DNA of 64,000 nucleotides from Xiphophorus maculatus. Taxonomy: Eukaryota > Chordata > Actinopteri > Cyprinodontiformes > Poeciliidae. The stretch spans positions 9,725,698 to 9,789,697 of the forward strand of contig NC_036443.1 in assembly GCF_002775205.1 (NCBI RefSeq). The letters are read 5' to 3'. The notes beneath the pieces were generated by a model. That model made no database searches, was not told the origin of the DNA, and saw only the letters and a list, made by a program, of their open reading frames with translations. Positions 1-64,000 of the stretch are shown here, one piece after another (position 1 is the stretch's first letter; each line of letters begins with the position of its first letter). A program made the position numbers and the translations under genes.

Positions 1-454
1 ATTTTCATGTAATCTCTCATTTTTGATGAACACCCTTGAAGTAGTTTCAGTGTGGCACAAAGCACAGCTGGATTTTACATGCGTTACAGTAGAAGTGTGT
101 TTTTTCCTGTGTATTATGTTTTTCTTGTATCTGGTAGACATTGACTTTTTTCCCAAATTTTTGTGTGGTACAGACAGACAATTTCATATATCAGGACAAC
201 AGCACCCTTTGACTCACCGTATAGCTTGAACACCTCTGGATGAGACACTGAAAAATTAGGACCGCTTTACTTCTCAATTTATCAACTAATTTCTGTTCTC
301 ACATGACTTATTTTCTATATCCAAGCACTCAAGATCAGATATCTCTCGATGTACCTTTATTTCAAGAAAGCCTGGGAGTTAATACTCCATTTCAATCTGG
401 AGAGACTCACACAGAGAAGAAAATAGCAGTTAAAAAGATTTAATGGTACAATTT

Positions 455-835
455 CTTTGGCGCTCGGACCCGGCAGAAGACCGTGAGCCGAGGATCACCG
501 TGAGCAGGCGGTCTGCTCGGCGAGCTCGGGATAGTCTTCCCCCGGGACCGAAACTGGTGGTGGAGCGGAGCTCGGAGAGCACAAGGGATCCTGGAGGACG
601 ACCCTCATGGTGAAGGTGGAGATGGGGAGGAGGTGGGTCGAAGCACGGCTGACGAGCAGGAAGACCCCAGGGTAGCTTGGACTTTTGAAGGCGTCTTTGG
701 ACGATGATTGGCTGGAGCGGCGTGAAGCTCCGGTCCGGATTGGCTGCGGTCGGGCGTCGTGATTAGATGATGTGGTGAAGCTGGTCGAGTCTCCCAATTT
801 GAATTTTCGCCAAGGCTCCATTATTGAAAAAATAA
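455..835 (-). repeat. GC-rich island, possible LTR fragment
   Basis: This is a sharply bounded GC-rich stretch in otherwise AT-rich DNA. Read on the minus strand it ends in a motif like TCCGAGCGCCAAAG followed by an AT-rich run containing ATTAAATC, which reminds me of the R/U5 end of fish LTR elements. I see neither a matching second LTR nor a clear target-site duplication. A minus-strand frame of about 120 codons (857-495) covers it, but its serine/proline-rich product is unrecognised. An LTR fragment is the best guess; a CpG island is the alternative. Confidence 0.3.
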
Positions 836-1319
836 AATAACATAAAATCATTAACAAATCACAGACTGGCTATGAAATGCTCAGACATGCTTCTTTCTTT
901 GCATAACACTGAATAATTAGATGTTGTACAACATACACAAACTTCTGATGTCCATTCAGCTTTTAAAATATCCTACGATTTCATGACAGAAAAAAAAATC
1001 AAAATACCTTCAAATACTATGACTGGAAATATTTAAAATTATACTGAGAGTATTTTTTTAGACTGCCATGAATATAAATTTATATTTTTGATGGAAACAG
1101 ATGCTTACTCCTCCCCGTCTCTTGTTTAATACACATGCTCGTCTTGTCTGATGCCTGAAACACACTGGCATCAAGTTAAGAGTCTAAACTTCATTGTTTT
1201 TGTTTAACAAGAAACCAATCTGTAAGATCCATCATGCAAATAACAAATTCCTCATTTGTTATTGGTTTAATCCCAGAAAAATATCATGTCCATCCCAGTG
1301 GACAAGGGGTCTGAAAGAG

Positions 1320-2315
1320 TGAAAGTTTTACAATTGTGTAGGAATTTTGGCCCACTCATCTTTGCTGAATTGTTATAATTCTGCTGCAGTGGAAGATTTT
1401 TCACCATGACCAGTTTTTTTTAAGTCATAAATCCAAAAAAAGAAACAAAAGAGTGCCAGGATGTATATGCATAGTGAAATAATGAGCCGATCTGACTTTA
1501 TAATTATGTTTGGACCAGCAATGAATTTCTATAAGACAAAATAAAATATCTGGGATCATTTGAGTTAATCAGAACCAGAATCTCGAGGTTCTCCATTTGC
1601 TGCAAACATCATTAGAGAGTTGACCACAGTTGTGCTCACGTCCCGCCCACAATAGTGAGGAACAGAGCAGATAATGGAAAAACTACCTGGGGTGAAACTG
1701 AACCACACATTAATCGGTTAATGCTTAAATTGCCAGTGGAAAAACACTTTTGATGAGTCGTCGCTATACTGATAGGGTAATTTTGTTCAGCCAGCCATTC
1801 CTGGGAAGCTTCACAGCTGTTCCATGTTTTCGCCATGTGAGGGTAATGGCTCTCACTGTGGTTCACTGGAGATTCACTGGAGTCCCAAAGCTTTAGAAAT
1901 GGCTTTGTAAGCCTTTCCTGATTGGAAGATCTCAATTACTGTCTTTGTCATTTGTTCCTTAATTTCTCTGCATGTCGGCATGATATCCAGCTTTTAATTA
2001 TATTTTTGTTTACTTCACTTTGTCAGGAAGGTCCTGTTTAAGTGATGTCTTGATTGGGAGTAGGTGTGTCATTAAACAGCCCCAGATGTGACAAGAGACA
2101 GTGAACTCAGGTGTATTGGAAATATTTAGTAAGGGTGGATGGCAATCACTTTCATGCAGGGCCACGTAGGTTTGGATTTTTGTGCATTTTGTGTTCACTT
2201 GTGTTGTGTTTGACTAATATGCAAATTGTATTGATGTTGTGAAACACTGAAGTGTAACAAATTATGCAAAAAAAGGAAGTCAGGAAGAGGTCAAACACCA
2301 CACCACTATAGCTTC
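1320..2315 (-). mobile_element. Old DNA-transposon relic
   Basis: The segment reads like a decayed fish DNA transposon. Its right part (about 2160-2310), with GCCACGTAGGTTTGG and the closing AAACACCACACCACTATAG, matches from memory the terminal region of a common teleost repeat. A second, more diverged copy of that terminal region lies at about 2889-2992 (GAAACACAGAAATGTAACAAA). Minus-strand frames at 1636-1935 and 2010-2198 are probably transposase debris, but I see no catalytic motif. The family is not assigned. Confidence 0.45.
1494..1602. repeat. Copy of the NLR upstream segment
   Basis: This segment shares a long diverged match with about 19797-19902. Both have TTTATAATTATGTTT, then AAGACAAAATAAAATATCTG, then GAACCTCGAGGTTCT or close variants, in the same order and orientation. 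The second copy lies 600-700 bp upstream of the NLR start codon. It is either a promoter-region copy left by NLR duplication or an unrelated repeat present twice. Confidence 0.55.
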
Positions 2316-3037
2316 CACTAATTCATAATAAAAATTGAACTTGGATCCTTTTGCTTCATGCACATTCTTCATCCCAATTAGGGTTACAAGGTGGATGGAA
2401 AGAGTCCCAGCAGTAAGTGAATAAAAGAAAGTACTGTTGTTCTACTTAAAATAATGACTTTATTTTTTGTATTACATACAGTGTTAAGGTTGAATAGGTT
2501 CACAGGCATGAAGTACCTGACCACACAGTCAGAATTTTTTTATGTATACATTGATGGCTATGCAGACTGCCACAGAACTACAATATATGTCAAGTAGCTC
2601 AAACATATAATATAATTATCAGCCAATAAATATTGTGCACTCCTAATTAATACAATTTAACATTATTGTAATTTATGCCACAGTTTCCGATTGTATGCTA
2701 CTCCAATCTATCAAAATTGCTTTGCACCTCAAAGACAAATCTAATGACTCGAGCAAAGAGAACAAAACTAAGACTTCTATATAATATGCTTTATATAATA
2801 TGTTTTATGTTTGTGGTTAATGGGAGTTGTGAACTAAAATAAAAGTAGATTCTAAAGCATCTCTAAAGGCTAAGTAAATTTAGACTGCATATTTTGTATT
2901 ATGTGAAATATGTAAATTGTTTAAATGTTGCGAAACACAGAAATGTAACAAAGAAATAAAAATGAAATCATGAAGGGGGACACCTTTTCATATCGCTCTA
3001 AGTGCTTACAGTCTTTCTAACTTGTGCACTCATAAAT

Positions 3038-3555
3038 CTACAGGTCACACAAAGTCACAGAACCTTTCTCAAACCAGAAGGCTGGAAATAGCTCTGCTGT
3101 GAATTTTGTTTTGAAAGTATGAATCAAGCTCCGCTTCTCTGATGATATATTGTAATAACTTAGAGTTCCTCATTCCCAGTCAAGAAACACACCTATTTTG
3201 TTGCATGTAGGGACTTTGATTTCTTCTTCTGTGTTTTTATGCATGGCTTTGTATCCAGTCTTGGAGCAGAGCAGACTCCAGGACTTGTCATTGCATCCCA
3301 GACCACCATCACGGTCCCAGTTTCTACCCACATCTTTATATGCCACAGCAATTCCCACCACACCTTTCCATTCCACTTCCCAGTAACAAAGTTGGTTCAG
3401 GCCTTTATCACAAAATACCTGGGTCCTCTTGAACCTTTCATCACTTGTATTTCGCTGCTTCTTGACATCATCATCAGTTTTCGCTTTTTTGTTGTTTTCA
3501 ACCAGAACAAGCCGTCTGCTTGCTGAGTTCTTATCAAACATAAGATCTGCACCAT
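3038..3555 (-). CDS. B30.2 (PRY-SPRY) exon of the NLR, with premature TGA
   Basis: Last coding exon, encoding a ligand-binding B30.2 domain of the type that ends many fish NLRC3-like proteins. The PRY part has ASRRLVLVENNKKA; the SPRY part has YWEVEW, GIAVAYK and NDKSWSLLCS. After FLDWE the frame meets TGA at 3172-3170. The same frame then stays open as GTLSYYNISSEKRSLIHTF and on to the usual family ending GSVTLCDL and TAG at 3040-3038. So one codon is replaced by a stop and 43 further codons are preserved. If used, the domain would lack its last beta strands. Confidence 0.8.
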
Positions 3556-4455
3556 CTGAAAGTGTTCAACAAGAAAATAAAGTAAGCTTTGTGAGAATTT
3601 AAACAATGACAGTTTCAGAATGTGTACTGTTTTTACCATAATGAATCCATGAATTTAAACATTAAATCTACTAGATTTGAAGAATTTGGAGTAATTAAGT
3701 ATTTTGTGATTTCCTTAGATATGAAGTCATGTGTTATTTTTAGTATGATCGTTATTGCCTGTTAAATACCCTTCAGATGATCAAGTTCTAACTTCCACTT
3801 TCAAATAAACATGATGCATCTTGTAATACAAAAATGTAAAAATTCTGAGGGAAAAAAACAGCTTACATTTACTCCAACTGGGTTTTAGTCGATGTTTTCC
3901 TTCATAGTCAAAGCTGTGCACAGTAAGACAAGAAAGATTCATTTTATTTTAGAAATATTGGAAAGTCTTTACATATTATTTCATTCCTATTTTTATTGCT
4001 ATGAAAGCTTATTATTATGTTATTTACTACACAATGTGTAGTTTAATTCACCAGCTCTTGGACTATAACATTTATTATTTAGCCAAGCCTAGCAAGACAA
4101 GTTTCAGTGAGATCCCTCATAAATACCTGATTGCTGTTAAAAGGCTCTACTCAGACATGGTGCATCATTAGATTAAGTTATTTTTCTACAAGTTGCAGAA
4201 CTAAATAATGTCTGATTTATTTACTCACTTCACTGTCTCAAGTTTCTTGTTTGGATCCTCAACTATTGCATTGAGAGCCCTCATCCCATTGTCTCCAGGA
4301 TGATTGTAACTCAGGTCCAAGTGTTTAAGTGAGGAGAGTCTATTGGACTTAATAGCTTCAGCCAGAGAAATGCAGCCTGTCTTTGTCACCTGACATCCTG
4401 CCAGCCTGCACAAAGACACAGTTGTGGACTAGAAAGAGCTCAGCAAAATTTGACA

Positions 4456-4528
<73 letters not shown>

Positions 4529-7500
4529 TGTATATATACAGTATGTACTATACATGGTTTAAATTGTAAATGGCCTGAACTTGCCTAGCACTTTTTCAAG
4601 TCCATTGGACCCCAAAGTGCTTGATGCCACATTTGGTCATTCACCCATTCACACACACATTCCACACCGATGGTAGCGAGCTACTAGATTGTAGCCACAG
4701 CCTACCTGAAATAGTCTGACAGAGGAGAAGCTGCTATGCACCAGGGCCACCAGGTCCTCTGACCACCACTAGTAGACTGTTGTATTATATTGACACAACA
4801 TTTGACAGTGATACAAAAGTTCAGTATTTTATATTATATAGATTTATTACAAGGAATAGAATTTGTAATTTTGAATGGTATGGCCAACAAATAATGAGAG
4901 TCCGAAATATGGCTTCTCAAAACATTAGAATATTCCAGATTATTTTTTGATAATAAGTCATTTATTTACATTTACATCTATTTTTATCAAAAAACATAAT
5001 CTGCAATAGTCTAATGTTTTGACACACCATATTTTGGACTCAGTATTTGTAGGCCATAATCTTTAAAATTACACTAAACAACTTTTATTGAACTTTAGTT
5101 TTATCACTTTCAGTACTATTTTCATAGGACTGTTGTATTATATTGACACTTAACACTAACAAAGAATTGTGAACACATAGAATAACCTTAAATCTTGGAA
5201 TAAAACAGTTTATAAACTCAAAATAGTGGCTAACTATAACACTGGTTGATATATTAAAAAACCTACTTGAGAGTCTCTAGTTTACAGTTCACATGTTTCA
5301 ACCCATCAGCAAGTCGCTTCACTCCAGCATCCAGCAAATCATTATGACTCAGGTCCAACAATGTGAGATTAGAGGATGGATTGGTTAGCACTGATGATGT
5401 CAGACCTTTGCAAGATTCTTCAGAGAGCTCACACCAACTCAGTCTGTAAAAAGATCCATGAAAACAATCAAGTTAATTAGACAAACCATGTGTGAAATTC
5501 CACGTTTGTCTTGTCAAACTACAATACCACCACTAACGGCAAAAGCCCTAACTCTCATATACAACATTAATAGTTTGTTCAAAATGAAGAAATTATTAAA
5601 AAGGATTATTCTGAACCAGTGAGGTATTGTAGACACTATATGATATAAAAAATACTTACAAAGTAGTGTTTGAGACTTTGACCACTGGCATCATTCCCAG
5701 AAGGACTTTCTCTGATTTCAGGTATTTCTTAAGATCAAACACTTCAAGGTTTTCATCTGATGTCAGCAGCACAAAGGTTAAAGCTGACCACTGAGAAGCA
5801 GTGAAAGTTTCAAAAGGTTTTTCTTCTGATTTAAGATAATTTTTGATTTCTTGAACAAGGGTGTCGTCATTCAGCTCATTAAGACAGTAGAAAAGATTAA
5901 GCTTTTTCTCTGTGTCACTGTTGTTCTCTCTGATCTTCTTTTTGATGCACTCTGCTGTTTCCTTATTAGTGTCTTTGTGTTTTTCAGTCTTATCTATCAG
6001 ATCCTGAAGTAGATTCTGATTAGATTCCAGAGAGAGACCCACTAGGAACCGAAGGAACATGTCCCAGTCCCCATGTTCACTCTCAAAAGCCTTGTCCACT
6101 GCTTTCTTATAAAACTCTGAGGCTGCTGAGCTGGATTCTGGAGAGCTGCCATGTACTCTTGAATGCTTTTATGGACAAAGCAAAACAGTTTCTGAGGGTA
6201 CAGCTCATTATTTTCTCTTTTGATCTGAGTGAACAACCCAGAGAAAACAGCAGCTTTGGTTACATCAGTCCCACAACTGGTCAAGTCTTCTTCAGTAAAG
6301 AGAAGGTTTTTCTCCTCTAGGCCTTTGAAAGCAAGTTTTCCCAAAGATAGGATTGTTTCATCATTAGTTTTATCACAGAATGTCTCCGTTCCAGAGGTTT
6401 CAGAGGTTGACTGATCTGTATTATATTTTACTTTTGTCTGTCTGCGCTGGAGCAAAAGGAAATGTGTGTACATGTCAGTCAGAGTTTTTGGCAGTTCATC
6501 ATCTTGATTTCTTTCAACAAAGTCCTCCAAAACCTTTGATGTGATGAAACAGAAAACAGGGATGTGACACATTATGTAAAGAGCTACTGATTTCTTCACA
6601 TATGACAAGACTTTTTCAGCCACATTCTCATCACTGAATCGCTTCATGAAATACTTTTCCTTTTGCTCATCATTAAATCCTCTCACTTCTGTCATTCGAT
6701 CAACGTTTTCTGGAGGAATGTTGTTGGATGCTGCAGGTCGGGAGGTGATCCAGATTTGAGCTTTAGGGAGCAAATTTCCCAGGATGAGATTTGACAGCAG
6801 ACCATTCATTGAGGTTGGTGTTGTGACATCACTCAATTTATTTGTTTCACTGAACTTAAGATCAAGACGACATTCATCAAAACCATCCAGAACAATCAGA
6901 ATGTTGTATTTGTCATAGTCAGTTATTTCAGATGTCCTCATTGCTGGGAAGAACTGATGAATCAGATCTTGTAAACTGTGCTCTTTATCTGCTCTCAGAT
7001 TTAGCTCTCGGAAAGGAAGTGGAAAAATGAAAAAAATGTTTTCTGTTGCTTTGCTCTCTGCCCAGTCAAGTATGTATTTCATTGAGGCAAATGTTTTTCC
7101 TATTCCTGCCACTCCAACGGTAAGGACAGTCTTAATGTTTTGATTACTATCAGCAGGTTTAAAGATGTCACAGTATTTAATAGATGTTTCTTCATTTGTT
7201 GTTTTGAACCTTGCATTCTGAACCTGCATGGCTTCATTCTGAGCACGCTCTCCTTCTGTGATGTAGAGGTCAGTGAAGACCTCGTTAAGAAGAGCTGAGG
7301 TCTTCTGTCCTTCAATCCCTTCAGACACGCTGGTGAATTGATCTTTTAGTTCACTTTTGAGTTTTCTTTGACTTGTGATATCAGGTCTCTCTGAAAAAAT
7401 ACAATGGAAATAGACAAAAAACATAGATTAAATACTTTTGAAAAAAATTATGTTATATATTTTTTTGACAAAATATAAAAACACACACAATAAAAGACTA

Positions 7501-10500
7501 CTAATTGCAAACTTTGACCTAGGGATCAAAGTAGTTTTAAATACTTGAAGTGTACTATGACGAAAATCGTCAGTGGCTGATTGTGCAAACCAAAACAAAT
7601 AAAAACATTAGTAATTTTACTATACTATAGATTCCCAGAAAGGATAACACAGAAAGTAGAAGCACTTCACAATGTGAGTACCACTTGTATTTTGCCATAT
7701 GGGGTGGGACGTAATTAGTTACATTTACATCTATTGTTGTAATTACAGTTTGCCTAATTTGTCCTTTAAGTTGTTTACAAAACTTGAACTTTTACTTTTA
7801 CTTGAGTTTGTTTTGAGTAAAGACACTCAGTTACATTTGAAATCATATATATTAATGAGTAAATATAGACAATAAGAAAACACCAGAAAAAACTGAAAGC
7901 TACGAGCTCCAGGAGGGGAGAGATCCGAACTTTTTCATGGCGCTTCGTTTTCTCAGTAAAACAACTTATATAATCATGTCAAGGTTGTAACTTTCAGTTT
8001 AGAAAGCTGGGTCATCTGGGTTTTCCTCTGAGCCTCGTGTTTTTATCCTGTTTTTATCCTATTCTGCCCTCTGAATAAGTATAAGCTAAACCTGCAGGCT
8101 TTGCTCTCCGATTATAATGAGACATTGAGTAATTACAAATAATTTCAGATTAAGTGTTATATGTCTGGTATTTTGATACTCTGCCCTCCTCATATGTTTC
8201 TGTTAGCGGTAGCTAATGTTAATGTGAGCTATGCTACTTTAGTTGTTCACAGCTAAGTCCGTGTATTTTTAGTGTCACAAATATTATTATTATAATATAT
8301 AATAATATTATTTGTGTGTATTTGTGAATGAATATGTTGTTGTCTTTCAATTTTGTAGTTGTGTTTAGTGATTTGTTGAAGTGATTTGCATTTCAGGGCC
8401 ACCATACTAAAGCAACCCGCATGAAAAGAAGAACAACGTAGATGTCACACCACAATGCACCATTTACAGAATAATGGAGGCACCATCTTTGGATTGACTT
8501 TGAAGTTGTTGAGCAAAGGGAAAAAATAGTATCGTCACAAGATCATAAGACAAATGAAGCTGAGAAAAAAAAATACAACTGATAGCAGTGGCTTCTTGTG
8601 GAGCACTGAGTACATAGATCTCTTTCAGAATTATATTTTTACCAGATTTGCCTGTTGTGTGAATGTAGCCTTAGTTATTGTTTCTTTAGTCACTTCTGTG
8701 TATAGTGGAATTGGTGATTTTTTAATATATTTTTGTCTCTATCTTACTTTTTATCAGCTTGCTTCATTTTTAATAAATGAAACTTAAGTGTCAGTTTCAC
8801 GGTTACTTTTACAACCTGAAACCTAAGCAATACAAAGTAATTTCATTTTGACTTATTTAAAGTACATACATAGCTCTCTGGAATAGAAAAGATTCATCCT
8901 TGAAACTCATTCTGAAAAGTTGCATGGTTCATCAGTTTATAAATATTAGTATACTTTAAAGTAGTTTAAACTAAAAGTCAAAATTTTGTAATTTTACAGC
9001 TAACAGTTTAAATATTAGAAAATACATTTAAGTTCAATCTAATTGTAAGAAATTTGTATTTGCAGATCTTACCTCGTATTTCTGTCAGTCTGTCAATAAA
9101 GCCATCAGGGATTTTCTTAGCAGCTGGAGGCTGAGAGGTTATCCAGATCTGGGCCTCTGGCAGCAGGTTTCCTCTGATAAGGTTTGTTAGTAACAAGTTG
9201 ACTGAGGTTGGTTCTCTGACATCAGTCAAAGTTTTACTGTTTTCAAAGTCTAAACAATCTTGATATGCATTGAGTCCATCCAAAATAAATAAAATATTTA
9301 ACTGGGAATAGTCAGAGATGATGATATTTTTGGTTTCCTCAAAGAAGTGATTAAGAAGCTCAAACAAACTGATATTTTTATTTTTTATCAAGTTGAGTTT
9401 TGAGAAGTCAATAAGAAACAAAAGTTCTGCAGGTTTTGCCTGGCTAGAAAATGGTCTTCTGATCCTGGTGAAAAATGACTTGTTCTCATCCTTTTTAGCC
9501 CATTCTTTTATAAACTTTTTCATGTGAAAAGATTTTCCTATACCAGCTTCTCCAATGGTCAGCACTGTTCTAGTTTCCTTTCCTTTCACATCTTTGAAGA
9601 TCTCAGAAGTGGATTTCACTTTTGTAAAATCTTTCTGCTCACTTTCCCCTTCTTCAGAGCCATTTTCTCTTCTGATGACATGTTCTGTTGTTTTCTGGTT
9701 TGGATGACTGATTTCATCTTTTTCGTCAGTGATTTCTTTCAGAAATCTATTTTTCAGACATGATTCTAACTTCTTCTGTTGCTCAGAGGTTTCTAAATAT
9801 ACAAAGCAAAGTTGTACAATGATGTAAAATGTGAATAAAGTCAACAAAAATGGTTACTTTGCATTGAAGATAAATTATAAATAATTTATTCAGACAGATA
9901 TTCTTACCTTGACATTGAACAGTTCTGTTGATACATTCAGAAGGAATCTTATCAAGTCCTTTAGGTTGAGAAATTATCCAAATATGAGCTTCAGGAAGCA
10001 GATTTCCTTTGATCAGATTCGTTAGCAGCACATCCATTGATGCTGCTTCCTTCAAGTCTTTAACTTCTTTGTTGTTTACAAAGTCAAGAGGAAGTTCGCA
10101 TTTTTCCAGTCCATCAAGAATGAAACATAAATTTTTCTTGTCATCTTTGGAAACTTTAACATTTTTTTTGTTGAAGAAATCATCCAGCAGAGATTCCATG
10201 CTTTTTACTTCATCTTTCTTTGTATTCAGCTCAGTAAAATCAAGGGTCACTAAAGCCTTTATGTGTTTATTGGATTTTCCTTTTGCCCAGTCGATCATGA
10301 ATATTTTTATTTGGAAAGTTTTACCAATTCCAGGGGCTCCTTTCATCAGGACAGTTCGCACATTTTTGGACACACCAGGAAGTTTGGAAATCAGAAATTT
10401 ATTGCTGGAAAATAAATCTTTGAGAGTGATTAACTTCTTTTTCCCACTTTCAACCATCACTATCTCAGAGAGTTTTGGGTCAATTTTATGTCTTCCCACC

Positions 10501-13500
10501 TCCTTAAGAATTACTTTCTTCAGGTCATGTTTTCCCTTGGCATCTCCTCCTGTAATTTTTAAATTAATGATATGTGAACAACAGAAATAAGCATAACATA
10601 TTTGATACACATGATTGCCAACACTCTTCGAAATATATTTTCAGCAATAATCTGCAGTAATATCTCATATTTCCTCCTGGCATCCAGCTTTCATCAATAA
10701 TCAACATCAAGCATTCAGAATTAATGAATAAAAACAATCTGTATTTCTTCTGGGCAACAATTTAAACTCAGCAAAAAGCAATAATATTCACTAAGTGTCA
10801 CCCCAGCAAATTATTATTAGTTTACACCATTGACATTTTTGTCTTGAAACATTAACTATTGTCAGGGAAAGTAATAATAAGACCTGACAAATACGGGTTT
10901 AAGATTCATAAGATTTGAGGCTTTATAATTTAGGGAGAGAAAAAACAACTTGGTCTTCTTAGAAACAATTAGTTTTACTTTCCGGTGGCAATTTTTTTGT
11001 TAATGTTCAAATAGAAAGAACAGGAATATTTTGACAAAAGCAGGTAAGACATTAATCATTACCACATCAGACAACACCTCATTAAAATAACACCAACAAA
11101 AAAAACAAATAAAAACTACATTTTACAATTACAAAATATAATCTGACACAGAGTTTATCTCTGAAAAATATTAATTAGTATTCATTAGTAAACAATTTAA
11201 AGCAAATGGACAGTTAGACTTAAAAAAAACTTTTCTTTTTAAGTCATGCTCACCTGTGTCAGCTGGTCCAGATGTTTCAGGTTGGTTGTCATTAGAATCA
11301 CTGCAGGCAAAGACAAAACATTTAACTGTTTTGATTTATATTTACTTAAACAGACATATGTTTACTAATTTTGAAGTTGAAAGACTGTTTTCGTAATTTA
11401 TTTTTGCTAGAGCCGGGACTTCGTCACATTTATTTTAATTAATGAATTCTATACATTTTAATGCACTAAAATTTTAATGTAATTAATCACTTTTTCTTCC
11501 ATGGAAAGGTAGCAAAGCTATTCAAACCTAAAATACCATTTTAATGCAAAACATGTTGCAGTATGCACAGATGTCCACAACGCTAATGTCAGCATTCACA
11601 GTTCATATTTCTAAAGAAGTATATTTTCAAAGAAGTGAAATGAATGATAAGGAGGTTCCTGAAACACTTGAAAGCTGAATTGATATAATAGCACTATGTA
11701 AAAATATGAATAGGTTAAATAACCTAAATAACAGATTCATATATCTATTCATTCAATAATTTAGAAACAAAAGCAGTTTTTGTGTTGAACATATTTACTT
11801 TGCCAATACATGGTTTTCAACAGACAAAATCGCAATGATGTACTTCTGTTTGGCAAAACACTTGCTGGCATCTATACGTTCATTGCAGAGTAATGATAAC
11901 AATTGCATAAAACAGTGAAATGCCAGTCAGAAGATCCTGATAATGGCTCAACTATCTTTGATGTCCAACACCAGATAAAAGCAGAAATTTCTTGAATGAG
12001 ATGAAAACGAAAAACAAGGAGACTAGAACAGAATCACTGGATAGATGCTTGAAGTGTGATGCAACACAGGAAGACATTTACAACACAAAACAGTGCTATT
12101 ATTCAGTAACTTTATTCTGTATTAACATACAGTATATTCTCCAATCTGTCAATTTGTTTCTGTAAAACTTACCAAGAAGATACATTTTAAATTAATTTAA
12201 GAAATAATTATGTCTTCAAAGAAAAGCCCTTGACCAGTCAGTTTATCTCAAAGCAGAAAAAGTGCAGACTGCAACAAATATCATCCATCAGTATTGGCCT
12301 TGTTCACCTCAAGGAACAAGAAGCAGTCTGGAAAATTCATCACTGAATGAACTGCTGAATTTATTTTCTTCTAACACACCATCACTCTCTTAAGAACCTG
12401 ACCTGTACATGTTTATTTAATTAATTAATACACCAATTTGTGCCACTTATGGTATTAACCTTAATCACACTCTTGTGTCTTGTATGATGCACTTTTTTTT
12501 GCATTAATAAAATTTGTCCATGTTTCATATTATTTTTTATAAATGATTTTTCTACTTTTTCCCTCCTACTACTAGAGAGAAAATGCTATTTAAAGCCAAT
12601 CTCCTTTTTTTCTTCTCTCTTGCTCTCTGTGAAGGTGGACGTTTTTTTTCTCTGCTCCCTCCTTGCCCATGCCTGCCCTGCTTGCTTTGTTTTAGTTCTC
12701 TCTTTTCCTATATTTTTGGAGCCTTTCTTTGCACATCCTCCGCATCTACAAATTATGGATCTGGTCAACGGGTCTCTCAATGCAATTGATCAAATTATCT
12801 CAACGAGAAGACTGAGCACAGGAGAGCCCTCTTTGTCCTTCGGGGACACACCCAGCGGGATTCACCCTGGATTTATTCATGATAATAGGCTTTCTGCTGT
12901 TTGGAGCTTGCAGATACCTGGATTATAGACAAATTTGTGACGGAGTTGGCCGAACTAGTGAACACTCAGACTGTGAACAAAGACGTAGGTTGGATGTGAG
13001 TCTTGCTGAGATTTGCAGCCCAGCTGAGGACTTCAAAACTCACTAACGGGATGGAATCGATCTTGGAGAAGTTGGTAGTTTCTGTTCAGTGGAACGACCA
13101 AACTAATTTGGATAATTGAGAACTGAGATGTATTGGAGAAACTTTAGGGAAGATTGAAATTTATAATCTACATGACCTAAGACATTCTGTATCTGAATTG
13201 ACTTTCCCCGTTTTGCCTTGGAAGGGCTGCATATTTCCAATCTCCTTGAAGATATGTAAACATAATGCTCCTTCTCAGTTCACCCCCTCCTGTTATCCAT
13301 GCACCTGTGGAGCTGGGCGCTCCCAAGGACATGCCTTGATAATAACATCTTATCGGACATCTGCCGGGAGGCTGAGCAACGTGGTTTCATGGCCCCGTCA
13401 TGTCACCGCCTTCACTCATGTTTTTGTTTTGACCATTATTTTGTCTGAATGTTGCCATGTGCCCTCATGTGTCCTTTCCTCTTTTTTATTTTATTTTGTT

Positions 13501-16500
13501 AGAAACTGCAGAGTACTCACTTTAACCAAGAAAAGGAATTAGAGCAAACTTGGAATCCAGAGACTCTAGTTTATTAGTCACTTTTTAGCTTATATTTTAG
13601 AAACTATCGAGTACTCACTGTTTAGATCAATATTAGATTAATTTTTAGATTATTATGCAGATAGACTCCTATTATTGCAACCCAGAAAAGGAGTTAGAAC
13701 GAACTTAGAATCCAGAAAAAATCTTCCAGAACAGGAACATTTAGTTTTTATTATTACTTAGAAACTGTGGAGTACTCATTACTTTTACAAATTTAGAGCA
13801 CACTTAGAAAGTCCAGAGATTATTTACTTAGATTTAAGTTAAGTTAGCAACCCAGAACATAGATTAGAACAAACTCAGAATCCAGAAAAACCACCTTAGC
13901 AACTACGTTTTAGACTCCTGTTCTTCCAACCCAGAAATGAAATTAGACCAGAGGATATTTATCTAGCAACCCTGAAGAGGAGCACCTAGTTTACATATTT
14001 TGGATCAACATTAGATTATTTTTACTTCTTTTGCTTTTTCCTTTGGTTTGTTATTTTGTTTGTATTTCATTTTAAGTCCTGTAAAGCACTGTGTATTGCC
14101 TTGTTGCTGAAAATGTGCTATATAAATAAAATGACCTTACCTTATCTTGTGTATTTTATAAACTTGGCCAATAAACCAGATTGTGATTCTGATCTTTTTC
14201 AGTGCAAGTTGTTTGATGCATGTTTTCCTATATTATTTATTGTGTTCATATAAGCTCATAAAAATCAGGTCATAATATCTGGCATTGACAAATATCTCAC
14301 ATCTATGATGGAGTTTTAGTGCCAGGCTAAGAATTTACTTTTTAAATTACGAGAATAAAGTGATAATATCATGAGAACAACGTCATAATATTGCAATAAC
14401 ATAATGCTCTGATCACCCGTCAACATCTGTTATTTTTATTTAATTAAAAATTATTGAATTAAAATAATTAAATACAACAGATAAATAAATGATAGAGTGG
14501 GTAATTTTTATATTAAATGGTACAGAAGAGGATTTTTGTTTCTGCCAAAGCAAATCAAGTCTATTTTTCTTTATTATGGTTTTAAATTACAAATAGCCCA
14601 AAATGTTATTAATGTACACAATACTTGGTGGAAAAGAACAATGTCTTTTTGATTTCCATGTGTTTGACATCATTGGAAAACTTAAAATCAGCTTTTTCAG
14701 AATCTGTGAATAACTCAAAAAGTCTCCTGGTCGACTTGTTCATGGCTTGTCGTGGCAGTTCTAATTTTCCAAACAGCATCAGCTTTATTATTAGGATAAA
14801 CAAAGAAAACAACAATAAGTACATTAAGAGACTAATATTTTCGTTTCAGGTTGTATTTATTAATATTAATTGTTATGTTATTGTAGGGGCATTTTCAAAT
14901 TAGATGGTCCTTGAGTGGTCCTGAGGTTAAGTGATCCTCAGTCTGAAAATTTTGAGAAACACTGACAGTAAATTGGGCAGTGTTTAATAAAACCAACAAC
15001 AAAACAAAACAGCTGGGAAAATAAGGTTCAGGGTGAAAGATTTTCCTTTGAAAAACAGCAGATTGGACATCATAAAACAAAAACATCTATTATTCAGTAA
15101 CCTTATTCTCTATTATTATATAATCTGTCCATTTGTTTCTTCACAACTTAATAAGAAGGTCCATTTACATTAAATTAAGAAATAAATATATCTTCAAAGA
15201 AAAGGCCTTGACCAGTCAGTTTATCTCAAAGCAGAAGAAGTGCAGACTGCAACAAACATCATCCATCAGTATTGGCCTTGTTCACCTCAAGGAACAAGAA
15301 GCAGTCTGGAAAATTCATCACTGAATGAACTGCTGAATTTATTTTCTTCTAACACATATTTTGTTATTTTTTTTATATAAATGATTTCTCTATTTTTTTC
15401 CTCTTACGGCTTGAAAGACAATGCTATCCAGAGTCAAACTCCTTGTGTGTGTACAAATGTGGCCATTTTTTCAGTGCAAGTAGTTTCATCCATGATTTCC
15501 TGCATTATCTAAAATGTTCATATAAATAACATAACAAGGCATTTCTTTCAAATTGAAGCTATCTACTTGATTTTTATAGTCTTGACTATATCAAGACTGT
15601 GATATAGTCTTGATGTCTACATCACAATAACTTCTGTATATGGTACATGTGTTATTGTGTTTTACTAAGAAAAGGTTACCTTTGATCTTCACTGTCAAAG
15701 TTCAAAGGTTCACCTTTGGATCTGTCACTTTCCAAGCTCACTGAAGAAGAGATTGGAGTTTGGTGATGAGGTAAGCTAGAAGACAAATATCAAAATGTTT
15801 TATTAGACAAGCTCTAACAAATTGAAACCAGCTTTCCCCTTAAATTTTAAAATATCAAGTTTAATAATCTGATTAAATAAAATATCTGGCATTGACAAAT
15901 ATCTCAAATCTACAATGAAGTTTTAGGGCTAGGCTAAGAATTTATTTTTTAAATTCTGAGAATAGGGTCATAATGTCATGAGAACAAAGTCAGAATATTA
16001 GAAAAATATAATGCTCTGCTCATATAAAAAAATGTTTTAATAGTACCTTTCTTTTGAAATTTAGGGTTTGCATCCCTTAGGATAATTGCCCATTTGGGCT
16101 ATAAAAATGTCACTTTTGCATGAAACAAATGTTAAATTAATGTAAGTAATGAATCTACCATGTTTTTGCATGTTTTGCTTTTTTTTAAAAAATACCACAA
16201 GTCAGTATCAATTAAATTTATGTAGCAGTAATTAACAAATGTATTAAGTCAGTTTACAAAAAATTTATTTCAACCCAGTCATTCATACTAAGCGTGCATG
16301 TAGTGAGAGTGGATTCCTTTAACAGGAAGAAATCTCCTGCAGAACCAGAACCTGACTCAGTACAAGCAACAATCCGCCACTACCCTGAGAAACTCTGCTC
16401 TGAAATACTCTGAATTAATATATAATACACAGTAAAGTAAAATAATCCACTTTTGAGGGTAAAATAAGCTTCAACAAAATTTTAATAGGGAACATTTATA

Positions 16501-19176
16501 AATTTATTGACTCAAAATAAAAGAAAATTTGAGTGTAACTATTCCTCTTTTATCCCCCAGGATACAGACATTTTATGTCTGCTGGTTAAATGTAATTCAT
16601 ATTCTTTTCAAAAATATATATTAAATCACTCTTAAAGAACATCATGTTACAAATTCAAGTCCTTTCACATCAGTATGTATAGGAAAAAGAACAACTCATA
16701 CATCACAATGTATATCTTTGTCCATGCGGTCTGCCATTTTGAACTTTATATATCCATATAAGTTTGTTTTTGAATGCTGGCATAGGGTCACATGACCTCA
16801 ATATTCGCCCATTCCCCCTTTACATGTATAAAATGATGTGAAGTGCAAGTGGTTGATAGCCTTCATGTCTATAGCTTGTGAAATGTCTGTATCCCCCAGG
16901 ACACACAATCTACAACAGATATTGTTATTGTTTTATTTTTTATGAATGATTTTTCAATTTTTACCTCCTTCACAGACAACACTATCCAGAGTCAAACTCC
17001 TTGTATAGATAACAAACTTGGCCAATAAAACAGATTGTGATTCTGATTTTTCTGAGTGCAAGTTGTTTGATGCATGTTTCCCTACATTATTTAATGTGTT
17101 CATATTAAATAATGAACTCATAAAGAACAGGGCATTACTTTTGAATTGAAGCTATCTACTTGATTTTTATTTAAATTATGTCCTGTTATGTTTTATATTA
17201 TTTTTTTTTTATTTCTGATCATTTTAAAATGAACATAATGCTCTTTGGATTAAAATAATTTTCAAAAGCCTCAAAATCCTCAAAATCTGCTCAAAAGACA
17301 CAGACAGTGTTTTTTGAGCAGAATTCACTGGTATATTACTATAACTAGTATACATTCTGCTGCTTTTTATTGTGTTTTACATGAACTATTACCAAAGTGT
17401 TTTACCTTTGATCTTCACTTTCAAAGTTCAAAGGTTCACCTTTGGATCTGTCACTTTCCAAGCTCACTGAAGAAGAGATTGGAGTTTGGTGATGAGGTAA
17501 GCTAGAAGACAAATATCAAAATGTTTTATTAGACAAGCTCCAACAAATATAAATAAATTTTCCCCTTAAAATACTAAGTCTCTGCAGAGCCCTGCAAACA
17601 ACATCAGCTTTATTATTAGGATAAATGAAGAGAACAATAATAAGTACATTAAGAGACTAATATTTTTGTTTCAGATTGTATATATTTAAGTATTGTGTTA
17701 CTGTGCGGGCATTTTCAAAATAGGTGGTCCGGGAGTGTTTGTTAGATGGGATAAGTGATCCATCCATCCATTTTCTTTACACTCTTGTCCCTATAGTGTG
17801 TTCGGGAGGGGTGCTGGTGCCCATCACCAGCGAGATATTTCGGGCAAGAGGTGGGGTATGTTGAGTCTATTTTAGTTCCTAACCTGCAAGGAATCAACCA
17901 AAAACACAAATTGCTTTTCTGCAGAAGAGGGGAGCAGAGCCAGACGCGGAAAACCTGCCATCAAACACTGTCTGTGATCAACTCTTAGTCCCCAACTGCC
18001 TTTTATTATGATTACAAGGAAGGAGGTTGGGCTTTTTCACACAAAGAATGGATCAAAGACCTTTACTACATGATGTTCTGGACCCTTCTGTGGACATGCA
18101 CTTATAAAGCACGAGGCTGACCGTTACCAATCAGTTTCACAGGCAGCTGATAACCAAAGCAGCTGATAACACAGAGCTGTGTAAACGTTTCTAGCCTCCA
18201 GGCAAACATCCTAAAAACAGTTAATAGTGTATCACAAAAGAAAGGAGCCAAGTAAACAAACGGAATAATAATATGAAAACATAGCCTTTCAAATAAACTC
18301 ATAAGTAAATTAACTCTGATAATTTTTCTAACAGGGTATACCCTGGACAGGTCTCCAGTCTGTCACAGGGGTTAAGTGATCCTCAGTATGAAAAAGTTTG
18401 AGAAATACTTGTGAGGATGTGGAATTTTGTGTGTGTTTTTAGTTTAGTTCTCTGTGTCTTCTTGTTTACCCCATGATTGTCCCCAGTTTTCTTCTGTTTT
18501 CCTTGATTACTCCATTTTGTGTTTTACTCCACCTGTGTCACCTGCCCCCTGGATCCTAGTCGTGAGTCGTGTGTGTCTCCAGCGCTACCAGTGTCAGAGT
18601 TTCTTGCCTCATTGCTCACCTGTGCTGCCTGGACTTCTGTACTGTTTGTGAACATTATTAAAACCATAATTTTTGCACTTCTACCTAGGTCCAGCCGCGT
18701 CTATCCTCATCACCAAAAACCACAATCCAGACAACACTGACATAAGTAAATTGGGCAGTGTTTATTAAAACCAACAACAAAACAAAACAGCTGGGAAAGT
18801 AAGTTTTAGGGTGAAAGATTTTCCTTTGAAAAATCTTTCAAAGATTAGACAGAATTAAACAAACACCACGTATTATTCAGTAACTTTTTTTCTGTATTAC
18901 TATATATACTTTAATCTGTCCATGTGTTTCTGCAAAACTTAAGGTCAATTTAGATTAAATTGATAAATAATTACTTTTGGAACTAGGGTTACACTCTGTC
19001 AACAAACAAAATGCAGAACTTGTGGTGGGGTGGAGGGGATTCCAAGCATGCCGACAAATCCAAATGATCAGTTTACCATTCTATTTTCTCTTGAGAAAGT
19101 TTTTCAGAAAAGACTGAAAACAAAAAAGCTACACTTACCTCTCACCTGATTTCATCCCATCCTCTTCCTGAGACAT
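3038..19176 (-). CDS. NLRC3-like fish NLR with three NACHT exons; reading frame broken
   Basis: Cytosolic NLR-family innate immune receptor of the fish FISNA-NACHT group. Coding exons, 5' to 3': 19176-19139, 17501-17406, 15775-15680, 11300-11254, 10549-9908, 9792-9073, 7390-5660, 5443-5267, 4405-4229, 3913-3867, 3555-3038. The start MSQEEDGMKSG is typical of this family, and each join keeps phase. Domain order: short acidic N-terminus, two copies of a 32-residue linker, three FISNA/NACHT modules, two LRRs, B30.2. Two lesions are visible. The third NACHT exon (1731 nt) is one base out of phase with its neighbours and shifts frame near 6150, and the B30.2 exon has an in-frame TGA at 3172-3170. 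Without repair the product ends at 6042 after about 995 aa. I infer either a recent pseudogene, a truncated three-NACHT protein, or a sequence error at 6150. The family assignment is secure; the function is not. Confidence 0.85.
3867..3913 (-). CDS. Short exon before the B30.2 domain
   Basis: A 47-nt exon flanked by AG and GT, encoding about FDYEGKHRLKPSWSK. A short linker exon of this form is usual between the last LRR exon and the B30.2 exon in fish NLRs. Its phases (in 1 after AA, out 1) join both neighbours in frame. The orphan fragment at 23317-23363 contains an equivalent 47-nt exon. Confidence 0.8.
4229..4405 (-). CDS. LRR exon 2 of the NLR
   Basis: A 177-nt exon encoding one NLR-type leucine-rich repeat pair, with LAGCQVTKTGC, then LKHLDLSYNHPGDNG, ending KLETV. 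It has the standard splice phase of fish NLR LRR exons (ends AA, next exon restores the codon). It lies downstream of the frameshift in the NACHT exon, so it is read only if that shift is repaired. Confidence 0.85.
4460..4526. repeat. (TA)n microsatellite
   Basis: About 33 TA units in the intron between the two LRR exons, followed by an imperfect TA-rich palindrome (CTGTATATATACAG). Confidence 0.95.
4560..4795. repeat. Interspersed fish repeat
   Basis: The stretch contains phrases I know from a very common teleost repeat: GGACCCCAAAGTGCTT, TCATTCACCCATTCACACAC, GTAGCCACAGC, then CCACTAGTAG. It sits directly after the TA microsatellite in an NLR intron. It is probably a SINE or the tail of a non-LTR element; the family is not assigned. 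Confidence 0.6.
4898..5041. mobile_element. Palindromic element (MITE-like)
   Basis: The two halves are imperfect inverted repeats. The left begins AGTCCGAAATATGG and contains CAAAACATTAGAATATTCCAG; the right ends CCATATTTTGGACT and contains CTAATGTTTTGA. The whole would fold into a hairpin about 60 bp long. This is typical of a short non-autonomous DNA transposon. It lies in the intron between the third NACHT exon's LRR neighbours. Confidence 0.65.
5267..5443 (-). CDS. LRR exon 1 of the NLR
   Basis: A 177-nt exon with the NLR LRR pattern: LSWCELSEESCKGL, then LTLLDLSHNDLLDAG, ending CKLETL. It joins in phase to the NACHT exon (TT|A) and to the second LRR exon (AA|G). Only two LRR exons were found, fewer than the long LRR arrays usual in this family. 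Confidence 0.85.
5660..7390 (-). CDS. Third FISNA-NACHT exon (canonical, frameshifted)
   Basis: The main NACHT exon. It begins with a FISNA-like segment (KLKSELKDQF to KYCDIFK). It has Walker A GVAGIGKT (P-loop, ATP binding), Walker B VLDGFDECR (metal coordination and hydrolysis) and sensor 1 IWITSRPAA. It then continues through the NACHT-associated and winged-helix regions to FVHKSIQEYMAAL. There the frame breaks: the +1 frame resumes SPESSSAASEFYKKAVDKAF and continues to the donor at 5660. The exon length is 0 mod 3, where 1 mod 3 is required. All catalytic motifs are intact, so this module could bind and hydrolyse nucleotide even though the LRRs are lost. Confidence 0.85.
7440..9072. other. 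Intron between NACHT exons 2 and 3
   Basis: No coding signal is seen. The intron holds an AT-rich palindrome at about 8279-8316 (ATATTATTATTATAATATATAATAATATTATT). A short plus-strand frame at 8554-8787 has hydrophobic codons but no recognisable family and is probably chance. Other stretches show nothing notable. Confidence 0.6.
9073..9792 (-). CDS. Second FISNA-NACHT exon (partial, degenerate)
   Basis: A 720-nt exon, phase 1 at both ends, encoding a partial NACHT. A FISNA-like lead (KKLESCLKNRFLKEI to STSEIFKDVKG) precedes Walker A GEAGIGKS. The Walker B region reads LFILDGLNAYQDC, where the family usually has LDGFDE, so the second acidic residue is lost. Sensor 1 reads IWITSQPPA, with Gln for the usual Arg. 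The exon ends at RLTEIRG, right after sensor 1, so the helical and winged-helix parts are absent. It joins in frame to exons on both sides. An insert (about FFTRIRRPFSSQAK) follows the first helix. I infer a nucleotide-binding but catalytically weak module. Confidence 0.85.
9908..10549 (-). CDS. First FISNA-NACHT exon (partial, degenerate)
   Basis: A 642-nt exon, phase 1 at both ends, encoding another partial NACHT. The lead (HDLKKVILKEVGR to LKDLFSS) is a shortened FISNA-like segment. Walker A is GAPGIGKT. Walker B is CFILDGLEKCEL, with Lys where the second acid of DGFDE normally sits. Sensor 1 is IWIISQPKG, again Gln for Arg. It ends at RTVQCQG, the same structural point as the second module. 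It has diverged clearly from modules 2 and 3, so the duplication is not recent. A long plus-strand open frame over this exon is only its antisense shadow. Confidence 0.85.
10550..11253. other. NLR intron, nothing notable
   Basis: AT-rich intron between the linker exon and the first NACHT exon. No repeat or exon was recognised. Confidence 0.5.
11254..11300 (-). CDS. Linker exon of the NLR
   Basis: A 47-nt exon between good AG and GT sites, encoding about DSNDNQPETSGPADTG. It is polar and probably disordered. It takes phase 2 from the 96-nt exons (AG|T) and delivers phase 1 to the first NACHT exon (G|GA), which supports the model. Confidence 0.75.
12100..12600. repeat. Local duplication unit, copy 1 (5' part)
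   Basis: The segment from ATTATTCAGTAAC through CTTGACCAGTCAGTTTATCT, CAGTATTGGCCTTGTTCACC and GAACTGCTGAATTTATTTTC is repeated almost exactly at about 15090-15356. The following TAAATGATTTTTC...CTATT stretch recurs at 15378-15440 and 16940-17000. These are intron duplications inside the NLR gene. One of them carried the 96-nt exon. Confidence 0.8.
12604..14146 (+). mobile_element. Insertion of about 1.5 kb, probable non-LTR element
   Basis: Comparing the local duplicates shows foreign DNA here. Copies near 15430 and 16990 run AGTCAAACTCCTTG straight into the sequence that here resumes after 14146 (TTATAAACTTGGCC). The insert is more GC-rich at its 5' part. Its 3' end has a fish retroelement tail, GTAAAGCACT...TTGTTGCTGAAAATGTGCTATATAAATAAAAT followed by ACCTTACCTTAT repeats. 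No reverse transcriptase frame is visible, so it is 5'-truncated, rearranged or non-autonomous. Its open frames (12583-12928, 13198-13542) are unrecognised. Confidence 0.6.
13545..13985. repeat. Degenerate internal tandem repeats
   Basis: Phrases such as AACCCAGAAAAGGAGTTAGA, GAATCCAGAAAAA and AGAAACTGTGGAGTACTCA recur in diverged form about every 70-150 bp within the inserted element. This suggests an old minisatellite-like expansion. Confidence 0.6.
14160..15480. repeat. Local duplication unit, copy 2
   Basis: Blocks here reappear in the same order at about 17008-18890: GATTGTGATTCTGAT...GTTTGATGCATG (14176 and 17034), CAGCTTTATTATTAGGATAA (14779 and 17605), AATTGGGCAGTGTTTA (14972 and 18752) and GAAAGATTTTCCTTTGAAAA. 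This copy lacks the insertions found in the other, so it shows what the site looked like before them. Confidence 0.8.
15680..15775 (-). CDS. 96-nt linker exon, copy 1
   Basis: Encodes LPHHQTPISSSVSLESDRSK followed by GEPLNFDSEDQ. The pattern of Ser-rich text, then SxxSDRSK and a PLNF motif, is common at the N-terminus of fish NLRC3-like proteins. It enters and leaves in phase 2, so it can be included or skipped without changing frame. It is nearly identical to 17406-17501, including about 50 bp of flanking intron. Confidence 0.8.
15880..16030. repeat. Repeat of 14275-14410
   Basis: ATATCTGGCATTGACAAATA, AAGAATTTA and CATGAGAACAA appear in the same order in both places, with about 10-15% differences by eye. 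It is part of the same set of intron duplications. Confidence 0.7.
17406..17501 (-). CDS. 96-nt linker exon, copy 2
   Basis: The second copy of the PLNF-motif exon differs from the other by one visible base in the coding part (GAAAGTGAAGAT against GACAGTGAAGAT, Glu for Asp). It takes phase 2 directly from the start exon (GAG AG|C). Both copies have intact AG and GT sites, so the mRNA could hold either or both. Confidence 0.8.
17761..18372. mobile_element. CCATCCAT-type repeat split by an LTR
   Basis: Starts CATCCATCCATTTTCT, a very common fish repeat start, and ends CCTGGACAGGTCTCCAGTCTGTCACAGGGG, its common end. It is flanked by the 9-bp duplication TAAGTGATC (17752-17760 and 18373-18381). 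The paralogous site near 14930 has a single TAAGTGATC and no insert. The 475-bp LTR at 17859-18333 interrupts it. Confidence 0.75.
17859..18333. mobile_element. Solo LTR, 475 bp
   Basis: Starts TGTTGAGTCT and ends TTTCTAACA (TG...CA with short inverted ends TGTT/AACA). It is flanked by the 5-bp duplication GGGTA (17854-17858 and 18334-18338). An internal CTTATAAAGC at about 18102 could be a TATA box. No internal gag-pol region is present, so it is a solo LTR left by recombination. It sits inside the older CCATCCAT repeat. Confidence 0.8.
18410..18733. mobile_element. Second solo LTR-like insert, 324 bp
   Basis: Starts TGTGAGGATG and ends CCAGACA (TG...CA). It is flanked by ATACT on the left and ACACT on the right. 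The duplicated empty site near 14956 reads GAGAAACACTGACAG, giving ACACT as the original target, with one later change on the left. No coding capacity. Confidence 0.7.
19139..19176 (-). CDS. Start exon of the NLR
   Basis: ATG at 19176 begins MSQEEDGMKSGE, and the exon ends GAG AG before GTAAGTG. An acidic MSxxEDGxKS-type start is the norm for fish NLRC3-like proteins, and the phase matches the 96-nt exons. An in-frame second Met follows at codon 8. Confidence 0.8.
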
Positions 19177-20319
19177 TTTGCTTGGGATCTCCTCAATTTT
19201 CAGTAGGCTTCCATTTTATCTTTATCTGTTACTTCATGCTCAACATCTTGCTTCAATCTTTTTATTCTTGCAAAAGCACAGTCAGATACCTAAAAAGTTG
19301 CAATCTCTATGAAAAGGAAAACATCTGAACTGTGTGAAGGTATTCTGACTGAGTCAAAGTCGGTTCAAACAATCTGCAAAACAAGGCAAAACAAGTTAAT
19401 ATTTAATGGTGACAGAGCTCTTTGACCTTGGCAAGCAGGGCAATCTCTTAATGATTGTAAACCTATAAACCACAGATAATCTCAAAACGGCAATAGCAAA
19501 CTTCTTATGATAGCCTACACGCCTTCTTCTGTCAGAGAGCTGCTTAGTACAGAGGATCGTAATTGTAAGTTTAATGACGGGGAGCGACAGGAGCACAGCA
19601 ATGAGTTTAACGGAATGACCGTGACTTAGCAGCGCTGCTCCTCTGAAGGACTCACAATAATAAAGAGAAAAGCAGAAAAAGTCAGAGATCTGAGCTGCCG
19701 TTTTGCGCCGACAGTGTAAAACACCGGAACTACACAATATTAGCTTGGTGTGAAGTGAATTTGATTTTTCGTTTGAATTTAAAAGGATAATAAAGTTTAT
19801 GATCAAAGTCTTTATAATTATGTTTTGGGCCATCAATATTTTTTTCATAAGACAAAATAAAATATCTGAGTTAATTTAGTCCATCACAACCAGAACCTCG
19901 AGGTTCTTTGTTGCTGAGTGACGCTGAAAATCAGCGGAGAAATAACCGCAGCTGCTGCACTCCAGACCGTAATACGGAGAATCTCCCCACTGGATTAGAA
20001 CCGAACCGAACCGAATATATTCAGGCTATATCAGGCTGTATCTTTAGATTTACATCAAAAGCTCACACCTTCATTCTTGTGAAATGTGACCAACTCATAT
20101 CCTGACAACTTTTATCATCTAAAAACTGATTCTGTCCACATTTTCTCCCTCCATCTTGACATGGTTGTACACTCCTCCCTATAACCTTCATAGTCTGAAA
20201 TGATTTAGCAGCTCTAAACAGAGCTGCTTTTGAAACATTATAAATGAAACATTAATAAACATTCTGATGTGCAAGGCGACCACAATTCAAAATGTTATGC
20301 TTCAATTGTTGCCTTTGTC

Positions 20320-20420
20320 TTCTGTTTTTTTGTGTTTTTCTGATGTAAAGCACTTTGAACTTCCTTGTTGCTGAAATGTGCTACACAAATAAACTTGATT
20401 GATTTATTGATTGATAGTAT
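20320..20420 (+). mobile_element. Retroelement 3' tail with TTGA repeats
   Basis: GATGTAAAGCACTTTGAACT...TTGTTGCTGAAATGTGCTACACAAATAAACTTGATTGAT is the 3' tail of a common fish non-LTR element. The same family appears inverted at 24405-24640 and in altered form at 14076-14146. Confidence 0.7.
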
Positions 20421-21119
20421 TCAGCAGGTTGTTTTCTTGTCAGCACAAACACAGCACTCTTATCGTTATGGAAAGAGAGAACATGTTTCGTGATAAGTGT
20501 CAATAAAATTATAGTATTAGAAAAATAGCTGTGGACAAAACATTCCCACAAATGTGTTAATCATTTCATAAATAAATCATTACAATAACCATAAAATATT
20601 AAATTGCCTACAAGTGCAGGATTTACAAATAAGTTACCAGTTCACACACTGCTGGATCCTTTCTTGCAGAACTGATTGTGGTGATTTCTAGAATGAGTAA
20701 CATTGCCTTGTCTTCTATAATCCTATGTCCTATTTTATTACTTGAGAAGAATTATCAGACAAAATTGTAGCAAGTTTTACAATCAATGAATAAAAATTTA
20801 ATTTTAATTAAGTATGGAGTGCAAATGTAAGGTAAGTTGTGCCCATCTTTATAGTGATTATTGTGTTCATGATATTCTATTTGAAAGGTTTATTTCTTCA
20901 CAAGGTTCCAGCTTTGTCTCAGACTACCTGTGGTTGACACTAGATTTGGTGTGAATTTTATACATGACTGCCTCATAAGTTTTAGATAAATCAGAGAAAT
21001 ATTTGTAAGCTACTAGTTCAGTGGCTAATTAAGACACAAACCACTTTATTTTATGTCTGGAATTTACAGGGTACGTAGTAGAGACACTTAACTGCAGATA
21101 TTTAGACAAACCACATCCA

Positions 21120-21845
21120 CAATAGAATAGAATAGAAGTACTTTATTCATCCCAGCAGGGAAATTACTTCGCAGTTACAGCATAGAGACAAGACACAATA
21201 ACAACTACCACTGAGTAGTAGTTGTAGATAAAATAAAAAATAAAATATAACATGCTGTTAATATAAAAAGCAACTTAGAGCAGTCCTTGCAAAGATTCAA
21301 AAATGCAGATACAGTATGTATATGTAAATATATGTACAGCAAGTGTGCCACAGTGCAGTTGTGCAAAATTGGATTGATTAGTGCAGAACAATGATTTAGG
21401 TTTTATTGTACAGTGAGATGGCATGTGGCAGGAAGGATTTCCTGTATCTGTCCCTACGACAGCGGAGCTGGAGCAGTCTATGTGAGAAGGTGCTCCGCTG
21501 TCTGTCCACTATGTTGTGGAGAGGGTGCTGTTTATTGTCCATAATAGACAGAACCTTCTTCAGTGTCCTCCTCTCCACCACAGTTTCCAGGGACTCCAGC
21601 CTTAGTCCCAGTACAGAGCTTTCCTGATGATTTTGTCTAGTCTATTAGAGTCACTGGCTCTGATGCTGCTTCCCCAACACACAGCAGCAAAGAAGATGGC
21701 ACCGGCAACAACACTGTGATAAAAGGTCTCCAACATCTTGCTGCACACATTGAAGGATCTCAGCTTCCTTAAAAAATAGAGTCTGCTCATCCCCTTCTTG
21801 CACACAGCGTCAGTGTTAGATGCCCAGTCCAGTCTGTTGCCGATT
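21120..21845 (-). mobile_element. 5'-truncated LINE, reverse transcriptase C-terminus
   Basis: The minus strand encodes the C-terminal part of a non-LTR (jockey/CR1/L2-like) polymerase protein. 21805-21602 gives KKGMSRLYFLRKLRSFNVC and VCWGSSIRASDSNRLDKII. A one-base shift near 21615 then moves to LGLRLESLETVVERRTLKKV and LSIMDNKQHPLH in 21581-21396. The 3' UTR has the typical ACTTTATTCATCCC phrase (plus strand) and ends in TATTC repeats at 21120. It is dead because of the frameshift and truncation. Confidence 0.85.
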
Positions 21846-22356
21846 ACAAGATAAAAACAATTTGTCCTCCCTTCAATTTGAAAGGCACATTCACATTTTT
21901 TATTGTGCTCATCACCACTTCCAGCTTTTTTGTAGACATGACATTGCCTGTTTTGGTTTTACTTTCACACTGAAGCTTATATCCATTTTTTTAGCTTCAA
22001 TATTTCAATATAATCTATTTATTTTTGCTTCGATTTAATGCTAGACTAAAACCCATTCAGTTTCCTAAGTACAAAAACAGAATACTGCATCTTTCTTGGT
22101 CTTAAGATTGTTTTTCTCAATGTTGCATATTGGAGTTAGTTGTGTGTTTGAAAGCATCTCTTTCTTTATCATTAATAAGTTTTAACAAATCTCACAAATT
22201 ATTTTTTCAATTAGTAAAGTAACATAAAGCAAAAACACAACATAGAAAACATGTGCTCTTAATGTAAAATAATACAGCATACACTGACATAAGTTATTAA
22301 AACAAGAGCTAAAATAAAAAGGGCTTGCATTTTTTTTAAAAAAATGCATATAAAAA

Positions 22357-23363
22357 TTATATTTCACACAAAGTTACAGAGCCTTTCTGAAACCAGAAAC
22401 CTGCAAAAATCTCCTTTGTGAATTTTGCATAGAAGGTGTGAATCAGACTCAGCCCTCCAGAAGACACATTAAAATAAAATAACTCAGCGTACCAACCTTC
22501 AAGTCAAGCAATACTGCTATTTTTTGGCACGGTTTAATCCTAACATTGAGTCGATCCGTCCCATGTAAGGCAATGCATTCAGTCTTGGAACATAGCAAAC
22601 TCCAGGACCAGTCATTGCAGCCCAGACCACCAGTGCTGTCCCTTTCTCTACCCACAGTTTTATACGCCACTGCAATGCCAACCTTGCCTGTCCATTTCAC
22701 TTCCCAGTAGGAGATGCATTTTAGGCTCTCCTCACAAAGTACCTGGGTTCTCTTAAATCTGCCCTCATTTTCTTGTTGTGAAACCCCATTACTAATATTG
22801 AGTATAGTTTTTGCTTCTTTGTTGTTTTCAGACAGAAGAAGCCGTCTGCCTGCGGTTTTTCCATCAAGTTTTAGCTCTGTAGCATCTGACAAAAATAAAA
22901 AAAATTAATTATTAGTCACTGAAGAGCAAATTGAACAAAATATCAAATAAAATCAAGATAAGTCAGGAAGATTGTTGAAAACATATGAAGGTCTGTAAAA
23001 CAAAATAAAGCTAAAATTGTGGTGCAGCTGCAGTTATCAGGTTGTTGGACTGAAAGTGAAACTCTCCTTGCATTTCTTACTTCTATATAATTCTCTGGCC
23101 AGTTTATTATATCTACAGGATATCTGAGAGCTGCTTGGGATCATGTTAGTCTTAGACTTTGTTCTTGTAATTAATCTGGCTTTTCCTGCATCAGTAACAG
23201 GGTTGGAGTTTGTTACATCTAAATCTAAAAGGGTTTGAAGCCATGTCTTGGGTCTAAGAACTGTCTTGATTTGGACTTTTAAATTGGATTAGAAATGTTT
23301 TAGAGAATAGACTTACATTTCATCATCCCAGGCTTTAACCGATGTGGTCCATTATAGTCAAAG
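22357..23363 (-). pseudogene. Orphan NLR 3' end (linker exon plus B30.2)
   Basis: Two exons equal the last two of the neighbouring NLR. 23363-23317 (47 nt) encodes FDYNGPHRLKPGMMK. 22885-22357 is a B30.2 exon with AGRRLLLSENNKEAK, YWEVKW, GIAVAYK and NDWSWSLLCS. After GTLSYF a 5-bp insertion (an extra ATTTT-type unit near 22473) throws the frame into a stop at 22449. The other frame resumes NVSSGGLSLIHTFYAKF and reaches the usual end GSVTLCEI and TAA at 22359-22357. No NACHT or LRR exon lies upstream as far as 29000. It is a broken duplicate of a related gene, not a copy of the B30.2 at 3038-3555. Confidence 0.85.
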
Positions 23364-24404
23364 CTGTTAATAAAAAAAGAAGAAGAAAAAAGAAACACTC
23401 GGGGTGTGACAAATGATGCAAATGATGAAAGGTGGAAGTTTTCCACTGACTGGTACATTTTTGCAGGTGATAGAAATCCATATCTACAAGAGTAGCTCCT
23501 CCCAGAGCTGCTTATAATCTATATAATCTGAGATTTCACAGATTATCTCACTGCTTTACTGTCACGACATGCCGACAGTTTTAACAAAAATGTTGGAAAC
23601 ATTTGTATGTGTGACCCAGCTTTAAAGAGTTGTGTTGGTTATTCAGGAAGAGGGTATAAAAAGATGTGTAAAGACTGTGCATTAAATTGCTTGGGCTCAT
23701 GTTAAAGGCAGAAAAATAATTGAATGAATTAATTTTGCTCTCATTGGTTCATGTCACAAAAACCTGGCATTTTTTACTGAGTATTTAAACTGTTGGGGCC
23801 CACAGTAATTCAGTTTTACACTACTGTATGTCGTTTTACACACCCCATCTGAACTGCTTTGTTTTGCATACCTTTCACTGCCCTTCTTCCGTCTCTGTCA
23901 TCGCTGCACAGTAAGTTCTCAGCTTCCAGCACCTCCTCCTTTCTAGCATCAAGACTGAGAGACAACAATCAGAAGAGCAGCAGCTGCAGTGAAACAGGAC
24001 AGCTGAGTGGCGCCACAGAGATATGTGCTTCATCTTCCACATGAAAGCTATTAATGTCTCACTAAAATACATTGAAGCTCTTAATGTCAGTTTTTGTTTT
24101 TTGTTGTTTTTTTTTAACGAAAAACCTCATTTTTTTTTAGATCTTCATGTATCATTGTAGACTGTTAATAAAAAAAAATGTTTAGGAAAATAATTTGGAT
24201 ATTTTTAACTCCTCATATCTTTACATTTTCAAGCAAATCTCAAAATGAAAAAACTAAAATTAATTTGAGTCTCACAATTAACATTTACAACTGGCCTCTT
24301 TATCCTTCAAATCGAATTTGAGGTAAATTTTTTCCATTAATGGATCCATGCAAGTAGAAATGTGATCAGTTTGACAGCGCTCATAGTTCTTACTGTACAT
24401 GATT

Positions 24405-24640
24405 CCTTCAATCAATCAATCAAATTTTATTTGTATAGCACATTTCAGCAGCAAGGCATTTCAAAGTGCTTTACATCATATCAAACACAGAAACACAATG
24501 CAACATAGAATCAACAATCAAAATAGGACATTAAGTCAGGTTCCATCAATAAATTTGTAATTGATTACGTTTCAAATACAATCCTAAACAGGTGGGTTTT
24601 TAGTCGAGTTTGCATCCATAAAAGGTTTACCTGTTACACT
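24405..24640 (-). mobile_element. Retroelement 3' end, inverted
   Basis: TCAATCAATCAATCAAATTT (plus strand) is the TTGA tail read in reverse, followed by TTTGTATAGCACATTTCAGC and AAAGTGCTTTACATCAT. It is the same family as the tail at 20320-20420, in the opposite orientation. Confidence 0.75.
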
Positions 24641-26240
24641 CTTACTGTGTTATATGGAACAAAATACCTGTTGCTATTTTTATTCCCACTCACAATCACA
24701 CAGTTTAAAACGATGTAGACAGCATTTTAATGGGCTTCCGGCACGAGGCTCCGTACTCCTCGTTCACAGAATTTCGAGCAGGGACTCCGCCGTCCCTCAC
24801 GCTCCCGTCCCTCCCTTCATGCTACTGCTGGTTCTAATGTCCCTTACTCTTTGCAGTTGATGCATTTTTGCACGTCTGCGTGAGTGCTTCTGCTGCAGCT
24901 GATGTCTCTAGGCGTCTGAAAGTGACTGAGGTGTTTCTTGCGGAAGAATTTCACCTCGGAACCCCAAAGAAACCCTCTGCCCATTCATCATGAAGAATCA
25001 GGAACACACACTCATTCAAACATACAGTCAGGAGAAAAGAGACCAGAGGGAACATGTTGGAATGAATACACTTCATTTAGGTTTTCCACCATGATTCATG
25101 AGATCATGATGCGAATCAGTCTCCTAGAGCCTGAACCTTTGACCCCTGCAGCTGGAAGCAGCACATTTGGTTCTTGTTCTGAGTGATTATGTCTGAACAG
25201 TCTTTTCTTCCTTCACAGTACTCCATATCCTCAAATCTTCCTCGCCACCCCCTAAAATTTTCCTCAAACATTACAAGAATGTTGCTGTATCTGACATATG
25301 TCTTTCACTATGTGAATTATCTCCTTCTTAAAACAACCAATCAGAAATTATGCTAAGAAATCCCATTTTTCCCTTTTCTTAGTTTGTCCGGTTGCCTTTC
25401 CTGATCAAAGTTTGTTTACTTTCTATCATTGCCCACCGTATATCCTCAACACACAGCTGGGGTTCCGGTGATTGTTGTTTTCCTCCTCTAAACTAGAGGT
25501 GCCATGATGACTGAATTTAGATAACAGGTTTCAAACCAAAGTGATCAAAGGCGGCAGCTTTTAGACGCGTCTCTGCTTTAGCACACCTGAATCAAATAAT
25601 AAGGTAATCAGCAGGAATCTGTAGACCACAAGAAGCTGCAAACTGTGGCTGGTAAGTGAACATTTCCATCTATTTATAATTACAGTCAGTACTTAAATAC
25701 CAAACCACTAAAAATATTCAAATTCTCACCAACGGATGTCCACACTAAGGCTCCATATCTGTAGACACGGCTAATGTCACTGAGGAAGAGTGATCGCTTC
25801 AGGAGGAGGAAACTTAAAGGTTCTTTGTGTGATTGAAGAACTCTGGTGTCTGGACTGCATTTGGCCAAATTCTGTAACTTTTTTTTTTCTTTTTTGTGGA
25901 ATATACTTTGACATAATAACAAGTGAGTTCTGGGGGGAGGGGGTTCGTGTGAGGTGTTAGAACCACCACTGTGTAGATTATATATGCTCTGTTGGTAAGA
26001 GACTGAAGGGATAAGACAGATGAGGGAGACAGAGAGTGTGTGAACTTCATGTTAATCATGTGAAGTGATGAGAGCGTTGAAAGTTTTTATTGTCAAAGAG
26101 CTGGCCCACTTTTTTTGAAAAGTCAGAGTGTGAAAAATACCTGACCCCGCTACTTAAAACTAATGGACTCATCCATTAAAGCCTTGTGAAAACACAGCCT
26201 AAGTGGAGGAGCATTAACTTCAGAGCAGGTTGGAATGCAG

Positions 26241-26241
<1 letters not shown>

Positions 26242-26273
<32 letters not shown>

Positions 26274-26276
26274 TGT

Positions 26277-26338
<62 letters not shown>

Positions 26339-26369
26339 GTGTGTGTGTGCGCGTGTGTGTGTGTGTGTT
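26242..26369. repeat. (GT)n microsatellite, about 125 bp
   Basis: Nearly pure GT with a few CT and CG interruptions. The long Cys-Val and His-Thr open frames over it are translations of the repeat and not genes. Confidence 0.97.
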
Positions 26370-29003
26370 TGAGCAGCAACTGATTGTCAAAGTGATAGAT
26401 GAGTGTTTGTGTATTGTATGTGTACAGTCATGAGTGAAGGCCTGTGTGTGGATGGGTAAGGCTGTGTGTCTTTGGAGTTCAGTCTGTGGCAAAAAGATGA
26501 ATTAGCCCACAAGTTATTCAGTTATTTCCTGTTTTAATAAATCAGAGAGCAGTGTGGGGTCTTTCACAGGCCCACTGTGGAGCTACTGCACTCGCATACA
26601 AACACTCACAGCGACATCAGTTGCTGTGGACAGCAAGAAAAGTTTTTCAGTTCACATGTTACTTAGTTAAATTAAACATTTGAACCACAATTTATTATTT
26701 GGGCAACATGGAATGTCATGAAAACAAAAGTTGAAAACCAGCCAAAGTAGAAAAGACGCACAAAGAATTAAAAAAAATAACTTGAAAATTAAATGTGATT
26801 GGCAATAAAAACAAGGGAAACAATTGATCCCTTCTCTATTTTCTCTTTAGAGTACTTAAATTACCTATAGGAGGAATTATGTAAGAATAAACTCATCATT
26901 TTAATTTGTGTTCTTCATGATCTTCCTTTCTTCCTGACCCTGGATGTTCTCCAGGACTCCTCTGTTCCTCACCCCTCCTGAGTTTCTACAACCTTTGCTA
27001 CAGATGTGGGAGTCATTGGTTAAAACCACAACAGTTGCGAGATGTGGAGAGGAGCAACTGCAGGCCTAAAATCCCATAGATTTTACCGCTTAATTAAATG
27101 TTATCATACGTGACTGTGGTAATAAGGAGAAGAACCACAAAACAAATGCCAGAACCCGAACTGTAGACGCGAGAGTTTGCTTTGGAACAGATTTGAGCTT
27201 AATGAGAAGCACACTCTGGTTGAGATTGTGTTTTTCAGTCTTCAGATTAATTATATATAATTGCAGGTCATGCTTCTCTGTGGAGATGGATATCTGGTGC
27301 AGAATTTAGCTTTATGTGTGAGTTGGACTGTGATGGTCAAACAATCTGTGCTTATTTAAAGCAGAGCAACATCTGTGGCCTTCGATGACCTTTGGTTGAT
27401 GTGATCCAGCCTTGTTGGCTTGTGTTTTACCACTATGTCAGTAGGACTTTGGAAAATAGCTCTTGTCTTAAGTATTTTAAAATCTATGAACTAAACATTG
27501 GCATGGAAAATTTTGCATGGATGTTACTGTTATTTCTTTTCTTTTTCTTTTTTTTTTCCAAAACAGAATTATACCAAAGGTTACAGACAGATTAGCATGA
27601 AACTTTTACCAGAGGTGGGACACGGCCCAACGTATATCTGGAGGTTGGCCCAGATCCGGAGTTCAGATCATTTTATTAACTTATGTATTTATTTTTCTAC
27701 TGCCTTTGTTATCCATTGTCCTTAACCTTAAACAAAAACCAAATCGAATAAAATCTTGAGCTTTTTCCAAAATAAAACTTGGGCAATGGAAATGTCTAAC
27801 TGATAAGGGATTCTAAATGCCTTATTGTGGAGCTTTATGAAGGGTTTCTACTTTAATAGTTTGCTTTAAGATGTGTATCAGTGCATTGCTGCTTTGTGTA
27901 TCACTTAAACAGTATGTTCTGTGTTTGAATCAAGAATCATTTAGGACCAACCATAGGAGCCTCATTCAGCCAGTCATGATGGATAAATAAACAACTGAAG
28001 AATATATTTTTACCCTAAAGTCAGTTACACATAGAAAGCAGGGTACAAAAATACTAATAAATAAGGAGAAGAGTGCTCCACCCCTTTCTTGGCCCCATGT
28101 CCCTTTTCATTTTCTGAAAGTGATACCTCAGTCTGAGATGATGATCAAAACACTAAAATGCTGAGCTGTCAGTCTGGCATTACGCACATCAAAGAGAAAA
28201 TATATCCAAGATGTGGAGTTGTTTCTTTTAGATTTATTCTTTCCCAAAGAGATTTCTGGAGAAGTCTGAAGAGGTCACAGAGTTCTTTTAAAATATAAGC
28301 ACAGCTTCTTATTTTCATTAGTTTGTTATTTCAAAGCTGGACACTTTGGACAAAACATAAGATTCTCTTCAAAATTTATGATTTTTAAGTCGATCAAGCA
28401 GTGAATTGGTGCAGTGAATATTTGTACCTGTTTACAGTATCTGCTGCCCTCTCGTGGATGAAAGAGGAAACATTTGCAGACGGTCACAAGAAACGGGATT
28501 GGTAATTTGACTGTGTTTAATGTTTATCCCGGTGCCTATGCTGAAAGGAAACGCCAGAATGCTCTTTCACAAAAAACCAAAACACCCTCAGTCTGGAGTG
28601 GAGACCAGCCCTCATGTTGATTAGTGAGTGCTACCAAAATAACCACGGCACCATTCAGATGCACCATTAATTTAAAGTATTATATATAGTGTGTTGAATA
28701 TGTTCCTATGAATGTTTTGCTGCCTGCACTTACAACCTAGAAGGAAATATGTATATGAGAATTACTTACTATTTAATTCGGCATTAGAAATGACTGTGTA
28801 TGTGACAGTAGAAGAGGTAACAGATGTAACATTTAAGAATAGCACTGTCCACAACAAGGCCCATTTGATGCAGCTACTATGTATCTAAAGTGTTCTGACC
28901 AAATGTGTCACAATTAGTCAAGCAAGCGAGCCAGGGACTTAAAGGGGAAAGCACTGTGATGAAGAAAGCTGGCCCTGTTCTGTAAGAATATGAAAATAAT
29001 ACT

Positions 29004-29010
<7 letters not shown>

Positions 29011-29042
<32 letters not shown>
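29011..29042. repeat. (TA)n microsatellite
   Basis: About 16 TA units, some 245 bp upstream of the selenok start codon. Confidence 0.9.
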
Positions 29043-29044
<2 letters not shown>

Positions 29045-29287
29045 AAAATCAAGAATATAACAGACAACCGTGAGCATCTTCTTCAATAGATCGTATACAA
29101 AAGAGCTTCTTCTTTCAGAAAAATTGTGTAATAAGATGGAGAACAATTTTTGTTCTGCATAAGCTCCTCCCTTGCAGCTGGTGAAGGTTTTCCAACCGCC
29201 TAGTGCGACGTTGAACAGAAAGGAGCAGACCCGGAAGCACAACGCTAACCGTAAACACAGCTGTAAGGCTGTTTTGCCTTCTGAAAG

Positions 29288-31156
29288 ATGGTGTACGTGT
29301 CCAACGGTGAGTGGATTGTACTTTCTTCACCACTCTTTTGTTAAAATAGAAGGATATGTGCAGCTTTGTATTGAAATCAAAACGTATACAGACATTTTGA
29401 AGGTTACGTAAAGGTTTGTTTTGGGACCATTAAGCTATTATTAGCTATGTAGTTCGTTAGCTTAGCCTGGCTGAGTTAGCTTAGCAGCTGTCAACTGACA
29501 ACATGTTTGTATCTTTTATGTCACTTTCACATAATGAACCTCAAAATAACAAGAATTAAAAGACGTGTTGTGATTTTGCGTCTGTCATACTCCAAGTTCA
29601 TTTTATGTAGAAAACACTTTAAGAGAAGTCTAGTTAGTGAGCTCCTCAGAGGCAGATAAAAGAGTAGTGAACATTTGCTGTTTTCGATCAAAAGTAATAT
29701 TAAACTGTTTTTGTTTCATACTTTATTCTTTGTGTCACCTTCAGGCCAGGTCCTGGACAGCAGGTCCCAGTCCCCCTGGAGCCTGTCGTTCCTGACTGAT
29801 ATGTTCTGGGGGGCTGTGGAGTTCATCAGCCTCTTGTGAGTTAACCAGTCCAGAGATTTGAAAAGTTGGATATTATGTGAGCTTGATGTCTATCAGGTGT
29901 TTATTGCTGTTAATTTGTTTACAGCTAATAAAACTTAAGATTTTGTTTCTCAGAAAAATTTAACATTTTGAAAACACCAAATGCTATGTATCTTGAAACG
30001 GCAGATATAAGATGCAGAAGGTCATGTTCAAAGAACCTGGGTTTTTTTAGAGTACTGTATTCAGGGATATAGATAGAAAATTTGGTGGAAGAAAAAAGTG
30101 TCATTACCAGAACTTATTTTCTGCATTTGGCATTTCTGTCAGAAATTAATTTTTTATTTGGCTGTATGTCCAGGAGAACATATTTTCACTAGTGTTTTCT
30201 CTTTAGATGCAAGTCATAGCCATGAAAGTGCTTGAAATGCATCAATATGTGTTTATTGCAGGCACATACTTTTTGAGGTTAAATTAGTCTGTTGAGTTAT
30301 GTACATAAATTAACTTTTTATATTTCGTGGGGATGCCCCTGTAAATGTAAAGATGAAATCTGGCCTTGTTCTTCCCAGTCAGTTATACCCAACTTGGTGC
30401 AGTATTGTCTTAATGAGGCACATACTGATAGCAAAATCTGTATAACACAGGTGTTGTGTTATAAGCAACTATCATACAAAGGTGTTATTTCATGTGGTCT
30501 GTTCTGACTTTTTGTTTTCTGCCAGTTTTAGGACAATACTTCACCCTGACTTGTCAAAGAAAGGAAATGTGGCTTCATCACGCTTCAGTGATGGCAGAGG
30601 GTAAGTCCCAGTAGTACTGTCATCTCACCACTGAAGCATGGAAACTGAGAATGGAACATCTGAGAATAGCTCTGCCACAAGAGAGGGGATTGCCAACATT
30701 TATTAAGCCAGTTATTACTTTTTCATTTGAAATGCTTTGAAACCTTACTAATTTACTATATACATGCAGAGATTGTGTTGATCACTTTTACACCCATGGA
30801 TTTATGTCACATCTACTTGATTCTGCAGACCTCCAGGTCCTCCTGGTGGCAGAAGGCGGATGGGTCGAATAACTCACGGAGCGGGTCCCAACCCTCCACC
30901 AATGGGTGGAGGAGGATGAGGAAGGTGAGTAATAGTTTTTTCCTTAATAAAACTCAACACAATTGATGGTTAATTTGTACATTAATTTATGTAGTTTGTT
31001 GCTTTCTTTGCTTATTCATTAAGTTCTGGTAGCCACTGCAGAAATAAGTTGCTTTTAGCCTAGTGGAGTTTAATGTCCACTGTCTCCAAAAAACCTACGT
31101 GACATTTTAAGGAATATAAATAACGTCGTTCCTGTACATTTCTTCACTTTAGGTAA
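29288..31156 (+). CDS. selenok: Selenoprotein K
   Basis: Small ER-membrane selenoprotein that partners DHHC6 in protein palmitoylation and takes part in ER-associated degradation and calcium flux in immune cells. Exons: 29288-29306, 29745-29835, 30526-30600, 30829-30924, 31153-31156; 285 nt, 94 aa, the same length as the human protein. It begins MVYVSNGQVLDSRSQSPWSL. One membrane helix follows (about FLTDMFWGAVEFISLFF), then a Gly/Pro/Arg-rich tail with GPPGGRRRMGRITHG. The penultimate coding exon has an in-frame TGA at 30917-30919, read as selenocysteine in GGGGUGR. The final Arg codon and TAA are split by the last intron. A candidate SECIS follows in the 3' UTR. Its 3' end converges with actr8. 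Confidence 0.96.
30917..30919 (+). other. selenok: UGA selenocysteine codon
   Basis: TGA in the context GGA GGA GGA TGA GGA AG, two codons before the true TAA. The Sec position third from the C-terminal end is conserved in SELENOK proteins. Automatic annotation would wrongly end the gene here. Confidence 0.93.
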
Positions 31157-31269
31157 ACGCCTGCACATACAGTGTGGGCGTGGGGCCCAGCACAGTGTCT
31201 GTCCTCTGAGAGCACACAGACGGTAACGGCACCGTGCTGAAGCCCTTCTTCATCAGCTGCCACTGCTGT

Positions 31270-31340
31270 TAGCAGTTTCTTGACGCCTTTCTGGGAATAC
31301 CTACACATAGGAGCCGGATTGGTCGATTCAGCAGCTGTCT
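31270..31340 (+). promoter_or_regulatory. selenok: Candidate form-2 SECIS element
   Basis: The core parts can be placed by eye. A 5' TGA is at 31281, 12 nt later an AA bulge at 31296-31297, then a mini-stem CCTA-CACA-TAGG (31300-31311). The returning strand CCGGATTGG pairs with CCTTTCTGG, and a 3' GA lies at 31325. This spacing and the extra apical stem fit a form-2 SECIS. The base before TGA is T, not the usual A, and the lower stem is not clean, so the call is provisional. It lies about 125 nt after the stop codon. Confidence 0.6.
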
Positions 31341-31590
31341 GCATCCCTCCTTCCCGTTTATGTTTTTCCTCTGCTTCTGTCCTTCCAGGTCACATCAATG
31401 TCTTACTCATTTAGGTTCTGGTCATCCTCTGGAATCACCATCATTTAGTTTCTTTCTTTTACTTTGTGTTTAAATAAATGATCTATACTGAGACCAAAAC
31501 ACACAAATGGCGTAAACTGTATAAAGCAAGGACGATTGTTTCTATTGTTTTGACTAAGATTTTACAATGTAGTTATTTTGTGAGTGGAAA

Positions 31591-31606
31591 AATAAAATAA
31601 ATAAAG
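31591..31606 (+). terminator. selenok: selenok polyadenylation signal
   Basis: Overlapping AATAAA hexamers (AATAAAATAAATAAAG) about 435 nt after the stop codon. Confidence 0.7.
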
Positions 31607-31706
31607 TAAAAATAGTTACGAGTTGTCATGTAGACACCAAGAGTTAAATTAAGAAATGATTTTCTTCCAAATGCAGTTATCATTTTTCTTCAAATGAGAG
31701 ACAGAG

Positions 31707-31712
31707 TTTATT
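31707..31712 (-). terminator. actr8: actr8 polyadenylation signal
   Basis: TTTATT on the plus strand is AATAAA for actr8, about 200 nt past its stop codon. It is about 100 bp from the selenok signal, so the two transcripts may nearly touch or overlap. Confidence 0.55.
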
Positions 31713-31909
31713 TACACTTCCTGCATTAAAATGGGAAAACAGGAATCTTTACAGAACAATGAAAACTCTATAAAAGACATTATACATCCTGGGTTATAAA
31801 CATCAACCAGAGCAACTATACATACCAAATGATATTCAATTTGTCCCTTTCCTTGTCTGCCTTCTCATGTATAAACGGTGCGTTTTATCTTCAGGACCTC
31901 GGTTGGGTT

Positions 31910-34900
31910 TCACCAGACGAATGCAGCTCTTTCTCGGAGCATTCTGACACCGAAACGCTGCCACTCTCTCTGGTGAATCCACATCTCCTGCGTGGTGTCC
32001 AGGCACGCAAGCACTGCTCCGCCCTTCCATGAAATCAGCCTGGGGTCCATGTCCTTCGGCACAAACACACCAGTATATATAATATGCCATGAAACATGTT
32101 ATATATTTCAGCAGCACTTCATAAAGTTTGTAAAGCGTTAAGTAAAAACAAAAGTCCGTTTTTGTACCATTATCTATTAAAATTTCAAGCAATAACTTAA
32201 AGTAGATATAGAATTTTAATAAGTTTAGAACAATCTATAATTATGACTGAATTTATCAGTGAATCATGGTTTGATAAGCACTTCAATGGAACTTTTAGGG
32301 TAAAGTAGAAAAAAGAAAAAAAGCTACATGTGGAGGTTATTACCTTTGGTCGTGTGATGACTTCCACGTTATCGACCAGCCTTCTGAAGGACGGCGGCAT
32401 CTTGTTGATGATGCGATGAAGCAGGAATTCCTGAGCTCCGTGAAACATGAGCCCCCCGCCCACCACCAGGATGGAGCTGTACATCTTCCGTTTGGTTTCA
32501 TCCGACGCTTCAGTCACAAAAATAAAAGCGTTTATTGCCTCTGGGGTATACTTTTTATATTCTATTTCAAGATGTTTTAAACGGTTTCCCTACAGCATTT
32601 ATTTATGTTTTGTGATCTCATCCTACTCCCTTATTATTCAATCTTTCTACTAAAACATGTCATTCGCTTCATTTCACTCCTCCCACCACTTTCTCACCAC
32701 AGCAGTCGATGCTATGCAGGATGGCCTTGTCCAGGCCCAAAGCCTTGCTTTCGAACTGGCTAATGATGGCCGTCTTCCTGGAGAGGTGAGTGGACAGCGA
32801 CTCTTCCGCCTCTCCTGGACTCATCAGACACTCGCCCTGGTTTGGCCCCAGCTCCATTTCTCCAAGCATCCCTCCTCCTGCTGCACTCCCGCTCCCACAG
32901 CCTCTGGGCATGTCGGACATCTCCCCCATCCTCCCCTGACAGTTCAGGTCACCATCCAAACCTCCGCCTGGCCTGGAAACGGCCTTACGCTCAGCTGCAG
33001 ATTTAGAGGACTGTTGGGGAAGGAAAAAATAAAAATCATACAATAAACAAAACAAAAGAACCAGCAATTATTTATCTGAATAAATGTAATTTCAACCAGT
33101 GTGTGGTAATGTGCGTTACCTGCTCCCCTTTGCTCTGTGTGGAGAGCAGGTAGTGTTCATCATGGGGATCTTCTGAGTTGCCTTGGGAACGGTGCTGTAG
33201 TGATGTCATTTTCTGACCAACGATGCCAAATGTGCTTGGGTAGAACAGACCCATTGGCGCCTACAGAGGACACCGACATGTTTTTCATGGCAAAATTACA
33301 GACTCATTCATCAACTTCTTATAACTGTACCTGTAATTTTTCATCCCCGAGTCGAATTTGGTATAAAAGAGCCGGGGCTTCTGGGAAACGTGTCTGAAAT
33401 TCATGATCCTGTAACCCTGATATGTCCTGTTACGAACAGACAAAGATTGTTTTGAAAATGACTTCAAAATCCTCCATTAAAAAAGCTCAAGATAACAGAC
33501 AGTACCATTTGAAAAGGCGACCCTGGAAGAAGAAACCGTTTCCCTCAAACTCTTAATCACTCATAAATTCTCCTCTCAACTAACACAGACCTGATCCAGA
33601 TGACAGAATGTCTCCTTTAGATGCTGCAAGAGCTGACAGTCCAGCCTGTTGGTCAGCTGGCAGTCTCTGTAGGGAAACCCTGCCCTCTGCAGGAGCCAGA
33701 AGAAAGTGCGGGTCACGTCTGAACCGCCATAGGCCAAACAAAGCCTGTGGAGTGGAGGAGCAAACACACACACACGCATGAAATGCATGAAATCAACTAT
33801 TTTCTGTTGTTTATAAGTTTGTGATTTGCAGCGCTTCCCCCACCTTGAGTTTCGATGGGACACTCCATCCTCAACACAGCAGATGCTGGTCTTCTGATCG
33901 CCCACATCCACAACACAAGCGCTGCTCAACCCGCTGCCGAATGTAGCGCACACCGACTCCTGGTGCGCAATGATGGCTGCAAATTACACATATTTTCACT
34001 CCATAAAGCAGAAACTATGAAGAAACAAACAGTTTATTAACATGTGTGCCTTGAGATAATACTCATACCTTTTCATATTTTGTCGCAGTTTTGTAAAAAA
34101 TAAACAAATAAAAATATCAAGAATGGGTTAAAGGGAACATTATTCTATATTTGAAAAGCTCATCAAAACATACCCAAAAAGATTTGGTTAAAATCGAAAT
34201 TTAGAAAAACCAACACAGTTTTTCCTGTCTTCACAGCTCTGTACTGCTTTGTATTGGTCGACTACACCAAATTCCAACAAGGCAACAGATTGTGTGACTG
34301 CAATGTGTCAATATGAAAAGGATTAAGGAGTGTGAAGACTTTTGCAACAGTAAATGCCCGGTGGTCAATACCTGAAAAGCCCATGTTATGTAGCAATATG
34401 TTGACAATTTCCTTTACATGCTGTCTGTTGTAGATGTCGGGGACCAACAGGATGCATCTGTAATACTAGAAGTCATGAACAAATAAAAAACAAAATCAAA
34501 TGCTGATGCAGCAAAAGGAAGTTTTTCATCCCACTTTGCAAGGTTCATTGAGGTTAAAGCTTCTTACATTGAAGAACTACAGCAAAAATGGTACAAATTC
34601 CATCAATAGAAACCTTTCCTTATCAAATTTTCGTGTATTTCTTTCTAGTGTGAAAAGAATGCAAAGAAGAAAGGCATAAAGAGCTGAAATGAGAGTTTCA
34701 CCTTCAACTCTTTTAGGGGAATCTCCAGATGCTTCTGAATGACGTAACTCCACAGCGTCTCCAGATCGGCCAGCACTGCGGTCAGAGACCCTCCAGAGCC
34801 AGAATGCACATTGAGCTGACCTCTGATCACAGGCCAGTGGAGGTTGTAACAGTCTGATGGATTCACATACAGAGCCTGTAACAAGACATGATCAAGATGG

Positions 34901-36310
34901 CTGAACAATAAATAAACCACCCAGAATTTATCAAACATTATACAGACACTGTATATTGTTTTTTTTGTGTCTATTTTACCTCCTCTCCCACCAGATAATT
35001 GGGATGGTGGCTTGTGTTTGTCCACTTCACTCTTGAACTGCTGTCTAGAACTGCTGGACGGATCTGACAGTTATAAGCCCTGGCCTGAAAACACAGACAG
35101 GAAGCTGAATCAAGTGACTGCCTCCCCAAACACCACATAATACAACCAACCCGTGTTGCTACGGCATCAATAGCCATTTCAAAACTTCTACCATTTCCGC
35201 ACCAGTTGTACCTTTTGTAAACAAACCTGTTCAGCAGACACAGGAGTCCTTCTCACGCCGTTGGACATCTTCTTGGACCAGATGGCCTGGTCCACCATTT
35301 TCAGTCCATTCTGCCTCTGCTCGCTGCTCTCTGCCTTCTGTTGGCCATGAAGACAAATCGATCATATCAAAAACAGCCAGGTACGACAGGTGGGCGTTAG
35401 AATCATACCGGTTTAATGGTGACTTACATTCAGACCGTCTCTCAGCAGCCAAGCATCTTCATGCCTGGCCTGTCCACCCTGCTTATGTCGCCGCGCGATT
35501 ACGTGAGGGATAATGACAGGAAGGGTGTCTGTGGCTCGGCCAATGCGAAGCGTTCTTGATCCAGGGTGGATCACAATGACAAAATTGCTCTGTATTTGCT
35601 ATGAGACATAAAGGTGATACATTTTAATGTAAAATATAAACAATGAATGGTTGTGCACACAAAAACATTATTAGAAAAGTCACAAAGTCTCTGGTGCTTC
35701 ATGGTCAGAAATCCATCCTAGCACATGTTGCATAACATATAGCTCAGTGTTAGAGCATTAAATAAGATTTAATTTGCCACTTATGGAAAAAAAAGAAATT
35801 TAAAATTATAAGTGTTCAGGGAATTTATTTTAAGTTTTAAAAACACTATTTACTTTTTTAAAGAAAATCTAAATTTGTTTGGATGACAGTGTTCTTCAGG
35901 ACAAAGTTCTGAAGAGCTAGCTACATTTAAATCAGATGTCAAAACACACCTTCACCTTTCTTTTCTTTTAATTTTATTCTTAAACTAAGCTTTTACACAC
36001 AACCCAAAACCAGAACAAAAAATAAATAAATATAGCTATTGTATTATAGCGTTATAAAAATTAATTGTTTTCAAAATGAAAAGTTATTTTTACTACTTAA
36101 TAAAAGAAAACCAAACAGATAAAGTTTAGTGAAGTAAAATATTTTGATGACATAAAAAGAAATAAAGATAAATACTTCCTGAGCGGCTTCAGGGATCGCT
36201 GCAGGAGCGATGGGTCTCTTCACTCCGCGCTGCTGCTCCTTCTCTTTCTCCTTGTCCCGCTCCTTCTCCTTCTCCTTCCCGCTGTCCTGCTCTTTCTCGG
36301 CCTGCGTCAT
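31910..36310 (-). CDS. actr8: Actin-related protein 8 (INO80 complex subunit)
   Basis: Nuclear actin-related protein of the INO80 chromatin remodeller, which binds nucleosomes and mitotic chromosomes. Thirteen exons: 36310-36176, 35598-35428, 35337-35227, 35084-34980, 34875-34702, 34465-34372, 33976-33844, 33744-33591, 33426-33331, 33260-33120, 33010-32698, 32507-32344, 32053-31910; 1935 nt, 644 aa (human 624). Recognised by NFVIVIHPGSRTLRIGRATD, KWTNTSHHPNYLVGEE, CVVDVGDQKTSICCVEDG, LAYGGSD, SSILVVGGGLMFHGAQEFL and the end RMLRERAAFVW. The N-terminus is a charged KEKEKERDKEKEKEQQ tract, longer than in human. The 313-nt exon holds the Gly-rich insert typical of Arp8. All phases agree. Confidence 0.96.
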
Positions 36311-36439
36311 GGTCACGTTTTACATTTTAGGAAAAATGTATCTGGAAAAAGATAGACTGGTGTTTCACAAAGCGACTCAAAATGTAAAAACAAATTTCCA
36401 GTCTCGCTTCGGTCAGTGTAGGTTTTACTTCCGTGTTTT

Positions 36440-36510
36440 ATCACGTGACTCTTCTTCTTCGCGGGGAGTTTTAGTGGTCACAGAGTTGCATTATCGCCAT
36501 CAACTGGTAG
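36440..36510. repeat. Fish interspersed repeat fragment
   Basis: CTTCTTCTTCGCGGGGAGTT, then GGTCACAGAGTTGCATTATCGCCATCAACTGGTA, resembles the end of an abundant teleost DNA element. It lies about 130 bp upstream of the actr8 start codon, so it may overlap the promoter. Confidence 0.45.
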
Positions 36511-37221
36511 AAAGCGTTGATTGCAATGACAGTTCTGCAAAAAGTGATGCACTTACCATTGGTTTTACTCTGATTACCATTTTCTGGAGCCTTCCTGTAA
36601 TTCTCTCAGCTTTAAATTTGGAAAGTAAAAGTGGGACGCCTTATTCAACTGCATCCTTCATGTATTCTGTTAATTTATTTTTGTAACAGAATACAAAATA
36701 CAACAAAAAAAAGTCTAAACTCTATTAAATAGTCGTTTTCTTAAGATGTTTGTCAGTATGGTGGTACTTTGAAAGTAAATACTGAGGTTGTTTGAAAAGG
36801 TTTGAAAATCATTGGATCAACCCAAACAAGCTAAACAATACCAAGAAGAAACATAAAAATATCTATCACTTGGTGACAAATAATGGAAATTATCTAGTGA
36901 CATATATATATGTCTGCTTCAACCTTTTTATATCTTATGTTCTCTGCTTTTTCCAACACTCATGCACTATGTTTTCTGAAACAAAAAAACAAACTTTTTT
37001 TTTGTCTTCCTCTTATGGTTTTGATATTTTCTTCAGCTTTCCTTTGAAGATATGAATCTATACTAGTGTCTTACATTTCCTTTTGTCTGTCTTTTGTGCA
37101 GTTTCATTTCCGGTCTCTCTGGTACCCAAGCAAATGTGACTGCTTGTTCCTTCATCTACATTCTGTGTGATGGTGGCTGGTTCTCTAAAAAATATCAGAT
37201 CTTATGTTAAAAAAGAAAAAC

Positions 37222-37249
37222 GGGGGGGGGGGGGGGGGGGGGGGGGGGG
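37222..37249. repeat. Poly-G run of 28 bases
   Basis: An uninterrupted 28-G homopolymer after an A-rich stretch. It can form a G-quadruplex, or may be an assembly or sequencing length artefact. Confidence 0.95.
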
Positions 37250-38723
37250 AACTGTAAACTGGTTATTAATGAACTTGTGTCAAAACTGTTTCTTACATGG
37301 AAACTAAGAGGGTGTGTGCAGTTTTCATGCAATCTTACAACGCAATGGCCATCTGTCATCTGCTTTTACATAATGCATTCTACTGCTAATCGTGCTTTTC
37401 AATTTTCCATAAGTGCTAAACATCCTGACCTGGATGAACCTGAGGGCTTTTGAATGATTTCCACTTGTGAATAACTGATTTTGATATAGAATGAATCACC
37501 CCAAATAGTTTGGAAATGGCCCGGAGCCATTCAATTGTGTTGAATTTAATTCCTTCAGATTACAAACTGTTAAGCTCTCAAGTTTTACGGAGAACACACA
37601 CTCCTGCTGACGAACAGCTTTTTAAAAATTAAACTACTTTAATCAAAAAACATACAAATATTCTTATTCCTACTTTTTCACATGTTGTAATACAACCACA
37701 AACTTCAAAGTACTGTATTATTGTCCTGTGCTGGTCTCTTTAAGAGTCAGGGTTGCCAATAGCTACAAACTATCAAGTTTTATTTCTACGTAGGATCTTG
37801 GCTCCATCCTCTGACTTCAAATGAAATTTAAGAACTGGAGATATTTTCTTGAGGATTCCTTTGGGTCCTCAAGATAGGTTACAGCAAAAAAATACAGCAT
37901 GGATTTGTCTTCAACCCTCTTAGTTATTTTTACATTTGATTTCAATTCAAACTTTCAAATATTGTCACAGATTCTTGATTATAATTAGGGCTGCACTTTT
38001 ACAGGGCTAACACACAGACATGCTCTGATCAAAACCCTTTTAATGAAGAAAAGGCATTCGCCATGTCAACATGTTACGTTGTATGCTGTGTTCAGGATCA
38101 TGTGCAGTTAGTTTGCTGTCATACGTTCATTTTGGACATAGACCTACTACAAAATACTTCTTTTAGCAATGTCTTTTCTTCTCAAAAATCAGAAACCGTT
38201 AAGGATCTCTGGGGTGATAAGACTTTAGTATTTAGAGGTATCAAAGCAAAGTTAAATACTGATACAGAACTGTCTTTTCAATGTTTTTATTTGCAAAATG
38301 TTTGACAAACATACAATTCCTCTTCTGCTCCAAAATTATGCACCACCTGGTGTTGCTCCATCACATAAGTCCCAGTAAAACACAGAGTCTAGATGCTTAG
38401 AAAGGCCGTATGTTAAGAATTTCACAAAATATAACTTTGAGACAACTGACAATGACCAGCTCCTAAAATACTTTACACTATTTAGTAAATAAAAGTCAAG
38501 GATATATTTGCTACAATAACAATGACAGCAATATACCTGAAGGTCATGTTCAAAGTACATTCTTTTGGAAATTAACCCATTCGATTATATAAAATAGTGC
38601 TATTCTAACATTGAATAAAATGCTAACTAGGAGGTTGATATGCTAAAGATAGAAAAACAGTAACACAGACAGACAAACTGCAATATGAATCCTATCTTCA
38701 TCTGCAGCTCGCCCTCAACCCTT

Positions 38724-41700
38724 TCAACAAATATCTTTTTTTAGGGTTCTGTCAAATATACCTGACTTCTTTGCACTGAGCATTTCTACAGCTTCCCTCA
38801 ATTTCGTTGTGCTGCTTTGGCTATACAAAATCTTCTGTTTGAACAACAGCGATGATATCTTCTTCCCAACCGTCTTCTGAGAATGAAGGCTCTTGCAGAG
38901 TCCGTTCAAATCTTTCATCAGGCAGAAAGCCCTGCACGTCTGCAGCTCTGGCAGCAGCACACAAGAGTTCTTGTCCTTCTTCGCATGCAGCTGCACCACC
39001 CAGAACTTGGCCAGCTCAGTGGAACTCCTGGCGTGACTGGCCACCATGTTGAGAATCAGAGGGTAAAGGTCACCAGTTGCAGCTGGGATGGAATGTCTTG
39101 GGAGGCTGCTAGTGGGGGTGCAGGGTGCCGTTATAGAAGAGGGCTACAAGGACATAAAAACATATTTTATTATTTTTTTTACAAGAAGCAGAAGTGATGA
39201 GAGTTAAGGAATGAAAAGAAAAACACAACTCACAGTTTCCACCTGAGGGGAGACGATCAGGACACGGTCTGCACTCTTTACTTGTTCAGCTAACCAGCGC
39301 AGTGGACCAAGTTCTGCAATTTTTCCCTGCTGCCAGATATCAATCGTCACTCTGCAGCCACCGTGCCACTGCAGAAACTCAGCCAGCGCCACCACCGCCC
39401 GCTGAAAGGCCGGCGTCACCGAAGGATACACCACAACCACCGATACTGGAGTCATGGGGGCCTCGGGAAGGATTTCAAAAGCGGAGTACGACGAAAACAT
39501 CTTATCTGGAGACGGACAGAAAGGGGCATTTACTTAGAGCACTGATGTAGTCAAAGCACACGTTTGGTGCCGATGCATGCCATTAATCAGTACTTTATGA
39601 AATTTTAAATCCAAGCAGCAGAAGTACGCTTTCGTGGTGAACCAAACAGGACAGACAAAGCAAGTCTGCTGAAAAAGGCTGCAGAAAGACTGACGTACTT
39701 TAGGTGGAAAGTGTTTTACAGTTTTAAAAGATACTGATATCTGATACTCTTTAAGGGAAGAGCATGTTTGCAAACTCAGACTTATCAGTGATTAAAACTG
39801 GGATGAAGACATTCAACATCTATATAGCTGTTTATTACTTCCAGTGCTTTTATCCCAACTCAGATTAGGTATAAATATACATTGTACTTACATATAACAA
39901 AGCAGGAAATCAAAATTATCAACGAGGCCACAACTCCAAAAACAATTCTACTGACAGTCTTAATTTCTTCATTTTGTGCTGCAAAAGAAGGAGAAGATAT
40001 TTAATAATTTAGACAGAATGGCATTACAAACACTATAACACTTGAAATATCCACATAGCTGGGATTAAAACACTTGACATGGTGTTATTTGAGCTCAGTT
40101 ATGCATTTGATATAGCTCATTATAACACACCAATTGATAGATTTGAAAATTTGTTTTTGGAATTGTCTGGTTCTGTGCTAAACCCGTTCAGATCACATTT
40201 AGCAGAGGAAACTACCTTGTGTTGGTAATTATAAATGTGGATGAACAAAAATCACCTTTGGCGTTCAGAGGTCACTGTTTATTTTATTATTATTTCCCCC
40301 TAAAAATGCAAGAAAATGATGCAAGAAGAATTTATGTTGTCTTGAACTCATATCTAACTTTTAACGATTGCTTAACGCTTGATATTGAGCCTACTATTAC
40401 CTTAGAAACGTCACCAAAATGACTGTGTCCAGTCAAAACAGGACACAGAAAATGGTTCTTTGATTTTCAGTCGGTCAAGCTGCTGTAACAGTCTGGGGTT
40501 TGGTGTTATTAGCCAACTATTGAATGATGTCTTTTTCTGATGGTCATTTTTAAAGACATGTTTGAAAGAATAGTGATGCTTGCCAAGCAATTAAAAAAAA
40601 CAACAAAGAAAAAAAACACACACAATTTTGAATTGCACTGATAAACAATACATTTTTCTTACCTTCATTATTCGGTGTTGTTTGAAAAGACTCTGCAACA
40701 GAAAGCAAAAAACATTCTCACTGTCTCCAGATTTCAAAACAATACTTTAAATCAATGTTTTCCTAACACTAATCCTCAAGGCATCTGCCCGGCACGCTTC
40801 AGATGTTTCCCTGCTTCAGCACACCTGATTTCAATTGATGGCTGATGAACAGGTCTCTGTTGAAAACCAATCATCTGCATCAAGTGTGTTAAAGATATTA
40901 TTTGTATAGCTATTAGAGTCCTGATCCACACTCCAATTGGTGGCTGTGATGCACCATTACGTTACTTAGCAACCGCCAATAAATACTACAAGAAGAACGA
41001 GAAGAAGAAAAAGAAGGAGCGTTAAAGCAGGGAAACGTGCAACACAGAGAAGACAGTCTGCCTTGAAGATCAGGGTTGGGAAACACTGCTATAAATAAAA
41101 TGCTTTTCAAAGGTAGGGGTATTATTTTATACATTGCAAAATGCCTAGCTATTATTTACCCTTATACAGTAAAGTTTCAAATTGTATATAAAATGTGTAT
41201 TTAACATGCTGTGTTGTCAGCCAGGTATAGAATGGGGTCTTCCTGGCTGTAAGGATGATTTATCATTTAAAATGCTGCTGCTGACAACAAAGATTCAACT
41301 TTTGCTGAGCTTGACACTTGATTTGCTTACCCAAAGTTGCCTTTGTAGTACTCGGTGTAACAGTTACTGCAAAAAGAGAGAACGGTTTAAACATTCATTG
41401 GTTTAGATTTTTTAATATGGTAATTATTTTGTTTTTGTTTGCAGAATTACAGACAAAGTACCTCTTTCTCAGTATTTTATCTAATGAATCAGTGACATGT
41501 TAAAGGTTTTTTTTTTTTTTTTTAAAAAAAGATTCTCTTTGTTTCATTTATTCTTCACATCCAAATAAAGTTAAAGTTGCTGATATACATTCTTGAGAAG
41601 ATTTGCTTACTTGCTGGTTGACGAGGTACCCAAATAGACTCTGATAGAGTTGTGGGGCCACTTCCCACTGGAGGTAATGGCTCATTATAAACGGTGGTAA

Positions 41701-43252
41701 GGAATGAACCATAACTTACGCCAACTAAAAAAGAAAACCATTCCTACAGAAGATATTTTATTTTAGTATGGACATTTTGGACTTTTTTTTAATTATGTAA
41801 AAAAAAATAAAAATAGTTGGACCATCATTGCAGTGTGTGATCATGCTGTTTGAAATAAACATCAGCTAGTTTAGTAAGTCATTTGTACCTTCTCCGACCC
41901 AGTAAGGTTCGCTTCAGTCAAAGGGGGATTATATTTACAGATGTGGGTCCATTGTCCACAAATGACCCATGTGCCCTCCAGGTGAATAATACTAGCTGCA
42001 GAGAAGAAAAAAAACTGTTTATAAACATGGTTAGAATTGATGGTTCACATTATTATTTCTTCATACGGATAAAAAAAAAAAAGCATCTGTAATTGAGAGT
42101 CATTTTTAATTCCCGTCTTGTCTTTATGGCATTACAAAGTTTGATAGACATGGGCCTCATTGACTTTAAGGTGACAGCATAGGCAGTTAGGCAAATAATT
42201 TATTTTATAAATTCAATAATTTATCAATTTTACATCTCCAAGTAACGCAAAAAACATCAGCATAAAACAAAACCCTACATGCATGCATCCATTCTGACAT
42301 GTTCTTATAGGCTAAGAAGCCCATAGAAACTTAATATAACAACCTGTACAGATTCAACGTTAAAATAGTGAAATAAAATAAAATGCATTAACAATATACA
42401 GTGTACATAGTGGAGTGGGCAGTCCTGTAATTTGGAATTTAAAATGTTGAATCAATTCATCTTTACCTACATCTTAAAATCTGTCTTGAGGTAACGGTTT
42501 GTAACATCAAGAACAAGAATGTTTTTACCTACCATCAATGTTGATCGCCCAGCTTATGTTCAGCTTTCTTTCCTGTCCGACCGTCACCAGTTTCACTTTT
42601 AGGCCTGCCACCTGAGATGGACTGCCATTTAGCTCTGTTTTGGGAAAATCTAGAACATAGTGGAGTTCACAATAATCATGAAGGTTTCTAATACATTTAC
42701 AGAAATCTCTGTGACAAAATATGTGCCAGCAATTTGACATTATTTTTATGTCTACAGTTTTTTTTTCCAAAGCTGGTCATCTGGGTAGACTGTGCTGGGG
42801 AATTAAAAACTTTTTTGTTTCATAATATAATGTGAAATCAGTGACACCTAACTGCTTTTGTTTTTATGATGAGCCAGCGATGTTTACTGTTCTTTGTACT
42901 GGTGATAATTATTATCAATGGGATTTAGCAAAATAAAAGGTAGATTATTTTTTTTTTTGTATGTGTAACTTTTATTAGAAACTAGATTGCGGTAGCTAGA
43001 TTTCAGAGTGGATATCAACTATTTAACTTTGCATATAAAACCGACATTTAAATTATTGTTATTTGTTAATTATTGTCATTTATTTCACAATGGGATTAAA
43101 AAGTTGTTGTTTTTTTCCCCTTAATAAATCAAATCCATGGTTAAGCACCACATTTTGTATTCCATCAAGTTTCACATATGTGTGATATCAGATCGTCACA
43201 GGTTATATGACAATCAGTCTGGCCAATTGAGCAAAATCAAACATGAAAAGAA

Positions 43253-43293
<41 letters not shown>

Positions 43294-43615
43294 GCTAATA
43301 ATAAGGATGATAATAATAATAATAAAATTACTACTACTACTACTACTAATAATAATAATATATACACAAATACGTGGAAATAAACACTGTGGGACAAAAG
43401 GACATTTATTTTCTAATTGTAATATGGCAGATGAATAACACAGGCTTACCGTAATGCTCCTCACACACAACTTTCTGTAACAAAATTCCAGAAACAATGT
43501 TATCAGACAATATCAAATTGATCAACAGTGAGTATAATGATGGAGAACTTACTATGTCGTGGGCTGCCCCCCTTGAAACGACGAGGCAGAGAAAAAACAA
43601 TATGCTTTGCCACAT
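38724..43615 (-). CDS. il17rb: Interleukin-17 receptor B-like, short ectodomain
   Basis: Single-pass cytokine receptor subunit; mammalian IL17RB binds IL-17B and IL-17E and signals through its SEFIR domain to ACT1. Exons: 43615-43553, 43474-43450, 42649-42533, 41995-41889, 41743-41611, 41366-41331, 40692-40663, 39978-39892, 39505-39234, 39143-38724; 1290 nt, 429 aa (human 502). Signal peptide MWQSILFFLCLVVSRGAA. One fibronectin-like module follows (LNISWAINIDG, CGQWTHICKYNPP, EWFSFLVGVSYGSF). A Thr-rich stalk leads to a membrane helix (VVASLIILISCFVIC). SEFIR starts VSVVVVYPS and has WQQGKIAELGPLRWLAEQV. The exon at 41743 must start at GAATGG, since the nearer AG gives a stop. The order next to actr8 and chdh supports il17rb. 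The second ectodomain module was not found. Confidence 0.85.
40756..41088. mobile_element. Non-autonomous DNA transposon in il17rb intron
   Basis: The ends are inverted repeats: TTTTCCTAACACTAATCCTC on the left and, in reverse complement, GTTTCCCAACCCTGATCTTC on the right. The internal phrase CTTCAGCACACCTGATTTCA is common in a fish MITE family. A relative lies at 51374-51566, and a fragment near 25570. Confidence 0.7.
43250..43365. repeat. (TAA)n microsatellite
   Basis: A TAA/ACT trinucleotide tract in the il17rb intron 2. The Ile-rich and Leu-rich frames over it are artefacts. Confidence 0.95.
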
Positions 43616-46088
43616 GATGAGCGTCTGATCTAGAACATAAAACATAAAAACATACAAACATAAAAAATTAAATGAAGATTTTAGGAGCAGCAGTGTTGAT
43701 GCCCCCAGCGGACTGCAAAGAGCTCTGTGATAAAACTGTCCAGAACAAGAGAGAAAACCAGCAGACTTAACCACGCCCACTCACATTTGTTGATTTTTTT
43801 CCCTCATGAACGGCTGCAGTGGAAAGCCAAGGTAAGGGCAAAATACAAAAAAAACTACTTAGCATGACGGACAATGATGCATTTTCATGTAGGTTGGTAG
43901 GAAGCGCCTCTGACTCTGGGTCAGCTTGATTAAACGTAGTTTCTGAATTCACATGCAGCGGTTTTCCCCTAACATCGAGCAGAAGCAGCTAACTAGCTGT
44001 TTCACAGTTTTTCTAAGCAAAGTTAGGAGTTTAATCTGTAAAACTGTCACCAGTGCTTTACACACTACTCAGGATTTGTAAAGCACTTTATTCGACTTTC
44101 AAAAACGTTTTAATCCTTAAAAAAAATGTACGTTTAATCAAATACATGATGTAGACCTATCGATTGTGTAGGAATAAAGACTGATAATAAATGTCGTGAA
44201 AGTAGCCTTTAGGAGCAAAAGTAGAAAATGGAAACTTTAAACAGTGGAGTTTGAATCTTAGGAAAGAAGTGTTTTTGCACATTCATGTTATCGGTGGATC
44301 TAGCGTGCTGTCATTGAGTGCCAAGCAAGCAGTTTTTACAATAAAGCACACTAGTCCTCTGTTCCGCGTTTCACCGCCACCTTTGAACTGAAAGCTGTAA
44401 ATAGAAGCAGTCAGTCTGTGTTGCCATGTCTGAACAGAGGAACAGGTCTGCGCACAGTAATGACGCTCTTAGCACAATGCATTGAACTTGTGCAATTACA
44501 ATTGTTAATTATGTGCTTAAATTAAAAAGACAAACAAAAAGTAACCCTTGGTCAGTTATTTAACTTGCGCTGAATATTAGTGGTGATTGTTGTTTATATT
44601 TTTATTATGGAAGAGGAACTGCTAGAGATGCTCCGACTTGAATTATCCAATTTTACCTTGATTGGTAGTCAGCAGGTCATGCGCTGAACAATCAAAGATA
44701 TTTATTAAATGCATCAAAACTAACAGCTTCTACGATTTTCAGTCAAAATGATGTCTACCATTGAAATGGGAATTAAATGAAGATATTTATGAATGGTTCA
44801 AATATACTTCTACATTGGACTGATCTGAATCTAACCAAATGCATAGACATTGCACTTGAATTTCATCAAGGTTTGCTTTGGTACCTTTTGAGGAATCATT
44901 TTTTAAAGCCTCATTTTATTCTTATTCTAAACTTTTAAATCACCTAAAGAAGCTGCAGCACCTTTCCCCCCCTTAAAGTTTGACTATTTAGAAAAAGACA
45001 AAACTGGAATCAGTAAGAGTCAGCTGACCTAAAGAAAAACCAGACGTGGTAAATTCTGAGCAAGGCTTCATTGTGAAGGGAAGTATTTACAATAGTAGCG
45101 CTTTAAAATTTTCCTCACGTCTATGACCAAATCAGATAACACTAAGATTTGCTGATAAAGGAGTTTTGCACTGACGGTTAGCTCTTACGTCAAACATGTG
45201 AAACCCTTGGGTTTTAAAAATAATACATAATGGGAAAGTACTCCCATTACGTATCATTTGACCACTGTACATTCATTGGTCAAAATAACAGTGTTTTTCC
45301 CGTGTTAAAAGGCCCATATGATCAGCTCACACAAAGTGCAGTTATTTGATTTATAACTGCACTATATTTTCTGTAAATTCTGACATTGTTATGTCACATG
45401 TACAAAAACGCAATGGCCCAGACAGAGTAATCCTGCAAGACGTCAAAGTCTAATTTTCTTTTCTTTAATGGCAGAGTAAGTAAAAACTAACTGGAGGCTC
45501 ACACAATGTACCGGAGGCAGCTACTGTACTTGAAACATGTCCAAAATTGCATAACGTGCTTCTGTATTTGTTTGCTTTAAGGTCCTTGGTACTTGGGATA
45601 AGCAGACCTGGCAACTACTTTCTGCAGTTAAATATTTGCAAGACCAGACAGTTTATTGCAGGTGCTGTAAAATTTTAGTGCAGAGTAAGCCTGTTTGCAG
45701 CAGAGTATCACACATGGTGAAATAATTGTCAGAACCTGTTTGACAGAAAAGGCAAAATGAGAACCACAATGATAAATCCATTGCTCAGCATTAGTCACAA
45801 ATGTGTGAAGCTTGAGGTTTGTCATGCATCAATATTTTAGCCGGTACTAATACTAGAACAACAGGTATAGGAATTAAAGACAAAACAAGTGAGTTCACTG
45901 ACCTTTGACAAATGCTGACTGTTGGGAAAAACCTATATGCTTCACTTGGGTTTTCCATTTGGCAGGTCTGTACTTGAAGAAACCCTCATCCCGTGTTTCA
46001 ATTCTGCTTCAGTTTTACACTCACCTTGTGTCCTCTGCTAAATAATCATCGTTGTAATGTACAGTTCATAAAGGAAGCATCCCCCAAA
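43616..46088. other. Divergent intergenic region, il17rb and chdh
   Basis: The two genes are head to head, so promoters for both lie here. No coding exon, CpG-rich island or clear repeat was recognised. A plus-strand frame runs from 45993 into the chdh start exon; its upstream part is 5' UTR read-through. Confidence 0.5.
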
Positions 46089-49000
46089 ATGCCGTCTTTG
46101 GCCATGATGGGTCAAGCAGGAGCTCAGAGACTTGCGACAAGAACCTGGAGAAGATTCATGAAGGACGGCAGGTGCTTTCTTGACGCACTTTTTCAAAAGA
46201 AATGGCCAAACATACGGGACTTCTTTTTAACCTCTCCCGCTCGATTGCAGATGTTTCACTACCTCAGCTTCTCACCAGAATGCTTCATCCTCACCTGCAT
46301 CCAATCAGAAAACTCCATCCTATAGCTATGTGGTTATTGGGGCAGGGTCAGCAGGTTGCGTCCTCGCCAATCGCCTGACAGAAGACGCCCAGGAGTCCGT
46401 GTGTCTGTTGGAGGCCGGACCCAAGGACAAGTGGCTGGGAAGCTCCCGACTCTCGTGGAAGATCCACATGCCAGCCGCGCTGACCTACAACCTCTGTGAT
46501 GACAAGTACGGTGATTGAGTATAAATTTAAGCAATTAGATCATCCTCAGTTTACGCCAGTGACTGATAAACCTTTGTTTTGATAATAATTCAGAGCTCAG
46601 AATTTTCTTTTAATTGTCCTGCTGTGTTTCTTTTCACGCCTCTTCAGGTATAACTGGTTCTACCACACATTACCCCAGGCCCAAATGGACAACAGGGTGC
46701 TGTACTGGCCCAGGGGTCGAGTCTGGGGAGGATCCTCCTCACTTAATGCCATGGTTTACATCCGTGGGCATGCAGAGGACTACAACCGCTGGCAGAGAGA
46801 GGGTGCAGAGGGATGGGACTATGAGCATTGTCTGCCTTACTTCAGAAAAGCTCAGTGCCATGAACTGGGAGAAAACAGGTACTATCTTCAAATGGCTTTA
46901 TTTATTTGGTCAATTACTTTTTATTTGCATCCGTTTGACAGAATCTAAAAATGGGCGATATGATCTTTTATCATAAAGTGACAATGCATTTAATAAAATC
47001 TTTTTTTTTTATTGGCTGTAAATCTTTACCCTTATGCAATCAAAGCCACACAATCATGAGACTACTTTAAAAATAAAACTTACCCTTTATCAAAAAGACA
47101 ACTCCACTACAGAGGTTCTATCAAGTATTGGAGCTGTGATAGTAGACGGTATGAAATAATAGTGTTTATTCATAATTGGCAGACATTAATTGAACATTTA
47201 CTTTTGCTGTCATAGAACCAGCAATGGGAAAATAGTTTGAGCAAAAACAGTCTGAACATTACTATCAGTCTTAGAAAACATCATCAGGTTCATCAGTCTG
47301 ATAGTATGAATACAGTATAATACATTTCAAACCCTCATAGAAAGTTCAACACCAGAAGCCAAGCAACTTCAGTCAATGGAAAAAAGTTTTCCTGCATGTA
47401 TTTCATATATTCTAGGTACAAGAGGACACTTTAGATGTAATAGGCTTACTTTAATTGAATGACAACAAAGTCTGTCTATGTCTCTTTTAAGATGAACAGA
47501 AATGTGTCCAGAGTGTCAATGTGTCTTTGCTAACGGAAATTTGAAACTCCGCTTCTTGTTTTATCACGATTCACGTTTTTTCCCAGACGCTAATTACATA
47601 AGTTGTGGCAACACTGTTGCCACCTGTACTGGTGAGTGTGAAAATAAATTTTACGGGGGTGCAAATGAAAAGAAATGTGAGGCACTTCCTGAAGCAACAG
47701 CTCTTGTCCTGTGTGCTGTTTCTGATGCGCCCTTTATTCTTGAGATAACGCGTTTAGCCTGGACTGAGTAGGTTATCTTTTGTGAGTCACAGTTTGGTTT
47801 AGTTATTGTATTCTTAATATTCTCTCTTTGGCTGAAATGACAGGGCTTTATTCACAGCCATAGAGGGACTCAGGACTGTGCATAAACTACTAATTGAACT
47901 AATTAGTAAACATGTCCAACTTAAAGCAATTATCATTCTGAGATGAGGGAATCTTCCTTAGTATAGACATAGTGTCTGGTCTACATAACGTATGCTAAGT
48001 AGCTTTGTTATTATCAACATTAATAAGACAATTGTCTAACATTAATGAACATTTTTGTAGGAGAGGTGCTTATATGATACTCCCACACTTCCTGCTGGAG
48101 TTTGAAACCTACTAAGCATTTGTGAGATATTGTAATATTGTGTTTTTCCATCTTTGTATTGCAGGTACAGAGGTGGCAGCGGACCTCTTCACGTGTCCAG
48201 AGGAAAGACCAACCATCCCCTGCACAAGGCTTTTATCGAAGCAGGCCAGCAGGCAGGATACCCCTTCACTGATGACATGAATGGATACCAACAGGAAGGC
48301 GTTGGCTGGATGGACATGACCGTCTACAAAGGTAACAGAAACAGAGAGCAAAACACTTGAGGTTTAATAAAAATGATGGAAAGAGGAGTTAAAGACTGCA
48401 TTGGTGGTACTGAGATCAGGTTAGGCTTAATACAGAAGATGCTTTAATTAACTAACCAATGAGCCTAATAACTTTATTTTTTGTAATTTTATTACAGGTG
48501 CTTGATTATTTAATAATCGCCCCAAATGTCCGAACATCTCATCCAATATGGTGCTTATGTAGTACGAGTACATTAGTAAGAGGGAAAACTTGCTAATGCT
48601 AACGAGATTCTAAGTGCTGTGAAAACCTTCAAGATCATCAGAAAACTGAATTGAAATGCTGAAATGATGTGTTCTCAGTGAGAAAAGAAACTTCATGATT
48701 GTTGCAAAATGTGAAATATGATCCTATATTTCATCTTATGTATGTTTTGGTTTAATTGCCATCACTGAAATGTTCGAAAATATCAGTAAATTGGCCACTA
48801 GTGAAAACCAAACTTCTAATCTAGAGCTAAAGCAAAATCTTTAGAACTGGGGATTGTATCATCTCAAAAATGGAGCGCTGAGCTGGGTGGAAAAAGTAAA
48901 TACCACTAATCTCCAGGATTTTACTGCACAAATAAATCTTGTCCGAATGAACACATGTTTCCAGGGAAGAGATGGAGCTCTGCCAGCGCCTACCTCAGAC

Positions 49001-52000
49001 CTGCATTGGGTCGGCCCAATCTGAAGACGGAGGTGCACTGCATGACCACCAAGATCTTGTTTGATGGCAAGCGTGCTGTAGGGGTGGAGTACGTGCAGAA
49101 CGGAGAGAAAAAGAGAGTAAGAAGCACAACTATCTCACGTAATACAGTAGATTAAAAAAACCGATTAAAGATGTATTTTTATTTAAATCACGGTTACCAT
49201 TTTTCATGCTTTTCTTCTTTACAACAGCTCACAGACTCAGTTTTTCCATTATTGTTCAGGTGTTTGCAGATAAAGAAGTGATCTTGAGTGGAGGAGCTAT
49301 CAATTCCCCTCAGCTACTCATGCTGTCTGGTGTGGGAAATGCAGATGAACTGAAAGACCTGGGTATTCCTGTCATTCAGCACTTGCCAGGTGCGTGAAGT
49401 TTAAAGACTCTGTTGACTTTGCGATGGATGCATTCTCTGCTGGAGATTAGATCTTGATGCGTGTAGGATTTTGAGTCACTTTTTGACCTTTCCGTGCTTT
49501 GGTAACTGGCTCTAGTAAAGCTGAAGGAGGCAGCTGTTGCACAACCACTGTAACTTTACAAGCATGTTGTTTTCTTTCTCTAATAGAAAATGTTTTTCAA
49601 GTAGGTGGCTCAACAATTACTTGGATTGATTACCTTACAAAGAAACTACGGACTACGAGACTAAAATGTTTTGTTTGATAAAGTCAGCAATAGTGGAGCA
49701 CCACAGGGGATTGTACTCTCGCCATTCATTTTCACCGCGTACACCTCCAACTTAGCCTGGCTATCGCCTTCCCGTGTAACTTCACTCAAAAAAAGATGTT
49801 GCTTACGTCACAGTCTGGGCTTTCTCTCACTCGCTTGGATTCCCTCTGCTAGATGTTGTACCAGACCAATCAGGGAACAGAAGAAGTGAATGATGACGTT
49901 GATTTTCTGCGCTGTTTTAGAATTGTAGTCTGCCTGTAGTTTTAGCAATGGCAGCGGAGACAGTCTGTGATGGCCTCGCTTCCACATATTGAATAAACAT
50001 TAACAGTTGCCTCGTTCGGATCAGCACGTCTCTCTTCGTAGCGGAGGATGGTTGTTTACAGAGCAGACAATTTCCGGTAAGCATCGTAGCCTTGAATTGG
50101 CGTAATTCATACGTCAATTCAAGGCAAAGACGTTTGCCAATTCAAGGCAAACGTTAACTATTGGAAATTTAAAACGGGAAGCAATCGTTTCTCAATAGTC
50201 GAGATCCCAGACTATCTGCACAAGACAAACAGGCCTGGTTTTTACCAGGCTACCTCAGGCTTCAAGTTAGAGTCCTGCCAACTGCAGAAATGCTCAGAAT
50301 ACGTTTACTGAATGAATGAATAAGAAGCTTCTTCAGATTCACCGCAATACAAACCACTACTGAGAATCCTTTCTGTCCCCTGTCATCACTGTCAACTGCA
50401 TAATAACTCTTTGAACAAACTTGCATATTCTGCCTTTCAGCAAAAACGTAATAAGATTATATTTATTGAAGTATTTCTTTAATTGGATTTGGATTAAACT
50501 GAACAAAAGCTTCTGTCTTTTTCACCCTGTTGTTCAGGCGTTGGCAATAATCTGCAGGACCACTTGGAGCTGTACGTCCAGCAGCAGTGCACTCAGCCCA
50601 TCACCTTGTACAAGGCGCAGAAACCTTTCCACATGATCAAGATTGGCCTCGAGTGGCTCACTCTTTTCACCGGTAACCAAATTCACCTTGCAAATGTATT
50701 TATACCCCCTGACGTTTTTACTGTTTTATCACATTACAATTATGCAAAACTTTGATGCACTTTATTGCAGTCGTATGTTAGACGAAACACAAGTAGTTCT
50801 TACTGCTGAAGTGGAATTAAAATGATGCATGACTTTCAGCATTTTGCATTTTGTGCTGATCAGAATCTGAAAAATGACATTTCTACTTCACGTGACCAGT
50901 TTGCTTTTCTGTGTTTTCCATATGGCTTATGGCAAACCTCTAATGTGACTTGTGCATCAGCAGATTCATGTTTCGCCACCGTGCCTCATAACTGCTCAGA
51001 AATAAACAACGAGGAGAGCAAACAGCTCAACCGCTTGAGAGAAAATTATGGCTAAAACAGAATTATAATTGGCAGTATTTTAAGTATTTAAAACAAAAAA
51101 AAAAACCCTAACCAATACTTTACTTTACCGGATATGAAATGCTCGTATCGTTCTTCAGCCATATCGCCCAGACGTGGTGAAAACAAATGTAGGTCACACA
51201 TTTCAAACTTTTATTTGTAAATGGTTTTGAAAAGTTCTTCATTATTTTGTCATTTTCTTTCCACATTAGCGCGGCGCACTACTTTGTGCTTTTATGTCAC
51301 AAATAATTTCCAATGCCCTGCAGAAATATATGTGAGAGCATAATAATCTTGTGAAATGTACATATTTTATGGAAGTGTTTCCCGACCCTGGCCGTTTCAG
51401 ATGTCCCACCTGTTTCAGATGTGCTCCTGCTTGAAACAAACCCTGAGTCAGATGTCAGGTGTATCAGAAACCTAAATTGGCCTCCGGTTAAAATCAGGCG
51501 TGCTGAAGCGAAGCACCTTTATTATACAAGGCAGTGTGCCTTGAGGACCACGGTTGGGAAACGTTGTTCTATGTTGTTTCCCAACATTATAATATTTTTG
51601 TTATTTTACCTAAATGTTTTGTTTATTTATAAAACTAAGACACATACAGTATATACCCTATAGGAATTTTTTTTTTTCAATTTTTACTCAATGCAATTCG
51701 CAGAATTTGCCTCAAATATAACTCGGTGTTTCTGTGAAATGTTCTGCGTGGTGACGAAATGCACTGATTGACAATTGATTACTGCAGGAAACCACCTTGT
51801 GGTTTGGCAATTAGGAACATTAGCTGTGCCAGACATACAGTTGGCAGACTTACTTTTTTTATCAGCTTTGTGATTGTGTGTTTGTTTTTTTTTTTTATTG
51901 TCTCAATCTTCTTCCCCCAGGCTACGGAGCTACAGCCCACTTGGAGAGCGGAGGGTTTATCCGCAGTCGACCTCACGTCACACACCCTGACATTCAGTTT

Positions 52001-54851
52001 CATTTTCTGCCTTCACAAGTTATTGACCACGGCCGGGTTCCTTCAAAGATAGAAGCATATCAGGTGCGACAAATAACAAATACTGTATGCTCTTTTCTTT
52101 TTCTTCCTCCTGACTGTGGGCAGTCCGGGCGGCCAAATTTATTCATTACTTTCATTTAGACTGCTATTAATAAACTTTATGCTAACAAGAGGTTGAAGAG
52201 ACAAAGGATTAGATACAGAGTTCCCTTTACTGTTCCATGGAAACTCACATTAAAATCACAAACTTGGCTCGTCACAGTAATTTCTCGGGAAATGATTCTC
52301 TCTTCCAGAGAATTGAACCTCCCCACTAATAAGTGCCTTATACAAAGGAAAATAGCTGTGGGTTAACTCCGTCTTTCCCTGCAGATAGATCATTTAAGAG
52401 GAGACTTATAAAAATAAACAAATTCTACAGTGCAAAAGTACCTAAAATGAGTGAAGTTGTTTAAGTAGGGTTGGGCGCATTGATTCAAATAGATACCAAG
52501 GTGAGCATTGGTATTACTGTTGTTGTCAATACTGGTGTCTCTTCCAAATGTCCTGCAAATTTCAGAAATTTCCCCAGAGTTCATGCCAAATGCCAAACAT
52601 TAAGAGCTTACTTTTTTAATATGACTCCAAGATGTCATACCTTTGTAATGTTTATACTAAAAACATCTGCTCTCTTTCAAATACACTTGTTTAATTTCCT
52701 CATAAGTGCAGCTTCTCTCCAACACTGTCAGTGCAGACGGCGCGTCCTCCCGCACCCCTCGACTCCTCGATCATGCAGGCTCACTTCACCCTCCCTTTGC
52801 AGAAGAGAGAATTTATCACTGTGGTAACACCATAAATTTACATAAACATATCAAAGCAGTTCACCCTCTGGTGAACTCCAAGATAAAACGTTGGTAAAAG
52901 TTGATCAGAGATGCAGACTGATTAAACTATTATCATCTACTCAGGCAGCTGAATAAAATCATACTGGAACTCAAAAATAATATATGTACCACAAACTTCA
53001 AATGTGAATATAGGATGAATATGCTCATCCTTTTGTGTTAATTAAAGGAAAAATGGTATTCCTATAGAGGTTACAGACAAACAGTATCCCAATAGTTTTG
53101 CATTGCTACGATGACCATGAAGGACCTACAAGCTCTCTCAACAAAACGGTTTTAAGAGTTTACTGAAGGCACTTCTCCGATCTCTGGGAAAAAAATCCTA
53201 GTAGTAAAGTTTCCTTATGAGAAAAAAACCCACTTACTTTGTATTTGTCTCTCAAAAGTAAAAAAAAAAAAAAAAGTTGCTGATATTTAGACACAAGTGG
53301 GAATCAAGATATCTTCAAATTGAAAAGAATCACTGAAGAACAGGACAGAACTACCAGAACTCAGGGAGTTGTCTCAGATATTGGTGCCAACATGGTCGCA
53401 GCTGTTTCACAAAGTAGGTCGGGCACGTTATCCATGCTTTGCACATCCAGAAACGTTTTAAGTTTCCAGAGCACAAACTCATCCAATCAGTTGAAGCACA
53501 CTGGAACTGCGTATTCTACAAGTTTAAGAGACAATTGAGAAAAAGGAAGCAGTTGTACTTTGCTTTCTTGGGTACAGCTCACTATGCGTGGTCAGTGGTG
53601 GGGCTCTCCCTTGACACCCAGAGACCATTTGAAGAAGCAGCAAGAGAGAGATAATCTGAAAAACATTTGTCTGTCTCAAAGGTGATCTTCCTGATGGTAA
53701 CATTACTTGGAAGCTTGACTGCATCTCATAAGGCTCCAAGGCAGCAAGCTAGCAGGTGTGCTGTTAGTAGAGTGATTCAGGAGCATTGAAGCCTTTTGGG
53801 GTCTCAGTAGCAGCCCCTACCTGGACACAAGATTTAAAAACTTTGGATCCAGGGACATGGCAAATGTCAGACATCAGAGATATGGTCAGAGTTTGACTCT
53901 CAGGTCCTTAGATGACAGCACCATCGCACAGTAACTCAGACAAGGAGTGTAACAAAAGTAAATATGTTGCTGTTCCTAAAATGAAAACATCTGTTCTCGA
54001 CAGGGCCAACAGAGGTGACTCAAAAAATACTTTCTTAAGGGCTTTATGCACAATTTTCTTAAAAGAAATTAATTTAAAAAATCCCAGTATCACTTACCAT
54101 TGTTGTGAAGTCCTATTTTCTTAATTGACTGGTTTTTATCTGAGTAAAGTATTTATTAAGCTTAATCTGCTGGAGCCTCTGCTATCCTGCCAACATCTCT
54201 AAAAGTGTAAAAGTCTTCAAAAATAAAGAATGTTCTCATGTCCTAGGTTCATGTTGGACCAATGAGAAGCACTAGCATTGGCTGGATGAAGCTGAAAAGT
54301 GCCAATCCCACCGATCACCCAATTCTCCAGCCAAACTATCTCTCCACTGGTAAGAACCGAAGAGGGTTGCTTGACTGAAATAGAGCAGAAGATAAAACAG
54401 AATCATGTGTGTTTTCTATCTGATCTTTGCAGATATTGATGTGTGGGAATTCAGGGAGTGCGTCAAACTGTCCAGAGAAATTTTCGCTCAGAGTGCCTTC
54501 GACCAGTTCCGCGGTCCCGAGGTCCAGCCCGGTCTCCAGGTCCAGTCGGACGCCGACATCGACGCTTTCGTCCGCCAGAAGGCCGACAGCGCCTACCATC
54601 CCTCCTGCACCTGCAAAATGGGGTCCGCCTCCGATCCGACGGCGGTGGTGGACTCGAGCGCACGCGTCCTGGGTCTGGAGCGACTGCGGGTAGTCGACGC
54701 TTCCATCATGCCCAGCATCGTGAGCGGGAACCTGAACGCCCCTACGATCATGATGGCGGAGAAGGCAGCCGACATGATCAGAGGCCGGCCTCCTCTGGTG
54801 GAACCCGGGGTTCCCGTGTACCAGCCCACGACGCTCGAAACGCAGAGATGA
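46089..54851 (+). CDS. chdh: Choline dehydrogenase, mitochondrial
   Basis: FAD-dependent GMC oxidoreductase of the inner mitochondrial membrane, oxidising choline to betaine aldehyde on the way to betaine. Exons: 46089-46171, 46251-46505, 46648-46878, 48165-48331, 48965-49116, 49260-49389, 50538-50672, 51921-52063, 54247-54349, 54433-54851; 1818 nt, 605 aa (human 594). An Arg-rich targeting leader ([15 protein letters not shown]) is followed by the FAD motif [20 protein letters not shown] signature 1 [16 protein letters not shown] and signature 2 [14 protein letters not shown]. Then come the catalytic-region [12 protein letters not shown] and [19 protein letters not shown]. The first intron is only 79 bp and is needed to join the leader to the FAD frame. 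A second in-frame ATG lies 5 codons after the first. Confidence 0.95.
49655..50310 (+). mobile_element. LINE reverse transcriptase fragment split by an insert
   Basis: 49682-49750 encodes about [20 protein letters not shown], the conserved RT box of CR1/L2-type LINEs. The frame resumes after 50256 with [12 protein letters not shown], matching the next part of such proteins from memory. The palindromic element 49752-50256 interrupts it. It lies in chdh intron 6, same strand as the gene. Confidence 0.65.
49752..50256. mobile_element. Inverted-repeat DNA element in the LINE
   Basis: Starts TTAGCCTGGCTATC and ends TTTTTACCAGGCTA, so TAGCCTGG is an inverted terminal repeat. Inside are further inverted pairs, such as the three copies of GCCTTGAATT or CAATTCAAGGC around 50090-50150. 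No transposase is seen, so it is a non-autonomous insert. The target-site duplication is not clear to me. Confidence 0.55.
51374..51566. mobile_element. MITE related to 40756-41088
   Basis: The left end GTGTTTCCCGACCCTGG and the right end GACCACGGTTGGGAAACG are inverted. It shares end sequences with the element in the il17rb intron but is shorter. It lies in chdh intron 7. Confidence 0.6.
52735..53930 (+). mobile_element. hAT/ZBED transposase relic
   Basis: Pieces of a BED-zinc-finger hAT transposase lie in order on the plus strand. 52820-52897 has a BED-like [17 protein letters not shown]. 53340-53410 has [14 protein letters not shown], the hAT catalytic-domain motif. About 53820-53930 has LDTRFKNFG, like the usual LDPRFK. 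Frame changes and stops between them show it is dead. It lies in chdh intron 8 and has no splice signals joining it to chdh. Confidence 0.7.
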
Positions 54852-57800
54852 TCGGCCGATTCGGTGATTTAACTATAACGATCTCTGAGGTGGGAGCAGC
54901 AGGGAATTTAATCAACAAAAATCAAAAAAATGTGACTTAGTTTTGTTTAACCTTTTACACTCTTTTTGAACTCCACAAATAACCCGTTGCGTTGACGTGA
55001 AGGATTTAGCGTGAAGTTCGATATGCAGGGCAGTCTGTCGGTTGGGACCAACACACTAAGATACATCATTCTAAAAGTAGACATTATTACAGCCTGCCGC
55101 GTAGCAGCTGTGCAGTAAATGCAAATTGCTCTTTGCAGAATCTAAACAGTACCTGGAAGAGCCTTATCAACTGAACACTTGCTCAGTGTTTTTGTTTAAA
55201 TCTACTAATACATGAGGACGTAAGGGGAATGCTGTTTGCACCAACAACATGGTTCATCTCAACTTCACTGTATCCACAGCTTGAATTGTTTTAAGTTGAA
55301 GTATTAGGGAGCAACATGTGAAACACTAACAAAACAAAAAGCAGACTCTAAGCCATTTGGTTCAGCTTGAAATATTATTGTCATTATGATGTAATGCCTC
55401 TCCGATATGATGGTTCAGCTTAAGTGCAAGGTTCTGCCTTTCCTTTCTACCGATCAGCTTCCTCCCTGCAAACCTGCAGCTGTTCTGTTTAGCTCATTTC
55501 CTTAGGTCTGTTGCACACTGTTCAAGATAACAGGAAGGCAATCGCTTCTTAGTTTCTGTTCGAGTTAACCTTATCTCAAAAAAGGGATGTTTTTAGTGCA
55601 AGACATTCGCCAGTGTGCTCGCACGGTTGCTTTTGTGTTTAGAAAAAGATTGGTGCTGATTAGATTGGCCTGCGAAGCTGCCTACATCAGCATTTTTTAT
55701 TTGAGAAAAGCTGGAACGACACTTGTTTTCTGGCATAAGTCGTAAAGGCATCATCTTTTTTTTAACCAAAAAAACCAAAAGCTTTAAAACATATGTAAAA
55801 GTGAAAAAGGAAGCGACTTAAGATTTTGTGAGCAAAAATAACTGCCTTTTTCAGTCTCTAACACTAGTAGATCTGTTTACACTAACGTGCAATAGTTGTT
55901 TTTTTTGTTTCTTTTTTTCTAGATTGCAGATGTTGCATTTTAGGGCAAAGAAGCATTTAAAGGGCAAACACCATTTTTACATATTTTCCTTCTCAATTGT
56001 GTTCAATTAATTTCAACGCATTTTTATACCGCTTGCTCACAACAGATTTGGTCTCAAGGCTTTTGCTTTTAATAGTTAATTTCATTTAAAAAAAATTATG
56101 TGGAGAAAAAAGTGAAGAAAATGCACCTGAAAGTTACAGAAGAGTAGTTTTGACACTTTTAGAGCACAGAACTGTTGCATTAATGCATGCCATAATATGC
56201 ATCCAAGACAAAAGTAGAAAAGTGCAACTCTAGCTCCAAGATCAAGTTAAAAAGTGATTAAGATTTGTGTCATACAAGTCTCATTTTTTTCCCCACATAA
56301 TCAGTTCGTGTCCTACTGTTCAGGAGTTCACCTACGCTGCTTAAGGTGCCTGTCACAACAAGCACACTGTAGACAGTAAATGACTGCAGGCTGATTGCAG
56401 TTACGGTAATTTTCTCAAATGTTATTTGGCCCCAACAAGTTACTCCTCTTTAATGCAGCACGTATCGTGGGAAATCCGGGGCAGATTAGCATAAATTGTC
56501 TATATTTAGGACTACAGCTACTTAACTCACTCTGTAAGCTTTCTGCACATAAACAACACGCGGTCACCTCTGTTGTCTGGCTGTCTAGAAAAAACTAAGT
56601 TGGAGCTGTGTCGGATCTTTATCCATCAGCTTTCAGTTGTTTCCTTGAGTTCGAGTCAACTTTGTGGCCCCGCTCCGTGACCCTGGGGAAAAGTCGAAAC
56701 GCTGTTCGCTTCCGTAGAGTTCGCTCGCATTTCCTGCACTGCAACAAAAATGCCGACTGCGTTGTTATTCTGAGTCTCCAAAAAGTGGAAACGCATCCAT
56801 TCCACGTTTTTATTTCAGGCCAGAAAAAAATATTTCCTCTGCGATTGCCTTGAGAGATTTCCATAATGGTTGTGCCTGTTTTACTGATCATGACTCAAAA
56901 GGTCCTTTGTATGTTTCGGGAAAATGTTTCGACATTCCTGATCCACTTAGGAAAACAATGGAAAATCCATTTGCGATTTAATGCCGGTAGACCTCATGTA
57001 GTTTTTTTTTTGCTCCCAAATGGCTCAGGCTAAACCTAAGATGTTTTCAAACTATGCAGTAATATTAACAGCTAATCATCAAACATGGTGAATTATGTTA
57101 AAATACACCTTGTTTCTCTACACTAAAAAACTTAAAAAACCCAAGTATACATTAAATAAAATCTATTTTTTGTATTGTTTTTGTGAATGATTACGTAGAT
57201 CATCTTGTTAAAATTTATAAATGACTAATAAGGAAAATTAACGTTTTTAAACAATAGAAATATAATAAAAGAAATAGTTCCTATATTGCCATCAGTGTTG
57301 GTATCAAAGAATTTGTGATTGAAGTTGATGCATATTTGTTGTGATTTTTTTAATATCTTCACTAATATCTGAAGTATTGAATGAAATCAATTAATCCGTA
57401 TTATAATCTACAATGGACCTTATTTACTACAATGACCTTAACTGTGTTAAATTGTGTGTCTTTGTTAATAATGCGTACTGTGACAGCTATTGTTTACACT
57501 ATAATGCACCGTTGTGCAATGATGCATTAATCATCTTTTTTATGTTTTTTAATGACGGAATAAACATGTGAATCAGGAAAGGATATTTTATGTTAATATA
57601 TCAAAGCTCTTCTTTATTATTATTTTTTTTCTGCATTGATTGTCAACAAGCCGTCCTGACCTTGTCCTCTTTATTTAGCAATTATTACAAAAATCAGCAG
57701 GTGCATCGTCATTTCAGGCAAAAAAATTCAAATGTACAAAACAAGGATGTTGCTTCTGTTGGTACAAAATCTAGAAGGTACTAATTATTATGCTACAAAG

Positions 57801-60800
57801 TAGATAAAGACAACTTTTAGAGTGTTTTATACACAAATAGGTAGAAAGCAGAAATCTTCAAGTTAGTTCTTACAAACACTATACAAATTGTTTTGTTGTT
57901 TTTTTTTTTACAACCTTTTACAGACTTCTGTAAAGCAGTGGCAAAGTAGAAAAAATAAAGCTAAGTTGCACAACCAAGCCTTGTGTTCTTTGTCACTTTA
58001 TCTCCTGATAAAACTAAATTGTTGATGTATTCAGATACCTGTAATATAAATTGTGTTCTTCTGTAAGTGGATGACATTTGACAATTGGACTGTGGCAGCA
58101 TCATGCAGCGTCGGCTAATATTTTGGCTTTTTTATAAAGTTATTTCTAGAAGCAGCAATTGATTAAAAAACTGAATAAGGTAAATGTTTGGTACAAAACA
58201 GCTGCTAACGTCCTGTGATAGGCTGGTAACCCAAGACACCTCACTACTGTAGGACAGGTTTGGAAAGAGAATGAATGAACTGCAGCTATTTAAGTAAATG
58301 TTTTCCTTTTACCCTCGATTATCTTAGTTCTTGAAAGTTTTCTGTTTCGCTAGGAACTTAAGCTTTCAAATGTCAGGGTTATTTTCCTGTTGGTGTAAGA
58401 CAAACTGTGACTCACGGTCTTTAAACTCTTACTGCGTCTATCCAACCTCAGATAAGCAACGACACAATATTTGTTTTTCCAAACAGTTTGCTTGTCTCTA
58501 CTGTTCAAGAATGTGCTAATACAATCCTGAAAAATGAAAGACATCAGCCAGTTCTCATGAATAAGTTGTAGTTTCTGCCCAATGATTCAAGAAGGGATTA
58601 TTTTTGCACTTAAAAGAACTCAATATTGTATATTAGGTAAGTAAAGTTGCCTTTAAAAAGGTATTTTTGTAGAAAGATGTCGTAATATTCAATGGTAACA
58701 GTAAAACATTCCCACTATCAGTATAGTGGTGTAAGGGTAATGATTTGGGCATTTTTGTAGCCTCAGTACTTGGATACTGAAGTCACTGCTAAATCTTGGA
58801 TGATTCTGAATACAACTGAATATGTTAAAAAAAAAAAGTGAGACGATCAGGAGGATGACTCCAGTGAATCAATTAGTATAAATAGATTAGTCAAAGTCTG
58901 GACCTCAAGCTGATTGAAATGCTTTCAGGACCTTATAAAAGTTATTGCATGATTTGATTTCTGCAAATATTGATGGGCTTAATTAATTATGTAATGGGAG
59001 AGTGGCCAAAACTCCTATAAAACAGCTTTAAAAGAAGATACAAGTTATTACAGCTACATGCCATCCTATTTGTTTCACACTGACTTTTGCGGCATGGTAA
59101 AAGTTTTTGTTAGATAATGTTAAGTTTTATTGTGACGTGTGTTGCTTTCATCTGAGGTTTTAACTGAAACATGTGGACCAGGTGAGGTCACTAAGTATTA
59201 AATTAATTTTTAATTTCAACTGTTTCTGTGTTGTTTCCCCCATTACTGCTATCCAATCGTAGGAAAAAGAACAAATCATATTCTAATCCAGCAAAATATT
59301 TTTATAATTAGTTTCAATTTTAATGTGGTTATAAAATACGTAAGTGCCTGTTGTTTACGCATGTGTGTGTCTACTGTAGTGAAGTGTGTGTAGCTGCGCA
59401 CAGCAATCCCTTTGTTTTGGTCGCATCAGTAAAGAAGCCCTTTGATTGCACACATTGCTATTCCACAGCCCAGAGCCGATATCCGCAAGTTATTATAGCT
59501 TGGCGGTGCGTAGCGGAACATGCTGTCCGAAGTTGGAGCAAATATTCAGAAAGCCGAGCCTCACGTCATCCTGGAGCTGCGTGGTTCTCTTCTCTCTTCA
59601 CAGAAGTGTTTGTTTTTGAAACTGCTTTCAGGGAAAAGCTTCACAGAAAACATGCCAGGGCTGAGATAGATGGATGAGCTCACCCCCGGAAAATGTTCAG
59701 CATGGAGATTTGTTATACGTGTCCTTCATCACATGTGAGAGCTATTCCACCTGATTTCACATCTGGTCAAAAAGAAAAAAACGTTACAGTGTGTGAAACA
59801 GCGTTGAAGTAAAACTCTTGCAGCTGTGGAGGCGATCCTGAATTGTTTCCGGTTAAAAATGGGTGAGAGTAAAAGAGTCGCATGCCTCAAGATCTGGTCA
59901 AACGGTTTACATTTAAGCCTTTTCTCATAATAAACTCAACTCCATCCTTTTGGGATGATTTCTGGGAAAGTGACAAATTGCATATTTTAGGATGCAGGAG
60001 ACAGCGAAAGCAGTTTTCTTAAACTGTTTTATGATTTTTTTGTTTGGTTTTCAACACAAATAAGTATAAAGGTCAGGCAGGAAAGCACATAGAGTGGAAG
60101 GATATGCCTGAGGACAAAGTCTTTAATTATTGATATGTAATTTCCTCTTCAAATAAAAAATAAGAGAACAACGTTTAACCCTGAACGTTTCAACCTCAGC
60201 AGCTTGATTTGAATATAGAGCCCTTTGCAAAAGTATACATGCCCCTTGAACCTTTTCACAATTTGTCACATTACAACCACAAGCTTTGACAGGTTTTACA
60301 GGGATATTATATAAAGTAACGCATAATAATGAATGAAAACTGTGAGGCCAATATTCTGGAGAATCTGTTTCTCCTGTAAATACAGCTGCGGTTTGCTTCT
60401 GTCGAGTTTGTACATGTAGAAACTGAAATACGCCTTTTGTCTTTACCTGCAAGATACCTCAAGTTCATTAAAACTGGATAGAGAGAAACTCTGAACATGG
60501 ATATTTACGTCACTGTAGCACATAAATATGCTTTGATCTAAGTCATTGCTTATTTAGTGGGTTTAATTGTATTATTATGGCGTCATTAACTTGATGTCCA
60601 TGTCATGTTCTCATTTTATGTCTCTGTCAGAGGGAAATTTGTGCCAACACACTGACGTTTTTGTCCAGAGTAATGACTCTCAGTTCCGCAAAACGATTTC
60701 ACATTCATATCCTCCTCACGATTCTTTTTCCATCCTGCGGTTTCTTCTGCCTTTTGGCAGAGCCTTGACCCTGACCTGTTCATTAGCTATTGTCTTATAA

Positions 60801-61845
60801 GATCTCATTGTACGCAAGATATATATAAACCTGACTGATTTTCACCTAACAGTGCTTGACAAATACATTTTTTCCACAACTGGAAACCCATTAACTGACT
60901 TCTGGAGGCAACCTGTTTTACTTGATTTTATTTAGGGTGTGTATGTAAAAGGGGTGGAAATCAAATGCACAACATACTTGTAAATGACGAAAACAAATGT
61001 ATTTTATTCCTTCCTGTTCAAAAATGTGCATGGTTTTGTTGGTCTATCAAATGAAATCACAGTAAACTACACCGTGGTGTGTGGTTCTAATGTGACCAAA
61101 TGTGGAAAAGGTGAAAGAGGCGTGTCTGCTTTTACAAGGCACCGTCTCAGCTGCTCCTGCTTTGTTTCCATCTAATTCAGATAAGCAAACAAAAATATAT
61201 GTTTTCATCAATCTTGACCAATAAGGGGTAAAATCACACTTTTTATACACATAAAACGCAACGAATTGCAGGAATCCTCGGAAAAGCAAAGGCCCGATCA
61301 GTTTTTGACATCTATACTGCGAACCAGGCAGAAAGATTTAGAAATGCTTAGCCGCCTGAAACTATTTACACAACAATAGAATAGAAGTCTATTTCATTTT
61401 CCTGCTTGCGTGTGCAGGTGGTGAGTGGTGGCACATTTGCTTTTGTTGTGTTGGCTCTTCATGGAGTAAACAATGTGATTTACGGCCTTGTGTAATCCTC
61501 ACTAAAGCCGAGTTATATCATCCTCAGAATCTAAAACCAAAAGTTTTGAAGTTTTATCCAACTGATGTCAATTAGGAAAACGGAAAACAAGTTTTAACGA
61601 CTGGCCTGCCTTCCTGGAGGCTGGCGTGTAGATTCATGTCTCCTGATTTCAATTGCAGCAGTTTTTTGTTGTTGTTTTTGTTTCTCTATAACCATGTGTC
61701 CGCTTTAGCTGCAATCTACTAAGCAGGAAAAGAAAACAAGGCACTTTGCTCTCACGTTTATCCCCGTTTCTAATTTTCTGTTCTCCGCAGGGCCTGCTGA
61801 GATATACGCTAAATAAAACTAGACAGAGTCCGCTGCGAGTTGCTG
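54852..61845. other. Spacer between chdh and cacna1d 3' ends
   Basis: The genes converge, so both 3' UTRs fall here. No exon is supported. Open frames at 56608-56853 and 59351-59677 are GC-richer, but their products match nothing I know. 60205-61110 is repeat-like. Much of the rest is plain AT-rich DNA. Confidence 0.55.
60205..61110. repeat. Fish DNA-transposon remnant
   Basis: GCCCTTTGCAAAAGTATACA, then TCACAATTTGTCACATTACAACCACAAGC, is the well-known end of an abundant teleost repeat. 61034-61110 (TTGTTGGTCTATCAAATGAA and AATGTGACCAAATGTGGAAA) is from the same family. The part between is too decayed to read as a transposase. Confidence 0.6.
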
Positions 61846-63951
61846 CTATAGAGAAGTGATGCATATCATCTCGTCCGTTAGGTCCTCCTCACACTTCACA
61901 GCCACGTACTGCTCCTCGTCGCTGTAGTCCCTCTGGTGCGCGTCGGCGAGTCGCGAGTCTGAGCTGACGCTTTCCGTCCCCGCCACGTCGCCGTTACCCA
62001 TGCTGCCGTTCAGCAGATTGCTGGCAGCGCTCTCCATCTCGTCGATGGTCATCTCGCAGGCGTCTGCGATCTCGTGTTTGGCCGCTGTCACAAACTTGGG
62101 GTCCCTGGCGTATTTCCCGAGACCTTCAGAGATGAGGACCTGAGTGGGATGCAAGAGAAACGGAAGATTATGATAATATTAAAAGACAGATAAAAAAAAT
62201 AAATAATAATAATCTGATCAGAAGGCGAGAATGTGTGAAAGCAGTAAAGGTAAACCAAGATGGTGGAACTAATTAAATAGCTGAATTATCAAGCTTACTG
62301 AGGACGACAGCTGATTGTTAGATGGACAGTCATTTTCGCCATTTTATGTAATAAATTATCCTTCAGTAACGATTAAACCATGAGTGGATGATGATAGTAA
62401 CTGTGCTTTAAGGTGTAGATAGAAAAAAACCTGTATGTTTTCATAACTACATGGTCCAAATTGACATTTTTAGTCATTTTATAATCTATATGTAGGTGTG
62501 AGATTTGACTGGGCCATTCTAAGACATGGATATGGTTTTATGTCTTTCGTCAATCTGGATGGATGTCTAGTGTTTCTGTAATGCTGGAAGGTGGACCAGA
62601 CTGATAGATTTTAGACTTTGATAGATTTTTTTCCAGCACTGTCATGAATTTAGCTCCATCCATTTTTCAGTCAACTCAAGAAAGACATGTTGCTGCCACC
62701 ACTGTCCTTCACTATAAGAAAAGTGTCTTTTCAAGTCACCTGCTGACCTGCCCCGAAGCTGAGCAACATTAAGTTACTGGTTTACTCACAGCCTCCACCA
62801 GACTGCTAGCGCTGCCTCTGTTTTGCAGGAAGTGTGAGCAGCTTTCTGCGGGTAGCTGCAGCCGTGACGGTGAGTGGCTACGGCTGGGCAGGCCGTCCTG
62901 GCAGTCGGTGTACCAAGAACTCCTCTTCACGGCCCCAGGGATGCTGCCCACACTGCCAGTACTGCGCCAGTCCACCTGAACACACACCTTACACACTTTA
63001 GCCTTTACAAAAACCGTAAGGCAACAGCAGAGATTGAGTTTTAATTTTAACAACAGCCAAAAACACAAGTTAATAATATTATTTGGTTTCAATGTATGAA
63101 TAAAGATTTTTTGTTACAGTTTAAATTTCTAAACCCACACACATTTTCAATTTCTAAAACTCATGAGTTCCCTGGCTGTTTTTAGGACATTGTTTTCAGG
63201 GTATCCACAGGTTTAAGTATGTCAAATTTAAGACTTTTAAAGACCTTTTTAACGCCAGCTTAAATTCAATTTAAGACCTAATAGAACTGCAAACCCAGGG
63301 ACTGGTCAAGCATAGCAAAAAATTTGGAATTTCCTGGGTTTGTTTGTGGCTCTTGGCAGCACTGTTTGTGCTTCTCACACTGCATACGGCTCTATACAAA
63401 AATTCACAATAGACGGAAAAAAGCTAGCTAGCTAGCCAGAGTACATTAGCAGCTAGATACTGGTAGCCTCATCCACCTCAAATCACAAAACGCAATATGG
63501 ATGACACAAGTCTGACAGGAAATTCCATGTCTGAGATGAAAAAGTCCCAGACTTTTTAGACATGTGTGGACCCCCTGATTTTACATTTCACTTCTACAGC
63601 AATGCAGACGGTCGATCGGCGTCGACCAGACCTGTATGAGTGGGGTGTAGCAGGGGCCACAGTCACGGCTGATGGGGGAGGCGGGAGGTGTGGCCCACGA
63701 GCGTAGCGACCTGGTGGGAGACAGACGTGCGATCCTGGCGGCGTCCAGACCGGCTACCGCCATCACCTGAACGGGAGAGAGGAGACGAAACAGGTTTCTA
63801 TCGGGGCATCAGCCACATTTCACTCGTTTCCAACTCCTCACAGTACAGGCGAAGGTGTACCTGCTGCTGCACCAGGTGCAGTGGAAGAGCTGTGCATGAT
63901 GGAGATGGAGGAGCTTCATCTATGCTACTTCTTCTGCGAAGACACTCAAAG
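61846..63951 (-). CDS. cacna1d: L-type calcium channel Cav1.3 alpha-1D, C-terminal end (partial)
   Basis: The pore-forming subunit of a voltage-gated L-type calcium channel; only its cytosolic C-terminal tail lies in the window. Four exons: 63951-63861, 63766-63632, 62975-62790, 62139-61846, all in phase, giving about 234 residues to TAG at 61848-61846. Diagnostic text: [94 protein letters not shown] and the end DEMICITSL, close to the human CACNA1D end DEMICITTL. The long ITSL-ending isoform holds the distal modulatory domain. The remaining exons lie beyond 64000. Whether this is the a or b fish duplicate cannot be told here. Confidence 0.95.
62490..62715. repeat. Fish DNA-transposon fragment in cacna1d intron
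   Basis: TTTGACTGGGCCATTCTAAG, CTGGAAGGTGGACC, TAGCTCCATCCATTTTTCAGTCAACTC and TGTTGCTGCCACCA follow the order of a common teleost repeat known from memory, the same family as 60205-61110. Confidence 0.65.
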
Positions 63952-64000
63952 CTGAAGGTTGGTGTGTTGCAGGCTTAGAGGAAGCAAGAAGTGAAACTCT

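Follow-up and report, generated by a model that had tools for sequence, protein, structure and literature searches.

Can one NLR chain carry more than one nucleotide-binding unit? NLRs are usually described as having one switch per chain and as oligomerising once activated. In the stretch of DNA analysed here, a window of 64,000 nucleotides from Xiphophorus maculatus (NC_036443.1), an initial annotation placed three NACHT exons in a single reading frame. To the following account as a whole we give a probability of about 60%: the locus would be a tandem pair of teleost NLR-C genes, with an array of NBD-only exons, a history of gene and exon duplication, and a docking role for the extra modules.

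The exon chain lies on the minus strand of the window. It begins with a start exon (19139..19176, ATG at 19176), whose counterpart in a neighbouring paralogue lies at C1:9720934. Two N-terminal repeat exons of 96 nt follow. The first (17406..17501) encodes about 32 amino acids, like the repeats of about 30 amino acids in zebrafish NLR-B30.2 proteins (PMC4852459 section 2.2), and the second (15680..15775) is a near copy of it (169-nt direct repeat, 95% identity). A linker exon (11254..11300), entered in phase 2 and left in phase 1, also has a counterpart in the paralogue. Exon A (9908..10549, 642 nt, Pfam NACHT 1.1e-20) and exon B (9073..9792, 720 nt, 3.2e-18) each encode a nucleotide-binding core module and are symmetric, with phase 1 at both ends. 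Exon C (5660..7390, 1731 nt) encodes FISNA, NACHT (2.7e-29), a winged helix and HD2, in a frame that is broken internally. Then come two LRR exons, at 5267..5443 (Pfam LRR_6) and 4229..4405 (the last LRR before B30.2), a short linker exon (3867..3913, a direct repeat with 23312-23384) and a B30.2 (PRY-SPRY) exon, which is interrupted by an in-frame stop and covers 3170..3555 as far as that stop.

Exons A, B and C have GT-AG borders and their joins are all phase 1. The three NACHT exons with phase-1 splice joins of the initial annotation are thus upheld by Pfam and by the exon borders. The in-frame link to the start exon at 19176 was recovered as well: the chain runs through the two repeat exons and the linker exon into A and keeps its frame until the lesion in exon C. 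Scored against a simple consensus, the donors of A and B reach 8/9 and 7/9, and scores of at least 7 occur at 52 of the 909 GT dinucleotides on the minus strand between 3000 and 20000. The acceptor of exon A has a modest pyrimidine tract (9/18). A frameshifted B30.2 relic lies upstream of the window gene (22365-22888).

The window gene is a damaged copy with two disabling lesions, one in exon C and one in the B30.2 exon. A 43-bp deletion in exon C shifts the frame, so that the winged helix is read in one frame and HD2 in another. At the deletion site (about 6134..6138, minus strand) the intact paralogue has 43 more bases and a single open frame. The same comparison leaves a hidden intron behind the frame change unsupported. 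In the B30.2 exon a stop at 3172-3170, absent from the paralogue, cuts the exon early, and the homology runs on to about 3041. As assembled here, the window gene is therefore unable to encode a complete chain. Neither lesion had been noticed before; the uninterrupted gene assumed earlier does not exist in the window, and taking the gene at face value is ruled out.

The paralogue adjoins the window gene on the same strand, to the left of the window (C1:9720934-9691132, minus). Its 20 exons, joined by GT-AG splices with matching phases, encode 2481 amino acids without a stop. It has six N-terminal repeat exons of 96 nt each and three LRR exons; the window gene has two of each. Its modules are five A, one B and one complete FISNA-NACHT, and on the 2481 amino acids Pfam finds seven NACHT matches and one each of FISNA, WH, HD2 and SPRY. 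Exon C, which holds the single FISNA, WH and HD2, is open throughout, and the B30.2 exon is intact (SPRY match 1.3e-12). The claim of several nucleotide-binding units per reading frame is thus supported, most strongly by the paralogue with seven NACHT in one frame of 2481 amino acids; the window copy has its two disabling lesions. Judged from these predicted exon chains, the stacked-NACHT architecture is very likely genuine, and larger than three modules. No description of stacked NACHT modules in animals was found among open-licence PubMed Central papers, which is weak evidence of absence.

What do the extra modules contain? A FISNA-like lead had been claimed for each of the three exons. For A and B this is ruled out: Pfam finds FISNA in exon C only, with no match at E of 1 or below in the two window modules and none in the A and B modules of the paralogue at E up to 0.01. 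The short leads of A and B align only loosely to the lead of exon C. Both modules end at position 139-142 of the 167 positions of the NACHT profile, where helical domain 1 would start, and the 3' ends of their exons align to VR|GF of exon C. Individually, all eight A and B modules score above the Pfam NACHT cut-off (26.7 bits). They all keep Walker A (G....GK[ST]) and the first D of Walker B, with one Walker A glycine changed in B2 and the Walker B glycine changed in A4. None of the eight has the Walker B DE pair or the sensor-1 arginine, whereas all 41 ordinary NACHT exons sampled have both (as DGxDE and R). The HD1 and winged-helix parts that follow the NBD are absent. A and B are hence predicted nucleotide-binding cores that lack FISNA, HD1 and WHD, and not complete NACHT switches. 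In NLRP3, changing the DE or sensor-1 residues reduces ATP hydrolysis, and the D305A/E306Q double change leaves 0.42 of the turnover, according to passages of PMC9633759; therefore loss of DE need not abolish hydrolysis.

Exons of these types were found at the tandem pair. Six A-type exons are among the 150 scored matches listed (195 candidates), all at this locus, and the remaining 144 have open frames of at least 454 amino acids. Likewise, two B-type exons are among the 150 scored matches listed in the B search (200 candidates), both at this locus. The B exons, which match A at 42%, are not among the matches listed in the A search, and therefore further NBD-only exons as distant as this may exist in the genome. 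Two scans of viral_contigs and one of genome_contigs turned up no relatives.

The five A copies of the paralogue are 76-81% identical to window A, and its B is 89% identical to window B. Identities in a three-way alignment are 40% between A and B and 32% between A and C; at this level the initial annotation was right that A, B and C are too diverged to be a recent assembly duplication. In the tree all A copies group together (100/100), with window A outside the other five (97/85), which suggests that the order A-B-C is older than the gene duplication. The tree also joins A and B (95/94), a grouping that carries a long-branch warning. In quick trees, from which four long rows were also omitted, B without A sits on a long branch beside C14 exons, and A without B also sits on a long branch, next to no row in particular. 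The common 3' border and the common losses suggest a single origin of A and B.

Are the extra modules used at all? Splicing could mostly skip A and B as cassette exons, so that the working protein would be an ordinary single-NACHT NLR-B30.2 receptor and only minor isoforms, if any, would contain the extra modules. We consider this unlikely. Both exons are symmetric (phase 1-1), joining the linker exon directly to C gives the normal chain, and the pyrimidine tract of the window A acceptor is weak. Yet the eight A and B exons have no stops or frameshifts, and all eight have a GTAAG donor. For the 178 changes inferred in the A tree, about 6.8 nonsense changes are expected (5.3 if calculated from the amino-acid changes) and none is observed (P of about 0.001 and about 0.005 by two counts, using parsimony on one assumed tree and ignoring gene conversion). 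The amino-acid changes speak on both sides. By pairwise estimates, constraint among A copies is weak, as skipping would have it: dN/dS ranges from 0.43 to 0.96 across 15 pairs, with an interval entirely below 1 only for A4-A5, and changes fall almost evenly on the three codon positions (66, 54 and 58). The pooled ratio is 0.55 in the core of A, a sign of constraint that speaks against skipping, and 1.11 in the lead. For the B pair dN/dS is 1.62 (0.81-6.60); this value and that of the lead count against maintained modules. Divergence from window A to A2-A4 is 0.19-0.235 in introns and 0.085-0.105 in exons, which counts for them; to A1 and A5 the two are about equal, and within the paralogue (gene 2) the comparison is mixed, which counts against.

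Alternatively, the exons may have been duplicated without function at a decaying locus, where the window gene is a pseudogene and the paralogue a young one, open by chance. The two lesions of the window gene, the B30.2 relic at 22365-22888 and the many A pairs with dN/dS near 1 fit such decay. So do reports from other fish: most round goby FISNA-NACHT exons have frameshifts or a large insertion, attributed in passages of that study to decay, new introns or assembly problems (PMC6988351), and stop codons occur in 46 of 121 haddock and 51 of 140 cod longer NACHT matches in unitigs, as given in part of PMC5894186. However, the paralogue is open across 2481 codons and 20 exons, the A copies show no nonsense change, and between the two copies of exon C dN/dS is 0.43 (0.25-0.85). 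Decay is thus rather improbable.

There is little to recommend the idea that the modules belong to different genes or have a transcript start each. Two ordinary NACHT exons do lie about 8.6 kb apart on C15, apparently in two genes, but LRR or B30.2 matches are present between them and absent between A, B and C. Moreover, the module joins are in phase, and the A5-B intron of the paralogue and the A-B intron of the window gene are each only about 115 nt. An assembly artefact is less credible still: fish NLR clusters are difficult to assemble, as noted in part of PMC5894186, but this assembly has 101 contigs for 704 Mb, the duplicated A units differ by about 4-13% over 0.75-1.4 kb, and A, B and C are mutually old.

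We therefore return to the tandem pair of stacked receptors. Open frames, splice consensus, phases, homology and the loss of hydrolysis residues common to A and B are read directly from the DNA. The locus would be a two-gene tandem of teleost NLR-C (NLRC3-like, NLR-B30.2) receptors, in which the NBD-only exons follow the N-terminal repeats and precede the ordinary FISNA-NACHT exon. The order A-B-C would go back to an ancestral gene that was later duplicated. In the left copy A would have multiplied to five, so that one open frame now holds seven nucleotide-binding modules. The right copy, the window gene, would have kept three modules and later gained its two lesions.

How could such a chain work? 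The complete C unit would act as an ADP/ATP switch. The A and B modules may keep the fold and bind nucleotide, with poor hydrolysis and no locking by HD1 and WHD. They could then offer NBD surfaces within the chain for docking, either to C or to NACHT domains in other NLRs, and once docked they might scaffold or cap an oligomer. We propose this docking mechanism tentatively. In broader terms, the array is probably one of hydrolysis-defective modules in an NLR-C/B30.2 receptor, for contacts with other NACHT proteins. Because exons A and B have phase 1 at either end, some transcripts may contain fewer modules, and module number could vary through cassette splicing. It is conceivable, though doubtful in its full form, that the paralogue encodes a receptor holding seven cores in a single chain, one a complete switch and six pseudo-ATPases. 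The latter would be covalently attached docking or capping units that seed, size or block the oligomers of the many ordinary NLRs of this fish, with unit number set by exon duplication and cassette splicing.

If this account is true, the receptor is a natural experiment on the role of the NBD surface without a switch, and STAND modules can be multiplied within one chain, as LRRs are. Counts of NACHT matches can then overestimate the number of fish NLR genes. NBD types A and B could serve as markers of such arrays in other species. In passages of PMC2268669, a Xenopus gene prediction is reported to have combined the NACHT domains of several NLRs, which calls for caution with multi-NACHT gene models.

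Coffee plant NLRs offer a similar arrangement, with a partial NB-ARC ahead of a complete one at one locus, as A and B precede C (PMC9301388, in part). The coffee case differs in that it concerns plant NB-ARC, has one extra copy and is reported there as an annotation matter; the fish locus has up to six extra modules per frame with a common set of lost residues. By sequence, NLRP3 is the top PDB match for exons A, B and C. Its order FISNA-NACHT-WH is that of exon C and its P-loop core that of A and B. NLRP3 has a single NACHT; A and B, unlike NLRP3, lack the Walker B DE, the sensor-1 arginine and HD1/WHD.

The closest known framework is that of teleost NLR-C / NLR-B30.2 genes (zebrafish, PMC4852459; round goby group 5, PMC6988351). 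N-terminal repeat exons of about 30 amino acids are common to both. One large FISNA-NACHT-WH-HD2 exon is found there as in the paralogue; window exon C has all these domains, but in two frames. LRR exons, a last LRR and a C-terminal B30.2 exon recur in the tandem pair, with the window B30.2 cut by its stop. Unlike these genes, the pair has extra NBD-only exons before the FISNA-NACHT exon, two in the window gene and six in the paralogue. A single exon-intron structure is described for all genes of the NLR-B30.2 family (PMC4852459 section 2.2). The locus departs from it by its extra exons and is therefore classed as a variant of NLR-C / NLR-B30.2, not a plain member. Passages of PMC6988351 give as the signature of round goby group 5 a Walker A of GVAG(V/I)GKT and an exon end of (L/M)PV(V/I)KASxK(A/V). 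The Walker A of exon C, GVAGIGKT, agrees with these passages, and its end, MPVVKVSNTTL, agrees in the first part only.

The minus strand of the window (C1:9725698-9789697, where C1 is contig NC_036443.1, in a 704-Mb genome of 101 contigs) carries a teleost NLR gene of NLR-C/B30.2 type, which extends from 19176 to about 3041. From 5' to 3' its exons are a start exon, two 96-nt repeat exons, a linker, the NACHT exons A (10549-9908), B (9792-9073) and C (7390-5660), two LRR exons, a short linker and a B30.2 exon. This gene model and those below are based on splice consensus, phase and homology in one genome. The initial annotation placed the three NACHT exons exactly and described their phase-1 joins correctly, but it overlooked two lesions. 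The frame of exon C is lost at about 6134-6138, where 43 bp are absent relative to the intact paralogue, so that the winged helix and HD2 lie in two different frames. A stop codon at 3172-3170 interrupts the frame of the B30.2 exon; homology resumes beyond it in the same frame, and the paralogue does not have this stop. Hence, the window gene is a damaged copy. Published counts describe broken FISNA-NACHT exons as common in fish: the majority carry frameshifts or a large insertion in the round goby (PMC6988351), and stop codons occur in 46 of 121 (haddock) and 51 of 140 (cod) of the longer NACHT matches in unitigs (PMC5894186).

The paralogue adjoins the window gene on the same strand, with its start exon about 4.8 kb left of the window. 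It has 20 exons with GT-AG borders and matching phases: start, six repeats, linker, A1-A5, B, C, three LRR exons, linker and B30.2. Spliced, these exons form a single open frame of 2481 aa. Its Pfam matches are NACHT in seven stretches, FISNA, winged helix and HD2 once each, and SPRY. As modelled, seven NACHT-derived modules stand in one frame, and one of them has all parts of a complete switch. Exon C of this gene (C1:9697771-9695965) also contains a short in-frame tandem duplication (LDWAESKATEN / LDWAEGKATEN) shortly past Walker A that window exon C does not have.

Could such an array be several genes? On contig C15, two ordinary NACHT exons about 8.6 kb apart have LRR and B30.2 matches between them and thus belong to two genes. 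At the C1 locus, neither gene has an LRR or B30.2 match between its A, B and C exons. Exons A and B have lengths that are multiples of three and are in phase 1 at both borders; therefore, including or skipping them keeps the frame.

The initial annotation gave A and B a FISNA-like lead, for which Pfam returns no FISNA match in window exons A and B at E up to 1. Their Pfam NACHT match terminates at profile position 139-142 of 167, and their 3' end aligns with VR|GF in exon C. By our own alignment, this end corresponds to about NLRP3 residue 371-372, past the sensor-2 stretch P365-E369 and ahead of A394 in helical domain 1 (residues named as in PMC9601872). Judged from where the profile and the alignment end, A and B are nucleotide-binding cores (NBD-only exons) without HD1, WHD and HD2. 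In contrast, the largest exon of the zebrafish NLR family is described as spanning NBD, HD1, WHD and HD2 in all genes (PMC4852459).

The eight A and B modules also differ from ordinary NACHT exons in their catalytic residues. We compared them to 41 ordinary exons taken from the matches listed: 21 loci retrieved as good matches (omitting duplicates and this locus) and 20 hand-picked across contigs. All 41 have a DGxDE Walker B and the sensor-1 arginine, whereas none of the eight modules has either. A modules have DGLEK (one DCLEK) and B modules DGLNA as Walker B, and sensor 1 is SQP in both. G....GK[ST] and the first aspartate are retained in all eight, with a Walker A glycine altered in module B2. 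In NLRP3, the fraction of ATP turnover that remains is reported as 0.18 for D305A, 0.22 for E306Q, 0.42 for the double change D305A/E306Q and 0.10-0.40 for changes of R351 (PMC9633759, Table 1). Taken together, these losses, retentions and turnover values suggest that A and B can probably bind nucleotide and are poor at hydrolyzing it.

Exon A was compared with the whole genome. Among the 150 scored of 195 candidates, six are A-type: the window copy and five more, which are 76-81% identical, full length and on the same strand, at a distance of 16-26 kb from the left edge of the window. Identity is 35-44% for the remaining 144, whose open frames span at least 454 aa. With exon B, the 150 scored of 200 candidates include two B-type exons, the second at C1:9699414-9700127 and 89% identical to window B. 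These counts refer to the matches listed, and the B exons, a 42% match to A, are missing among those listed for exon A; hence, other NBD-only exons may lie elsewhere in the genome at that distance (~42%). Ordinary NACHT exons with open frames of ~600 aa form large clusters on C8 (about 2.73-5.85 Mb) and C24 (about 3.8-14.4 Mb), into which many of the listed scored matches fall.

A tree built from 51 NBDs groups the A copies together (100/100) and pairs the two B exons (100/98) and the two C exons (99/95). Window A falls outside the other five A copies (97/85), a fork that is undecided in a quick tree without B. From this placement, the A-B-C order most likely predates the gene duplication, with the extra A copies arising afterwards in the left gene. 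There, the A duplication units are roughly 0.75-1.4 kb long and 87-96% identical. The A3-A4 intron (C1:9701702-9704981) holds exon-less pieces of such a unit at 9703935-9704269 and 9702443-9702664, which may be what is left of a sixth A exon. At 12186-18833 in the window, direct repeats of segmental kind (79-96% identical) lie around the two N-terminal repeat exons. Thus, the repeat exons, two in the window gene and six in the paralogue, were likewise multiplied by tandem duplication.

Between A, B and C, synonymous change is nearly saturated (pS 0.70-0.74) and replacement change is lower (pN 0.39-0.45). The signal is weaker within the A copies. Pairwise dN/dS is 0.43-0.96 for them, 1.62 with a wide interval for the B pair, 0.43 (0.25-0.85) for the C pair and 1.16 (0.35-3.44) for the B30.2 pair. 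Pooled over 15 pairs, the A copies have a dN/dS of 1.11 in the lead and 0.55 in the core; their changes at the three codon positions number 66, 54 and 58. No stop has arisen in them against 5.3-6.8 expected (P 0.005-0.001, a rough estimate), and whole-codon gaps suffice to align their proteins. Window A differs from A2-A4 by 0.19-0.235 in introns and 0.085-0.105 in exons, and the gap is small for A1 (0.126 vs 0.114) and A5 (0.103 vs 0.088). Inside the left gene, intron and exon divergence are about equal and scatter in both directions. Our reading is that constraint keeps the frame of the A copies open but holds their amino acids loosely; selection on them may also be relaxed.

In such a receptor, C would switch by ADP/ATP exchange, and A and B, which lack the domains needed to lock an NLR at rest, would be fixed NBD surfaces. 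Their likeliest use would be to dock onto NACHT domains, in cis or of other NLRs, as a scaffold or cap. According to a review, piscine NLRC3 binds RIP2 via NACHT and dampens NOD1 signalling (PMC12436146), which makes a regulatory role plausible. No tandem array of NACHT domains in an animal NLR is described in the consulted parts of the literature on NACHT arrays and fish NLRs. In plants, truncated NB-ARC domains are reported ahead of complete ones (PMC9301388).

Upstream of the window gene lies the relic of a third NLR gene, a frameshifted B30.2 exon (22365-22888) with its linker exon (23312-23384) on the minus strand; no NACHT exon turned up in its vicinity when the proteins of A, B and C were used as queries. 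Further along are CHDH-like exons (GMC oxidoreductase; 46231-54851, plus strand) and a calcium-channel alpha-1 C-terminal exon (CAC1F_C, 61849-62178, minus strand). Minus-strand exons at about 32-39 kb resemble ACTR8 by eye; the one tested has no Pfam match. Together, these three may help to locate the array by synteny in other fish. A minus-strand fragment at about 1770-2000 resembles, by eye, the N-terminus of a Tc1/mariner transposase.
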